A stretch of 64,000 nt of DNA from the NCBI GenBank assembly GCA_032622095.1, contig CP136061.1, positions 26,528,273 through 26,592,272 of the forward strand, given 5' to 3'. Source of the stretch: Siphonodentalium dalli. Its lineage: Eukaryota > Mollusca > Scaphopoda > Gadilida > Siphonodentaliidae. Below, piece by piece: positions 1 to 64,000 of the stretch (positions are counted from its first letter, which is position 1; every line of letters starts with the position of its first letter). The notes under the pieces were generated by a model. That model had not been told where the DNA came from and searched no databases. It saw only the letters and a list, made by a program, of their open reading frames with translations. A program made the translations under genes and the position numbers.

Positions 1-167
1 CATAACTTGGCCTATCACACTTGCTGCAGACCGGTCTGTGGTATAATTAAATAATTTATGGTATGTCACATTTAAAGTCCCACCACAAAGCTGTGTGCTG
101 TTGTGTTTCATTGACATGTCGGTCTCACACGCCTTGCTGTGATAAGCTCGCAATCCGCATGTTTTAT
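1..167 (-). CDS. NXPE/PC-esterase-like gene copy 1, terminal exon (partial)
   Basis: The minus strand from 167 to 1 is open without a stop and encodes KTCGLRAY, then CGGTLNV and a Thr/Asn-rich stretch. It matches codon by codon the start of the copy 2 terminal exon at 47518-48059. The acceptor is a pyrimidine-rich tract ending CAG at 168-170. The exon starts in phase 1 (AT, then AAA ACA TGC), which fits the phase-1 donor of the GDS exon at 32093-32479; joining makes a GAT codon. In PC-esterase proteins the catalytic Ser lies in the GDS block and Asp/His in a C-terminal DxxH block; that block would fall to the left of base 1. The product is probably a secreted or Golgi carbohydrate O-acyl-modifying enzyme by family analogy; the substrate is unknown. 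Confidence 0.72.
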
Positions 168-171
168 CTGG

Positions 172-3100
172 AAGAATAAGAACGAAGAGGTATATACTCA
201 TTATGATCCCCCAAGGAGAGGTATATACTCATTATGACCCCCCAAGGAGAGGTATATACTCATTATGATCCCCCAATAAGAACGGAGAGGTATATACTCA
301 TTATGATCCCCCAAGGAGAGGTATATAATCATTATGATCTCCCAAGGAGAGGTATATACTCATTATGATCCCCCAAGGAGAGGTATATACTCATTATGAT
401 CCCCCAAGGAGAGGTATATACTTATTATGATCCCACAACAAGAACGGAGAGGTATATACTCATTATGATCTCCCAATAAGAACGGAGAGGTATATACTCA
501 TTATGATCCCCAAGGAGAGGTATATACTCATTATGATCCCACAACAAGAACGGAGAGTTATATACTCATTATGATCCCCCAAGGAGAGGTATATACTCAT
601 TATGATCCCCCAAGGAGAGGTATATACTCATTATGATCCCACAATAAGAACGGAGAGGTATATACTCATTATGATCCCCCAAGGAGAGGTATATACTCAT
701 TATGATCCCCCAAGGAGAGGTATATACTCATTATGATCCCCAAGGAGAGGTATATACTCATTATGATCCCACAAGGAGAGGTATATACTCATTATGATCT
801 CCCAATAAGAACGGAGAGGTATATACTCATTATGATACCCCAAGGAGAGGTATATACTCATTATGATCCACCAAGCAGAGGTATATACTCATTATGACCC
901 CCAAGGAGAGGTTTATACTCATTATGATCCCCCAATAAGAACGGAGAGGTATATACTCATTATGATCCCCCAAGGAGAGGTATATACTCATTATGACCGC
1001 CCAAGGAGAGGTATATACTCATTATGATCCCCCAAGGAGAGGTATATACTCATTATGATCCCACAAGGAGAGGTATATACTCATTATGATCCCCCGAGGA
1101 GAGGTATATACTCATTACGATCACCCAAGGAGAGGTATATACTCATTATGATCCCCCAATGAGAGGTATATACTCATTATGATCCCCCAAGGAGAGGTAT
1201 ATACTCATTATGATCCCCCAATGAGAGGTATATACTCATTATGATCCCCCAAGGAGAGGTATATACTCATTATGATCCCCCAATAAGAACGGAGAGGTAT
1301 ATACTCATTATGATCCCCCAATAAGAACGGAGAGGTATATACTCATTATGATCCCCCAATGAGAGGTATATACTCATTATGATCCCACAAGGAGAGGTAT
1401 ATACTCATTATGCTCCCCCAAGGAGAGGTAAATACTCATTATGATCCCCCAAGGAGAGGTATATACTCATTATGATCCCCCAAGGAGAGGTATATACTCA
1501 TTATGATCCCACAAGGAGAGGTATACACTCATTATGCTCCCCCAAGGAGAGGTAAATACTCATTATGATCCCCCAAGGAGAGGTATATACTCATTATGAT
1601 CCCCAAGGAGAGGTATATACTCATTATGATCCCCCAATGAGAGGTATATACTCATTATGATCCCTCAAGGAGAGGTATATACTCATTATGATCCCCCAAT
1701 AAGAACGGAGAGGTATATACTCATTATGATCCCCCAATGAGAGGTATATACTCATTATGATCCCCCAAGGAGAGGTATATACTCATTATGATCCCACAAG
1801 GAGAGGTATATACTCATTATGATCCCCCAAGGAGAGGTATATACTCATTATGATCCCCCAATAAGAACGGAGAGGTATATACTCATTATGATCCCCCAAG
1901 GAGAGGTATATACTCATTATGATCCCCCAAGTAGAGGTATATACTCATTATGATCCCCCAAGAAGAGGTATATACTCATTATGATATCCCAATGAGAGGT
2001 ATATACTCATTATGATCCCACAATGAGAGGTATATACTCATTATGATCCCCCAAGGAGAGGTATATACTCATTATGATCCCACAATGAGAGGAATATACT
2101 CATTATGATCCCCCAAGGAGAGGCATATACTCATTATGATCCCACAAGGAGAGGTATATACTCATTATGATCCCACAACGAGAGGTATATACTCATTATG
2201 ATCCAACAAGGAGAGGTATATACTCATTATGATCCCACAAGGAGAGGTATATACTCATTATGATCCCCCAATGAGAGGTATATACTCATTATGATCCCAC
2301 AAGGAGAGGTATATACTTATTATGATCCCCCAAGGAGAGGTATATACTCATTATGATCCCACAAGGAGAGGTATATACTCATTATGATCCCACAAGGAGA
2401 GGTATATACTCATTATGATCCCACAAGGAGAGGTATATACTCATTATGATCCCACAAGGAGAGGTATATACTCATTATGATCCCCCAAGGAGAGGTATAT
2501 ACTCATTATGATCCCCCAAGGAGAGGTATATACTCATTATGATCCCACAAGGAGAGGTATATACTCATTATGACCCCACAAGGAGAGGTATATACTCATT
2601 ATGATCCCCCAATGAGAGGTATATACTCATTATGATCCCACAAGGAGAGGTATATACTCATTATGATCCCCCAAGGAGAGGTATATACTCATTATGATCC
2701 CCCAATGAGAGGTATATACTCATTATGATCCCACAATGAGAGGTATATACTCATTATGATCCCCCAAGGAGAGGTATATACTCATTATGATCCCACAAGG
2801 AGAGGTATATACTCATTATGATCCCACAAGGAGAGGTATATACTCATTATGATCCCACAATGAGAGGTATATACTCATTATGATCCCACAAGGAGAGGTA
2901 TATACTCATTATGATCCCCCAAGGAGAGGTATATACTCATTATGATCCCCCAAGGAGAGGTATATACTCATTATGATCCCCCAAGGAGAGGTATATACTC
3001 ATTATGATCCCACAAGGAGAGGTATATACTCATTATGATCCCCCAAGGAGAGGTATATACTCATTATGATCCCCCAAGGAGAGGTATATACTCATTATGA

Positions 3101-6100
3101 TCCCCCAAGGAGAGGTATATACTCATTATGATCCCCCAAGGAGAGGTATATACTCATTATGATCCCCCAAGGAGAGGTAAATACTCATTATGATCCCCAA
3201 TAAGAACGGAGAGGTATATACTCATCATGATCCCACAAGGAGAGGTATATACTCATTATGATCCCCCAAGGAGAGGTATATACTCATTATGATCCCCCAA
3301 TTAGAGGTATATAATCATTATGATCCCCCAAGGAGAGGTATATACTCATTATGATCCCCCAAGGAGAGGTATATACTCATTATGATCCCACAAGGAGAGG
3401 TATATACTCATTATGATCCCCCAAGGAGAGGTATATACTCATTATGATCCCACAGGGAGAGGTATATACTCATTATGATCCCACAAGGAGAGGTATATAC
3501 TCATTATGATCCCACAAGGAGAGGTATATACTCATTATGATCCCACAAGGAGAGGTATATACTCATTATGATCCCCCAAGGAGAGGTATATACTCATTAT
3601 GATCCCCCAAGGAGATGTATATACTCATTGTGATCCCCCAATAAGAACGGAGAGGTATATACTCATTATGATCCCCAAAGGAGAGGTATATACTCATTAT
3701 GATCCCCCAATAAGAACGGAGAGGTATATACTCATTATGATCCCCCAAGGAGAGGTATATAATCATTATGATCTCCCAAGGAGAGGTATATACTCATTAT
3801 GATCCCCCAAGGAGAGGTATATACTCATTATGATCCCCCAAGGAGAGGTATATACTCATTATGATCCCCCAATAAGAACGGAGAGGTATATACTCATTAT
3901 GATCACCAATAAGAACGGAGAGGTATATACTCATTATGATCCCACAAGGAGAGGTATATACTCATTATGATCCCCCAAGGAGAGGTATATACACATTATG
4001 ATCCCCAATAAGAACGGAGAGGTATATACTCATTATGATCCCCCAATAAGAACGGAGAGGTATATACACATTATGATCCCCAATAAGAACGGAGAGGTAT
4101 ATACTCATTATGATCCCCCAAGGAGAGGTATATACTCATTATGATCCACCAATAAGAATGGAGAGGTATATACTCATTATGATCCCCCAAGGAGAGGTAT
4201 ATACACATTATGATCCCCCTATAAGAACGGAGAGGTATATACACATTATGATCCCCAATAAGAACGGAGAGGTATATACTCATTATGATCCCCTAATAAG
4301 AACGGAGAGGGATATACTCATTATGATCCCCCAATAAGAACGGAGAGGTATATACTCATTATGATCCCCCAATAAGAACGCAGAGGAGGTATATACTCAT
4401 TATGATCCCCCAAGGAGAGGTTATACTCATTATGATCCCCCAAGGAGAGGTTATACTCATTATGATCCCCCAAGGAGAGGTATATACTCATTATGATCCC
4501 CCAAGGAGAGGTATATACTCATTATGATTCCCCATTGAGAGGTATATACTCATTATGATCCCCCAAGGAGAGGTATATACTCATTATGATCCCCCAAGGA
4601 GAGGTATATACTCATTATGATCCCCCAATAAGAACGGAGAGGTATATACTCATTATGATCCCCCAAGGAGAGGTATATACTCACTATGATCCCCAAGGAG
4701 AGGTATATACTCATTATGATCCCCCAATGAGAGGTATATACTCATTATGATCCCCCAATAAGAACGGAGAGGTATATACTCATTATGATCCCCCAATAAG
4801 AACGGAGAGGTATATACTCATTATGATCCTCCAAGGAGAGGTATATACTCATTATGATCCCCCAATGAGAGGTATATACTCATTATGATCCCCCAAGGAG
4901 AGGTATATACTCATTATGATCCCCCAAGGAGAGGTATATACTCATTATGATCCCCCAATAAGAACGGAGAGGTCTATACTCATTATGATCCCCAAGGAGA
5001 GGTATATACTCATTATGATCCCACAAGGAGAGGTATATACTCATTATGATCCTCAAGGAGAGGTATATACTCATTATGATCCCCAATGAGAGGTATATAC
5101 TCATTATGATCCCCCAAGGAGAGGTATATACTCATTATGATCCCACAAGGAGAGGTATATACTCATTATGACCCCCAAGGAGAGGTATATACTCATTATG
5201 ATCCCCCAAGGAGAGGTATATACTCATTATGATCCCCCAAGGAGAGGTATATACTCATTATGATCCCACAAGGAGAGGTATATACTCATTATGACCCCAC
5301 AAGGAGAGGTATATACTCATTATGATCCCCCAATGAGAGGTATATACTCATTATGATCCCACAAGGAGAGGTATATACTCATTATGATCCCCCAAGGAGA
5401 GGTATATACTCATTATGATCCCCCAATGAGAGGTATATACTCATTATGATCCCACAATGAGAGGTATATACTCATTATGATCCCCCAAGGAGAGGTATAT
5501 GCTCATTATGATCCCACAAGGAGAGGTATATACTCATTATGATCCCACAAGGAGAGGTATATACTCATTATGATCCCCCAATGAGAGGTATATACTCATT
5601 ATGATCCCCCAAGGAGAGGTATATACTCATTATGATCCCACAAGGAGAGGTATATACTCATTATGATCCCCCAAGTAGAGGTATATACTCATTATGATCC
5701 CCCAAGTAGAGGTATATACTCATTATGATCCCACAAGGAGAGGTATATACTCATTATGATCCCACAAGGAGAGGTATATACTCATTATGATCCCACAAGG
5801 AGAGGTATATACTCATTATGATCCCACAAGGAGAGGTATATACTCATTATGATCCCACAATGAGAGGTATATACTCATTATGATCCCACAAGGAGAGGTA
5901 TATACTCATAATGATCCCCCAATGAGAGGTATATAGTCATTATGATCACACAAGGAGAGGTATATACTCATTATGATCCCCCAATGAGAGGTATATACTC
6001 ATTATGATCCCCAAAGGAGAGGTATATACTCATTATGATCCCCCAAGGAGAGGTATATACTCATTATGATCCCCCAAGGAGAGGTATATACTCATTATGA

Positions 6101-9100
6101 TCCCACAAGTAGAGGTATATACTCATTATGATCCCACAAGGAGAGGTATATACTCATTATGATCCCCCAAGGAGAGGTATATACTCATTATGATCCCCCA
6201 AGGAGAGGTATATACTCATTATGACCCCCAAGGAGAGGTATATACTCATTATGATCCCACAAGGAGAGGTATATACTCATTATGATCCCCCAAGTAGAGG
6301 TATATACTCATTATGATCCCCCAAGTAGAGGTATATACTCATTATGATCCCACAAGGAGAGGTATATACTCATTATGATCCCCCAAGGAGAGGTATATAC
6401 TCATTATGATCCCACAAGGAGAGGTATATACTCATTATGATCCCACAAGGAGAGGTATATACTCATTATGATCCCCCAAGTAGAGGTATATACTCATTAT
6501 GATCCCCCAAGGAGAGGTATATACTCATTATGATCCCCCAAGGAGAGGTATATACTCATTATGATCCCCAAAGGAGAGGTATATACTCACTATGATCCCC
6601 CAAGGAGAGGTATATACTCATTATGATCCCACAAGGAGAGGTATATACTCACTATGATCCCCAAAGGAGAGGTATATACTCATTATGATCCCCCAAGGAG
6701 AGGTAAATACTCATTATGATCCCCCAAGGAGAGGTGCATACTCATTATGATCCCACAAGGAGAGGTTTATACTCATTATGATCCCACAAGGAGAGGTATA
6801 TACTCATTATGATCCCCCAATAAGAACGGAGAGGTATATACTCATTATGATCCCCCAAGGAGAGGTATATACTCAGTATGATCCCCCAAGGAGAGGTATA
6901 TACTCATTATGATCCCACAAGGAGAGGTTTATACTCATTATGATCCCACAAGGAGAGGTATATACTCATTATGATCCCCCAAGGAGAGGTGTATACTCAT
7001 TATGATCCCCCAAGGAGAGGTATATACTCATTATGATCCCCCGAGGAGAGGTATATACTCATTATGATCCCCCAAGGAGAGGTATATACTCATTATGATC
7101 CCCCAAGGAGAGGTATATACTCATTATGATCCCCCAAGGAGAGGTATATACTCATTATGATCCCCCAAGGAGAGGTATATACTCATTATGATCCCCCAAG
7201 GAGAGGTATATACTCATTATGATCCCCCAAGGAGAGGTATATACTCATTATGATCCCCCAAGGAGAGGTATATACTCATTATGATCCCCCAATAAGAACG
7301 GAGAGGTATATACTCATTATTATCCCACAAGGAGAGGTATATACTCACTATGATCTCCCAAGGAGAGGTATATACTCATTATGATCCCACAAGGAGAGGT
7401 ATATACTCATTATGATCCCTCAAGGAGAGGTATATACTCATTATGATCCCCCAATAAGAACGGAGAGGTATATACTCATTATGATCCCCCAATGAGATGT
7501 ATATACTCATTATGATCCCCCAATGAGAGGTATATACTCATTGTGATCCCCCAAGGAGAGGTATATACTCATTATGATCCCCCAATGAGAGGTATATACT
7601 CATTATGATCCCACAAGGAGAGGTATATACTCATTATGATCCCACAAGGAGAGGTATATACTCATTATGATCCCCAATGAGAGGTATATACTCATTATGA
7701 TCCCCCAAGGAGAGGTATATACTCATTATGATCCCACAATGAGAGGTATATACTCATTGTGATCCCCCAAGGAGATGTATATACTCATTATGATCCCCCA
7801 ATGAGAGGTATATACTCATTGTGATCCCCAAGGAGATGTATATACTCATTATGATCCCCCAATGAGAGGTATATACTCATTGTGATCCCCCAAGGAGAGG
7901 TATATACTCATTATGATCCCCCAATAAGAACGGAGAGGTATATACTCATTATGATCCCCCAAGGAGATGTATATACTCATTATGATCCCCCAATGAGAGG
8001 TATATACTCATTGTGATCCCCCAAGGAGAGGTATATACTCATTATGATCCCCCAATGAGAGGTATATACTCATTATGATCCCACAAGGAGAGGTATATAC
8101 TCATTATGATCCCACAAGGAGAGGTATATACTCATTATGATCCCCAATGAGAGGTATATACTCATTATGATCCCCCAAGGAGAGGTATATACTCATTATG
8201 ATCCCACAATGAGAGGTATATACTCATTGTGATCCCCCAATGAGAGGTATATACTCATTGTGATCCCCCAAGGAGATGTATATACTCATTATGATCCCCC
8301 AATGAGAGGTATATACTCATTGTGATCCCCCAAGGAGATGTATATACTCATTATGATCCCCCAATGAGAGGTATATACTCATTATGATCCCCCAATGAGA
8401 GGTATATACTCATTGTGATCCCCCAAGGAGAGGTATATACTCATTATGATCCCCCAAGGAGAGGTATATACTCATTATGATCCCACAAGGAGAGGTATAT
8501 ACTCATTATGATCCCCCAATGAGAGGTATATACTCATTATGATCCCCCAATACGAACGGAGAGGTATATACTCATTATGATCCCCCAAGGAGAGGTATAT
8601 ACTCATTATGATCCCCCAAGGAGAGGTATATACTCATTATGATCCCCCAAGGAGAGGTATATACTCATTATGATCCCACAAGGAGAGGTATATACTCATT
8701 ATGATCCCCCAAGGAGAGGTATATACTCGTTATGATCCCACAAGGAGAGGTATATACTCATTATGATCCCCCAAGGAGAGGTATATACTCATTATGATCC
8801 CCCAGGGAGAGGTATATACTCATTATGATCCCCCAAGGAGAGGTATATACTCATTATGATCCACCAAGGAGAGGTATATACTCATTATGATCTCCCAAGG
8901 AGAGGTATATACTCATTATGATCCCCCAAGGAGAGCTATATACTCATTATGATCCCACAATAAGAACGGAGAGGTATATACTCATTATGATCCCCCAAGG
9001 AGAGGTGTATACTCATTATGATCCCACAAGGAGAGGTATATACTCATTATGATCCCCCAAGGAGAGGTATATACTCATTATGATCCCCCAAGGAGAGGTA

Positions 9101-9761
9101 TATACTCATTATGATCCCCCAAGGAGAGGTATATACTCATTATGATCCCCCAAGGAGAGGTATATACTCATTATGATCCCCCAAGGAGAGGTATATACTC
9201 ATTATGATCCCCCAAGGAGAGGTTTATACTCATTATGATCCCACAAGGAGAGGTATATACTCATTATGATCCCCAAGGAGAGGTATATACTCATTATGAA
9301 CCCACAAGGAGAGGTATATACTCATTATGATCCCCAGGGAGAGGTATATACTCATTAAGATCCCACAAGGAGAGGTATATACTCATTGTGATCCCCCAAG
9401 GAGAGGTATATACTCATTATGATCCCCCAAGAAGAGGTATATACTCATTACGATCCCCCAAGGAGAGGTATATACTCATTATGATCCCCCAATAAGAACG
9501 GAGAGGTATATACTCATTATGATCCCACAAGGAGAGGTATATACTCATTATGATCCCACAAGGAGAGGTATATACTCATTGTGATCCCCCAAGGAGAGGT
9601 ATATACTCATTGTGATCCCACAAGGAGAGGTATATACTCATTATGATCCCCCAAGGAGAGATATATACTCACTATGATCCCCCAATAAGAACGGAGAGGT
9701 ATATACTCATTATGATCCCCCAATAAGAACGGAGAGGTATATACTCATTATGATCCCCCAA
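172..9761. repeat. Giant intronic minisatellite, 31/38-bp units
   Basis: About 9.6 kb of head-to-tail units. The basic unit is 31 bp and contains GGAGAGGTATATACTCATTA followed by TGATC, a C run and AA. A second class is 38 bp because TAAGAAC is inserted before GGAGAGG. Frequent variants swap CCCCC/CCACA and AAGG/AATG. The long unit copies the intron sequence beside the acceptor at 171-192 (AATAAGAACGAAGAGG). On the transcribed minus strand every unit has a G run and a CCTCTCC tract. Short reading frames inside are artefacts of the repeat. Confidence 0.97.
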
Positions 9762-9945
9762 TAAACTTTAGAACAAACAGTATAACTGTATAATACAACA
9801 TAATCTAAATATGTATATAAATTTAATGACACATGACGGACAATATACATACAGTACGCAAAGAGTATGCGATAACAAACACACTGAACATCGAAGGGAA
9901 CCCACTAAGCCCACTGTGGATTACCGGGATTAAAGGTTCAGTGTG
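9762..9945 (-). other. Copy 1 intron block homologous to the copy 2 intron
   Basis: This block (TAAACTTTAGAACAAAC through AAGCCCACTGTGGAT) aligns with 48095-48196 beside the copy 2 acceptor (TAAACTTTAGAATAAAC through AAGCCCACTGTGGAT), allowing for an extra AT-rich stretch here. It shows that 172-9761 is an expansion inside an intron shared by both paralogs. Confidence 0.8.
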
Positions 9946-11178
9946 AACATGCGTGGTGCGGGTTTACACATGGTTCGGTGATATTAATGTGATCCATGGC
10001 CTGTCGCTGTGATCCATGGCCATTACGCGCGCCGTGTGTATACTGTCCTTGAGATTCTAGATAGCTGTGGGCGCTGACTTTAACATGTGTGTTTTATTTA
10101 TAGAATGGGAAATTTTGTGATGATTAAAAGTCGAACTGCGTCCGGTAAAAGGTATAGTTGGGAGTTTCAATTTCGTTTATTGTGGTTAATTAACGTTACG
10201 TCAATAATGTTGATTTGTGGTTTGTGTCAATTACAAATAAAAGAAATGAAAAAAGATAATTTGTATGTCTTATATTTCAACTTTTATAGACTTTTTTCGT
10301 TCTCCAGCCCACTGGGGGTTGTGGTCGGAGACGGCGGAGTCGGCCGCCGGTTCGTTAATTAGGTGCTGATTGTTATTGTTATTTTAACGGAATTCTGAGT
10401 TGGTCATTCGCGAAACCAATATATTTATATTCTATAATTACAATCATGTGTATATAATATATGATCGTGAGCGCGTTACCATTTCTGACTATGGTTTTCT
10501 TGTATATATTGAGATTTGGATAAAGCTGCCACCTGATACGTATCTGGAGATTATGCCTTCAAATGCACATCGACGGTCTGTCGTGGTTATTTGTACAGTA
10601 GTTGAATGATATTCATAAAACCATCACCATTGTGTTAGTATGTATGTTAAGATTGGCAACATGCCGGTATATCAGTTCTAAAATTATGAAAAAAGATCAG
10701 TTTCAAGCTGGGGTGTCACTTCCTCTTATTCGAGATCATTTGAAGCTGAATGCAGGTTGTACATGTATGTCAGTCTCCATGAGTGAAAATGAAAATGAAA
10801 ATCAGTAAGACCAGTTTTTGAGATATCATTGGTAGCTACACTGGGATCGTTGATCAGCTACACTGTTATAAAAATGCCCGTCAGTTTAACGGTGTCATAC
10901 CGCGCAACATCGCTGCCAACTTTGGACCATTAAACATACGGTCAGACTGTAGCATGGTCCACGGTACAAAACCACTAAAGTTACCGGCAGACTGTAACCA
11001 GTCAGTGTCAAACCATTATATTGTTTACGGTTCAACACCGTTTATTTAATATCAAGAATGTAACTAACATAGTTCAAACCAATGGTATTTTTCACGAGTC
11101 AACATGAATATTGTGCTCTTAATTTGCTAATTTACCGTAGAATTAGCCAAATTCCCATTGTAAGAATATGATTTGCCG

Positions 11179-11541
11179 GTATGCATTACGATTCATATGT
11201 TTTAGAATGGTCGAAATTAGTATTATTCGACACTGAAAATACATCTTAGTTCTTCTATTACGATCATAGTTTTAATGAAACATACATCCTCAAATGTATA
11301 AAGTGATAGACAATACTTATAAAACTTTGCAGTTTGCAGAGGATCAAACTTGTTTTTTGCCTCATGCAATTTAATCCGGAAAAAGGCTGCGCACGCGTAA
11401 TGTGTTCACCTTGCACTAACTACTGTATAAATATGGCTGCAAATAAAAACCGACACTAGTAATAGCTGATAAGCCAACCCATCACTATTCAGTTATGAGT
11501 AATACTAATTTCTTCCATTCTAAAACATGAATCGGCATGCC
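11179..11541. mobile_element. Small inverted-repeat element
   Basis: The left arm at 11179-11229 (with ATTCATATGTTTTAGAATGG and GAAATTAGTATTA) is the imperfect reverse complement of 11497-11541 (TAATACTAATTTCTTCCATT, CTAAAACATGAATC). Arms are ~45-50 bp and the interior is non-coding, which fits a degraded MITE. No clear target duplication was seen. Confidence 0.5.
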
Positions 11542-11708
11542 CTGTTAAGACATAAAAGAACACATCTACAATTAATACTTCCATGTACATGTAATATTAA
11601 AACATCTTAATGGCATGATTTTTGGTAACATGCTAGGCGTGAAAATTATCAAGTTACTTGTAAACAATTTTTTGGTTTTAACAGGTTAATCTGTACATCA
11701 TGATAACA

Positions 11709-12033
11709 CAGTACAATCAGAAGAAGTGGCATATTGGGGAGCGACTTTATTGCGATATTGAGCGCGCCTAATTGCGAAAAAGGCGTGATTATAATGCAAT
11801 ACCAACAATATGTCGTGCTTATTATTGCGATATTGAACGCAAAATATTGGGATACAAAGCGCGCTAAATTTCATAGAGACCCGATATTGTTATATTTATA
11901 TTAGATAAGTACTGCGCGTACAGTGTACATATAGTCTACATAAACGCTTATAAACGTTTCCAATTGCAATATTATTGTGATGTTGGGCGCGAAAATAGCG
12001 CGCTTAATTTACCACTTCTTTTGACTGGTACTG
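11709..12033. mobile_element. Small TIR element, possibly pogo/Tigger-derived
   Basis: CAGTACAATCAGAAGAAGTG at the left is matched by CACTTCTTTTGACTGGTACTG inverted at the right (one-base gap). The ~325-bp interior is non-coding. A CAG-starting terminus resembles pogo-type MITEs, but a TA target duplication is not clean, so the class is a guess. Confidence 0.45.
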
Positions 12034-13185
12034 TATATCAATAACAGCTAGTTGAGATTGAAACATTCAAGACAACAGCAGATCTCGTAATAACTGTGCG
12101 CGTTAACTTGGCGACACATTTTCGATAAAATTTGACAGCATGGTGCATCAAACTGTGTATACTGGTATCACGACACTTATTATCCATATCAGTGAGTCAG
12201 CCAAAGACATAAGAACATCCAACCAATAGTGCACTTCCGGTCCGTAAGTTATCGTAATAACTTGGTGATAACATGGCGAATAACGACAATGTCTCATATC
12301 GACAAGTTTGAATGAAATTGATGAACACGGGATGAATTGGTCCGTGTATTTGCAAAGTTGTACTTGTAAGTTGGAATTGTAGATATGTGATCATCCGTCA
12401 CTGTTTACGGTTTTGTTGTTGTTGGCATGCGGCTCTTCTGAATCACTCTTGTACATGTATGTGCTTTGAAACAATCAGAACACTGTCAACTGGATTGAAC
12501 AATTCAAGTTAAAAACAACATTCCAATAGCTGCTGCTGTATAGTTGATATTATTGTCACCAGTGTTTGACATCGAAGCTCTTGTTAATTGAACCTGTATC
12601 GTTTTGTGTCAGTAAATATGTCAGTGTTTTGATAGTCACAGCACTGTCAATTCAACACGAACAATGTGACGAATAAAGACAAGTCATATCCGACCGCTCG
12701 AAGAGGCAACGAAGAGGCAGCTCGAAAACAACCCAGTTGTCACAATTTAGTGGAAAATATCAATGATTAAGCCGGTTTTGCAGATTTAGAACTTGCCCGT
12801 TCACATAGGAACCGATGTCAGACAGTTTTACAATAGTGCACACCAATAGCAATTCGTGAATGATAAAGTCGGTTCACGAAAATAACGTAATTTAATTACA
12901 GACGCAAGATATGACGGAATGAATATGCCGGATCATCGCACCGAATACAAACAATTAACAATAAATATTAAATATAAGTAGAATCAGATTCAGTCATACT
13001 GCATGGAGTCACTATATATAATTTTGTCGCCGATAAATATATTGTTGAATTTTGACGGCACGAAGCGCACATTTTTAACTTTTACCATTTCCGGGGGGGG
13101 GGCATACAACAGTACACAGTACAGTAATTCACAGTACAACTGACATGGGACTGTCGGATTATGACGGTCCGACACTGTCAAACGG

Positions 13186-13866
13186 ACAGTATCTAACAGT
13201 GTATAACAGTATCTAACAGTGTATAACAGTATCTAACAGTGTATAACAGTATATAACAGTGTATAACAGTATCTAACAGTGTATAACAGTATCTAACAGT
13301 GTATAACAGTATCTAGTATCTAACAGTATCTAACAGTATCTAACAGTGTATAACAGTGTATAACAGTATCTAACAGTGTATAACAGTATATAACAGTGTA
13401 TAACAGTATCTAACAGTGTATAACAGTATCTAACAGTGTATAACAGTATCTAACAGTGTATAACAGTATCTAACAGTGTATACCAGTATCTAACAGTGTA
13501 TAACAGTATCTAACAGTGTATAACAGTATCTAACAGTGTATAACAGTATCTAACAGTGTATAACATTATCTAACAGTGTATAACAGTATATAACAGTATC
13601 TAACAGTGTATAACAGTGTATAACAGTGTATAACAGTATCTAACAGTGTATAACAGTGTATAACAGTATCTAACAGTGTATAACAGTGTATAACAGTGTA
13701 TAACAGTATCTAACAGTATATAACAGTGTATAACAGTATCTAACAGTGTATAACAGTATATAACAGTGTATAACAGTATCTAACAGTGTATAACAGTGTA
13801 TAACAGTATATAACAGTGTATAACAGTATCTAACAGTGTATAACAATATCTAACAGTGTATAACAG
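13186..13866. repeat. 10-bp repeat array (TAACAGTRTM), ~680 bp
   Basis: Uninterrupted array of TAACAGTGTA, TAACAGTATC and TAACAGTATA decamers. The first two commonly alternate as a 20-bp dimer. Single variants such as TACCAGT, AACATTATC and AACAATATC occur. It lies in the copy 1 intron. Confidence 0.95.
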
Positions 13867-13961
13867 ACTGTGCTTTGCTATGGGCTTGCCGAGCGATTAT
13901 GGCGCATATATAAAGGTTCTAATAGGTTATAGATAAGAAGCCATTCTTTGATGGCGATAAA

Positions 13962-15610
<1,649 letters not shown>

Positions 15611-15892
15611 ATCGTTTTTTCTTTTTTTGCGGATCAATTTATGGAAGAGCTGGTTGTCAGTCGATCGTGAATTGATAATTTACTCTTTCACCCGTGCTTT
15701 TTCGTAGCTTTTTGGACTCTTATCTCCCGACGTAGGGTTTGTCGTAGCTTTTTGGACTCTTATCTCCCGGCGTTGGGATTGTCGTAGCTTTTTGGACTAT
15801 TATATCCCGACGTGAGGATTGAGTAGTTAGCTTCTTTTATAGCATTAGACACGAAACGTTGTTGTCGTCTTGTCCATATGATGGTGCCCAGT

Positions 15893-15938
<46 letters not shown>

Positions 15939-16640
15939 ACAGGTATTGCTCTTGTATAAATAATTACAATCCATGCTTCTTGTTACTTATTGTAAATATT
16001 TAGCCCACAGTACCGTTTACTTAGTGTACATGTTTATCCAACGGTACACCTGTATACTTATTATTCATGTTTACCCCACAGTACCCATGTACTTATATTA
16101 CATGCTTATCCCACAGTACACCTCTACTTATTGTTCTCAATGATCGTTCCGAATTATTTCTTCAATGTTTGGACAATTGTTAACTGATTTCCACAACCGC
16201 AAGCAACGCTTGTGGCGGCAATGCATACTCTCACATATCATAATGTTGAACAAACAAGCCCTCTCTCATTGGTCATATATTGGTGTCTTCGCGAGACATA
16301 GACTTAATAACAAACAGCTGGATTCTGTCTGACAATGCAGTTAATTCATCGAATCATATGCCAGTAACACAAGCAAGATGACACTTCCGGACATTTCTAA
16401 TAATATTCAGCCAACACAAACAAAAATAGCTTACTTGTGAAACCGTATCGACACCATTTTGTATAAAAACACTTTGGATGTGAGGTGCGCTGATCTGTGT
16501 AAACGCGTGATCCTTTCCAAGCACGACATCGTATCTTTCTATGACAACATTGTAGATCCCTTGCATGCAGCTGCATCTTCTGCAGTTGCAGTTAAATCTA
16601 CACCACAACACAGTAAGCCGTATTGGAACTAGATTATCTT
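15611..16640. repeat. Intergenic/intronic stretch with three small tandem arrays
   Basis: It contains three 40-bp copies of CGTAGCTTTTTGGACTCTTA-type units at 15703-15822. A (TA)n run follows at 15896-15934. About four diverged ~42-bp units with CCCACAGTAC occur at 16000-16130. No gene was recognised. Confidence 0.85.
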
Positions 16641-16649
16641 TAAAAACAC

Positions 16650-19108
16650 TCAATTTCTATGTATCGTGCATGGTCAGAAGACGGCAAACCACGTAGCGCA
16701 AGCAAACGGACGTATGCGGATCACAAGCAAGCAAAGCGAGATTTTAGGCGGGTACATAGACATGCAGTTCGAAATTATCAAGGAAACTTAAGCTACACAC
16801 TTGAGTCTCATGCAAGAAACAACCATAAGTTATTCTGGCGTTCACTGCGACCACAACAAAGTACATCACCGGCAATCTGTTCTGCTATGTAATTCAATGG
16901 TCGTGTCTGTAGGAACCATGCTGACATTCTATCTGGCTGGGCCGCATATTTCGAAGACCTGTACAGCTCACCAGCACACGAAGACACGTTATTTGAAGGC
17001 TATGTAGAGAGGAAAGTATCTGAATGTTTCAAAAGCGGGCGTAATACATGTCCTGTGTTTGGAATTCCCATAAAGTCGGCTGAAATTGGAAATGATATAA
17101 GGAAACTCAAATCCGGTAAAGCAAGCGGTCATGATGGCATAACCAATGAACACGTGCGACATGGAACGGATCTCTTGTTATTATGTTTGTGCAAGTTGTT
17201 CAACGCATTTCTTGATTTTGAATATATTCCGGAGACGTTAAAAGCGGGTATTATCGTGCCATTATACAAAGGAGAACCTAAACCTGCAACTCTCCCGGAC
17301 AGTTACCGAGCGATATCCTTACTACCCGTTTTATACAAAATGTTTGAAGCCATACTTCTCAAACGATTTATGGTTAGTGACATACTGGCTGCATTCCCAC
17401 ACGACCTTCAGAATGGATTTCAATCTAGGGTAAGCTGCAACATGACAACTTTCGTCCTGCAGGAGGCCATATCGTACGCACATGAAAACAGTTCCAAACT
17501 TTATGTTGCATTTTTAGACTCTACAAAAGCATTCGACAAAGTATGGCACACCGGACTGTTATTCAAGTTTCTTCGCCTTGGTTTTTTCAAGAAAAGCCAT
17601 TTGCATGTTACAGTGCGTATACAGTGATATCAAAAGCCAAGTTCGTTATAACGGATGTCTGTCAAACTCCTTTGTGATTAGCCAAGGAACAAGGCAAGGG
17701 GTTATCCTCTCACCTTTTTTGCAACTTAGGGTACATAAATAACCTTCTAGAAATCCTAACGACCACACGAATGGGACTCTCCAAAAATAATATTTCATGC
17801 GCGGCACCAACTACGGCGGACGATATAACACTTATATCCCTCTCTAAAATTCGCATCGACAGTTTAATCGACATATGTTATCAATACAGCATCAGGTGGC
17901 GATTGTCTTTCTCTTGCGCCAAGAGCAACGTTATTGTGTTTGACGAGTCAAAAAGTGGTCACTCTAAAGCTCACAGGATATGGCATTTAGGTCCGAACAC
18001 AATACCAGAGAAAACAGAGAGCACGCACTTAGGAATTGTACAAGATAAATTCGCAACAGGAAAATCCCATGGACACTTAGTTTCTCTGAAAATGCGCAAA
18101 ACATTTTTCTCTATTGCGAAGAGACAGTTAACTGCATCTCTGACTCCTGTATCACTGAGGCAGATACTAAAATGTGTTGTTCTGTCGAAAGCATTATACG
18201 GATGCGAACTCTTACCCATACAATATACCTCTGGTCTCAAGATAATGGAAAGGTCACTCCGAACATGTATCAAGAGTATCCAGTCACTACCGAAAAGGAC
18301 AAGCACTAGACTGTCACTAGGATTACTTGGATTTATGCCCATTGAACAGGAAATCCATACCCGAAAATTATGCTTTCTTGGCAACCTTATCCATTTACCA
18401 CTTCACCACCAAACTCCTCTGAGACTGTTCCTACTGAAAGCGCATCAGCAACGTTTGTTTAGAAGATCATCATCTGGCTATGTTCATGATGTATTTCAAA
18501 TTTTCGGAAAACACAATCAAAAATATTATCTCCTAGAATATCTCGATGAAGATCTGTTCCCAGACAAAGAAGTTTGGAAGAGGATTATTAAAACAGCTGT
18601 TCAAAATGATTATACTAACTCATGGTATTGTGCTGTAAAATCCGATCCAAATTTAGTTGTTCTATCAAAAGTACACGACAATCCATTAGACTGTTGGTCA
18701 ATATGGACTCGAGTGCACGCGCGAGCACACTTATCAGCTAGATATGTCAACTTGTGCCGGTTGCTGAACAGGACAGCCTTCAACATTAATTCCCTCTGCA
18801 ACCTTTGCTCTGTTCGATATAACAATGAGATCACGCATATCATGTTCTCGTGTCAATCGGGCATATTGATTCATGCGCGAAACATATACTGGGAGTTCAT
18901 GGTGAACAGATTCGGAATTCCAATATACATGTTAATGGCTTCGCTCACTGATGACGACTTGTGTGCCATGCTTTTAGGATCAAGATGTAACATAATAAAT
19001 ATATCGGATATTCCTCTGGATTTCATCGTCGACTCGACCGCAACGTTCCTTCTGCATGAAAGCAAGGCTGTCAATGTTTTACGGTCTACACCCAATGGTC
19101 TCGGCTGA
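16650..19108 (+). pseudogene. Non-LTR retrotransposon RT remnant, 5' truncated
   Basis: Coding blocks in order: a basic pre-RT linker at 16659-16890, the RT N-terminus (LKSGKASGHDGI) at 17055, an SYRAISLLPVLYKMFE block at ~17300, the first catalytic block FLDSTKAFDKVWH at ~17515, then a frameshift near 17600. QGTRQGVILSP lies at ~17690, an ADD block altered to TADDITLIS at ~17816, and the C-terminal region continues as one 445-codon frame (17771-19108). That frame has a late Cys/His cluster (CNLCS with a later H and C at ~18795-18855). The endonuclease is absent upstream. At least two frame breaks make it inactive. Confidence 0.88.
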
Positions 19109-19394
19109 TGGACAATCCGAAGCTATATATAAATATTCTGTTTTTGCTATGTGACTCACACAAGAAACCTCTATATATATACATACGTAAATTATGGTCG
19201 ATAGTACAAAGATAATTAATGCATAATCGCTTGCAATCGACAACACAACTACTTTCACATCAAAACTTAATTTCATTCAGATGGGCCATATGCGTGTTCC
19301 ATAGTATTCATCATATACGCACATTCACATTATATCTGATATATGTTTTAGAGGACAATGGCATTTCTTAGTCACAGTAACATACACTGACTAA
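19109..19394. other. LINE 3' flank, no feature seen
   Basis: AT-rich DNA after the LINE stop, with short TA-rich stretches. I could not identify a poly-A tail or 3' terminal repeat that marks the end of the element. Confidence 0.5.
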
Positions 19395-19803
19395 ATTATT
19401 TCCGGTTTCTTAATTAGGCCATTTGCATGTGATATATGCTACTTTCTGAATTCGATGTCTGAAACATTTGCTAATTTCACTCGATAAGGTAATATGACGA
19501 CACACATTCTCAATATCTTATACTCAACTTTGATGTCCAGTAATTTTTTTATTTGGAAGTTTTATTTCGCTCGATCACACGCATGTGATATTGCTAATTT
19601 AGTTCCAGTTTCTAAAATAGGCCATTTTCATATGATACATGCTACTTTCTTAATTCGATGTCTGAAACCTTTGTCTAAATTCACGCGAGAAGGTAATATG
19701 AAGACACACATTCTCAATTTCTTATACTCAACTTTGATGTCCAGTAAATATTTTATTTGGAAATTTTATTTCGCTCGATCACACGCATGTGATATTGCTA
19801 ATC
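19395..19803. repeat. Tandem duplication, ~203 bp unit
   Basis: Two adjacent copies share GGTAATATGA, ACACACATTCTCAAT, ATACTCAACTTTGATGTCCA and CGCTCGATCACACGCATGTG with moderate divergence. The period is close to 203 bp. A short open frame here (19494-19811) repeats the same peptide twice and is a by-product. Confidence 0.85.
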
Positions 19804-20277
19804 AGGTTTAAAAGGGCAGCGCACATCTATGTATGCCTTCCCATTTCTAAATTCTCTAGATTATCACCGACCTCACTAACACTTAAAACTTGAAAATGCC
19901 AGAACCTGGCCGCATGCGTGTGACATGGCGTACACACTGTACGATTAATATTTTGATTAGTATAACATTTGCATACATATTTATATAACATGTATATATT
20001 TGTCATTTGTATATATGCTCTCCTAAATTGAGGAGGTTAACAATAAACTTACTCTACTAATTATACATGTTTATCCGACACTGTATTCAATTCAGTTTCG
20101 GGTATACTTATATCGGGACCAACAATCCGGTCCTTTACATAAGGCAGCATCTGAACAATGAACACTGATTCGGGTAGTTTGATTACCATCTTTTTCTGAG
20201 CCCAAATAAGCGAACAAAGGAGAATTTCACCTCCCTGGCAATGTTTTTTGAAGTATGGTCTGCTTGAATATTACTCT
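19804..20277. other. No feature seen
   Basis: AT-rich sequence, partly TATATA-rich around 19970-20020. No domain, RNA or repeat was recognised. Confidence 0.4.
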
Positions 20278-20420
20278 ATAGATAATGCATGTCTTGTCGT
20301 TGACTATGCCAAACTAGTGGTCCGCGAGGAGGAACAGTTCACGAGCCACAGGCGAGTGCACTATTCCTCCTCGAGAATCACTATTTTGGAATAGTAAACG
20401 ACAAGACATGCATTATCTAT
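20278..20420. mobile_element. Fold-back MITE-like element
   Basis: ATAGATAATGCATGTCTTGT at the left is the inverse of ACAAGACATGCATTATCTAT at the right. The inner arms continue through a TATTCC/GGAATA-type region to GAGGAGGAA/TTCCTCCTC. That leaves a loop of about a dozen bases (GAGCCACAGGCGA). Total length is ~143 bp; it has no coding capacity. Confidence 0.75.
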
Positions 20421-20819
20421 TATATTTTATCTAACATTGGTGTCAATTCTCATACAATTTCTGTTCACTGTCATTACACACTAATAAATACATTGGATGG
20501 CTATGATCGGACATTTGTAAGATTCACCAATAAGTCTAATGATATGGATGGCAATATTGAAACAAGTATCGTACAAGTATCGGCTTTCCGATTTTGCGAA
20601 ATGAGTCTGTTACTATAAATGGAAACAGAATAGTAGGCGAGTAGGAATCCTGTTGGGGTACTATTGTAAAATAAAATATCAGTGTGCAGCCAATCAGAAT
20701 GCGAAAAAGTCAATTGAGATATAATATCAACAAATAGTATGATTGTTTGAATGGGGGCTGATTCCGTGTTCGGTATATATACGTCGTTATTGCCGTGTGT
20801 GCCAAATTAATATGCCCTG
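20421..20819. other. No feature seen
   Basis: AT-rich sequence between the fold-back element and the 98-bp satellite. Short reading frames have no recognisable content. Confidence 0.4.
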
Positions 20820-22250
20820 TCATTATCACCGGGCTCGTTTGCATTGCTGGCATGTTGTATTGCGTCACGATACCGATTACTATACTTCAATAGGCCTCAG
20901 TGCCCACGTTTTAGCGTCCACTGTCACCGGGCTCGTTAGCATTGCTGGCATGTTGTAGTCTATCACGATACCGATTACTAGATTTCAATAGGCCTCAGTG
21001 CCCACGTTTTAGCGTCCACTTTCACAGAGATCGTTAACATTGCTAGCATGTTGTAGTGTATCACGATACCGATTACTAGATTTCAATAGGCCTCAGTGCA
21101 CACGTTTTAGCGTCCACTGTCACCGGGCTCGTTAGCATTGCTGGCATGTTGTAGTCTATCACGATACCGATTACTAGATTTCAATAGGCCTCAGTGCAAA
21201 TGGTTTAGCGTCCACTGTCACCGGGCTCGTTTGCATTGCTGGCATGTTGTATTGCGTCACGATACCGATTACTATATTTCATTAGGCCTCAGTGCCCACG
21301 TTTTAGCGTCCACTGTCACCGGGCTCGTTAGCATTGCTGGCATGTTGTAGTCTATCACGATACCGATTACTAGATTTCAGTAGGCCTCAGTGCCCACGTT
21401 TTAGCGTCCACTTTCACCGGGCTCGTTTGCATTGCTGGCATGTTGTGTTGTGTCGCGATACCGATTACTAGATTTCAATAGGCCTCAGTGCCCACGTTTT
21501 AGCGTCCACTGTCACCGGGCTCGTTAGCATTGCTGGCATGTTGTAGTCTATCACGATACCGATTACTAGATTTCAGTAGGCCTCAGTGCCCACGTTTTAG
21601 CGTCCACTTTCACCGGGCTCGTTTGCATTGCTGGCATGTTGTGTTGTGTCGCGATACCGATTACTAGATTTCAATAGGCCTCAGTGCCCACGTTTTAGCG
21701 TCCACTGTCACCGGGCTCGTTAGCATTGCTGGCATGTTGTAGTCTATCACGATACCGATTACTAGATTTCAGTAGGCCTCAGTGCCCACGTTTTAGCGTC
21801 CACTTTCACCGGGCTCGTTTGCATTGCTGGCATGTAGTGTTGTGTCGCGATACCGATTACTAGATTTCAATAGGCCTCAGTGCCCACGTTTTAGCGTCCA
21901 CTGTCACCGGGCTCGTTAGCATTGCTGGCATGTTGTAGTCTATCACGATACCGATTACTAGATTTCAGTAGGCCTCAGTGCCCACGTTTTAGCGTCCACT
22001 TTCACCGGGCTCGTTTGCATTGTTGGCATGTTGTGTTGTGTCGCGATACCGATTACTAGATTTCAATAGGCCTCAGTGCCCACGTTTTAGCGTCCACTGT
22101 CACCGGGCTCGTTAGCATTGCTGGCATGTTGTAGTCTATCACGATACCGATTACTAGATTTCAATAGGCCTCAGTGCAAATGGTTTAGCGTATACTTTCA
22201 CCGGGCTCGTTTGCATTGCTGGCATGTTGTGTTGTGTCGCGATACCGATA
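20820..22250. repeat. 98-bp satellite with dimeric higher-order structure
   Basis: About 14-15 tandem copies of a 98-bp unit containing AGGCCTCAGTGCCCACGTTT, TAGCGTCCACT, CACCGGGCTCGTT and CGATACCGATTACTA. From ~21.2 kb two variants mostly alternate. Type A has CTGTCACC, GTTAGCATTG and GTAGTCTATCACG. Type B has CTTTCACC, GTTTGCATTG and GTGTTGTGTCGCG. This gives a ~196-bp higher-order unit. Outer copies are more diverged (e.g. GCAAATGGTTTAG). Confidence 0.95.
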
Positions 22251-23349
22251 CCTGGAGTTATTGCGCTTTGATCGGTTAGCAATATACTCGCCATCAGCAT
22301 CACATATCACACTGCAAATATTATCATGGGGATCTGAATAATGACGTTTGAGTCAGATTGCGAAATTCTTCTCTCAGCTCATCTAGAGTATTGTGTATAT
22401 ATATCTTAAATTATCTTCCATAAAGCTGGATGTGACTTTTGTTGGAAATATTACTGGCGTCGACACACTGCAGTCAAAAATTAATTTTCATTATAATTGC
22501 CATGTTGTTGACATCGTCATTCTGTGAGTACAAGAGTGTATTTTCCATCAAATTCACTCATTTGTTGTATGTATTCTGTTGGTCAGATTTAGTGTGCAGT
22601 CCCTTTTAAGAGTGCAAAGCTCCACCGATGGTCAACATCCTTATCCTCGCCACATATGTTTGAGATGAGATGACAATGGCTGATCTATCCGTATTTATAC
22701 CATAATTGCCTGTTTTATTGTGTGTATAACACCCATTTTGTAAACTCCATCTTTACACCCTAGCTTCCTACTGTGGGTATAAATTTCTACTGTGGGTGTA
22801 AAAATGTTCAAACGTAATTGCATGTGTAAAACGTGTATACACCCATAGTAGAACTACATCGTAGTTATCAAAATAGTTCCTATATGTCACATTCATTTAA
22901 AATTGGACATTGTCATGATATCAATTAGATATGAGGAAAATTGCCTGAAATTCAATCAAATGTAGCTCGCTAGTGCTAACATGAATGATAATTGCAAGTG
23001 ACTGATCTCTCAGAAACAGGATGACGTCATGACGTTAATGTAAGCATCACTACGCGTGATACATATTCCCTATAGCGTCCTGTGTGTGTCTCTGGGTGAG
23101 GATACACATTCAAAGTAAACAGCGGGGTAGTTGAATTCGCAAACAAAATTACAAACATAATAATTATGGCATAAATAAAATACACGCATAGTAGCCGAGA
23201 GTACAGAATGTTCACCACTCGTGGTATTGTGGTGTAAATTTGGTATTCTCGGCTACTATTGTGTGTATTCTATATATATACAACATCCTTAACCTCGCCA
23301 AATATGTTTGAGATAAGATAACAATGGCTGAGCTATACTAGTGTGTGTA
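22251..23349. other. Non-coding stretch with a short fold-back and a duplicated ~60-bp phrase
   Basis: A ~60-bp phrase (CTCGCCACATATGTTTGAGA) at ~22650 recurs diverged at ~23290. An inverted repeat at 23177-23270 pairs TAGTAGCCGAGAGTAC with GTATTCTCGGCTACTA around a ~38-bp loop. Around 22720-22850 several GTGGGTGTAAA/TTTACACCC phrases occur in both orientations. No gene was recognised. Confidence 0.6.
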
Positions 23350-26300
23350 TCTTCTATATCTATATTTGCGAATGTCTGTCTGTCTGTATGTCTGTGTTCT
23401 ATATAAATTCACAGGGGACCATCTAGATGATGCCAAAGGGGTCTACTAGGAGTAACTTTTTACGAGAAAGATAATGGTCGGGGTTAGAATTTTATAAAGT
23501 CACGCCGTTGTTGTCAGGGGCAGAAAAGGGGGAGGGGCAGAAAAAAAATTGTCGCTGATTGTCACCAAACTTATATATAATCATCCCCATAATATGATAA
23601 ATCTAATGGTGTGGTTTAAATATGGCAAAAGTTGCGCCGTTCGCGTCAGGGGTGCCCGGAAGGGGAAGGGGCAGAATTTTGTTCCGTCGCCGATTGCCAC
23701 GAAACTTACATATAATCATCCCTATGATATGAAGAATCCAACGGTGTGGTTTAAATATGTCACAAGTGGCGTCGTTCGAGTCAGGGATGCACGGAATGGG
23801 AGAGGGGCACCAAAATTTATAAAACTAAATAGCGCCGATTTCCACCAAATTGATATATATTCTTCTTCATGATACAAGGAATCTAATTGTGCGATTTAAC
23901 AACCTCAAATTGTTGTCGTTTGGATGAGAGATTGGCCGATTGGCCGATTGCCACCACACTTATACAAAATCATCCCCATGGTATGAGGAGTCTAATGGTG
24001 TGGCTTATATCTGTCAAATTTTGCCTCATTCGAGTCAGGGGTGTATTGAAAGGGACAGGGGCACCACAATTGATGCACAATTGTTTTAGCGTCAATTTCC
24101 ACCAAATTAATGCACGTTCTTATCCATGATACGAGGAATCTAATCGTGTGATTTAAAGACGCCATAGTGGTGCTTTTTGTGTGAGAGATGGGGAGGGGAC
24201 GGATTGGAACCAAATTTGATAAAAAAAATTGTTTAGTCGCCGATTATCAACAAACTTATAAACAATCATCTCCATGATATCAGGAGTGTTATTGTGTGGT
24301 TTAAGGATATCACAAGTGGGGCCATTCGAGTCAGTGGTGTATAGAGATGAGAGGGACACAAAAATTATATCTATATGTTTTGTGCAGATTTCCACCAGAT
24401 TGATACACATTCTTCTCCGTGATATTAGGAATCTTATCGTGTGATTTAGATACACAAAATTGGTGCCTTATGGGGACCTTAAATTTTATACAAATTTGTA
24501 TACTCGCCAATTTTCACCAATTTCATATATATGCATCTCTATAACTCTAATGAGCCTTAGTGTGTGCAGCTTGAGTCCAAAATAGGGACGGGAGGGTCAC
24601 CAAAACTGATACAAAATATTTTTAGTACCAATTACCATCAAATTCAGACACGTTCTTCTCAAATGATACATGGAATCAAGTCGTGCTGTCTGTCTTTCTG
24701 TCTGTCTGTGTGCGTTCTATATATAACTTCACGCGGTACAATCGAGATGGCACCAAGGCGTTCTAAGGGATGTAACTTTTTACAAGGAAGTTAATGGTGC
24801 GGGTTTAAATTTTCTAAAATGACGCTGTTGGTGTCAGGGGGAGAAAAGGGGGAGGTCGGCAACATTAAATAAATATGGTGAAATTGTTTAGTCGCTTATT
24901 TTCACCAAACGAATACATAATCACCTCCGCAATGTGGCGTTGTTCGAGTCAGCGTTGCACCAACAATTGATTCAATAAACAATTTTAGCCCAGATTTCCA
25001 CCAAATTGATATATTATTCTCCTATATGATACGAGGAATATCATGGTGTGATTTAAAGACGCCAAATTGCTGTCGTTTGGGTGAGAGATGTGGAGTCATA
25101 ACTATTCTCAGAATTTGTTTTGTTGCTGATTACCACCAAACATATAATCATCGCCAGTATATCATGCACCCATGAGTCTAATGGGCGTGGTTTAAATATG
25201 TAAAAAAAAAAGGCAAAAGCTGATACAAATATATTTGGCACTAATTTCCACTAAATTCATACACGTTCTTCTCAAATGATATACCATGAATTAAATCACA
25301 TTTGGTGTCCTTTGCGTCACGGATGGCGAGCGGATATGCACTATTATTGATCAGATTGCTATTCGCCGATATCCACATATAAGTTATATATAGTCACCCA
25401 GGCCATCTCCATATCATATTAAGCAGTTTTGGGCGTTCACATTTCACAATCCCAACAAATTGTGACCAACTCAAGTCACATGAACAATTATATCTTCTTA
25501 ACTGTCATATGTATATGGGGATGACAATCAGGGCATTCACACAATGAGCTAGCAAAAAGAGATACATAGAAGAGGCATTAAACGTATATTGATCATTCTA
25601 TTGAAGAGATACTTATATTCGTGCAAACTGAGAGACATCGAACTGTCAGAGGATTGCATATATATTATAACAAAATTGAGTCTGTTCCATTCAATACAGT
25701 TTCCAGAAAAAAAGTTACAATTTGTCAAGAGATATGGATGGCCTGTTCGAAAATAGTGGCCACAATGTGCAGTCAAATATATATAGTTTCTTCTGATATA
25801 CAAGAAATGCAGTTAGTACCACAAGACTTTTCAGGATCCCCCAATACTGACATCTGACAAGGATTTTAGAACAGACTCATCGACTGACATAAACAACTCA
25901 AACTCTCGCTTTTTGCCTGGCACATATAGCTGATATACGTACGCAACAACAGTTCGTTTAAACTGAGAATATTTAGCCAATGCATGTATATAGCACCAAT
26001 ATATAGCACCTGGAAATTTCGTTGAAACATCTGTATCTTCATGGAGATATGATAGACAGTCCTCGAGATCTTAGTCCAACCCACTAGATTGACTGGTACA
26101 TCTCAATATGTAAAACCCAGTTGTCATTTTGTATTTATGCGAACTAATGTGTTTATGATGTTCATGTATCATATTATAACGTCTGATGTATACGCAGTTG
26201 TAAATAAATAAATACTTCATTATTGGTGGAACGGATTAATCGCGACAAACAGAATGACAACTGACAAGGTGAGCCACTACTTATATTCCATGACTGTAAT

Positions 26301-26451
26301 AATCATGTTTTGTGATGCTATTTGAATATACAATTTATGAGAAAACGTATAGCACTTTAAGTGATAGTATTCTCTATTCCCAACAAATATCCACAACATA
26401 CAGAGGGTTTCACATCGCATTAACCTGGGCAACGCCGGGTAACCCTGCTAG
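23350..26451 (+). mobile_element. Helitron-like non-autonomous element
   Basis: The right end reads CAACGCCGGGTAACCCTGCTAG and is followed by T. That is the GC-rich subterminal sequence and CTAG end typical of animal Helitrons. A fitting 5' TC terminus (TCTTCTATATC) starts at 23350 after an A, giving the A/T insertion site Helitrons use. Inside, two copies of a CTGTCTGTCTG-rich leader occur (~23370 and ~24690). Many diverged ~110-150-bp units recur, containing GCCGATTxCCACCAAA and GTGTGGTTTAAA. No Rep/helicase coding was seen. The 5' end is less certain than the 3' end. Confidence 0.6.
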
Positions 26452-26889
26452 TTCTATATATATATACAGATATAGGACCGGACGCATGTAGATCTACAAA
26501 TCACTCAGCCCGGGTTGATATAACAATTTCTTTACTAATTTATTCTCCCATTCTGTTATACGTTCAGCGATAAATAAGCGTATATAAGCGGTAGTAAAAC
26601 ATTTGCAGGAAGGTATGCCGTTTATTTATTTTTGCATCTGGCATTTTCGGGGTCCAATCATTCACAAACCAGCAAAACAAATACTGCTAAACTCCCAATT
26701 TGTGAACATCCATCCCCCAAATGGCACTAATTTTGGTCCGAAACCGCATACAATTATTTCACTGGGAACTTATCTCCTTTATTCCAAATAACAGTTTGAT
26801 CAGTTTTAGCAATATTATTTTTAATAAAAAATTAAAATTGAAATTGTTCAAATATTGACTGATAGGTATTTGTCTACAAAATATATATA
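26452..26889. other. No gene seen between Helitron-like element and LINE
   Basis: AT-rich DNA with a 62-codon chance frame at 26603-26791 that I do not recognise. It may be the start of the LINE 5' untranslated region. Confidence 0.4.
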
Positions 26890-27208
26890 TGTATTATAGT
26901 TCCCGGGTCAGTGTGTGATGCGGGTAAATATATGTATTATAGTTCCCGGGTCAGTGCGTGATGCGGGTATGTATTATAGTTCCCGGGTCAGTGTGTGATG
27001 CGGGTAAATATATGTATTATAGTTCACGGGTCAGTGCGTGATGCGGGTATGTATTATAGTTCCCGGGTCAGTGTGTGATGCGGGAAAATATATGTATTAT
27101 AGTTCCCGGGTCAGTGCGTGATGCGGGTATGTATTATAGCTCCCAGGTCAGTGTGTGATGCGGGTAAATATATGTATTATAGTTCCCAGGTCAGTGCGTG
27201 ATGCGGTA
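26890..27208 (+). repeat. Tandem 43+37-bp dimers upstream of the LINE
   Basis: Four 80-bp dimers, each made of a 43-bp and a 37-bp monomer. All share GTATTATAGTTCCCGGGTCA followed by GTGYGTGATGCGGG. The 43-bp form ends TAAATATAT; the 37-bp form ends TAT. The array ends ~300 bp before the endonuclease ATG of the LINE. That position matches the monomer arrays that act as 5'-UTR promoters in some LINEs; promoter function here is inferred. Confidence 0.9.
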
Positions 27209-27505
27209 ATGCTTGGTCAACCTCGGCGGTAAAAACCAAGCATGTGTTTGGCAAGTTGGCTATAATAGCTTTTAAGCTGATAGCATTATGTCAGGTCCTC
27301 TTGCTGCTCCCCATCAGGCCGGGAAGCCCTTAACCTTGCCTGCGTACTATGTGCCGGCCTTACAGCTACACTTGGTGCATCCGATTCGCTCATCAATCAA
27401 TCGGTAAATAGCTGCTCGCGTGGCGTCTATAGCGAGCAAAGTCTATAAAACTAGTGTTTCAAGTGAACACATTACAGAGTATTGTAGACAACTGACAGCC
27501 TAATC
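27209..27505 (+). promoter_or_regulatory. Probable 5' untranslated leader of the LINE
   Basis: A non-coding GC-richer leader lies between the monomer array and the ATG at 27506. It opens with a potential stem, ATGCTTGGT (27208-27216) with ACCAAGCAT, around a ~16-nt loop. The start codon context is AATCATGGC. Confidence 0.5.
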
Positions 27506-30219
27506 ATGGCAGGTTTGCATGTGATACACATCAACATCAATGGCCTCCGAGGTCATCGCGCGCTTCTACAGCAATACCTATATGAGCACAACCCGGAGTT
27601 CGTTCTTCTGAACGAAACCAAGCTTGATGGCCATAAACTTCGAATCCCCAAATACAGGATGCACCGACTCGATCGTACCAATCGAGGGGTAGGCGTCGCG
27701 ATTCTTGTGCGAAACGACGTCAAACATTCTGTATTAGATATACCTCAGAATATCTCGGCAGGGGCTGAAGTTGTGGCACTAAAAACCAGCTTCGGGGGCA
27801 GGGATTTGGCTGTGGTGGCATACTATTGCCCGCCACAGCTGCTTGTCAACAGTGATCTCATAGTCTATATGATGAAAAACCACGACCAATGCCTCATTGG
27901 GGGCGACCTCAATGCCAAGCACATGTTCTACGGCAGTAAGGAATCCGACGCTCATGGTGACCATCTGTTTGATGTAGTTGAGAAGGCGGAAGCTCACGTC
28001 TTGAATGATGAAGGGGGGAAACTCACTTTCATAACGGACGTGGGTCAGTTATTGACTATATTTTAGCCAGTGAATCTCTCATACGAAAGGCTGTTAGCAC
28101 ATTCGTTGGAGAAACAGTTGGTAGCGACCACCTACCGGTACATGCAATATTTGATCAAAGACTCAGCCACATTGACAAATATCCAAGCAAACTTACTCGC
28201 AACTTGGAGAAAGCTGACTGGTCAGCATTCGGGGAAGATATCCGTATCCATCTGAACACTGAACTTTCACTATCTTGCATATCAGACATCGATGTTGCTA
28301 GTGAACATCTGATGCAGTCTATCCAGTCGGCCCTGGATAGGGCATGCCCAAAAAGCTGGCTAAATATGGAGCACCGAGGGTGACTGAGGAAACTCTCGAC
28401 CTCGTCAAGCAGAAACGCCATGTGTTTCGGATGTGGCAAAAGCACAGAACACCGACCCTGTTGACGTGGTGCAACACTCTAAACCGAAAGGTGAAGGAAC
28501 GGGTCAAGGCGGACCGCAAACAAGCGTGGGAAAACGTCACCTCTGAACTCAACGCAAACGATCGGAACAACGCACGTGAGTTTTGGTCAAAACTCAAAAC
28601 CCTGACTGGCCCATCAAAAAATCCCAGCAATGGGAACGTTGAGAATCCGGTGTATCGTATTGACGGTACGTTAACTTCCCCCACAAAGGAAAAAGCGGAC
28701 GCTTTTTCAGACGCACTCAGTCGAGCCCACCAAGTTCAAATTGGCCCACAATTGACGACGACTGGAAACAGGAAGTTGACAACCTAGTCAGTCTGAATGA
28801 GGACTTATTCAAACCTCAGGAAAACGTTAGTGACGAGATGGGGGACGACCACGATCTCACTAGAGAGATCACTTCGGAAGAAACCATCGGGATTCTCTCC
28901 AAGTGGAAATCTAGATCGGCCGCTGGCCACGATGGAATTCCATACAGGTTACTCAAAGAAGCCCCAGCTGAACTCTTTTCTTATATTACCAAGCTGTACA
29001 ACACCTGCCTGAAGATTGGTTACTTTCCAGTTGCATGGAAAGAGGCAATCGGCATCATGATACCCAAAAATGGCAAAGATCTTAAATACCCTGGCAACTA
29101 CAGACCAATCAGTCTTCTTAGCTGCATCGGCAAGCTATTCGAAGCAATCATTGCATCACGATTCCGAAACCATCTGGAGAAGAATTTATTCTTCAACAAA
29201 TGGCAGAGGGCATATAGAAACAGATGCGAAGGGGTAGAACACATCTACCGCCTTGTGGAGGACATACGCAGTGGCTTCCAAAAAACCTGGGTAACTGGTA
29301 CAGTGCTACTTGACGTTGAAAAAGCGTTCGACAGCGTCTGGCACAATGGCCTCCGGTACAAGTTACACAAGTATGGCCTCCCGGTCAAACTTGTAAGGCT
29401 CCTCTCCTCTTTCCTCACCGACCGCTCAATAAAGGTGAGGGTGGACAGAGAATCGTCGGACTCTGTTCCACTGAACGCTGGTACACCACAGGTGCAGGTT
29501 TTAAGCCCATTGCTCTACATTTTCCATGCCAATGACATTGAAATAGACCCGATGCACCAAGTTCAACTGTCGCAGTTCACTGATGACTTGGGTCTCTGGA
29601 TCACCAATGGCAGTACAAAGTATGTGGAGCTCAGACTGAGCGGGCCCTCGGTTACCTGGAAAGGTGGTGCTCGAAATGGCGCATTAAGCTCAATGCGAAC
29701 AAAACACAATTCGCCCTTTTTACGAAACGAAAACGCAAGTCGGTGGTTACACTCAATGTCAGTGGCATTGACTTGGTTGCCGCAAAAGAGGTGACCTTCC
29801 TAGGCGTCACATTGGACACCAGACTCGCCATGATAACCCATGTTAAGCAGACAGCCAAGAGGGCCATGCAACGAGTTAATCTCCTCAGACGGCTGAGGGG
29901 AACTTCCTGGGGAGCTAGCATGGCCACGCTGCTTAGAGTCTTCAAAACGTTTGTAAGACCAATCATGGAATACGCATAGGTGGTTACCAACCTGGCACCA
30001 AATCACGCGATCCAAATGCTTCAGTTGGTACAAAACAAAGCCCTGAGAATGGCACTGCAAGCACCGTATCACACCCGGATTGTAGATATGCATACCATCG
30101 CTGACGTGGAACCCATCAGAGAGCGCCTGCGCGATCTGGTGGAAAGTACACTGGCGAGAATGGACGGCAGTGACATCATGAAGGAGTGTTTACAACGCAA
30201 ACAGCTTCTCTGTGGCTGA
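27506..30219 (+). pseudogene. Nearly full-length Jockey/CR1-like LINE (endonuclease-RT)
   Basis: The APE-type endonuclease starts at 27506 (HININGLRG, LLNETKLDG, GGDLNAKH). A frameshift near 28040 moves the rest of it (SVIDYILASES, then GSDHLPVHAIF) to another frame, which ends at a stop near 28381. The linker continues at 28344-28787 and the RT at 28838: KWKSRSAAGHDGIP, NYRPISLLSCIGKLFE, LLDVEKAFDSVWH, then GTPQVQVLSPLLY and FTDDLGLW in place of the usual YADD. Frame changes follow near 29660, and an in-frame TAG lies at ~29977. The last block ends at 30219 with MKECLQRKQLLCG. Only a handful of breaks over 2.7 kb suggest a fairly young copy that is nevertheless inactive. Confidence 0.92.
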
Positions 30220-30220
30220 A

Positions 30221-30513
30221 AAGACCCGCAGTTCAATATGCTTATTGGACCGTCCCGGGTTTTAGGATACGCAGTCAAGCAGGCTATGCTAGACCGTCCC
30301 GTATCCCGCATCAGAAAAGACCCGCAGTCCAATAAGGTGTATTGGACCGTCCCGGGTGGCAACAGAAGAGAACACGCAGTCCAGTGGAATCACTGGACCG
30401 TCCTGTACTCTCTTAGCAGCCCACAATCCAATGCCTCCATTGGAAGGTCCCGGGCGTGGACATCCAACTGAAAATGCGCAATCCAGCACCATCGCTGGAT
30501 CGTCCCGCATTTT
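30221..30513 (+). ncRNA. Six tandem two-tier hairpin modules in the LINE 3' UTR
   Basis: Each module has an outer stem, a short CA(G) bulge on the 5' side, an inner 7-8-bp stem and loop, and CGTCC on the 3' side. Inner stems: GTTCAATA/TATTGGAC (30231-30250), GTCAAGCA/TGCTAGAC (one mismatch, ~30273-30293), GTCCAATA/TATTGGAC (~30327-30345), GTCCAGTG/CACTGGAC (30379-30398), TCCAATG/CATTGGA (30427-30444), ATCCAGC/GCTGGAT (30481-30500). Outer stems: ACCCG/CGGGT, GGATACG/CGTATCC, ACCCG/CGGGT, a weaker one, GCCC/GGGC, AAAATGCG/CGCATTTT. Stem sequences change while pairing is kept. This supports selection for RNA structure. The array starts directly after the last LINE stop. Confidence 0.75.
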
Positions 30514-30860
30514 ACAAGATGCCGAGACAAGGCAAAGACAAAGATCAAGGCAAAGATCAAGGCATAGATCAAGGCAAAAGTACAAGGCAAAGACCAAGTG
30601 AAGATTCAAGACAAGATTCAAGACACCTACGACGCTGACCAATCCCGACCTCAAGACTTCTCCATCCGATCCGCGGCCTGACTATCGAAGATAAAAGACC
30701 AAAGAAGATTCAAGACAGGGCGTAAGGGCGATATTCGGATGAGCCCACCACCGTCCTCGTACCGCCATTCGGGTGGGCACGCAAATCCTGTTCCTGCTGC
30801 ATTATGTCAGGACAGTGAAGTCAATCTTGACTTTAGAGTTACTGCTGTCATTTTATATAG
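30514..30860 (+). other. Purine-rich LINE 3' tail region
   Basis: It opens with repeats of CAAGGCAAAGAT and AGATTCAAGACA and continues as non-coding sequence. It probably completes the 3' UTR of the LINE. I could not locate the 3' terminus or a target-site duplication. Confidence 0.5.
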
Positions 30861-31570
30861 ATGTCTGTGACATATCAGTTGTTAAGGTGTAATTCAACTA
30901 AAGTTGACATATTTTGAAATTAGAAAATACATAGAGAGGAGATTTGCCATGCTGCAATTGGAATTATTATTTGGTAAATTGATTATATTAGCAAGCCAAT
31001 ATAATTGTGCAGGAAACACATAATTCCATAAATGCTAAAATTGTCTGGTTAGTATGTCAACCAGCATAGCATTATTCCATTACAGTTTTGTTGTTATACT
31101 GGGGCAACTACTACGACGCTAAATAATAACCTGTTACTATACCAGACTTGGATACGTTATGTGTTGTTTTGGAGTAAGATATTTAGTCATCTGAGTTTCT
31201 AGATATGCAAATAATATACCGATAGTTTACTCGATACATCCACGACAGTTACTAAATGTAGCCATGGATAGTCAAACAATGTTCGAGACAGTTTATCGTT
31301 CTCTTTCCATGCACACAGTGATCTAGGCTTAAAGGTCTTAGTTACATCAGGACAGGTATATCTATCTCGCTTTTACAATTATTGAAGAACTTTGTGTTTA
31401 CACGACTGGTGAATTTTCTAGTTGGCAATGTTGTTTGATAATTCCATTAAGGAACAACAAGTTTTTGTTCGGTTATGCATTTTCTAAAAATGTCCATTCC
31501 AGGTTCTTCCATTCAGTTATTCGCCGTCCCGCGTGCATGCATGCATATACAACCTGGCATAGCTTAAAAG
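30861..31570. other. No gene seen
   Basis: AT-rich intron DNA of NXPE-like copy 1. Only unsupported short frames are present. Confidence 0.4.
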
Positions 31571-31952
31571 GCACGGATGGCCTTCGCGGTGAGTATGCTG
31601 TTATTAATATAGTCGCACCCGTTAACACTGCCAAAAACTATTAAACTATTGACAAATGCTGTTCTTATACCATTCATAGCTATCGCGTAAATGGTATATT
31701 ACCGTCATGTTCGTACGCTGTGTTATGTAAACAAACGCCATATTATGTAACAGTTTTTGGCTTTTATTTACATAACAACGTGTACGAACTTGACAATATC
31801 ATACCAAGTAATACTAGTTAATACTATTTACGCGACATTTATTCTTCGTATAAGAACAATGTCTCTATATATTTTGATATTTGTTCTGTTGATGGCGGTT
31901 TTAACAGATGTGACTATTTAACAGCAATACCCACCGCGAAGGTCATCCGTGC
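31571..31952. mobile_element. Inverted-repeat (MITE-like) element, ~382 bp
   Basis: GCACGGATGGCCTTCGCGGT at the left pairs with ACCGCGAAGGTCATCCGTGC at the right. Further inverted matches continue inward: GTTCTTATAC/GTATAAGAAC, CGCGTAAAT/ATTTACGCG, GTTCGTACGCTG/TGTACGAAC and GTTATGTAAA/TTTACATAAC. The whole element can fold on itself. It is non-coding. No clear target duplication was seen. Confidence 0.7.
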
Positions 31953-31959
31953 ATTTAAT

Positions 31960-32092
31960 GTCATCTTAACGTCATCCACCGTCAATACCAGGATACTGAC
32001 CTGCGGTTGTCTTAATGACTTCCATCTTCTATACAAAAAAACTGACTTTCAGTTATCTTAACCTCATCCATCACCACTACTATGGTACTGAC
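31960..32092 (-). repeat. Duplicated splice-donor region
   Basis: Downstream of the exon end on the minus strand, diverged copies of GAGGTTAAGAT and CGCAGGTCAGT-like phrases recur about three times (around 32101, 32058 and 31980). A second GCAGGTCAGTA donor-like site lies near 32004, so alternative donors are possible. Confidence 0.55.
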
Positions 32093-32479
32093 CTGCATTT
32101 ATCTTAACCTCGTCCATCATCACTATCAGCAACGAGAAGTAAATCTGCCGCACGATGGAATCCCCTATAAAAATCAACGTCTTCCCTGCGAACTTCCGAC
32201 ATATATCATCCCGGGTGAACGTGATTGGCTGACATCGAGGGTCACGTGACTTCCATCTAGCCAGCTCACCATATAGCTCATTGGGTAGTTTCATGGGACA
32301 CATATGGTTCCATTTAATCATCATCTGCCCGATTAACGGACTGTGGTGTCGAGGAACCCATGTGCCAGTGACGACGTTGTTGTCGAATTGAGGACATCCT
32401 TGATACACTGCACATTTTTCGTTAATTGATTCGTGGTTCTCTTCTGTTCTCGTGTTGATTGTGTAGTCTATGATAGATC
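32093..32479 (-). CDS. NXPE/PC-esterase-like gene copy 1, GDS-motif exon
   Basis: The minus-strand exon runs from 32479 (after TTTCAG) to 32093 (before GTCAGT) and is 387 nt. It starts with two bases of a split codon and ends with one, so it is phase 1 at both ends. It encodes an acidic/polar start, then YQGCPQFDNN, RHHSPLIGQ, RWKSRDPRCQP and CRKFAGKTLIFIGDSIVRQI. GDS with the following RQ is the catalytic-Ser block of the PC-esterase superfamily (NXPE, TBL and Cas1 families). The donor phase matches the terminal exon at 1-167, which lies ~31.9 kb downstream on this strand. The signal sequence and the N-terminal domain usual for NXPE proteins were not found. The substrate is unknown. Confidence 0.78.
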
Positions 32480-32529
32480 CTGAAAGTGTAGTGATTTTTG
32501 GATATGGTTAAAGCGATGTAAAACACTGC

Positions 32530-32785
32530 ACTGGTGTGACCCCGGATTGTAATACAGAATAAAGTGATCTGAAACACACCGCTTGGGTGATCGGATTGGA
32601 ACACGATGTGAAGCACTCCACTAGGACGATCATGATGTGAAGCACTCCGCTGGGGTGATTTGATTGGAATGTGATGTGAAGCACTCCGCTGTTGTGAACA
32701 TGATGTGAAGCACTCCGCTAGGGCGATCATGATGTAAAGAACTCCGCTAGGGGTAATCGTGATGTGAAACACTCTGAAACACGCC
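32530..32785. repeat. Short minisatellite, ~25-34-bp units
   Basis: Repeats of GATGTGAAGCACTCCGCTRG separated by GGTGATT/GACGATCAT phrases, about eight diverged copies. It lies in the intron just upstream (minus strand) of the GDS exon. Confidence 0.85.
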
Positions 32786-32857
32786 TTAACATCAACATAG
32801 ATAGTGTGCGGTCAGACACAAACATCCCACTTGCACTGAATGATCTATCGTACTTTA

Positions 32858-33575
32858 TTAACATGCTGTATGCATTGTTGTAGCAGACCGATAATTATTC
32901 ATATTAATTTTTGTATAATTAGTCCAAAGATGAGCACAGTATAGTGGAGACACAAATCTTTGAAATAGGTACATTTTTATTGGTGGTGAACATCTAACGG
33001 ATTTGCGTATTATACTGTTGGCACGAACACAAATAGCCCTGCATTTTCGTTGTATATCGTCATTATCCGACAACTCATTTATTAAAATATGTCCGCGATA
33101 TTTACAAAAGGGGACGAACTTGATCTCACCACCGTTCAAAGCTATCCTCGCTAAGTTCTTTTGCATCAAAAATATCTGGGTATAAAAGCCATTACAGCAC
33201 TTTTTGCAGTGATTAAATGAGGTTAAGGTTGGCTGCTGGAGCCTCAAAACATTTAAGAGACGACGCATTCCCACGAGGCAAGGAGAAATTAAACACATGC
33301 CGCCTGCGTAACTCATATGATTAAGTAAATGGTCACCGACAACACACCATGTGTCTGTCTTTATCAGTTCTCGTGAGATCCCGTCGACGTAAACGTTAAA
33401 CAGCTGAGGACTGAGAATTTTCCCTGCCTAACTCCACTGCAAGTGCGAAAGAAAGAGGACTCTGGCGTCCCCCAACGTACATTGAAGGTTTGGTTCTTGA
33501 ACAATCATCAAGAAATGTTTATAAAGAGAGGCGAAAGCCTTTGAGGCGTCCAGAAAACACACGAACACCCTAGTG
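32858..33575 (-). pseudogene. LINE reverse-transcriptase C-terminal fragment
   Basis: Minus strand, N to C: the first catalytic block appears as a degraded LDASKAFASLY-like stretch at ~33560-33500. The active-site block reads SYAGGMCLISP (33316), where functional copies have YADD. The conserved CR1/L2-like tail follows: FCKYRGHILINELSDNDDIQ, CRAICVRANSIIRK and MYLFQRFVSPLYCAHLW. The upstream part is broken by stops and frameshifts. It is a dead 5'-truncated copy. Confidence 0.82.
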
Positions 33576-33579
33576 TTCT

Positions 33580-33640
33580 TACTGGTGTAACACGTATAGT
33601 CTCATTGGGAGAGAATATACATCCATCGGTAGAGTGTTCT
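33580..33640. repeat. Left flanking direct repeat of the 1353-bp array
   Basis: GGTGTAACACGTATAGTCTC through CATCCATCGG and AGAGTGTT occurs here and again at 38163-38218 beyond the far end of the array, with few differences. The whole array is bracketed by this ~55-bp direct repeat. Confidence 0.85.
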
Positions 33641-33644
33641 TACT

Positions 33645-36600
33645 GGTTACACTGGTGTAAATATTTCCCATAGGCTTCAATGTTAACGTTTGTTGATCTG
33701 CATCAGAGGTCAAATGGAAACTGTTCAAACTGCCTTCGGATTATGTGAGCTTGACATCTGTGGAAACTTTCCCAATAAAAAAATCAACACCGTCTAGCAG
33801 GGAATCCACTTCAAATTTTCGTTTTTTCATGACTAGGGTCAGTTCCGCACTAAAAAAATATTGTCATTTTTTCAATCACACTTAAAATTTCTAAACAGCC
33901 ACAACAGACTTCACCTTTAATGAATGGGCCTCTTGGCAAATGAAGTTTGTGGGAGAATGATTCCTTAAATTTTTGTCAACAGTTTACATTTAATTCATGC
34001 AACCAATCACAGCCCAGAGTGTTTTAACTGTGAAACTCTATACTCCTCCCGCAACCGCAGGGGGAGCTGCCTATAGTATTTACACCAGTGTAACCTAAAG
34101 CGATAGCCCGCTTTTTCGCGGAATAATTGTAACTCCCTACATTTCTTCAGAATTGCCCATCAATGGAAAAAATGTGTTGAAAAACAATATCACCCCTATG
34201 GTTCTTTATTTATAACACACAATTTAACCCCACCCCCTTTAACAAATTATTCATCAAAAAGGCACAATTTTCCACCACCAGTCATGTTCAGGCCCCATTT
34301 TCACTCAGTTTTAGGGGTCTGGTGTTGCAAACTTGGATCAGCTATGGAAGACTGTACAATATTCTTTCCATGAGAGAACTTCTGGTGATGTGAGGTCATT
34401 GAGTCCAGATCTGATCAGCTGAGCATCAAGCGCATGACTTTATCAGCACATTGAAGAATAAAATATGACATTTTCAGGTCTGCAAGGGTGATCCAAGATA
34501 ACTGGATGTGGGTGTATATTGAATTAGTTGAATAAAGATATGCTCTCTTTGAATTGCTGAAGCATTTTCTTAAATGTGTCCAAGTTTTAGTGCTATTAAC
34601 CTTCAAATGACCATACCCACCAGTGGAAATGACACACTTTTATGATATATATCTGTATATCACCGGCTATAAAATCCAAAATACTTGTTAGATTAGGTTC
34701 TTATAACAATTGATATATGTGTCGTTGACATGCTCATGTTATGGGTCATTTGCATTATCATGTGACTATTACCACCTTGAATTTTTTTGAAAATACCTTG
34801 AAAAATTGGCATTTTTTATGAAAAATCTTACTATTTTTTTGGCTGATGTAAGTGAAAGAAGACATCAGCAGCAAGAATAGCCACACCAAGCATGAGATAT
34901 TCATTGGTCTGAAAGACCAGGCTCTGTAAAATGCATTAAAATGCTTTAAAGTGACTCCCAGGAATCAAAAATGATAAAAAGCTATTTTTTCCCTTTAGGT
35001 TACACTGGTGTAAATATTTCCCATAGGCTTCAATGTTAACGTTTGTTGATCTGCATCAGAGGTCAAATGGAAACTGTTCAAACTGCCTTCGGATTATGTG
35101 AGCTTGACATCTGTGGAAACTTTCCCAATAAAAAAATCAACACCGTCTAGCAGGGAATCCACTTCAAATTTTCGTTTTTTCATGACTAGGGTCAGTTCCG
35201 CACTAAAAAAATATTGTCATTTTTTCAATCACACTTAAAATTTCTAAACAGCCACAACAGACTTCACCTTTAATGAATGGGCCTCTTGGCAAATGAAGTT
35301 TGTGGGAGAATGATTCCTTGAATTTTTGTCAACAGTTTACATTTAATTCATGCAACCAATCACAGCCCAGAGTGTTTTAACTGTGAAACTCTATACTCCT
35401 CCCGCAACCGCAGGGGGAGCTGCCTATAGTATTTACACCAGTGTAACCTAAAGCGATAGCCCGCTTTTTCGCGGAATAATTGTAACTCCCTACATTTCTT
35501 CAGAATTGCCCATCAATGGAAAAAATGTGTTCAAAAACAATATCACCCCTATGGTTCTTTATTTATAACACACAATTTAACCCCACCCCCTTTAACAAAT
35601 TATTCATCAAAAAGGCACAATTTTCCACCACCAGTCATGTTCAGGCCCCATTTTCACTCAGTTTTAGGGGTCTGGTGTTGCAAACTTGGATCAGCTATGG
35701 AAGACTGTACAATATTCTTTCCATGAGAGAACTTCTGGTGATGTGAGGTCATTGAGTCCAGATCTGATCAGCTGAGCATCAAGCGCATGACTTTATCAGC
35801 ACATTGAAGAATAAAATATGACATTTTCAGGTCTGCAAGGGTGATCCAAGATAACTGGATGTGGGTGTATATTGAATTAGTTGAATAAAGATATGCTCTC
35901 TTTGAATTGCTGAAGCATTTTCTTAAATGTGTCCAAGTTTTAGTGCTATTAACCTTCAAATGACCATACCCACCAGTGGAAATGACACACTTTTATGATA
36001 TATATCTGTATATCACCGGCTATAAAATCCAAAATACTTGTTAGATTAGGTTCTTATAACAATTGATATATGTGTCGTTGACATGCTCATGTTATGGGTC
36101 ATTTGCATTATCATGTGACTATTACCACCTTGAATTTTTTTGAAAATACCTTGAAAAATTGGCATTTTTTATGAAAAATCTTACTATTTTTTTGGCTGAT
36201 GTAAGTGAAAGAAGACATCAGCAGCAAGAATAGCCACACCAAGCATGAGATATTCATTGGTCTGAAAGACCAGGCTCTGTAAAATGCATTAAAATGCTTT
36301 AAAGTGACTCCCAGGAATCAAAAATGATAAAAAGCTATTTTTTCCCTTTAGGTTACACTGGTGTAAATATTTCCCATAGGCTTCAATGTTAACGTTTGTT
36401 GATCTGCATCAGAGGTCAAATGGAAACTGTTCAAACTGCCTTCGGATTATGTGAGCTTGACATCTGTGGAAACTTTCCCAATAAAAAAATCAACACCGTC
36501 TAGCAGGGAATCCACTTCAAATTTTCGTTTTTTCATGACTAGGGTCAGTTCCGCACTAAAAAAATATTGTCATTTTTTCAATCACACTTAAAATTTCTAA

Positions 36601-38154
36601 ACAGCCACAACAGACTTCACCTTTAATGAATGGGCCTCTTGGCAAATGAAGTTTGTGGGAGAATGATTCCTTGAATTTTTGTCAACAGTTTACATTTAAT
36701 TCATGCAACCAATCACAGCCCAGAGTGTTTTAACTGTGAAACTCTATACTCCTCCCGCAACCGCAGGGGGAGCTGCCTATAGTATTTACACCAGTGTAAC
36801 CTAAAGCGATAGCCCGCTTTTTCGCGGAATAATTGTAACTCCCTACATTTCTTCAGAATTGCCCATCAATGGAAAAAATGTGTTCAAAAACAATATCACC
36901 CCTATGGTTCTTTATTTATAACACACAATTTAACCCCACCCCCTTTAACAAATTATTCATCAAAAAGGCACAATTTTCCACCACCAGTCATGTTCAGGCC
37001 CCATTTTCACTCAGTTTTAGGGGTCTGGTGTTGCAAACTTGGATCAGCTATGGAAGACTGTACAATATTCTTTCCATGAGAGAACTTCTGGTGATGTGAG
37101 GTCATTGAGTCCAGATCTGATCAGCTGAGCATCAAGCGCATGACTTTATCAGCACATTGAAGAATAAAATATGACATTTTCAGGTCTGCAAGGGTGATCC
37201 AAGATAACTGGATGTGGGTGTATATTGAATTAGTTGAATAAAGATATGCTCTCTTTGAATTGCTGAAGCATTTTCTTAAATGTGTCCAAGTTTTAGTGCT
37301 ATTAACCTTCAAATGACCATACCCACCAGTGGAAATGACACACTTTTATGATATATATCTGTATATCACTGGCTATAAAATCCAAAATACTTGTTAGATT
37401 AGGTTCTTATAACAATTGATATATGTGTCGTTGACATGCTCATGTTATGGGTCATTTGCATTATCATGTGACTATTACCACCTTGAATTTTTTTGAAAAT
37501 ACCTTGAAAAATTGGCATTTTTTATGAAAAATCTTACTATTTTTTTGGCTGATGTAAGTGAAAGAAGACATCAGCAGCAAGAATAGCCACACCAAGCATG
37601 AGATATTCATTGGACTGAAAGACCAGGCTCTGTAAAATGCATTAAAATGCTTTAAAGTGACTCCCAGGAATCAAAAATGATAAAAAGCTATTTTTTCCCT
37701 TTAGGTTACACTGGTGTAAATATTTCCCATAGGCTTCAATGTTAACGTTTGTTGATCTGCATCAGAGGTCAAATGGAAACTGTTCAAACTGCCTTCGGAT
37801 TATGTGAGCTTGACATCTGTGGAAACTTTCCCAATAAAAAAATCAACACCGTCTAGCAGGGAATCCACTTCAAATTTTCGTTTTTTCATGACTAGGGTCA
37901 GTTCCGCACTAAAAAAATATTGTCATTTTTTCAATCACACTTAAAATTTCTAAACAGCCACAACAGACTTCACCTTTAATGAATGGGCCTCTTGGCAAAT
38001 GAAGTTTGTGGGAGAATGATTCCTTGAATTTTTGTCAACAGTTTACATTTAATTCATGCAACCAATCACAGCCCAGAGTGTTTTAACTGTGAAACTCTAT
38101 ACTCCTCCCGCAACCGCAGGGGGAGCTGCCTATAGTATTTACACCAGTGTAACC
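33645..38154. mobile_element. Tandem composite array: four TIR elements, three 902-bp spacers
   Basis: A 451-bp element with ends GGTTACACTGGTGTAAATA and TATTTACACCAGTGTAACC occurs at 33645-34095, 34998-35448, 36351-36801 and 37704-38154. The three intervening 902-bp spacers are nearly identical, giving an exact 1353-bp period. Differences are rare single bases (e.g. GTGTTGAAA in spacer 1 and GTGTTCAAA in spacers 2 and 3), so amplification is recent. TACT directly precedes the first element and directly follows the last. Internal junctions read CCTAAAG and CTTTAGG. Frames of 60-76 codons recur in every unit but resemble no known protein. Confidence 0.92.
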
Positions 38155-38162
38155 TACTGGAC

Positions 38163-38218
38163 AGGTGTAACACGTATAGTCTCATTGAGAGAGAATATAC
38201 ATCCATCGGGAGAGTGTT
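38163..38218. repeat. Right flanking direct repeat of the 1353-bp array
   Basis: Matches 33580-33640 on the left of the array, with a few single-base differences such as GGGAGAG versus GAGAGAG. Confidence 0.85.
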
Positions 38219-38871
38219 TGGCTTCGAAGCCAAACTGATTATCGGAGGTATTCAGTTTTCTAACAAGAAATAAGATTCAAGGTTGGAGAATATTTCAGGT
38301 GTTCTGTGGTCAATCCGTATGAACTACCTATAATCTTATATCTCCAATTTGTGTTTTTGTGGGTTTTCAAAATGTGACTACCTGGTTTTCATATATGTCT
38401 GGTTTATTTTCACCTCATGTTGTTTTTATCAGAAGAAACGATAAATTGCTTTGTTGCTTTAAATGGCAAAAATATTCGTGTAACTCATTGGAATGTATTT
38501 GGAGATAGAACACTTTTTAGAACACAGTTCAGTCTTTTTCGGGAGTGCTAAAGTGGTTTTGTGGTTTTAAAATCAGTTAAATGTTCAAAACGCTCACATC
38601 ATGTCATCATTTTCTGTGCTATTTTAACCAAATTAATTTTATAGAATTATGTTGTTCACACACAAGAGTAAGAAAACAATCTTTGCAGCCATGTACGTTG
38701 ACGACCATTAGTTCCCATTGCTTACCATTGTCTGCTCGAGATAGAATATTATAACCCTTTATTTTATCCGATCACGTGGTACAAACTAAATAAGTGGAGA
38801 TAACACTGGCATAACAACTAATTCAAGAGACATACATATTTCCATAGCCTCTCATTCATATGTGGGATATA
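38219..38871. other. No feature seen
   Basis: AT-rich intron/intergenic DNA without recognisable coding sequence or repeats. Confidence 0.4.
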
Positions 38872-41046
38872 CACTGGTGCTCAACTGCTCCTATGAGATC
38901 ACTTCTTAGCAGTTTTATGTGTTGACAGTCATAGTCGATTTTTGAGAAAAATGGAGGGTGTTGTCCAAAAAACTGTAAGTTTTATCACAATTTGACCGGC
39001 TGCCGCTTGCAGTTATTAGCTATGGTTAACACTAAACGCTAATTTACTGAAATTGGTATGACAAATATATTTGTTTACACTAAAAGCAACATTGATCACC
39101 AAAAATTCACAACATTTTACGCAGTTGACTGACAAAATGGTTATTTTTTCTAAGATAAAATAGTTTCGCGACCACACCAGGTGGAATAATACTACACAAG
39201 AACGTCAAGTAATGATTTATGGGTGTTATGTTGTCAGATGTTACAAGGATATATGATATATAGCCAATTTTCGGGCTAACACGTGGGTTTCACTTCTTAG
39301 TATCCATGGTTCCACATCTTAGTTCTGGAAATCAGGTACGGTCCGCGTCTCAGTGATTTTACTCTTTGTATGATTAGATCCTTTAGCACGGGCTACAGGT
39401 CGTACCTTTAGTCTGATCATCATACAATTTGTCATGGATGTTAATAATGACATGTAGATGGGAATGAGTCATTTTGGGGTCATTCAGACAAAAAACATGG
39501 CCGCCAGCGGCCATCTTTCATTTCAAAATTCAATCCATTAGCACCAGCTACATGTCGTACTGTTCGTCTGATCATCATGAAATTTATCATGGATGTTAAT
39601 ATTGACAAGTAGATGGGAACGAGTAATTTTGGGGTCATTCGGCCAAAAACATGGCCACCAGCAGCCATCTTGGATTGTACTCTTTGTATGACTAAATCCT
39701 TTAGCCCGGGCTACAGGTCGTACCTTTAGTCTGATCATCATAGAATTTGTCATGGATGTTAATATTTACATCTAGATGGGAATGAGTCATTTTGGGGTCA
39801 TTCGGCTAAAAAACATGGCCATCAGCAGCCATCTTGGATTTTACTCTTTGTATGACTAAATCCTTTAGCATGGGCTACAGGTCGTACCTTTAGTCTGATC
39901 ACCATAAAATGTGTCAAGGGTGTTAATAATGACATGTATATGGGAATGAGTCATTTTGGGGTTATTCAGACAAAAAACATGGCCGCCAGCGGTCATCTTT
40001 GATTTCAAAATTCAATGCATTAGCACGGGCTACATGTCGTACTGTTCGTCAGATCATCATGAAATTTGTCATGGATGTTAATATTGACATGTAGATGGGA
40101 ACGATTAATTTTGGGGTCAATCGGCCAAAAACATGGCCACCAGCAGCCATCTTGGATTGTACTCTTTGTATGACTAAATCCTTTAGCACGGGCTACAGGT
40201 CGTACCTTTAGTTTGATCATCATAAAATTTGTCATGGATCCGGCTTTTATATAACTATGCATGAATCTATAAATAAACGACACGATGCAAGATACGATTT
40301 CACTACATTATACGTCCATTATAAGCCAATTATATATAACAAAATTGCAAGTGTCCTCATTACCGGTTAATATGCATAACCATCACATAAGTAATCGCAA
40401 TTTAATTGTCAACTAGACCGGGAATATCGGCTCATATATGTATCAAATGTTACGTGGGATATTGCTGAAGATCCTATAGTAGTCGTAGGAAATCATACAA
40501 AGTAACTAGCGCCTTAATGTGACACGAATTGGGCTGTAGAATAGCAATAGATAGTTTGTGAATCAGCTGTGAAATGGAACCACTAAGAAGTGATCAGAAA
40601 CCGAAAGTCGGCTAAGAAATGGAATATTTTGGAGTGAATTTACAGGCCATTTTATACAAGGAAGCGAACAAGAGAGAATGCTGTTTGTGTGTATGTACAA
40701 TTAGGGCTACCTGAGGAAGATTTTCCGACAGTTTCAATTTATTATACTGAATGGTTCGGAAGCAAAATGACTCGATAGTTCCCCATTGGATTGACATGGA
40801 AATACAGTTAAATGTCAGAAATAACGTATAAAGGTAATCATAAACCATATATCCACATGGCAATTTCATTACGGGGTTTCCAACGATTGGTTGAGAGGTC
40901 GGGAACTCAAATTTTCGCCATTATTATCACTTTGCCGATCTTCTAAAAAGCAATAAAAAATCGGAATCGCTGCGGAACCTAATCGAAACGAAATGGCACA
41001 TAAAACTGCTAAGAAGTGATCTCATAGGAGCAGTTGAACACCAGTG
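38872..41046. mobile_element. 2.2-kb DNA transposon-like element with ~50-bp TIRs
   Basis: The left end CACTGGTGCTCAACTGCTCC is inverted at the right as GGAGCAGTTGAACACCAGTG. The match extends ~50 bp inward (to CAGTTTTATGTG). ATATA at 38867-38871 and 41047-41051 is a 5-bp target duplication. The motif CTAAGAAGTGATC recurs inside in both orientations (~39294 and ~40582). No transposase frame was found, so it is non-autonomous. A CAC-starting end with a 5-bp duplication is compatible with Transib-like elements, but this is only a suggestion. Confidence 0.72.
39385..40240. repeat. ~160-bp tandem repeat inside the TIR element
   Basis: About five and a half diverged copies contain CATGGATGTTAATA, GATGGGAA, ATTTTGGGGTCATTC, AAAACATGGCC with a CAG/CCAGCAGCCATCTT segment, TGTATGACTAAATCCTTTAG and GGCTACAGGTCGTA. 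A further diverged copy lies outside at ~42424-42495. Confidence 0.88.
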
Positions 41047-41051
41047 ATATA

Positions 41052-43208
41052 GACGTCACAAGTGTAGAGCTGATAACGGTTTGCACGAGTTTGTTGGCAC
41101 GACAAGCGAGTGTAATAACGTTAACACGTTCACAAAACTGTGTGCATCTTGTAATATACTAACCTTTTGGTCGATATTGTTGTATTTAATTGAACAACCT
41201 TGTGTTTAGTGTAGACTATACCTCATAATTTAGTGAAGAAATGTTATGTTACAGTTGACGTCGTCAATGACGTTGTTGACGTAATATTTTCTTATTGTTA
41301 AAAAACAATACACATGTTTATTGAACGTTTTGAAATCTTCTGCATTTTGCTGTGCAAAAATAAGACATTGCTGTGCGATAAAATGCTATGCTCAGTACCT
41401 TGTGTTTTCGGACAGAAAATACCGCACCCTATCTAACAATACTATTATCTCAATTTCCCGCCGAAATGGATATAGCATATTTTATTATATGATTGCCTAT
41501 GAAATAGCGGGAAATTACCAAAACGTAAATCTTGGTATGTTTTTCTTAGAAGCCACAGTGAAAGACGATGTCGTTATTTCGCTGTCGGTTTCATTATATT
41601 TCACTGTGTCCCGCCGGGTGGTTTACGCGAGCGAGAAATTTGAAGACATAATATACCATGAAACTGAATGTAGACGCGATCTACACCCACTGGGGGACGC
41701 CAATAAATAATTGTAAATACAACTCTCATTTTTAGGAAAACAAGCTTTCAATAAAATCTGGAGGTTTCATTTCTCTGTCAATGGGCTCCGATTCTTTGCA
41801 TCTTGAATCGCGGTAGCTCCGGTTTTCTGTAGATGGGCGTATAGTTTGTGTTCACCAAAAATAGCCGTCATGTAATGCCAAAATCATGTTCAAACAATCA
41901 TTGGGCTAAAAGTATCCACGTTACCTAAATGCAGTTATCTACTCACAATCATAACATATCTTTCTCACAAAAAAAGTCACGACATGGAAAACAATTACTG
42001 ATCACAGACCCAATTGATGTTCTTTCAGAATGTTATTTTCTATTTGTATCTCTTTCCTGAACGTCTTCATTGATCCAAACATATGCAATAACAATTTTGA
42101 GCCGGGTGGATAATAAATCACGCTTCTGTCACTAGTAGGGAAATACTTTTTGACCAAGTCAAGTGTGAGCTATTGCCATGGGTTGGCATCCGTCGTCCGC
42201 CCGTGAGTCTGTCAACAATTTCCCGTGGCACACGATACAAGCCACATTCGTGGATCTTTGGGATGACCTCTAAATTGGAATTGTTTGAAACATTGCCACC
42301 AGCTACAGCCTTCTTGAATTTCACATGTCAATCCATCGGCCTATATTCCTATATTCATATTTTGAGAATTTACAGGCATGTTTAGGATCAACTCTAGATA
42401 TGAGCTATTAAATTTGTATGTTTTTCGATAAAAATCATGGCACACGGCAGCCGTCTTTGATTTTACGCTTTGAACGACTAAATTCTTTGACAATTTCCTA
42501 CTTAATCTGTCTCCGAGTTGAGTAATAAGGGTAATTTTTCCACAAACAGGAGTTGTTACAACCATTTCAGAACGTTGCAATAAGTTCGAATGCAATTTTA
42601 TTTTATGACAGTTTTAAGTAAATTATGTATATTACATTAGGCATTTCTCTCGCGTGTTTAGGAATAGTGATGCAAATACACCTTCACCTGAGTTTCAGAG
42701 AGAGTTTGTAATTTTTGGTTGTTGTTTGTTGTTGTTGCTACTGTTGTTGCTGGCGATGAGAAATCTCACAAGAAGTATGACAAAGTATTTCTGGATAATT
42801 CAGACATCACAATCGTGTGATTTTGGCATCCATTCATGCCCTTAAACGAGAATATTTACATAGCCCGTCTGCTTTACACTAAATCATGGTCGGTGATTGG
42901 TCAAATGACAATTGGGCCATCCGTTCATACCCCAATAACACGCATACCCAAGTAACACACAGACAGTAAAACGAACATGATGTCACAAATTTATTAAATA
43001 ATCTGAGCTAATCACTAAAAGCGGTCAGTGCTTTTCAAAGTTCAGCCGAATTGCATCTGAAGCCAGTTATTTCATTCTATTGATCACATTATCGTTGCTA
43101 AGTGCATGGACATCATATATTGGGCTGACTGAATGTGCTTCGTGGACTAATCTCAATTCTCGTCAGACTTTTTGAAAATAAATAAAAAGACACTTAGCTT
43201 TTTTTATG
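41052..43208. other. No gene supported
   Basis: It contains a TGACGT-rich stretch at 41257-41283. A 129-codon frame (41321-41710, plus) and a 68-codon frame (42118-42324, minus) have no recognisable domain. A stray copy of the ~160-bp repeat lies at 42424-42495. A GTTGTTGTT run occurs near 42720. Confidence 0.45.
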
Positions 43209-43625
43209 GGAATAAATCATCAAAAAGCTATATAAATATAAGAAATGAATGTAGTGTGCGTTCGCGGTTCACGTAAAATACCACAACGACAACAGTGCCG
43301 TATCGCACACTAACGCACACACCCACTGTACATTCATTTCTAAAATGAATGCGTATTGACTTATCCGGAAGTTCCAGAAGAAAGTGATGCCAGAAGATAC
43401 GCCGGTGAAAGATGTGAGCTTGAGTAAAGAGCTATGTTGGTGTAAAGACTCACCAGGACGACATCCGATGAATCCCACCCGAGTCTACTCCTGATATATA
43501 CACGTAGTTTCGTAGGACTAATAATGAACCTTAATACACATGTCAATGCATAATTATATATGGTTGCCTTCCATCTTGTGCAATATTTATATCGCAGTGA
43601 CATATTTAACAAAATCATGCTGACT
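43209..43625. repeat. Direct repeat copy 1, ~420 bp
   Basis: Shares AATAAATCATCAAAAAGCTA, TAAATATAAGAAATGAATGT, AATGCGTATTGACTTATCCG and TTGCCTTCCATCTTGTGC-type phrases with 44455-44885. The second copy is moderately diverged. No coding role was recognised. Confidence 0.8.
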
Positions 43626-44454
43626 AAACATACACAACATTATCTCAGACAGAGAACCGAGTTATTCGCAGAGAAATGAACACTCGATAGAGAATGGGAG
43701 CCATCGGTGTACAATCAGAGTGGTAAAACAAATTTGATTTCTGTATTAGTTTTTAACTTTTCTATATTATAGTTTCAAGATAGCGTTGTGAATACAACAT
43801 TACCACTAAACCACTAAACACTCTTCGAGTTCTGCTGTTTGTTGTTTAATGCCACCGAAAGGTCGACAGAGAACGTCGCTCAAAAATACAAACTTGGTGG
43901 AGAACCAAATCGCCAGGAGTAGCATTTCGCCCCATAGTGGAAATGAGCGAGATGATTCACTACATTTTAAAGTTTCATTTCATTAGAGCTTGAAGTCGCC
44001 ACTATGGTATATGCTGGTTAAAATGGCGGCGACGTAAATATCGAAAATGTGATAATTTGTTCCAGTTTGCTTACTTCAGTCTGGGAGCAAAAGTTTAAGT
44101 GTTTTCGCTGAGAATTATGCACGTTTAATAATACCGTTTCCACAAAATTTGGACTCCAGATAGGCAATTTTGTAAGAATCAAATTGCGTCCGCGATGGCT
44201 GCCAAATTTGTATTTTATTCTGTACCACTGATAAATCAATTAGTTTTACATGGAACTTGGCAACATGGCTACTTCTTGACAGAAGCTACGAAATGCAAGT
44301 ATGCATCAGAAAAATAGTATCAAACAGCTGGCAGAATTGTAAAATTTCAACAGCTGTTGGGAAGGTGCAGTAAATTTCATTTTCGGTCAAAACTTGTTAC
44401 GCACAATACTTCAGAGATAGTTGCACATAGTAACAGGTACAAGTATGACGTATG
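43626..44454. other. Spacer between the two direct repeats, no gene seen
   Basis: Single-copy-looking AT-rich DNA. Confidence 0.4.
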
Positions 44455-44885
44455 CGAATAAATCATCAAAAAGCTATATAAATATAAGAAATGAATGTAG
44501 TGAGCGTGTGTATTGTTGGGTGATACGTCGCTTTGGTCGTTGGGGCACATAAAGTAAGAACACACACCCAATACAAAATGAATGCGTATTGACTTATCCG
44601 AAAGTCGCTGAAGAAAGTGATGCGAGAAGATACGCCGGTGAAAGATGTGAACTTGCGTAAAAAGCTATAATTGCTTAAAGACTCTGATATCAACATGACG
44701 ACAAGCGATGAATCTGATCCGACTCAGCCTGACTATATTCGTGCTATATAGTTTCATTCCTATATTTATATGACTGATAATGAACCTGAATACGTATATG
44801 TCAATGAATAATTACATATGGATGCCTTCCATCTTGTGCGAGATCTATAACGCAGTGACATATGTAACGAAATCATGCTGACTAA
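44455..44885. repeat. Direct repeat copy 2, ~430 bp
   Basis: Second copy of 43209-43625, starting about 1.25 kb to the right. Confidence 0.8.
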
Positions 44886-45054
44886 TCATACAGCAATTCT
44901 CAAATGTAAGTCCAAATTCTCAGCAAATATTAAGTTTTTTTTCAAGTAAAGTTTTTAAGGCACCCAAATCAATAAAAAGAATAAATCACTATGAATGTGG
45001 GCACCATAAAACAATAAAAAGAATAAATCAACAAGCGGTGTACATATATTAATG

Positions 45055-45061
45055 CTTTATT
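45055..45061 (-). terminator. Candidate poly(A) signal for NXPE-like copy 2
   Basis: AATAAA on the minus strand (plus: GCTTTATTC), beyond the repeat array that follows the copy 2 stop codon. If used, the whole ~2.3 kb array would lie in the 3' UTR. Not proven. Confidence 0.35.
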
Positions 45062-45199
45062 CTCTCATCCAATATACTGTATAATATATTATATTAAGGC
45101 ATTAACAAAATGTAGTTTTCTACAAAAGATGGAGAGAATAAAATAAAGAATATATACATCCTTCTCGTCGCAGGCTCATATACCCCAGTGACTTCCATA

Positions 45200-47512
45200 C
45201 ATGTCATCATCGTCATCATCATCATCATCATCATCAATATGCCCGACTTCATAACCACCATCCTCCGCATCATATCACCATCATCATCAGCATCATCCCT
45301 TCTACCCATCCTCCTCATCATAATAATCATCACAATATCATCATCGTCACACTCATCACCATAGCATCACCCTTCTCCCCGTCATCCCCATCATAATAAT
45401 CATCACCATATCATCACCATAGCATCACCCTTCTCCACATCCTCCCCATCATAATCATCATCACCATATCATCACCATAGCATCACACTGCTCCCCGTCC
45501 TCCCCATCATAATCATCATCGCCATATCATCACCATAGCATCACCCTTCTCCCCATCATCCCCACCATAATCATCATCACCATATCATCACCATAGCATC
45601 ACCCTTCTCCCCATCATCCCCATCATAATCATCATCACCATATCATCACCATAGCATCACCCTTCTCCCCATCCTCTCAATCATAATCATCATCACCATA
45701 TCATCACCATAGCACCACCCTTCTCCCCATCCTCCCCATCATAATCATCATCACCATATCATCACCCTTCTCCCCATCCTCCTCATCATAATCATCATCA
45801 CCATATCATCACCATAGCATTACCCTTATCCCCATCCTCCCCATCATAATCATCATCACCATATCATCACAATAGCATCACCCTTCTCCCCATCCACCCC
45901 ATCATAATCATCATCACCATATCATCACCCTTCTCCCCATCCTCCCCATCATAATCATCATCACAATATCATCACCATAGCATTACCCTTATCCCCATCC
46001 TCCCCATCATAATCATCATCACCATATCATCACAATAGCATCACCCTTCTCCCCATCCACCCCATCATAATCATCATCACCATATCATTACCATATCATC
46101 ACCCTTCTCCCCATCCTCCCCATCATAATCATCATCACCATAGCATCACCCTTCTCCCCATCATCCCCATCATAATCGTCATCACCATAGCATCACCCTT
46201 CTCCCCGTCCTCCCCATCATAATCATCATCACCACCATATCATCACCCTTCTCCCCATCCTCCCCATCATAATCATCATCACCATATCATCACCATAGCA
46301 TCACCCTTCTCCCCATCATCCCCATCATAATCGTCATCACAATAGCATCACCCTTCTCTCCATCATAATCATCATCACCATATCATCACAATAGCATCAC
46401 CCTTCTCCCCATCCACCCCATCATAATCATCATCACCATATCATCACCCTTCTCCCCATCCTCCCCATCATAATCATCATCACCATATCATCACCATAGC
46501 ATTACCCTTATCCCCATCCTCCCCATCATAATCATCATCACCATATCATCACAATAGCATCACCCTTCTCCCCATCCACCCCATCATAATCATCATCACC
46601 ATATCATCACCATATCATCACCCTTCTCCCCATCCTCCCCATCATAATCATCATCACCATATCATCACCATAGCATCACCCTTCTCCCCATCATCCCCAT
46701 CATAATCGTCATCACCATAGCATCACCCTTCTCCCCGTCCTCCCCATCATAATCATCATCACCATATCATCACCATATCATCACCCTTCTCCCCATCCTC
46801 CCCATCATAATCATCATCACCATATCATCACCATAGCATCACCCTTCTCCCCATCATCCCCATCATAATCGTCATCACCATAGCATCACCCTTCTCCCCG
46901 TCCTCCCCATCATAATCATCATCACCATATCATCACCATAGTATCACCCTTCTCCCCATCCTCCCCATCATAATCATCATCACCATATCATCACCATAGC
47001 ATCACCCTTCTCCCCATCATCATCATCATCACCATATCATCACCATCACCGTAATTCTCGTCCTCATCAGCATCAACATCCGTCTACCCATCACCCTTCT
47101 CCCCGTCCTCCCCATCATAATCATCATCACCATATCATCACCAAAACATCAACCTTCTCCCCATCCTCCCCATCATAATCATCATCACCATATCATCACC
47201 ATAGCATCACCCTTCTCCCCGTCCTCCCCATCATAATCATCATCACCATATCATCACCAAAACATCAACCTTCTCCCCATCCTCCCCATCATAATCATCA
47301 TCACCATATCATCACCATAGCATCACCCTTCTCCCCGTCCTCCCCATCATAATCATCATCACCATCACGGTAATTCTCGTCCTCATCAACATCAACATCC
47401 GTCTACCCATCCTCCTCCTGATCATCTCACATCATCATCATCACCATCACCACCATACCATCGCCTTCATTATCATCATCACCAACATCCGCCCCATCCT
47501 CCTACTCATCAT
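45200..47512. repeat. ~50-58-bp CAT-rich minisatellite in the 3' flank of copy 2
   Basis: Units read CCCCATCATAATCATCATCA, CCATATCATCACCATAGCAT and CACCCTTCTC, with CCATCCTC/CCATCATC variants and deletions. Longer superunits recur: a block with CATCCGTCTACCCATC appears twice near 47080 and 47400. The array ends within a few bases of the stop codon of the NXPE-like terminal exon. On the mRNA strand it is GATGATGAT/GGGGAGGAT-rich. Confidence 0.95.
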
Positions 47513-47514
47513 CA

Positions 47515-48059
47515 TCATGTGTCCTCGTCGTTACACTCAAGATTTAGGATGTGTTGTAATATAATATCTAACTTCACTAAGTTTGCACCCAAGGTGACGT
47601 GTACTCCGTCACAACTGAACACCATGTCCATGATGTTAAACATATCAAGCCACGCCCACGAGGTTTTCTCCAAATATGAACTGATTGCGTAATTATATTT
47701 CTGTACACGTTCCGGATTCTGCCACTTGTAGTACTGCTGACCATTTCTATGTCCGACTTTGTGTGCCCCCAGCCACAGTACACGCGGCCATTGGTCCCCG
47801 TTCAGAGCCTTCGAAATCAAGTGTTTAATAACGGGAGCGCTGTCGTAACGATCATGAATTCCGTACATAATCGTAACATACGCCCCAGTTCGATTGGAAA
47901 CCTCACGTATAATACTTGCTACTGATCGCTCACTGGTCTCGTTAAATAATCTATGGTACGCCACGTTTAAAGTCCCGCCGCAAAGCTGTGTGTTTTTGTG
48001 TTTCATCGTCATCTCGAGTTCACATGACTTCACATAAGCTCGCAATCCGCATGTTTTAT
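47515..48059 (-). CDS. NXPE/PC-esterase-like gene copy 2, terminal exon
   Basis: The minus-strand exon begins at 48059 after TTATTCTTACAG, phase 1, and reads KTCGLRAYVKSCELEM, then CGGTLNVAYHRLF. A central region, YVTIMYGIHDRYDSAP, precedes PRVLWLGAHKVGHRN. Near the C-terminus, FSCDGVHVTLGANLVKL holds the DxxH motif (Asp and His of the esterase triad). It ends at TGA (47515-47517) after ECNDEDT. The first ~55 codons align with the exon at 1-167. The GDS exon that must precede it was not found between 48 kb and 64 kb and may be beyond the window. The family acts in the secretory pathway on glycans; the specific role is unknown. Confidence 0.82.
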
Positions 48060-48061
48060 CT

Positions 48062-48205
48062 GTAAGAATAAGAAAGAAGAGGTATTTCCTCCGTTAAACT
48101 TTAGAATAAACGTGAAGGAAAACATACATACAGCGCGTAAAGTGTGTGCGATATGCAAAACACTAAACACAGAGGGACCCCAATAAGCCCACTGTGGATC
48201 ATAAG
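48062..48205 (-). other. Copy 2 intron block homologous to the copy 1 intron
   Basis: The acceptor-proximal intron aligns with 171-192 and then directly with 9762-9945. Only about 10-15 bases (TTTCCTCCG region) sit where copy 1 has the 9.6-kb array. Confidence 0.8.
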
Positions 48206-48531
48206 TATCGCAATCCTGATATTTTAACCCTGTATTATATTCTAATTTTCTTGTATTCTATTATAATTTTCAGATTAATTTTCGGACTTGATTTGAAATG
48301 TTATGGCGTTAGTATGGAGTATATTCAAAACTCTCTTTGTGTAACTTTGAACAAATATTTTCCATGACTTTAACTTTAAATTATTAACTGCATTCCATAT
48401 AAAACTCGAAATGGCCTCTCCATACTAACGCCATAACATTTCAAATCAAGTCCGAAAATTAATCTGAAAATTAGAATAGAATACAAGAAAATTAGAATAG
48501 AATACAGGGTTAAAATATCAGGATTGCGATA
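48206..48531. mobile_element. MITE with ~115-bp terminal inverted repeats
   Basis: The left arm 48206-48319 (TATCGCAATCCTGATATTTT ... GTTATGGCGTTAGTATGGAG) is the near-perfect inverse of the right arm 48417-48531, with a ~97-bp interior. One arm carries a small ~17-bp tandem change (ATTCTAATTTTCTTGT-type). It lies in the copy 2 intron and has no counterpart in copy 1. Confidence 0.88.
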
Positions 48532-48729
48532 CAATTATTAACGGTGGTTATTTCGTGGTGATCCACTATCAACTTGCATGGAGCGGATTAACAGGAATCA
48601 ACAGAAATCCTTGAGGCTCACCGAGACGTTGGCGCGAACCACTGAGAATCACCGCGAACCATTTTGAATCACCGCGATCCACTGAGAATCACCTCGAACC
48701 ACTGAAAGTCGCCGCTAAACACCGTCAAC
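48532..48729. repeat. Diverged ~20-bp repeats before the palindrome
   Basis: Phrases CCACTGAGAATCACC and CGCGAACCA recur several times between 48640 and 48715. The palindrome starts immediately after. Confidence 0.6.
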
Positions 48730-49516
48730 TGATGATACCCCGCCCGTTTGGTGTCAGTCTAGACAGGTTGACCTACATTCTCTGCAGTACATGGAGTTTG
48801 ACCTATATTCTCCGCCCACGCGTCGGTCTATGATCCCCATTAGCATATAATTATACGTAAGGGATATTTTTGGCCGGACATGTTCAAACACGTTCGCCGC
48901 CCACGCCTGCTCACGTCATATACTACGAGTCAATATCGATTTACTATCGACGATGTGCTTCTGTATAAATTATCTATTAATACGTGTCATGACACAGCCG
49001 CTTTCTGACGGCCAGTCGATTCGCTATAACACGTTCAGACTCGATCCCCCATCTATAAATATATAAACACGTACGGACATGTTTATTATATATAGCTTTT
49101 TTCGTCGACCCCCTCAGGTATATAAACGGTCGTTTCTTGATGTGATATCATAGATGGCTCAATGAAAATAGATACGACGAGGAACGTTTGATATAATGTG
49201 AGTATAAGTATATATTCTATACAAAATTGTTTTGAAATATATCTCTGTCTATGGTGGTACATTGATAAATTCGCAAATTTGCCAGGTAAACTTTATTTAT
49301 AATCCACGCCCTCATAAATTAATATATACGAAATGTTTTAGTGTTTGCCGTAAAATTTGCGAGTGTATGAACGCACCTCCCACGCACACAGTTATAAAAT
49401 GCGTAGATCAAATTATAGTGAATAAAATATATATGTTTACTATACCCTTTTTTACACAGAATGGAACGAAATCCGATAAAACATTAATCCGTTTATTATA
49501 GAAATTGTCAGGGGCG

Positions 49517-50146
49517 TTAATCCTTATTGTCCCCTTTCTTCTTCGGCGGCTCTACGTCATCGCTGTCCCACGTGCACGAAGTCATTGTCTTTTCCTCGTC
49601 GCTCAGCTCCCAATCGTCCCAATTGCTCATTTCGTCTTTTGGCTGGAAACAGAAGAAAAGACGTTCGGATTAAAAAAAAATTATTATACGGATACGAGTG
49701 ATTAACGAAGGTGTGTCAATGTTGGGTTATCAATATGGTTCCTTACTATTTTAGGGCCAGTAGTAAAAAATATAGGCTTTACATGAATATGTTATAAAAA
49801 TCTTGTTCCAAGCAACTCGTCTTTCGTTTAGCCCTCGGATATATTAAAAGCGTTATTAGTTACTGTTTTCCCGATATGAATAAAGAGCGTTTGGGGTTGT
49901 GTAATTAAAAACCAATAAAATCGCACCGCTGACAGAATACGAGTATACTATATAAATTGTTCGAATTCAAAAACAATACACAAAGAAATCCCCGGTTTCA
50001 ACGAGTATGAATATTTCTCAAACGAACGCTACTATTGCCTTTAACTAAATATCATGTTCAATTTAAAATGAAATAAAAGTTATATTTATACATACCATTT
50101 CCATCGTGGGTGTCTCGCCGTCACTAAATGCGTTAGGTGTTTCCAT
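49517..50146 (-). CDS. Small acidic two-exon protein, left-arm copy
   Basis: Mirror image of the gene at 54137-54766. Exon 1 is 50096-50146 (METPNAFSDGETPTMEM) and exon 2 is 49517-49642, with a GT-AG intron between them. The protein is 58 aa and identical to the right-arm copy as far as I checked. See the right-arm entry for details. I do not recognise the family. Confidence 0.6.
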
Positions 50147-51186
50147 GTCTGTAGTTTTGTGTCAAGTGAAGAATTTCACCTTATATTATACCCAGTAACG
50201 AATCATCGCCACTATGCTTGACCGAAATTCACGTTACAGTATAATTACACCAGATGTTTCAACGTTCTGCCCATTTCCGGTCATTGGAATTAGCCGATAC
50301 ACTCGCAGTCATTTTCATTCCGCGACACGTGCGCAGCGGTGTATTAACAGCGAGTACAGTTTGTAATGTAGTATAATTGGCTTATTAGCATACTGCCGGC
50401 CTGTCCTATAAAAGGTTAAATATCCGCCATGCTTAATTAAATAACGCATTAGTTGTGTGCGAACATAGTTGTCTACTTTTAAACAGATATAACACGGTTT
50501 TGAATATTGGCAGTCAAATTCCTACGTCGCCCTATTATAAAGAGGGTCCACGTTTCGGACCAATAAATTCACAATTTGGAGAATTTGTAATCTTTTTCGG
50601 CGATGTATCGTGTAAATGATAGTGATGGCCTACGGTACTCGTTCAGTTCTGAAATGAACTAAATTGTTTAAACAGTTCTTCGGGGTAATCTTTAAAATGA
50701 GTGTTCGCGAGTATATACATTATTTCCATGGGGGTAAAATAGAGGGATCCCACTAATTGGCAAAATAAATTAAAAAACTTAATATCTCGTCTTAACCGAC
50801 CACAAACGATAGTCCCCTTCTGTCTGAAAAATAATCTGAAAACGACTCGTCCGTACCTCTCTCCGCCTCGGAGATAGGCTATTTTGAAATATCTATGACG
50901 TCATTAAAGCCGCACGTGCAGTGGACATAATATGCCTTATCTAGAGTTCTAGAAGTCGGATCTTGACGCGGTTTTCACCATGTAGGAAGGTTCGACGTCG
51001 CCGTCAATAAAATAAATAAAAATAGAGATCTTTCGATAATTCACCAAAACATTTAAACATGAATAATCGTCGCACACACACACCCTCCCCCCAACGCGGG
51101 TATATGTCCGAAATAATTGAGAATAACATGGTATAAGTTAATATTTTATTTACGATGAAAATAAGTATTCCTCACACGGTCAAAGT

Positions 51187-51699
51187 TCAATAATCACGTT
51201 GAGTGTAAAATCCATAACCTCCGGGATTGCATTCTGTACACGCTAACGCTTCCATCTGTCCATCGTGCGTTAAATAACAAGCTTTCACATTCTCTAATTC
51301 AGGTAAAACATGATTAACGGCGTCAATGTGTTGAAACAATATATCAAATTCCTGTTGGTTAATCGTACAGCCTTTCTTCGTGGGGTGCAAATGTTCAGAG
51401 TCCTTCGGTGTGAAATACTGGCGTAAGTGTACTACACCATTATTATGGTCTAAAACCGCATGTAGATTGTGTCCCAGATGCACTTTATCCATAGGACTCC
51501 TGGATACTAAATGTTCGCCGATGGACTTTATATTTTCAGTCAGACATTGCCATCTTTGTAAGCTCATACGAGCCCCGAATGTCGTAGGGATTTTGCCTTC
51601 TTTCCATATTCGTAAGTCAACGTATTTCCGGTCCTCATATTCACCGACTGTGAGAAATCGGTCCCTCCCTAAATTTTTGACGAGAATCTTAGAATCCAT
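51187..51699 (-). CDS. Double PC4-like domain protein, left-arm copy
   Basis: Mirror image of 52584-53096, encoding the same 170-aa protein and transcribed away from the palindrome centre. Its TATA box mirrors to 51755-51763 and its AATAAA to ~51145-51150. The two copies face away from each other, ~0.9 kb apart around the centre. If both are active they would be divergently transcribed from a symmetric ~880-bp promoter region. Confidence 0.72.
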   Translation of the reverse strand: MDSKILVKNLGRDRFLTVGEYEDRKYVDLRIWKEGKIPTTFGARMSLQRWQCLTENIKSIGEHLVSRSPMDKVHLGHNLHAVLDHNNGVVHLRQYFTPKDSEHLHPTKKGCTINQQEFDILFQHIDAVNHVLPELENVKACYLTHDGQMEALACTECNPGGYGFYTQRDY

Positions 51700-52090
51700 G
51701 ATCCTTTCTTAATGAAAATTTAGCTGCGAATGAGCTAGTACCTCGAATCACCGTCTTTTTATATGATGGGTGACGTTGAAAAAATGAAATTGACCAATCG
51801 AGTAGCGCCTACGGCGGAGCCATTAATAATTAATGCCCGCCCCGTCTTCGTATGGGGCCGTCTTCGTATGGGGCCGACTTCGTTCCATGTTTTATCTTGT
51901 TTTTAATCAATAAATAATCAGATGTTTTATCATGTATATATTGACTGATTCTTCCGTGTTTTAACTTGTTTTTAATCAATAAATCTTCGGATGTTTTATC
52001 ATGTAAAACGTATATATTCATGTCATTATTTGAATTTGTTGATGTGTGTTAATTACTATGTTAGTATGTACGGTATATATATTCAGCCCT

Positions 52091-52192
52091 CATAATTGGC
52101 TACGGCAATCCCTAAGCCATTTGCTGAAGCAAGCTGGGCCACGATAAAGGGTTGCCGTAGCAGATTGCCGAAGCCAAACAATCTGAATTAAA
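52091..52192. other. Asymmetric centre of the palindrome
   Basis: About 100 bp between the arms do not pair symmetrically. Inside, GCTACGGCAA (52099-52108) pairs with TTGCCGTAGC (52152-52161), leaving a ~43-nt loop offset from the main axis. A second GATTGCCGAAGCC follows at 52163-52175, an alternative partner for GGCAATC. The centre could switch between two hairpin forms. Confidence 0.7.
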
Positions 52193-52484
52193 AGGGCTGT
52201 ATATATATACCGTACATACTAACATAGTAATTAACACACATCAACAAATTCAAATAATGACATGAATATATACGTTTTACATGATAAAACATCCGAAGAT
52301 TTATTGATTAAAAACAAGTTAAAACACGGAAGAATCAGTCAATATATACATGATAAAACATCTGATTATTTATTGATTAAAAACAAGATAAAACATGGAA
52401 CGAAGTCGGCCCCATACGAAGACGGCCCCATACGAAGACGGGGCGGGCATTAATTATTAATGGCTCCGCCGTAGGCGCTACTCG

Positions 52485-52528
52485 ATTGGTCAATTTCATT
52501 TTTTCAACGTCACCCATCATATAAAAAG
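52485..52528 (+). promoter_or_regulatory. CCAAT/TATA promoter of the right-arm PC4-like gene
   Basis: An inverted CCAAT box (GATTGGTCAA, ~52483-52492) lies ~35 bp before TATAAAAAG (52520-52528). The start codon at 52584 is ~56 bp past the TATA box, so the leader would be short. The mirror-image promoter is at ~51755-51800. Confidence 0.65.
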
Positions 52529-52583
52529 ACGGTGATTCGAGGTACTAGCTCATTCGCAGCTAAATTTTCATTAAGAAAGGATC

Positions 52584-53096
52584 ATGGATTCTAAGATTCT
52601 CGTCAAAAATTTAGGGAGGGACCGATTTCTCACAGTCGGTGAATATGAGGACCGGAAATACGTTGACTTACGAATATGGAAAGAAGGCAAAATCCCTACG
52701 ACATTCGGGGCTCGTATGAGCTTACAAAGATGGCAATGTCTGACTGAAAATATAAAGTCCATCGGCGAACATTTAGTATCCAGGAGTCCTATGGATAAAG
52801 TGCATCTGGGACACAATCTACATGCGGTTTTAGACCATAATAATGGTGTAGTACACTTACGCCAGTATTTCACACCGAAGGACTCTGAACATTTGCACCC
52901 CACGAAGAAAGGCTGTACGATTAACCAACAGGAATTTGATATATTGTTTCAACACATTGACGCCGTTAATCATGTTTTACCTGAATTAGAGAATGTGAAA
53001 GCTTGTTATTTAACGCACGATGGACAGATGGAAGCGTTAGCGTGTACAGAATGCAATCCCGGAGGTTATGGATTTTACACTCAACGTGATTATTGA
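52584..53096 (+). CDS. Double PC4-like (ssDNA-binding cofactor) protein
   Basis: 170 aa, no intron, TATA box upstream, AATAAA at 53133-53138, start context GATCATGG. Residues ~13-65 (RFLTVGEYEDRKYVDLRIW, then FGARMSLQRWQCLTENI) fit the PC4/SUB1 fold: a beta segment ending in VD(I/L)R, a basic/glycine link, then SL..WQ.L. Residues ~78-133 repeat it better: VVHLRQYF, PTKKGCTINQQEFDILFQHI. PC4 proteins normally have one such domain, bind single-stranded or melted DNA and modulate transcription or replication. The C-terminal ~35 residues hold CTEC and end GFYTQRDY. Two PC4 units in one chain would mimic the natural PC4 dimer. The assignment is by eye; the function here is inferred. Confidence 0.75.
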   Translation: MDSKILVKNLGRDRFLTVGEYEDRKYVDLRIWKEGKIPTTFGARMSLQRWQCLTENIKSIGEHLVSRSPMDKVHLGHNLHAVLDHNNGVVHLRQYFTPKDSEHLHPTKKGCTINQQEFDILFQHIDAVNHVLPELENVKACYLTHDGQMEALACTECNPGGYGFYTQRDY

Positions 53097-53132
53097 ACTT
53101 TGACCGTGTGAGGAATACTTATTTTCATCGTA

Positions 53133-53138
53133 AATAAA
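53133..53138 (+). terminator. Poly(A) signal of the PC4-like gene
   Basis: AATAAA 37 bp after the TGA stop. The mirror copy is in the left arm. Confidence 0.6.
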
Positions 53139-54092
53139 ATATTAACTTATACCATGTTATTCTCAATTATTTCGGACATATACCCGCGTTGGGGGGAGGG
53201 TGTGTGTGTGCGACGATTATTCATGTTTAAATGTTTTGGTGAATTATCGAAAGATCTCTATTTTTATTTATTTTATTGACGGCGACGTCGAACCTTCCTA
53301 CATGGTGAAAACCGCGTCAAGATCCGACTTCTAGAACTCTAGATAAGGCATATTATGTCCACTGCACGTGCGGCTTTAATGACGTCATAGATATTTCAAA
53401 ATAGCCTATCTCCGAGGCGGAGAGAGGTACGGACGAGTCGTTTTCAGATTATTTTTCAGACAGAAGGGGACTATCGTTTGTGGTCGGTTAAGACGAGATA
53501 TTAAGTTTTTTAATTTATTTTGCCAATTAGTGGGATCCCTCTATTTTACCCCCATGGAAATAATGTATATACTCGCGAACACTCATTTTAAAGATTACCC
53601 CGAAGAACTGTTTAAACAATTTAGTTCATTTCAGAACTGAACGAGTACCGTAGGCCATCACTATCATTTACACGATACATCGCCGAAAAAGATTACAAAT
53701 TCTCCAAATTGTGAATTTATTGGTCCGAAACGTGGACCCTCTTTATAATAGGGCGACGTAGGAATTTGACTGCCAATATTCAAAACCGTGTTATATCTGT
53801 TTAAAAGTAGACAACTATGTTCGCACACAACTAATGCGTTATTTAATTAAGCATGGCGGATATTTAACCTTTTATAGGACAGGCCGGCAGTATGCTAATA
53901 AGCCAATTATACTACATTACAAACTGTACTCGCTGTTAATACACCGCTGCGCACGTGTCGCGGAATGAAAATGACTGCGAGTGTATCGGCTAATTCCAAT
54001 GACCGGAAATGGGCAGAACGTTGAAACATCTGGTGTAATTATACTGTAACGTGAATTTCGGTCAAGCATAGTGGCGATGATTCGTTACTGGG
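53139..54092. other. Intergenic DNA between the two right-arm genes
   Basis: No coding sequence seen. A perfect CRE-type palindrome TGACGTCA lies at 53380-53387, mirrored in the left arm near 50896-50903. The intervening DNA is as well matched between arms as the genes. Confidence 0.5.
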
Positions 54093-54102
54093 TATAATAT
54101 AA
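54093..54102 (+). promoter_or_regulatory. TATA-like element of the small acidic gene
   Basis: TATAATATAA 35 bp before the ATG at 54137. This implies a very short leader, or a start site further down if another element is used. Confidence 0.4.
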
Positions 54103-54136
54103 GGTGAAATTCTTCACTTGACACAAAACTACAGAC

Positions 54137-54766
54137 ATGGAAACACCTAACGCATTTAGTGACGGCGAGACACCCACGATGGAAATGGTATGTATAAATA
54201 TAACTTTTATTTCATTTTAAATTGAACATGATATTTAGTTAAAGGCAATAGTAGCGTTCGTTTGAGAAATATTCATACTCGTTGAAACCGGGGATTTCTT
54301 TGTGTATTGTTTTTGAATTCGAACAATTTATATAGTATACTCGTATTCTGTCAGCGGTGCGATTTTATTGGTTTTTAATTACACAACCCCAAACGCTCTT
54401 TATTCATATCGGGAAAACAGTAACTAATAACGCTTTTAATATATCCGAGGGCTAAACGAAAGACGAGTTGCTTGGAACAAGATTTTTATAACATATTCAT
54501 GTAAAGCCTATATTTTTTACTACTGGCCCTAAAATAGTAAGGAACCATATTGATAACCCAACATTGACACACCTTCGTTAATCACTCGTATCCGTATAAT
54601 AATTTTTTTTTAATCCGAACGTCTTTTCTTCTGTTTCCAGCCAAAAGACGAAATGAGCAATTGGGACGATTGGGAGCTGAGCGACGAGGAAAAGACAATG
54701 ACTTCGTGCACGTGGGACAGCGATGACGTAGAGCCGCCGAAGAAGAAAGGGGACAATAAGGATTAA
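54137..54766 (+). CDS. Small acidic two-exon protein, right-arm copy
   Basis: Exon 1 is 54137-54187 (METPNAFSDGETPTMEM), followed by donor GTATGTATAA. The acceptor is TTTCTTCTGTTTCCAG, and exon 2 is 54641-54766, beginning PKDEMSNWDDWELSDEEK and ending PPKKKGDNKD before TAA. The product is 58 aa, rich in Asp/Glu, with three Trp and a basic tail. AATAAA follows at 54786-54791. Splice consensus, frame continuity and the nearby poly(A) signal support a real gene. I do not recognise the family. The acidic Trp/Asp pattern resembles activation or partner-binding tails, but that is speculation. It lies downstream of the PC4-like gene on the same strand. Confidence 0.62.
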
Positions 54767-55669
54767 CGCCCCTGACAATTTCTATAATAAACGGATTAAT
54801 GTTTTATCGGATTTCGTTCCATTCTGTGTAAAAAAGGGTATAGTAAACATATATATTTTATTCACTATAATTTGATCTACGCATTTTATAACTGTGTGCG
54901 TGGGGGGTGCGTTCATACACTCGCAAATTTTACGGCAAACACTAAAACATTTCGTATATATTAATTTATGAGGGCGTGGATTATAAATAAAGTTTACCTG
55001 GCAAATTTGCGAATTTATCAATGTACCACCATAGACAGAGATATATTTCAAAACAATTTTGTATAGAATATATACTTATACTCACATTATATCAAACGTT
55101 CCTCGTCGTATCTATTTTCATTGAGCCATCTATGATATCACATCAAGAAACGACCGTTTATATACCTGAGGGGGTCGACGAAAAAAGCTATATATAATAA
55201 ACATGTCCGTACGTGTTTATATATTTATAGATGGGGGATCGAGTCTGAACGTGTTATAGCGAATCGACTGGCCGTCAGAAAGCGGCTGTGTCATGACACG
55301 TATTAATAGATAATTTATACAGAAGCACATCGTCGATAGTAAATCGATATTGACTCGTAGTATATGACGTGAGCAGGCGTGGGCGGCGAACGTGTTTGAA
55401 CATGTCCGGCCAAAAATATCCCTTACGTATAATTATATGCTAATGGGGATCATAGACCGACGCGTGGGCGGAGAATATAGGTCAAACTCCATGTACTGCA
55501 GAGAATGTAGGTCAACCTGTCTAGACTGACACCAAACGGGCGGGGTATCATCATCTCTAAGAACAATAACTCTAAACGATAAATAGAGGTACGAAGGCGG
55601 CGAGTTTATAATACCACACCATATTCGCTCATCTTTTCGCTGGTATAAGGACGATAGTTCTTCCCATGA

Positions 55670-55978
55670 TTCGAGACAATACACGGGTGCCATTTGTGCA
55701 GAAATATATTATCGACGAACTACAATTTACAAAGGCATAAGAAAAGTAAAGACGGAGGTATGTCGGGAACACCATCGAATAACGATATATTCAGTCGATA
55801 CGAAGATACTGAGTATGATCTAGATTGCATTTCTTATATCAGGATCATTTTGGATCGTATAACACCGTGTAGATACGCTTTGTTAGCGCTTCACAAATTT
55901 CCCCGTTGTATAATGACACTATCAGATGCCTTTATGACCATAATTGAAACCCATCAGGGCTCATCGAGTGTCTTTTGA
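55670..55978 (+). CDS. Possible C2H2 zinc-finger exon just outside the palindrome
   Basis: An open frame from 55670 encodes GCHLCRNILSTNYNLQRHKK. This is a C2H2-type finger beginning (CxxC, 12 residues, then H) but without a clear second His; the following residues are KSKDGG. It continues into an acidic segment (SRYEDTEYDLD) and stops at 55978. The start codon is not obvious, so it may be an internal exon or a decayed gene. It begins ~120 bp outside the right arm and is absent from the left flank. Whether it belongs to the palindromic element is unknown. Confidence 0.35.
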   Translation, partial: FETIHGCHLCRNILSTNYNLQRHKKSKDGGMSGTPSNNDIFSRYEDTEYDLDCISYIRIILDRITPCRYALLALHKFPRCIMTLSDAFMTIIETHQGSSSVF

Positions 55979-55984
55979 TCAATT

Positions 55985-57075
55985 ATTATCACATTTCACC
56001 AGTTCCAACATGACATGTACAACTTCCCTATCAACAATGTTTTCTAAATTGCCAAAACTGAGTGCATTTATGATGTTGCTTCATATCTGAGGATACCATG
56101 GGGTGTAATTTCATTGATTGCTACCACGCATCAAGGGTCAAAATACAATACACATTTCTCCTGACCAAGGCCTCAGAAAGTGTCTTTTCATCTATTTTTA
56201 TCATATTTCATGAGTTCCAGCATGTAATGTTCACCTTCGCTAGCAATACTGTTCCCTAAAATTGCATATGGACTACATATGGACTGTGGATTGATCTCTA
56301 GGGACCCAATGGCTGTAATTAAATATATTTTAAAAACACATGGAGCTTAAGACATGAAATTTACAATTTTCCTGACCAAATTATGACCTACAATACACTA
56401 TGAGGTCCCTTTATGTTCATAACTCAGTCATAAGTACTCATGAAGTGTCTTTTTATCCATTTTATCACATTTCATGGGTTCCAACATGAAATGTTTACCT
56501 TCACCGCCGACATTGTGGCCTACAGTTGAAAACTTGAGAACATTTACGCTGTGTCTAGGCGACCGATGGGGTGTAATTACATTGATTGTTAAAACACATG
56601 TAGGATAAAATATGAAATTTACACTTTTCCTGACCAAATTATGGCTTACAATCTAGTATGAGATGCCGTTGTTGTCATAACTCAAAGTCATCAGAGCTCA
56701 GTAAGTGCCTTTTGATGCATGTTTATCACATTTGATGAGTTCCAACATGAAATATACACTTTCCCTGGCAAGAATGTTGCCTAAAATTGCAAAATTGAGT
56801 CAATTTATGCTCTAGGTTAATGTCTAGGACACCACTCCCATGTCCCTTAATTCATTTTTTACCATAGATGAAGGGTCAAATATGAAATACATATTTCTCC
56901 TGACCAAATTATGGGGTACATTGGCACTATGAGATGACTTTATGTTCATAACTCAAAGATATGAGGTCTCGTGAAGTGTCTTTACATCTATTTTTATCAT
57001 ATTTCATGAGTTCCAGGATGAAATATTCACCTTCACTAGCAATATTGTTGTCTAAAATTGCAAACGTTTTCTCAA
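55985..57075. repeat. Diverged ~265-bp tandem repeat
   Basis: About four to five copies share TTTATCAYATTTCATGAGTT, CCAACATGAAAT, CTCCTGACCAAATTATG, TTATGTTCATAACTCA and GGGTGTAATT phrases. Copies of GAGTTCCA-CATG lie near 55999, 56210, 56474, 56736 and 57008. Confidence 0.85.
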
Positions 57076-58480
57076 AATATGAGATATTGCGCGAACTGTT
57101 AGTGAGCTAATTGATTTTTGTGTCAAATTTGATCCAACATAGACGAAAACATTCAATAATTATGAAGGACTTACTCGAAAACTGAATTTTTATTGTTTTT
57201 TTTTTTATAAATGTGAGGGTTATTTTCACACTAGCTCTTGTATATTCGTTCTTATGTCATCGTTTTTGTTTCAAAGTATTTGTTTTTTGTTGATAATTGA
57301 CAACCCTGCATTATTTTGATCGAGAATGAAAAACAAAATATTGTATTTTTATGCATTGGTTCGTTATGGTCCTAATATGAAACATTTTAACTCAAATGCT
57401 ATATTATTTCGGTTAAATACAAGCTATGTTAACATTTTTCTAGGAAATATTCATTTCTGCATCATTATATTTGCGATGATGAACACATTCACACATTAGA
57501 CCGAATGGATTCGCACAAAGCCTTCCTTTATTATAAGACTTCGATAGAAATTATATACGTTTTCTCAAATTATAAGATTTTGGTCCAAATTTCATTTAAA
57601 TACTTGATTGTTGCTTCCAACTGTATTTCAAATAGACGAAATATTTCCATTTTATTTAAAAACAGACGAAATATTTACAATGCTTATCAAGTAATTACAT
57701 TGTTCTTCGATATTAGTTGTTAGATTATGGTTTTCTAACGTTTTATGAAGAGTAGTATTCAAAATTTTATATTCCTTTTTTTTTTCTGTCAGTGTAAAGA
57801 GGCAACATTCTGCATATGCATATCTTAAAGAGTGCTTATATACTTTAACATTAAAGTATACATCATAACCCACATATTTGAACACATAACATTCGTGCAT
57901 ATAATGGCATATTGATAAGACACACCGGACCACCATAGAGCTTATAGCGTATGTGGAACTGAATAGTTAACTATAGTAGAGGGCTTTTTTACTTGATTTA
58001 ACAGTGAAAAGGGCACTTAATGTACATCATAATATAACGCACTAATATGTATTGGATTTGCTTTAAGAAACACGGACGTATACATACATCAGATACGCAT
58101 ACTTAGAACACATTCACGTCGTGTATATACTGAAGTATACCACGTATATAGTCCACAAAGACATAGCCCTGCATGTGAAAACTCAGTTTAACTATACATT
58201 AAAGAGCGTTTATACGTGATTTACCTGTGAAAATGGAAATTTTTATACATCATATCACATAGAGGTACCGTACTTGCTTTAAGAATATGGACAGTTATAG
58301 GCACAATCATAACAACAATGGAGACCAGCGTTCTTACACAGAAATCAGTAATTTATGCACTAAAATGGTAACAACAATGAAAATATACACTCTGTGAACT
58401 GCCATAGACATCAGAACTATTAAGAATTTATGAGTTGTCTCGCTTGTTTAGTTGCGATACATGATGCAATAATTTGAGTT
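57076..58480. other. No gene seen
   Basis: Strongly AT-rich sequence. Short frames have no recognisable domain. Confidence 0.4.
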
Positions 58481-59700
58481 ACCAACAATAAAACAGTATT
58501 GACGCTATATATTATCCATATACCGACGGTTTTAGACTATATTTCTACTAATAATGCTATTAAATGAACGACAATTAAGATAAATGCACTATGAATGCAT
58601 ATATGAAGTCAATATGTATACACGCGTCCACATAGCAGGCCTTTTCCAGACCAATGTTTGATACCCCCGTATAAAATAGAGCGTTTTGAGAAGAATATGT
58701 GAAATTAATATGCACATGTGTTCACATAGTAGGTCTTATCGTCATATGAAACTTCCACGTAGTACATGCTTTGTTTCCTCTGTATAACAGACTAAATGTA
58801 TAGGATGTACAATACATATAATTGGTGAAAAGAATACATGAAGTATTTATGCATTAGTCTACACCATATGGGCTCTTTATTGTCTCCATGTAATGGAGAT
58901 TTTAGACTAAATTTCTTCTAATAATGCTATAAATGAACGATAATAAAGAGAAATGAACGATTAAAGAATACATCAAGTAAATATGTATACACGCATCCAC
59001 ATAGTAGGTCTTTTCCAGACCAATGTTTTGATGCCTCTGTATTAACAGAGAGCTTGGAGTATATATGAATGAACGGTAAGGAATATGTGAAATTAATATA
59101 GACATGTGTTCGCATAGTAGCCCTATCGGGGGCATGTTTCCTTAAATGGTAGCAATAATGAAAATTTACACTGTGTATTACAAACCACTCAAGGCTTCAG
59201 AAATATTACTAATTTTTGTGTTGTGATCAGTTGTCTCGCTTGTTTAGCTGCGATACATGATTCAATAATTTCATTTACCGCCAATAAAGCAGTATTGACT
59301 GGTATTGACGCATTATTTTCTCAATATAACGGCGAGTTTAGATTCCTACTAATAATGCTATAAATTAACGACAATAAAGAGAAATCGAAGATTAAAGAGT
59401 ACATCGAATAAATGTGTATACACGCGTTCCGCTCGTATGCCTTTTCCAGACCAATGGTTGATAACCCCCTACATAATAGAGCGTTTTGATAAGAACACGT
59501 GTCCACATAGTAGGCCTTTCGTGACATGAGACTGTCACTTGGTACAGACTGTCACTTGGTACATGCTTTGTTTCCTCTGTATAACAGCCTATCTTGATGG
59601 GAGTTATAATACATATAATTGATGAAAATAATGCATGAAGTAAGTATTTATACACTAGTCTACATAATATGGGCTCTTTAGTTTCTCCATTTAATGGAGA
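58481..59700. repeat. Diverged ~370-430-bp tandem repeat
   Basis: About three copies share TTTTCCAGACCAATG (near 58648, 59016 and 59448), TTTAGACTA with ACTAATAATGCTAT, CACATAGTAGGYCTT and GCTTTGTTTCCTCTGTATAA. The short frames here are by-products. Confidence 0.75.
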
Positions 59701-61768
59701 TTTTAGAGTAATAATATGAATGAACTATGACTAGAATACATCGAAGAACCAGACACCAATGCCATACTCCTACCATCCATGGAGCAATTAATATACATGA
59801 TATAAGACATAAAATACAACAGACAGTATCGTGTGCAACCGCTAAGGTATCATATGAATGAACCGTCATACACAATGATGTTACAACCAAAACTGCCTTA
59901 TGGACGAAATACTGGAACTGATTATACATTTGATACACGACATGTAATTCCACTCTATACATGGTCAGTTAGATATCTTGCGAAAGTGACGTGCACCTTT
60001 AAGGTATGTGACCAAAATGTGTTGTATTGTATTTTATATATATGACCATTTCTGCAGTAAATAACGCCACATCATTACTAGTGGGACTATGTGTGAAGCT
60101 CTTTGAATTAAATGAGCTTACTATGGTGGACATGTTTAACCAGATACGTTCTTCAAATAATGTTGGGATTTAAATTGAAGCTTAATTAGCCCTTCAAGCT
60201 TTCCAAATCAAGGTTATGGCGTGAAACAACCTGGAGAGAAAGATTTTATTTAGTTACTAATGTGGGTTCAAATAGAAACACATGGCGAAGGCCATGATTC
60301 GAGCCTGTATGGCGCTTCATAGCCCATTAAAGGCGCGCCGATGGGTGTGGTTAACTTTAATATGTCATGTGTAGGCCAGAAGCCACGAGGAACCCATTGC
60401 TGTCCATGTCTGTACCCCATATATACTGCTATATGCAGTCGACCTACCTAGGACCTCAGTTTCTCCTTTCCTGTGTGGCTATTCCAAACCCTAGTGAAAT
60501 GCGTTTGAAAATATACAGAGCGTTATTAAGAAGGATCGCTGATGCGTATAATATAACCAATATTTAGTCAACATTTTAAGAAAACCCATTATTGAAACAT
60601 TGCGTTTGATAGTGTAGGGATTTGACCATATAATGGTTATCAGTGAAGTGATGACATGTGCACTAAATGACCTCAGTCAGTAAAGGCTAGTTCAGACCAT
60701 ATGAGAACCACACTCACCACCCATGCCTATATCCAAACAAACACCATGGCGACAGCGAAACACTACGAAGCTTCTCCCCACACGGACACTGTTGTCTTCC
60801 ATGGATAATTTCTGATCCCATGTTGAGACCAAATTTCAGCCAAAGGGATCCCGTGGTTTCTGAGAAAATTATATTACAATGATGTACGGATGACGGACGA
60901 AGAGTGATTGGTTTTAGTTTCCACACAGATGTGTACCAACACGTTTTGAGACTGATATAGATGAAGTGTCCCTTTTATTATTGTTACGATGTGAAGTTGG
61001 CTAGTTCATACCCGTAATATCAGTTTCACTGGCCAGTGTCACTTAGAAACAATATTACGGATCATTGTCACATACAAAGGTCTTCAAAGGGAAGTCTATA
61101 ATATGAGTAATATTTTCGCGGGCTTTTAAAGTTGTATATATATATATATATAATAGGTGTGGCTTCACATTAGCAAAGATGTCCCAATGAACATGCACAC
61201 CGTGAAAGGAGGAAATATTAATAATCAAGGCTGTATTCTCAATACAGGGGGAGGGGGTAATTTAATTTGTTACAGTCAATGGAGCGATTATTAATGAATA
61301 AATTACGGAAAACAAGATGTGAAGAGGCCTATATGACATCTGTAGAGCGTGCTACCTATATGACATCTGTAGAGCGTGCTAACGGATTTAGTCATAGAAA
61401 GAGTAATATCCAAGATGGATGCTTCGTTCAAATTCTATAGAGCCCATCTGGAGGTGCTGCTACTAAACAAGGAATTTTTTCAAAAACTTGGAGATGAAAG
61501 TGGATATTCGAAGATTATGAGGGATTAGAAGTTGTAAGAAAAAGAAGAGCGAATAAAAACAGGAAGTGGTAGATAAAAAAGAGGGATAAAAAAAAAGATA
61601 ACAAAGAAAAATTATGAATAAATAGAGGATATCCACCCTTTTTCAGTGGATATGGGTTATATCTCATGAGTGATGACAAAACATTGAATTTCCACGATAT
61701 GATCAAATAATAAGCATGTGATACAACGCTTAGCCGATGGTTGTGGAGTCAGCCGGTAGGTTTCACGA
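59701..61768. other. No gene supported
   Basis: Mixed AT-rich DNA. It contains a (TA)n run at ~61133-61153. Two adjacent 28-bp copies of CTATATGACATCTGTAGAGC lie at ~61329-61380. An A-rich purine stretch occurs at 61530-61620. Confidence 0.45.
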
Positions 61769-61893
61769 GGGATTGCGTCAGATTCCAATGACTCAGGCGT
61801 TGCGCCGGAAGTAGGGATTGCGCCAGATTCGAATGACTCAGGCATTGCGCCAGAAGTAGGGATTGCGTCAGATTCGAATGACAGACATTGCAG
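61769..61893. repeat. 45-bp tandem repeat, three copies
   Basis: Units begin GGGATTGCGYCAGATTC at 61769, 61814 and 61859 and contain AATGACTCAGGC. The unit length is a multiple of three, so a short minus-strand frame repeats a 15-residue peptide, but there is no sign of a gene. Confidence 0.85.
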
Positions 61894-62029
61894 GAGGCAG
61901 AGTTTCTTATGGGCTGGATCTTATTCTATGGTTTAGGAGACGTGTGTAGACCACTCAATATCCCCTCAGGTGTAGTGTGGAACCCTCAGAAGTGGCAGTG
62001 GGTTAGATATATTAAAAGACCGTTAATTT

Positions 62030-62310
62030 TAAATTATTTTTGAATTTTAGAAAAAGTTGAAGTTTTTTAAGTTTTTCATATTTTTTTAATTTATGATTTT
62101 TTTTTAAAGTTTTTCATTTTTGTTTCTTTTTGAAAAGTTTTTTAAGTTTTTTGAAATTTTTGAGTATTTTGAAGTTTTTAAACTTTTTGAAATTTTGTAA
62201 GTTTTTGAAATTTTTGAACTTTTTGAAATTTTTGAAGTTTTTGAAATTTTTGAACTTTTTGAACTTTTTGAACTTTTTGAACTTTTTGAACTTTTTGAAC
62301 TTTTTATAAG
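62030..62310. repeat. Low-complexity TTTTTGAAC/TTTTTGAAA region
   Basis: Repeats of ~10-11 bp of the form ACTTTTTGAA and AGTTTTTGAA. A Lys/Phe-rich minus-strand frame is a by-product. Confidence 0.9.
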
Positions 62311-62559
62311 TTTTCAATGCGAGTGTCACTTTAACATTATCCCACAGTGTGCGCCATGTGTTACTTTAACATTCATCCATAGTGAGTGTCACTTTAATAA
62401 TCATCCCCAGTGAGAGCCTAGTGTCCCTTTAATATTCAAGACTGAAGCTACCCCACCGAGATCATCACGTGATATACATGTAGATAATATACCATTCATA
62501 TGGAGAAATCTGGATATAACCAGCGGGTCATGTCCGGACATGTCCAACCGGTACAAATA

Positions 62560-62660
62560 GACCGACGCGTGGGCGGAGAATATAGGTCAAACACCATGTA
62601 CTGCAGAGAATGTAGGTCAACCTGTCTAGACTGCCACCAACTGGGGGCGTTATCATCAGT
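62560..62660 (+). repeat. Diverged solo copy of the palindrome arm terminus
   Basis: GACCGACGCGTGGGCGGAGA, ATATAGGTCAAAC, ATGTACTGCAGAGAATGTAG and GTCAACCTGTCTAGACTG match the outer end of the right arm (~55457-55531) in the same orientation, with a few substitutions. It continues to TATCATCAGT, as does the left arm (ACTGATGATA at 48728-48737). The right arm instead turns to TATCATCATCTC. This implies a wider repeat family whose end lies near ACTGATGATA. Confidence 0.75.
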
Positions 62661-63191
62661 CAACTACTTACAATAGTTTAAGACTTTTCGATTTATGTCA
62701 TAACAGTATTAACTGAATATTGATCATTGTCTTGTTTCTTGACCCCTCTGGCTTTCAAACGTTTAATGGCCGCGATAATGACAATGTGTGCAACTTGTAG
62801 ACCTATGAGATGCTAGTCCGTTGCATATATGTATAAAAGCTCCACGGTGATTACCGCGTGTCGCGTCGATTTATGATCGTATATAGTTAGGTTTGGATAA
62901 ACCTGCAATCACCATGTTAATTACACCATAGCGCATCATTAGTCATCGCCGCTCAATCTTTCGGTATGAATCACCCTCTCAAAATAATCCCACGGTATCG
63001 AATATGTTGCTTATCGCAGACTCTGTATATATTGCATTATAATTAATGAACAGACGTAGATAATTATTCTTGCAACAATTAGAGGCGGACAGGCAGAAAC
63101 ACATAGAAACACCTGGTGACAGATGGACAGGCAGGCATGCAGGCATCGATGTTGGACAATGCGATTAGCATTACGTACATATTATAAAGTT
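62661..63191. other. No feature seen
   Basis: Non-coding DNA. Short repeats of CAGGCAGG/CAGGCATG occur at 63088-63146. Confidence 0.4.
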
Positions 63192-63353
63192 ATTATACAA
63201 TGTTGTGTACAGTATGTGTTTTTCTTGTACGAGTCCAGGTTGTGGTGAAAAGTCATATTGGACGAGACACGCCAGTGTCGAGTCCAATGTGACTTTTCAC
63301 CACAACCTGGACGAGTACAAGAAAAACTCATACTGTACACAACATTGTATAAT
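63192..63353. mobile_element. 162-bp fold-back element
   Basis: Near-perfect palindrome with 81-bp arms centred at 63272/63273 (ATTATACAATGTTGTGTACA pairs with TGTACACAACATTGTATAAT). Only a few mismatches were seen and the terminal loop is GCCA. Pieces of the arm recur at 63597-63675 as GAGTCCAATATGACT phrases, two of them preceded by ATCGG/GTCGG. It is non-coding. Confidence 0.85.
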
Positions 63354-64000
63354 GACATTTTTATTATCCATCTGTATGTTTATCCAAATTTTGGAAATAA
63401 AACTTTTGTGGTTATTTTTGGTATTTGTCGGCACTTAATTCTCTATAAAGCCTGTACCGTATATTGATCATCAGAAAGCATGATTTGGAAAAGTAAACAC
63501 GGAAGTGAGAAAAAAACTCAATAAAATCCATCAATGTTGTGCGCGCATCACAATTTCACCGATTCAGTTTGCAATAGAGTTAATTCGTGACGTCACGGAA
63601 TCCAATATGAAAAGTCATATTGTACAGTCGGGAGTCCAATATGACTATCGGGAGTCCAATATGACTTTTTCCAGGACTATCACGCGACGGCTTTTGCCCA
63701 ATCGGAAATGGTGTTAGTTAAGGGATGGATAATAATACATGATAATATGCATATATGTGGATCAAGTAGGATCCCTTGGTTGCGATCGAAGGATTATCTA
63801 AATATTTTTGTTCGAATAATCTATTTCTGGATTTCCCATACAATCATTATGTTATCTTTATGCAATAGTTCATTAGAACCCCGTATTGGTGTATTGGTGT
63901 TCGATATATGAGATACTTCATTCTTATATACGATTCGCTGTGCATTTTATATTTGACATTCAATTACATAATGTTATGCGTCCTCTACTTCAACACTGGC
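63354..64000. other. Window end, no gene supported
   Basis: Contains the GAGTCCAATATGACT repeats (63597-63675), including a small AATATGAAAAGTCATATT fold-back. Several 60-77-codon frames have no recognisable content. Confidence 0.4.

Follow-up and report, generated by a model that had tools for sequence, protein, structure and literature searches.

A gene-bearing palindrome in Siphonodentalium dalli that appears to be the left half of a Maverick-derived insertion, with a probable copy-back origin

The window analysed here is a stretch of 64,000 nucleotides from Siphonodentalium dalli (contig CP136061.1, positions 26,528,273 to 26,592,272). It contains a long palindrome with the same two genes in each arm and, directly to its right, the apparent arm of a second palindromic element, here called X. 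The features, with terminal inverted repeats (TIRs) and target-site duplications (TSDs), are as follows, in window positions.

48724..48729, left TSD GTCAAC, the same 6 nt as 62659-62664, one copy at the empty site
48730..62658, inserted unit of 13,929 bp, with TIRs at both ends, TSD and an empty site
48730..48831, + strand, left TIR, starting TGATGATA; other copies, aligned at their left ends, start alike
48730..52097, + strand, left palindrome arm, from inverted-repeat comparison
48730..51843, + strand, left-end (L) piece of a ~14.2-kb Maverick-type element in arm 1, from similarity to genome copies
50096..50146 and 49517..49642, − strand, exons of the 58-aa acidic protein gene in arm 1, mirrored from arm 2
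51187..51699, − strand, gene for a 170-aa PC4-domain protein in arm 1 (PF02229, frame open)
51844..52204, + strand, captured and probably host-derived DNA with a MITE-like hairpin, CAGCCCT...AGGGCTG, at its end (donor match, dispersed parts)
52098..52185, spacer of 88 nt, the fold-back loop
52186..55553, − strand, right palindrome arm, interpreted as back-copied from the left one
52584..53096, + strand, gene for the 170-aa PC4-domain protein in arm 2 (PF02229, frame open)
54137..54187 and 54641..54766, + strand, exons of the 58-aa acidic protein gene in arm 2 (predicted splice sites)
55452..55553, − strand, third, internal terminus, an L-type TIR ending TATCATCA, mirror of 48730-48831 with the left-end tip
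55554..55555, 2-nt filler TC at the junction; matches to X begin at 55556 and the X centre read has other bases
55556..62658, + strand, apparent single arm of X, running from the border of the central spacer to an R-type terminus
55670..55978, + strand, open frame of 102 codons within X, part of it zinc-finger-like, a weak match (zf-C2H2_4, E 0.058, under the Pfam cut-off)
62027..62318, + strand, minisatellite, common to the R ends of three of the four full-length copies compared (L012, L014 and L016)
62557..62658, − strand, right TIR
62659..62664, right TSD GTCAAC, pairing with the left TSD

The two arms of 3,368 nt each were found to be approximately 99.9% alike. Arm-to-arm comparison gave four mismatches, of which one (49378/54905) is distant from the loop and three (52083/52200, 52091/52192 and 52092/52191) are at the loop base. 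An inverted repeat of 3.4 kb at 99.9% identity cannot be due to chance. The sequence-only reading had described a 6.8-kb palindrome with two arms, the same two outward-facing genes in each and arm differences at 49378/54905 and near 52082, and all of this was borne out: the PC4 frame is open in both arms and both differences are real. The PC4 protein matched PF02229 in Pfam with an E value of 4.3e-13 (49 bits, cut-off 25). The splice sites of the acidic protein gene were predicted from sequence, and its two copies are identical because all arm mismatches fall outside the gene. No Pfam match was found for the small acidic protein.

The earlier boundaries, 48730 to 55553, hold for the palindrome itself and not for the insertion, which reaches 62658; what lies at 55553, where the palindrome ends on the right, is a junction inside the unit and not host flank. 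An empty copy of the target site was found at C1:29.71 Mb, where a single GTCAAC is present and the left flank is joined to 62659. A stand-alone insertion of the palindrome was rejected, since its ends (6-mers GTCAAC and TCTCTA) lack a TSD and, at the empty site, the left flank runs straight into 62659. The outer TIRs (48728-48831 and 62557-62660) are 93% complementary. Between the outer tips of the unit 6 of 45 nt are different, which fits the joining of two molecules; in 14 of 15 other elements the tips are identical. The palindrome is the left half of a larger insertion, in which an L-L palindrome is joined to an apparent single arm of X.

The left end of a Polinton/Maverick-type element of approximately 14.2 kb makes up arm positions 1-3114. 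Matches to the L piece in the genome were near-full-length at 94-100% identity, with fragments down to 89%, and in the copies that were aligned the similarity to the arm breaks off at arm position 3114. In the full-length copy at C9:38.22 Mb, DNA_pol_B_2 was recognised by Pfam in two frames (E 6.8e-9 and 1.1e-12), as was an rve integrase (L012:3000-4091, E 5.8e-11, 43 bits, cut-off 32.6) whose chromodomain match was below the cut-off. A P-loop frame (AGATKSGKT), a candidate for the FtsK/HerA-like packaging ATPase of the family, lies at the end of L011 and continues in L012 in the full-length copy. No adenovirus-type cysteine protease was recognised there among nine frames compared with Pfam and inspected by eye. 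No Pfam match was obtained for a 142-aa frame or, at E 0.1, for a 426-aa capsid candidate. PDB gave no sequence match at E 0.1, nor at E 1 for the capsid candidate, and searches with six peptides confirmed no relatives of the capsid candidate or of the PC4 protein in viral contigs. DNA polymerase B was not found within the window unit, which is, to judge by its sequence, a non-autonomous, palindromic Maverick derivative.

The TIRs in this family are approximately 102 bp long and the TSDs 6 bp; besides the outer ends of the window unit, a TSD was present in 14 of 15 other elements read at both ends (that of C6_16M was assigned by eye). The reiterated end motif is TGATGA, (TGA)2, at element ends defined by alignment; ends located by the TGATGA string itself add no independent support for the motif. 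Of the 26 L-R pairs, 25 had spans of 12.9-14.5 kb between their L and R matches and one had a span of 22.0 kb; the lowest values are underestimates because the outermost L fragments were left out. Where the sequence-only reading knew of no named element with this gene pair, the arm now proves to be a Polinton/Maverick-type left end; we know of no PC4 gene in that family. The full-length relative also carries PC4-like and TBP-like genes, for which no tie to the Polinton/Maverick family was found in a literature search.

On the other side of the junction, the segment 55556-57100 gave 75 genome matches at 98-100%, all of which entered the pairing; 70 of them form 35 inverted pairs, and 70 palindromic centres of X were counted in the genome. 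All four X copies read at both ends have TSDs and measure 14.2-14.4 kb. The sequence of X was drawn from the 1.5 kb next to the centre in each listed copy, from both ends of four copies and from one deleted copy. The ends are identical within a copy and widely variable between copies, and the inner 1.5 kb is nearly constant. The X lineage has apparently multiplied as a palindrome. The segment 57380-62560 is 100% identical at C7:50.86 Mb; this place was considered as an independent fold-back and dropped in favour of an X palindrome that has lost its centre (TSD CCGGTC), which fits better.

At the centre of the window palindrome, 51879-52209 matched donor L030 (C9:144.446 Mb) with no mismatches and three gap openings. 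Parts of this captured DNA, which is probably host sequence, are dispersed through the genome, and the hairpin that ends it is MITE-like. The strand switch was located between 52200 and 52204, and three of the four arm mismatches fall at imperfect bases of the donor's own hairpin. Beyond the L piece the arms share a further 254 nt, captured DNA and hairpin included, at unchanged identity. The joint at arm position 3114 is a detail that the copy-back model set out below leaves unexplained: 51842-51883 matches the donor only at about 90%, and the donor is approximately 200 nt longer there.

The search of the genome with the arm sequence for copies with target duplications, set as a check beforehand, returned L-end copies, same-end forms and TSDs. 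From 41 of 62 L rows and 40 of 63 R rows, after removal of second fragments and short pieces that belonged to places already represented, the end pairs were 26 L-R, five R-R and two L-L, with 15 ends unpaired. Among the 15 other elements read at both ends, ten of 11 same-end forms have a TSD, and such forms have flanks of their own. When six other centres were compared with one full-length copy, two mapped fully (C3:293.38 and C6:118.37 Mb), C3:70.58 Mb mapped in part, and C1:25.83, C6:8.2 and C3:112.39 Mb did not map to the copy used. The junctions of the two fully mapped centres each have 7 nt of inverted homology (null P for at least 7 nt, 0.0005 each). At C3:112.39 Mb the middle 601 nt is not palindromic, and at the R-R place C7:20.59 Mb the junction overlap is only about 2 nt, a length often reached by chance (0.16). 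At most of the mappable fold-back points there is either inverted microhomology or an imperfect hairpin that was already present. The R-R form at C3:293.38 Mb has no TSD, nor a nearby second terminus with the expected 6 nt. A genome search for the terminus string with AACTTT gave 64 places (33 forward and 31 reverse; controls 7 and 16), and none lies on C3 beyond 220.4 Mb, which gives no support to a composite like that of the window at this place.

The palindrome is most probably a copy-back (snap-back) product, a defective Polinton/Maverick-type genome that was end-joined and then inserted into the chromosome by an integrase. It has two like termini in inverted order, both of its ends fall on the alignment-defined element terminus, and its loop has short inverted homology, provided by the donor hairpin; at two other places the junction homology is 7 nt. 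A linear replication intermediate would have kept the L terminus and lost the right part; it carries approximately 360 nt of captured DNA ending in the MITE-like hairpin, although the order and timing of the capture are suggested by the model and the structure itself is seen. The 3′ end would then have folded back on the 7-bp inverted repeat of the hairpin, primed itself and been copied back by a polymerase to the L terminus, with run-off exactly at the TIR. The loop of the resulting L-L palindrome can be followed to the nucleotide, and the terminus at both ends presumably provides a replication origin at both. This linear DNA would have been end-joined, with the 2-nt filler seen at the junction, to half an X palindrome broken at its centre. 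The 13.9-kb product, with L and R termini outside, would finally have been inserted with the observed 6-bp TSD, probably by the element's integrase acting in trans. Protein priming, extrachromosomal linear DNA and the strand polarity are likewise supplied by the model, and the same process would also have made the other L-L and R-R forms. Among the origins proposed earlier, a dimer of a linear element comes closest, but here it is the inner ends of the arms that are joined, and each outer end is a terminus of the element itself.

Long palindromes are a known difficulty for assemblers, and every sequence used here comes from a single assembly, so one arm could have been read twice through a chimeric read or a mis-joined graph. 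However, the two sides differ beyond the exact element termini, the outer GTCAAC copies match and an empty site exists, of the arm differences one is remote from the loop and the other three agree with the donor hairpin, and same-end forms recur with other flanks and TSDs, as does X with its 70 centres. An assembly fold-back, which had been put forward earlier, is very unlikely on this sequence evidence. The many copies in the genome could also have allowed two Mavericks to insert next to each other in opposite orientation and lose their right ends by recombination or deletion. We consider this very improbable: the 254 nt shared beyond the L piece have the same identity as the rest, the centre consists of one hairpin and its strand switch, the partner of the left TSD is at 62659 rather than 55554, leaving 55553 without one, and separate repeat events would be needed for the other TSD-bearing same-end forms.

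Another possibility is that an L-L palindrome was inserted as linear DNA into a resident X whose left arm was later lost through recombination between like TIRs. The right neighbour is indeed X, beginning at the border of its central spacer, and the outer TIRs show about 93% similarity, but no TSD surrounds the L-L part, the bases at 55554-55555 differ from the X centre read, and the tip on the outer left is that of the L-L palindrome, which would require an exchange within the outermost ~8 bases; this course is unlikely. That the arms are a palindromic amplicon homogenised by gene conversion, as on sex chromosomes, can hardly be right. Near-identical arms with intact genes are what such an amplicon would show, yet these arms are bounded by mobile-element TIRs, near-identical L-end copies lie on other contigs, and a single later substitution away from the loop base requires no conversion, which makes this earlier proposal unneeded.

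The elements described here share with Polintons/Mavericks the DNA polymerase B, the retrovirus-type integrase, the P-loop frame, the TIRs, the 6-bp TSD and a reiterated end motif. They differ in that the window unit is palindromic and non-autonomous, and in that the full-length relative carries PC4-like and TBP-like genes and no recognised adenovirus-type protease. To our knowledge, protein-primed extrachromosomal linear replication is expected of Mavericks and has never been watched directly. No paper on palindromic Polintons was found among the matches listed, as judged by title or abstract opening in a search with most subscription literature outside its scope. The end motif (TGA)2 also differs from those described for vertebrate Mavericks, (AG)3 or (AGT)2, where reiterated motifs allow jumping-back (PMC8097293).

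Adenovirus defective DNAs arise as a snap-back inverted duplication of one end. The symmetric left-end forms resemble the present palindromes in coming from a linear type of genome, for Mavericks predicted to be protein-primed as well, and in retaining the left end in the deleted molecules. In contrast, the S. dalli forms are integrated in chromosomes with TSDs, and include both left-left and right-right forms and one family with 70 centres. Foldback-type transposons and MITEs are likewise inverted-repeat mobile DNA without enzymes of their own; here, in contrast, the arms are whole Maverick ends with genes, the two L-L forms having arms of 3.4 and 8 kb, and the TSD is the 6-bp one of the parent. 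Incomplete adenovirus particles contain left-end DNA (Daniell 1976, as cited).

Faulty, folded Maverick copies are apparently able to spread themselves. On balance we favour the view that palindromic copy-back Mavericks are self-perpetuating parasites of the parent element, that is, heritable defective-interfering genomes that, having two identical termini, would be replicated in trans, integrate with TSDs, recombine extrachromosomally and, as X, multiply. On this reading, one TIR would be rewritten from the other at each passage, making the ends identical within a copy. Terminus-bounded palindromes with loops and TSDs would be the footprints, left in the genome, of linear molecules whose copying had run off the end before they integrated, and they would allow replication errors, end-joining and integration to be read in finished genomes. 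If this is true, the palindromic lineage with 70 centres would indicate that a defective genome is able to succeed as a mobile element, and that a large eukaryotic genome can retain long near-perfect palindromes.

The right tip of the window unit is the same as that of the X copy at C1:30.38 Mb over 45 nt, but further inward the similarity of the two TIRs is no more than 90-93%, and their alignment needs gaps. The R end of L018 matches the window only over the last 102 nt. The full-length copy at C6:16.58 Mb was found to have two unlike tips.

The 6.8-kb palindrome described in a sequence-only reading was confirmed at window positions 48730-52097 and 52186-55553 (C1:26528273-26592272 of the 2.23-Gb genome, which comprises nine contigs, C1 to C9). 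Its arms were 3,368 nt each with 88 nt between them, and differed at 4 positions. Among the origins proposed in that reading, the gene-converting amplicon was rejected and an assembly fold-back is very unlikely. When the genome was searched with the arm sequence, as had been suggested, arm positions 1-3114 recurred and same-end palindromic forms with target-site duplications (TSDs) were found elsewhere. The palindrome is best read as an integrated copy-back Maverick genome within a composite insertion; such palindromes recur in the same genome, where one lineage has multiplied.

Near-full-length matches to arm positions 1-3114 were 94-100% identical, with fragments down to 89%. Comparison of longer stretches identified this segment as the left end (L) of approximately 14.2-kb elements whose terminal inverted repeats (TIRs) measure approximately 102 bp. 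The full-length copy at C9:38.22 Mb encodes DNA_pol_B_2 matches, an rve integrase, a TBP-like protein and a P-loop frame; a chromodomain match was below the cut-off. Polymerase, integrase, TIRs and 6-bp TSDs, given as marks of Polintons/Mavericks in PMC4028283 and PMC8097293, are common to this element too. Judged by its sequence, it is probably of Polinton/Maverick type, with a candidate capsid protein, the P-loop frame as a candidate ATPase, and no adenovirus-type protease recognised in the nine frames compared with Pfam. The 170-aa protein of the arm contains a PC4 domain and may bind single-stranded DNA during strand displacement. The full-length Maverick carries two transcription-type DNA-binding proteins, the TBP-like one (L012:4066-4602, within the C9:38.22 Mb copy; TBP, E 8e-15) and the PC4-domain one (window 51187-51699).

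Pairing of left and right (R) ends gave at least 26 L-R, 5 R-R and 2 L-L pairs, and at least 15 ends were unpaired; these are lower bounds because 40 candidates were scored in each search. The input was 41 of 62 L matches and 40 of 63 R matches, the others being extra fragments of the same places. The pairs are mostly known from their ends alone, and the tally leaves out copies of X, a palindromic family. The L-L forms were the window and C3:70.58 Mb (16,301 bp; arms 99.78% alike over the 7.2 kb compared). An additional R-R place, at C7:20.59 Mb, lies outside the tally. A 6-bp TSD was present in 14 of the 15 other elements with both ends read (those at C6:16.58 Mb judged by eye), including 10 of 11 same-end or X forms, indicating that same-end molecules inserted as linear units. 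The R-R palindrome at C3:293380151-293387907 had no TSD, and no hidden second terminus turned up nearby when one was sought; the sequence to its right, judged by eye, resembles a piece of LINE reverse transcriptase. Flank sequence was common to C3:112.39 and C3:70.58 Mb, and TSD ATGCGA to C1:246.84 and C3:112.39 Mb; all three look like insertions in copies of one palindromic target repeat.

The palindrome alone was ruled out as the inserted unit, its own ends having no TSD (GTCAAC vs TCTCTA). The left flank was found again at C1:29.71 Mb (100% over 250 nt), joined directly to the sequence of window 62659-63154 (99.6%). Window 62557-62658 is a TIR matching the left one, and a third terminus lies internally at 55553. 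The TSD is as follows:

48724-48729, GTCAAC, left copy
62659-62664, GTCAAC, right copy

The empty site, the matching TIR and the outer GTCAAC define the inserted unit as 48730-62658. The flank copy without insert (C1:29713261-29714000, 3.1 Mb away, 99.6-100%) reflects either recent duplication or a second haplotype placed wrongly in the assembly. Small inverted repeats lie just left of the insertion (48205-48319/48418-48532; 115 nt, 98%, 98 nt apart) and to its right (63181-63270/63275-63364; 90-nt arms, 4 nt between), and a satellite array of approximately 301 copies of a 31-bp unit occupies 186-9761.

Right of 55553, the sequence matches the high-copy family X from 55556 onward. Among the 40 candidates scored, X gave at least 75 matches, as 35 inverted pairs and 5 singles, the window being among the singles. 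The pattern of its palindromic centre occurred at 70 places genome-wide, with no control matches. Ends were sought in five X copies and the left terminus was missed in one; the four complete copies (14,226-14,366 bp) all had TIR termini and TSDs. X was called R-type because the window arm has a minisatellite common to the R ends of three of the four full-length copies compared. The window seems to contain precisely one arm of X, a family read over 1.5 kb from the centre in the matched copies, at both ends of four copies and in one deleted copy. C7:50.86 Mb (100% identity with window 57380-62560; TSD CCGGTC) is an X copy with its centre deleted.

Alignment-defined ends start TGATGATA; one left end, at C6:16.58 Mb, was clipped by the alignment and read separately. 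Further ends were located by the TGATGATA string itself and give no independent support for the motif. The element ends here thus have a reiterated motif of a kind that PMC8097293 links to jumping-back during protein-primed replication. When both ends of each of ten same-end elements were compared over 88-251 nt, nine elements showed no mismatch and the tenth showed one. The four X copies and the deleted copy differed mutually at 8-46 of their first 80 nt, in an ungapped comparison in which shifts inflate the count. The ends are thus variable among copies and alike within a copy, as if every passage copied one end onto the other. Over 45 nt, both TIR tips of a copy were the same in 14 of 15 elements; the only case of unlike tips was a full-length L-R copy (C6:16.58-16.59 Mb; TSD CCTGGT). 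The inner 1.5 kb of the four X copies matched the window at approximately 100% (rounded) despite their divergent ends.

At the window centre, the arms extend 254 nt past the Maverick piece into DNA matching C9:144.446 Mb (L030), with no mismatches and three gap openings over window 51879-52209. This donor-like match finishes in a small stretch that we read as MITE-like (CAGCCCT...AGGGCTG). Of the four differences between the arms, three fall where the hairpin of the donor itself is imperfectly paired, and there each arm retains its own side; beyond 52200-52204 the right arm departs from the donor and tracks the left arm. Mismatches and departure are taken as the trace of a 3' end folding back and copying its own strand. 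The fourth mismatch, at 49378, had been pointed out in the sequence-only reading; it is confined to the left arm, the right arm having the same base as C9:38.22 Mb. The preceding step is less clear: the Maverick-donor joint (51842-51883) matches the donor at approximately 90%, and approximately 200 nt of donor are missing there.

The fold-back is placed outside the chromosome because a chromosomal copy would extend into the left flank, and here it stops at the terminus; copy-back would run off linear DNA ending there. The free end at 55553 would then have been joined, with two extra bases (TC), to an X copy with a break at its centre. The composite has outer tips that are unlike at 6 of 45 nt, against identical tips in those 14 elements. 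Over 45 nt the left tip is identical to the tip of C9:38.22 Mb, and the right tip to the one in the X copy at C1:30.38 Mb, whose TIR further in is 90-93% identical to the window right TIR, with gaps. We infer that two molecules were linked and then integrated with no additional round that would have equalised the ends.

Six other centres were compared with a full-length copy, and two mapped fully (C3:293.38 and C6:118.37 Mb), each with 7 nt of inverted homology at the junction, a length reached by a 0.0005 fraction of random junctions. At C7:20.59 Mb the junction overlap was approximately 2 nt (chance level for 2 nt or more, 0.16). The C3:70.58 Mb centre mapped apart from its innermost part, and those at C1:25.83 and C6:8.2 Mb gave no mapping to the full-length copy used. 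By eye, imperfect inverted similarity was seen at the loop base of C3:70.58 and C1:25.83 Mb. At C3:112.39 Mb one side only of the centre mapped, the middle 601 nt were non-palindromic, and the inner R query matched one side only among the 40 candidates scored out of 506; this points to a long loop between short arms.
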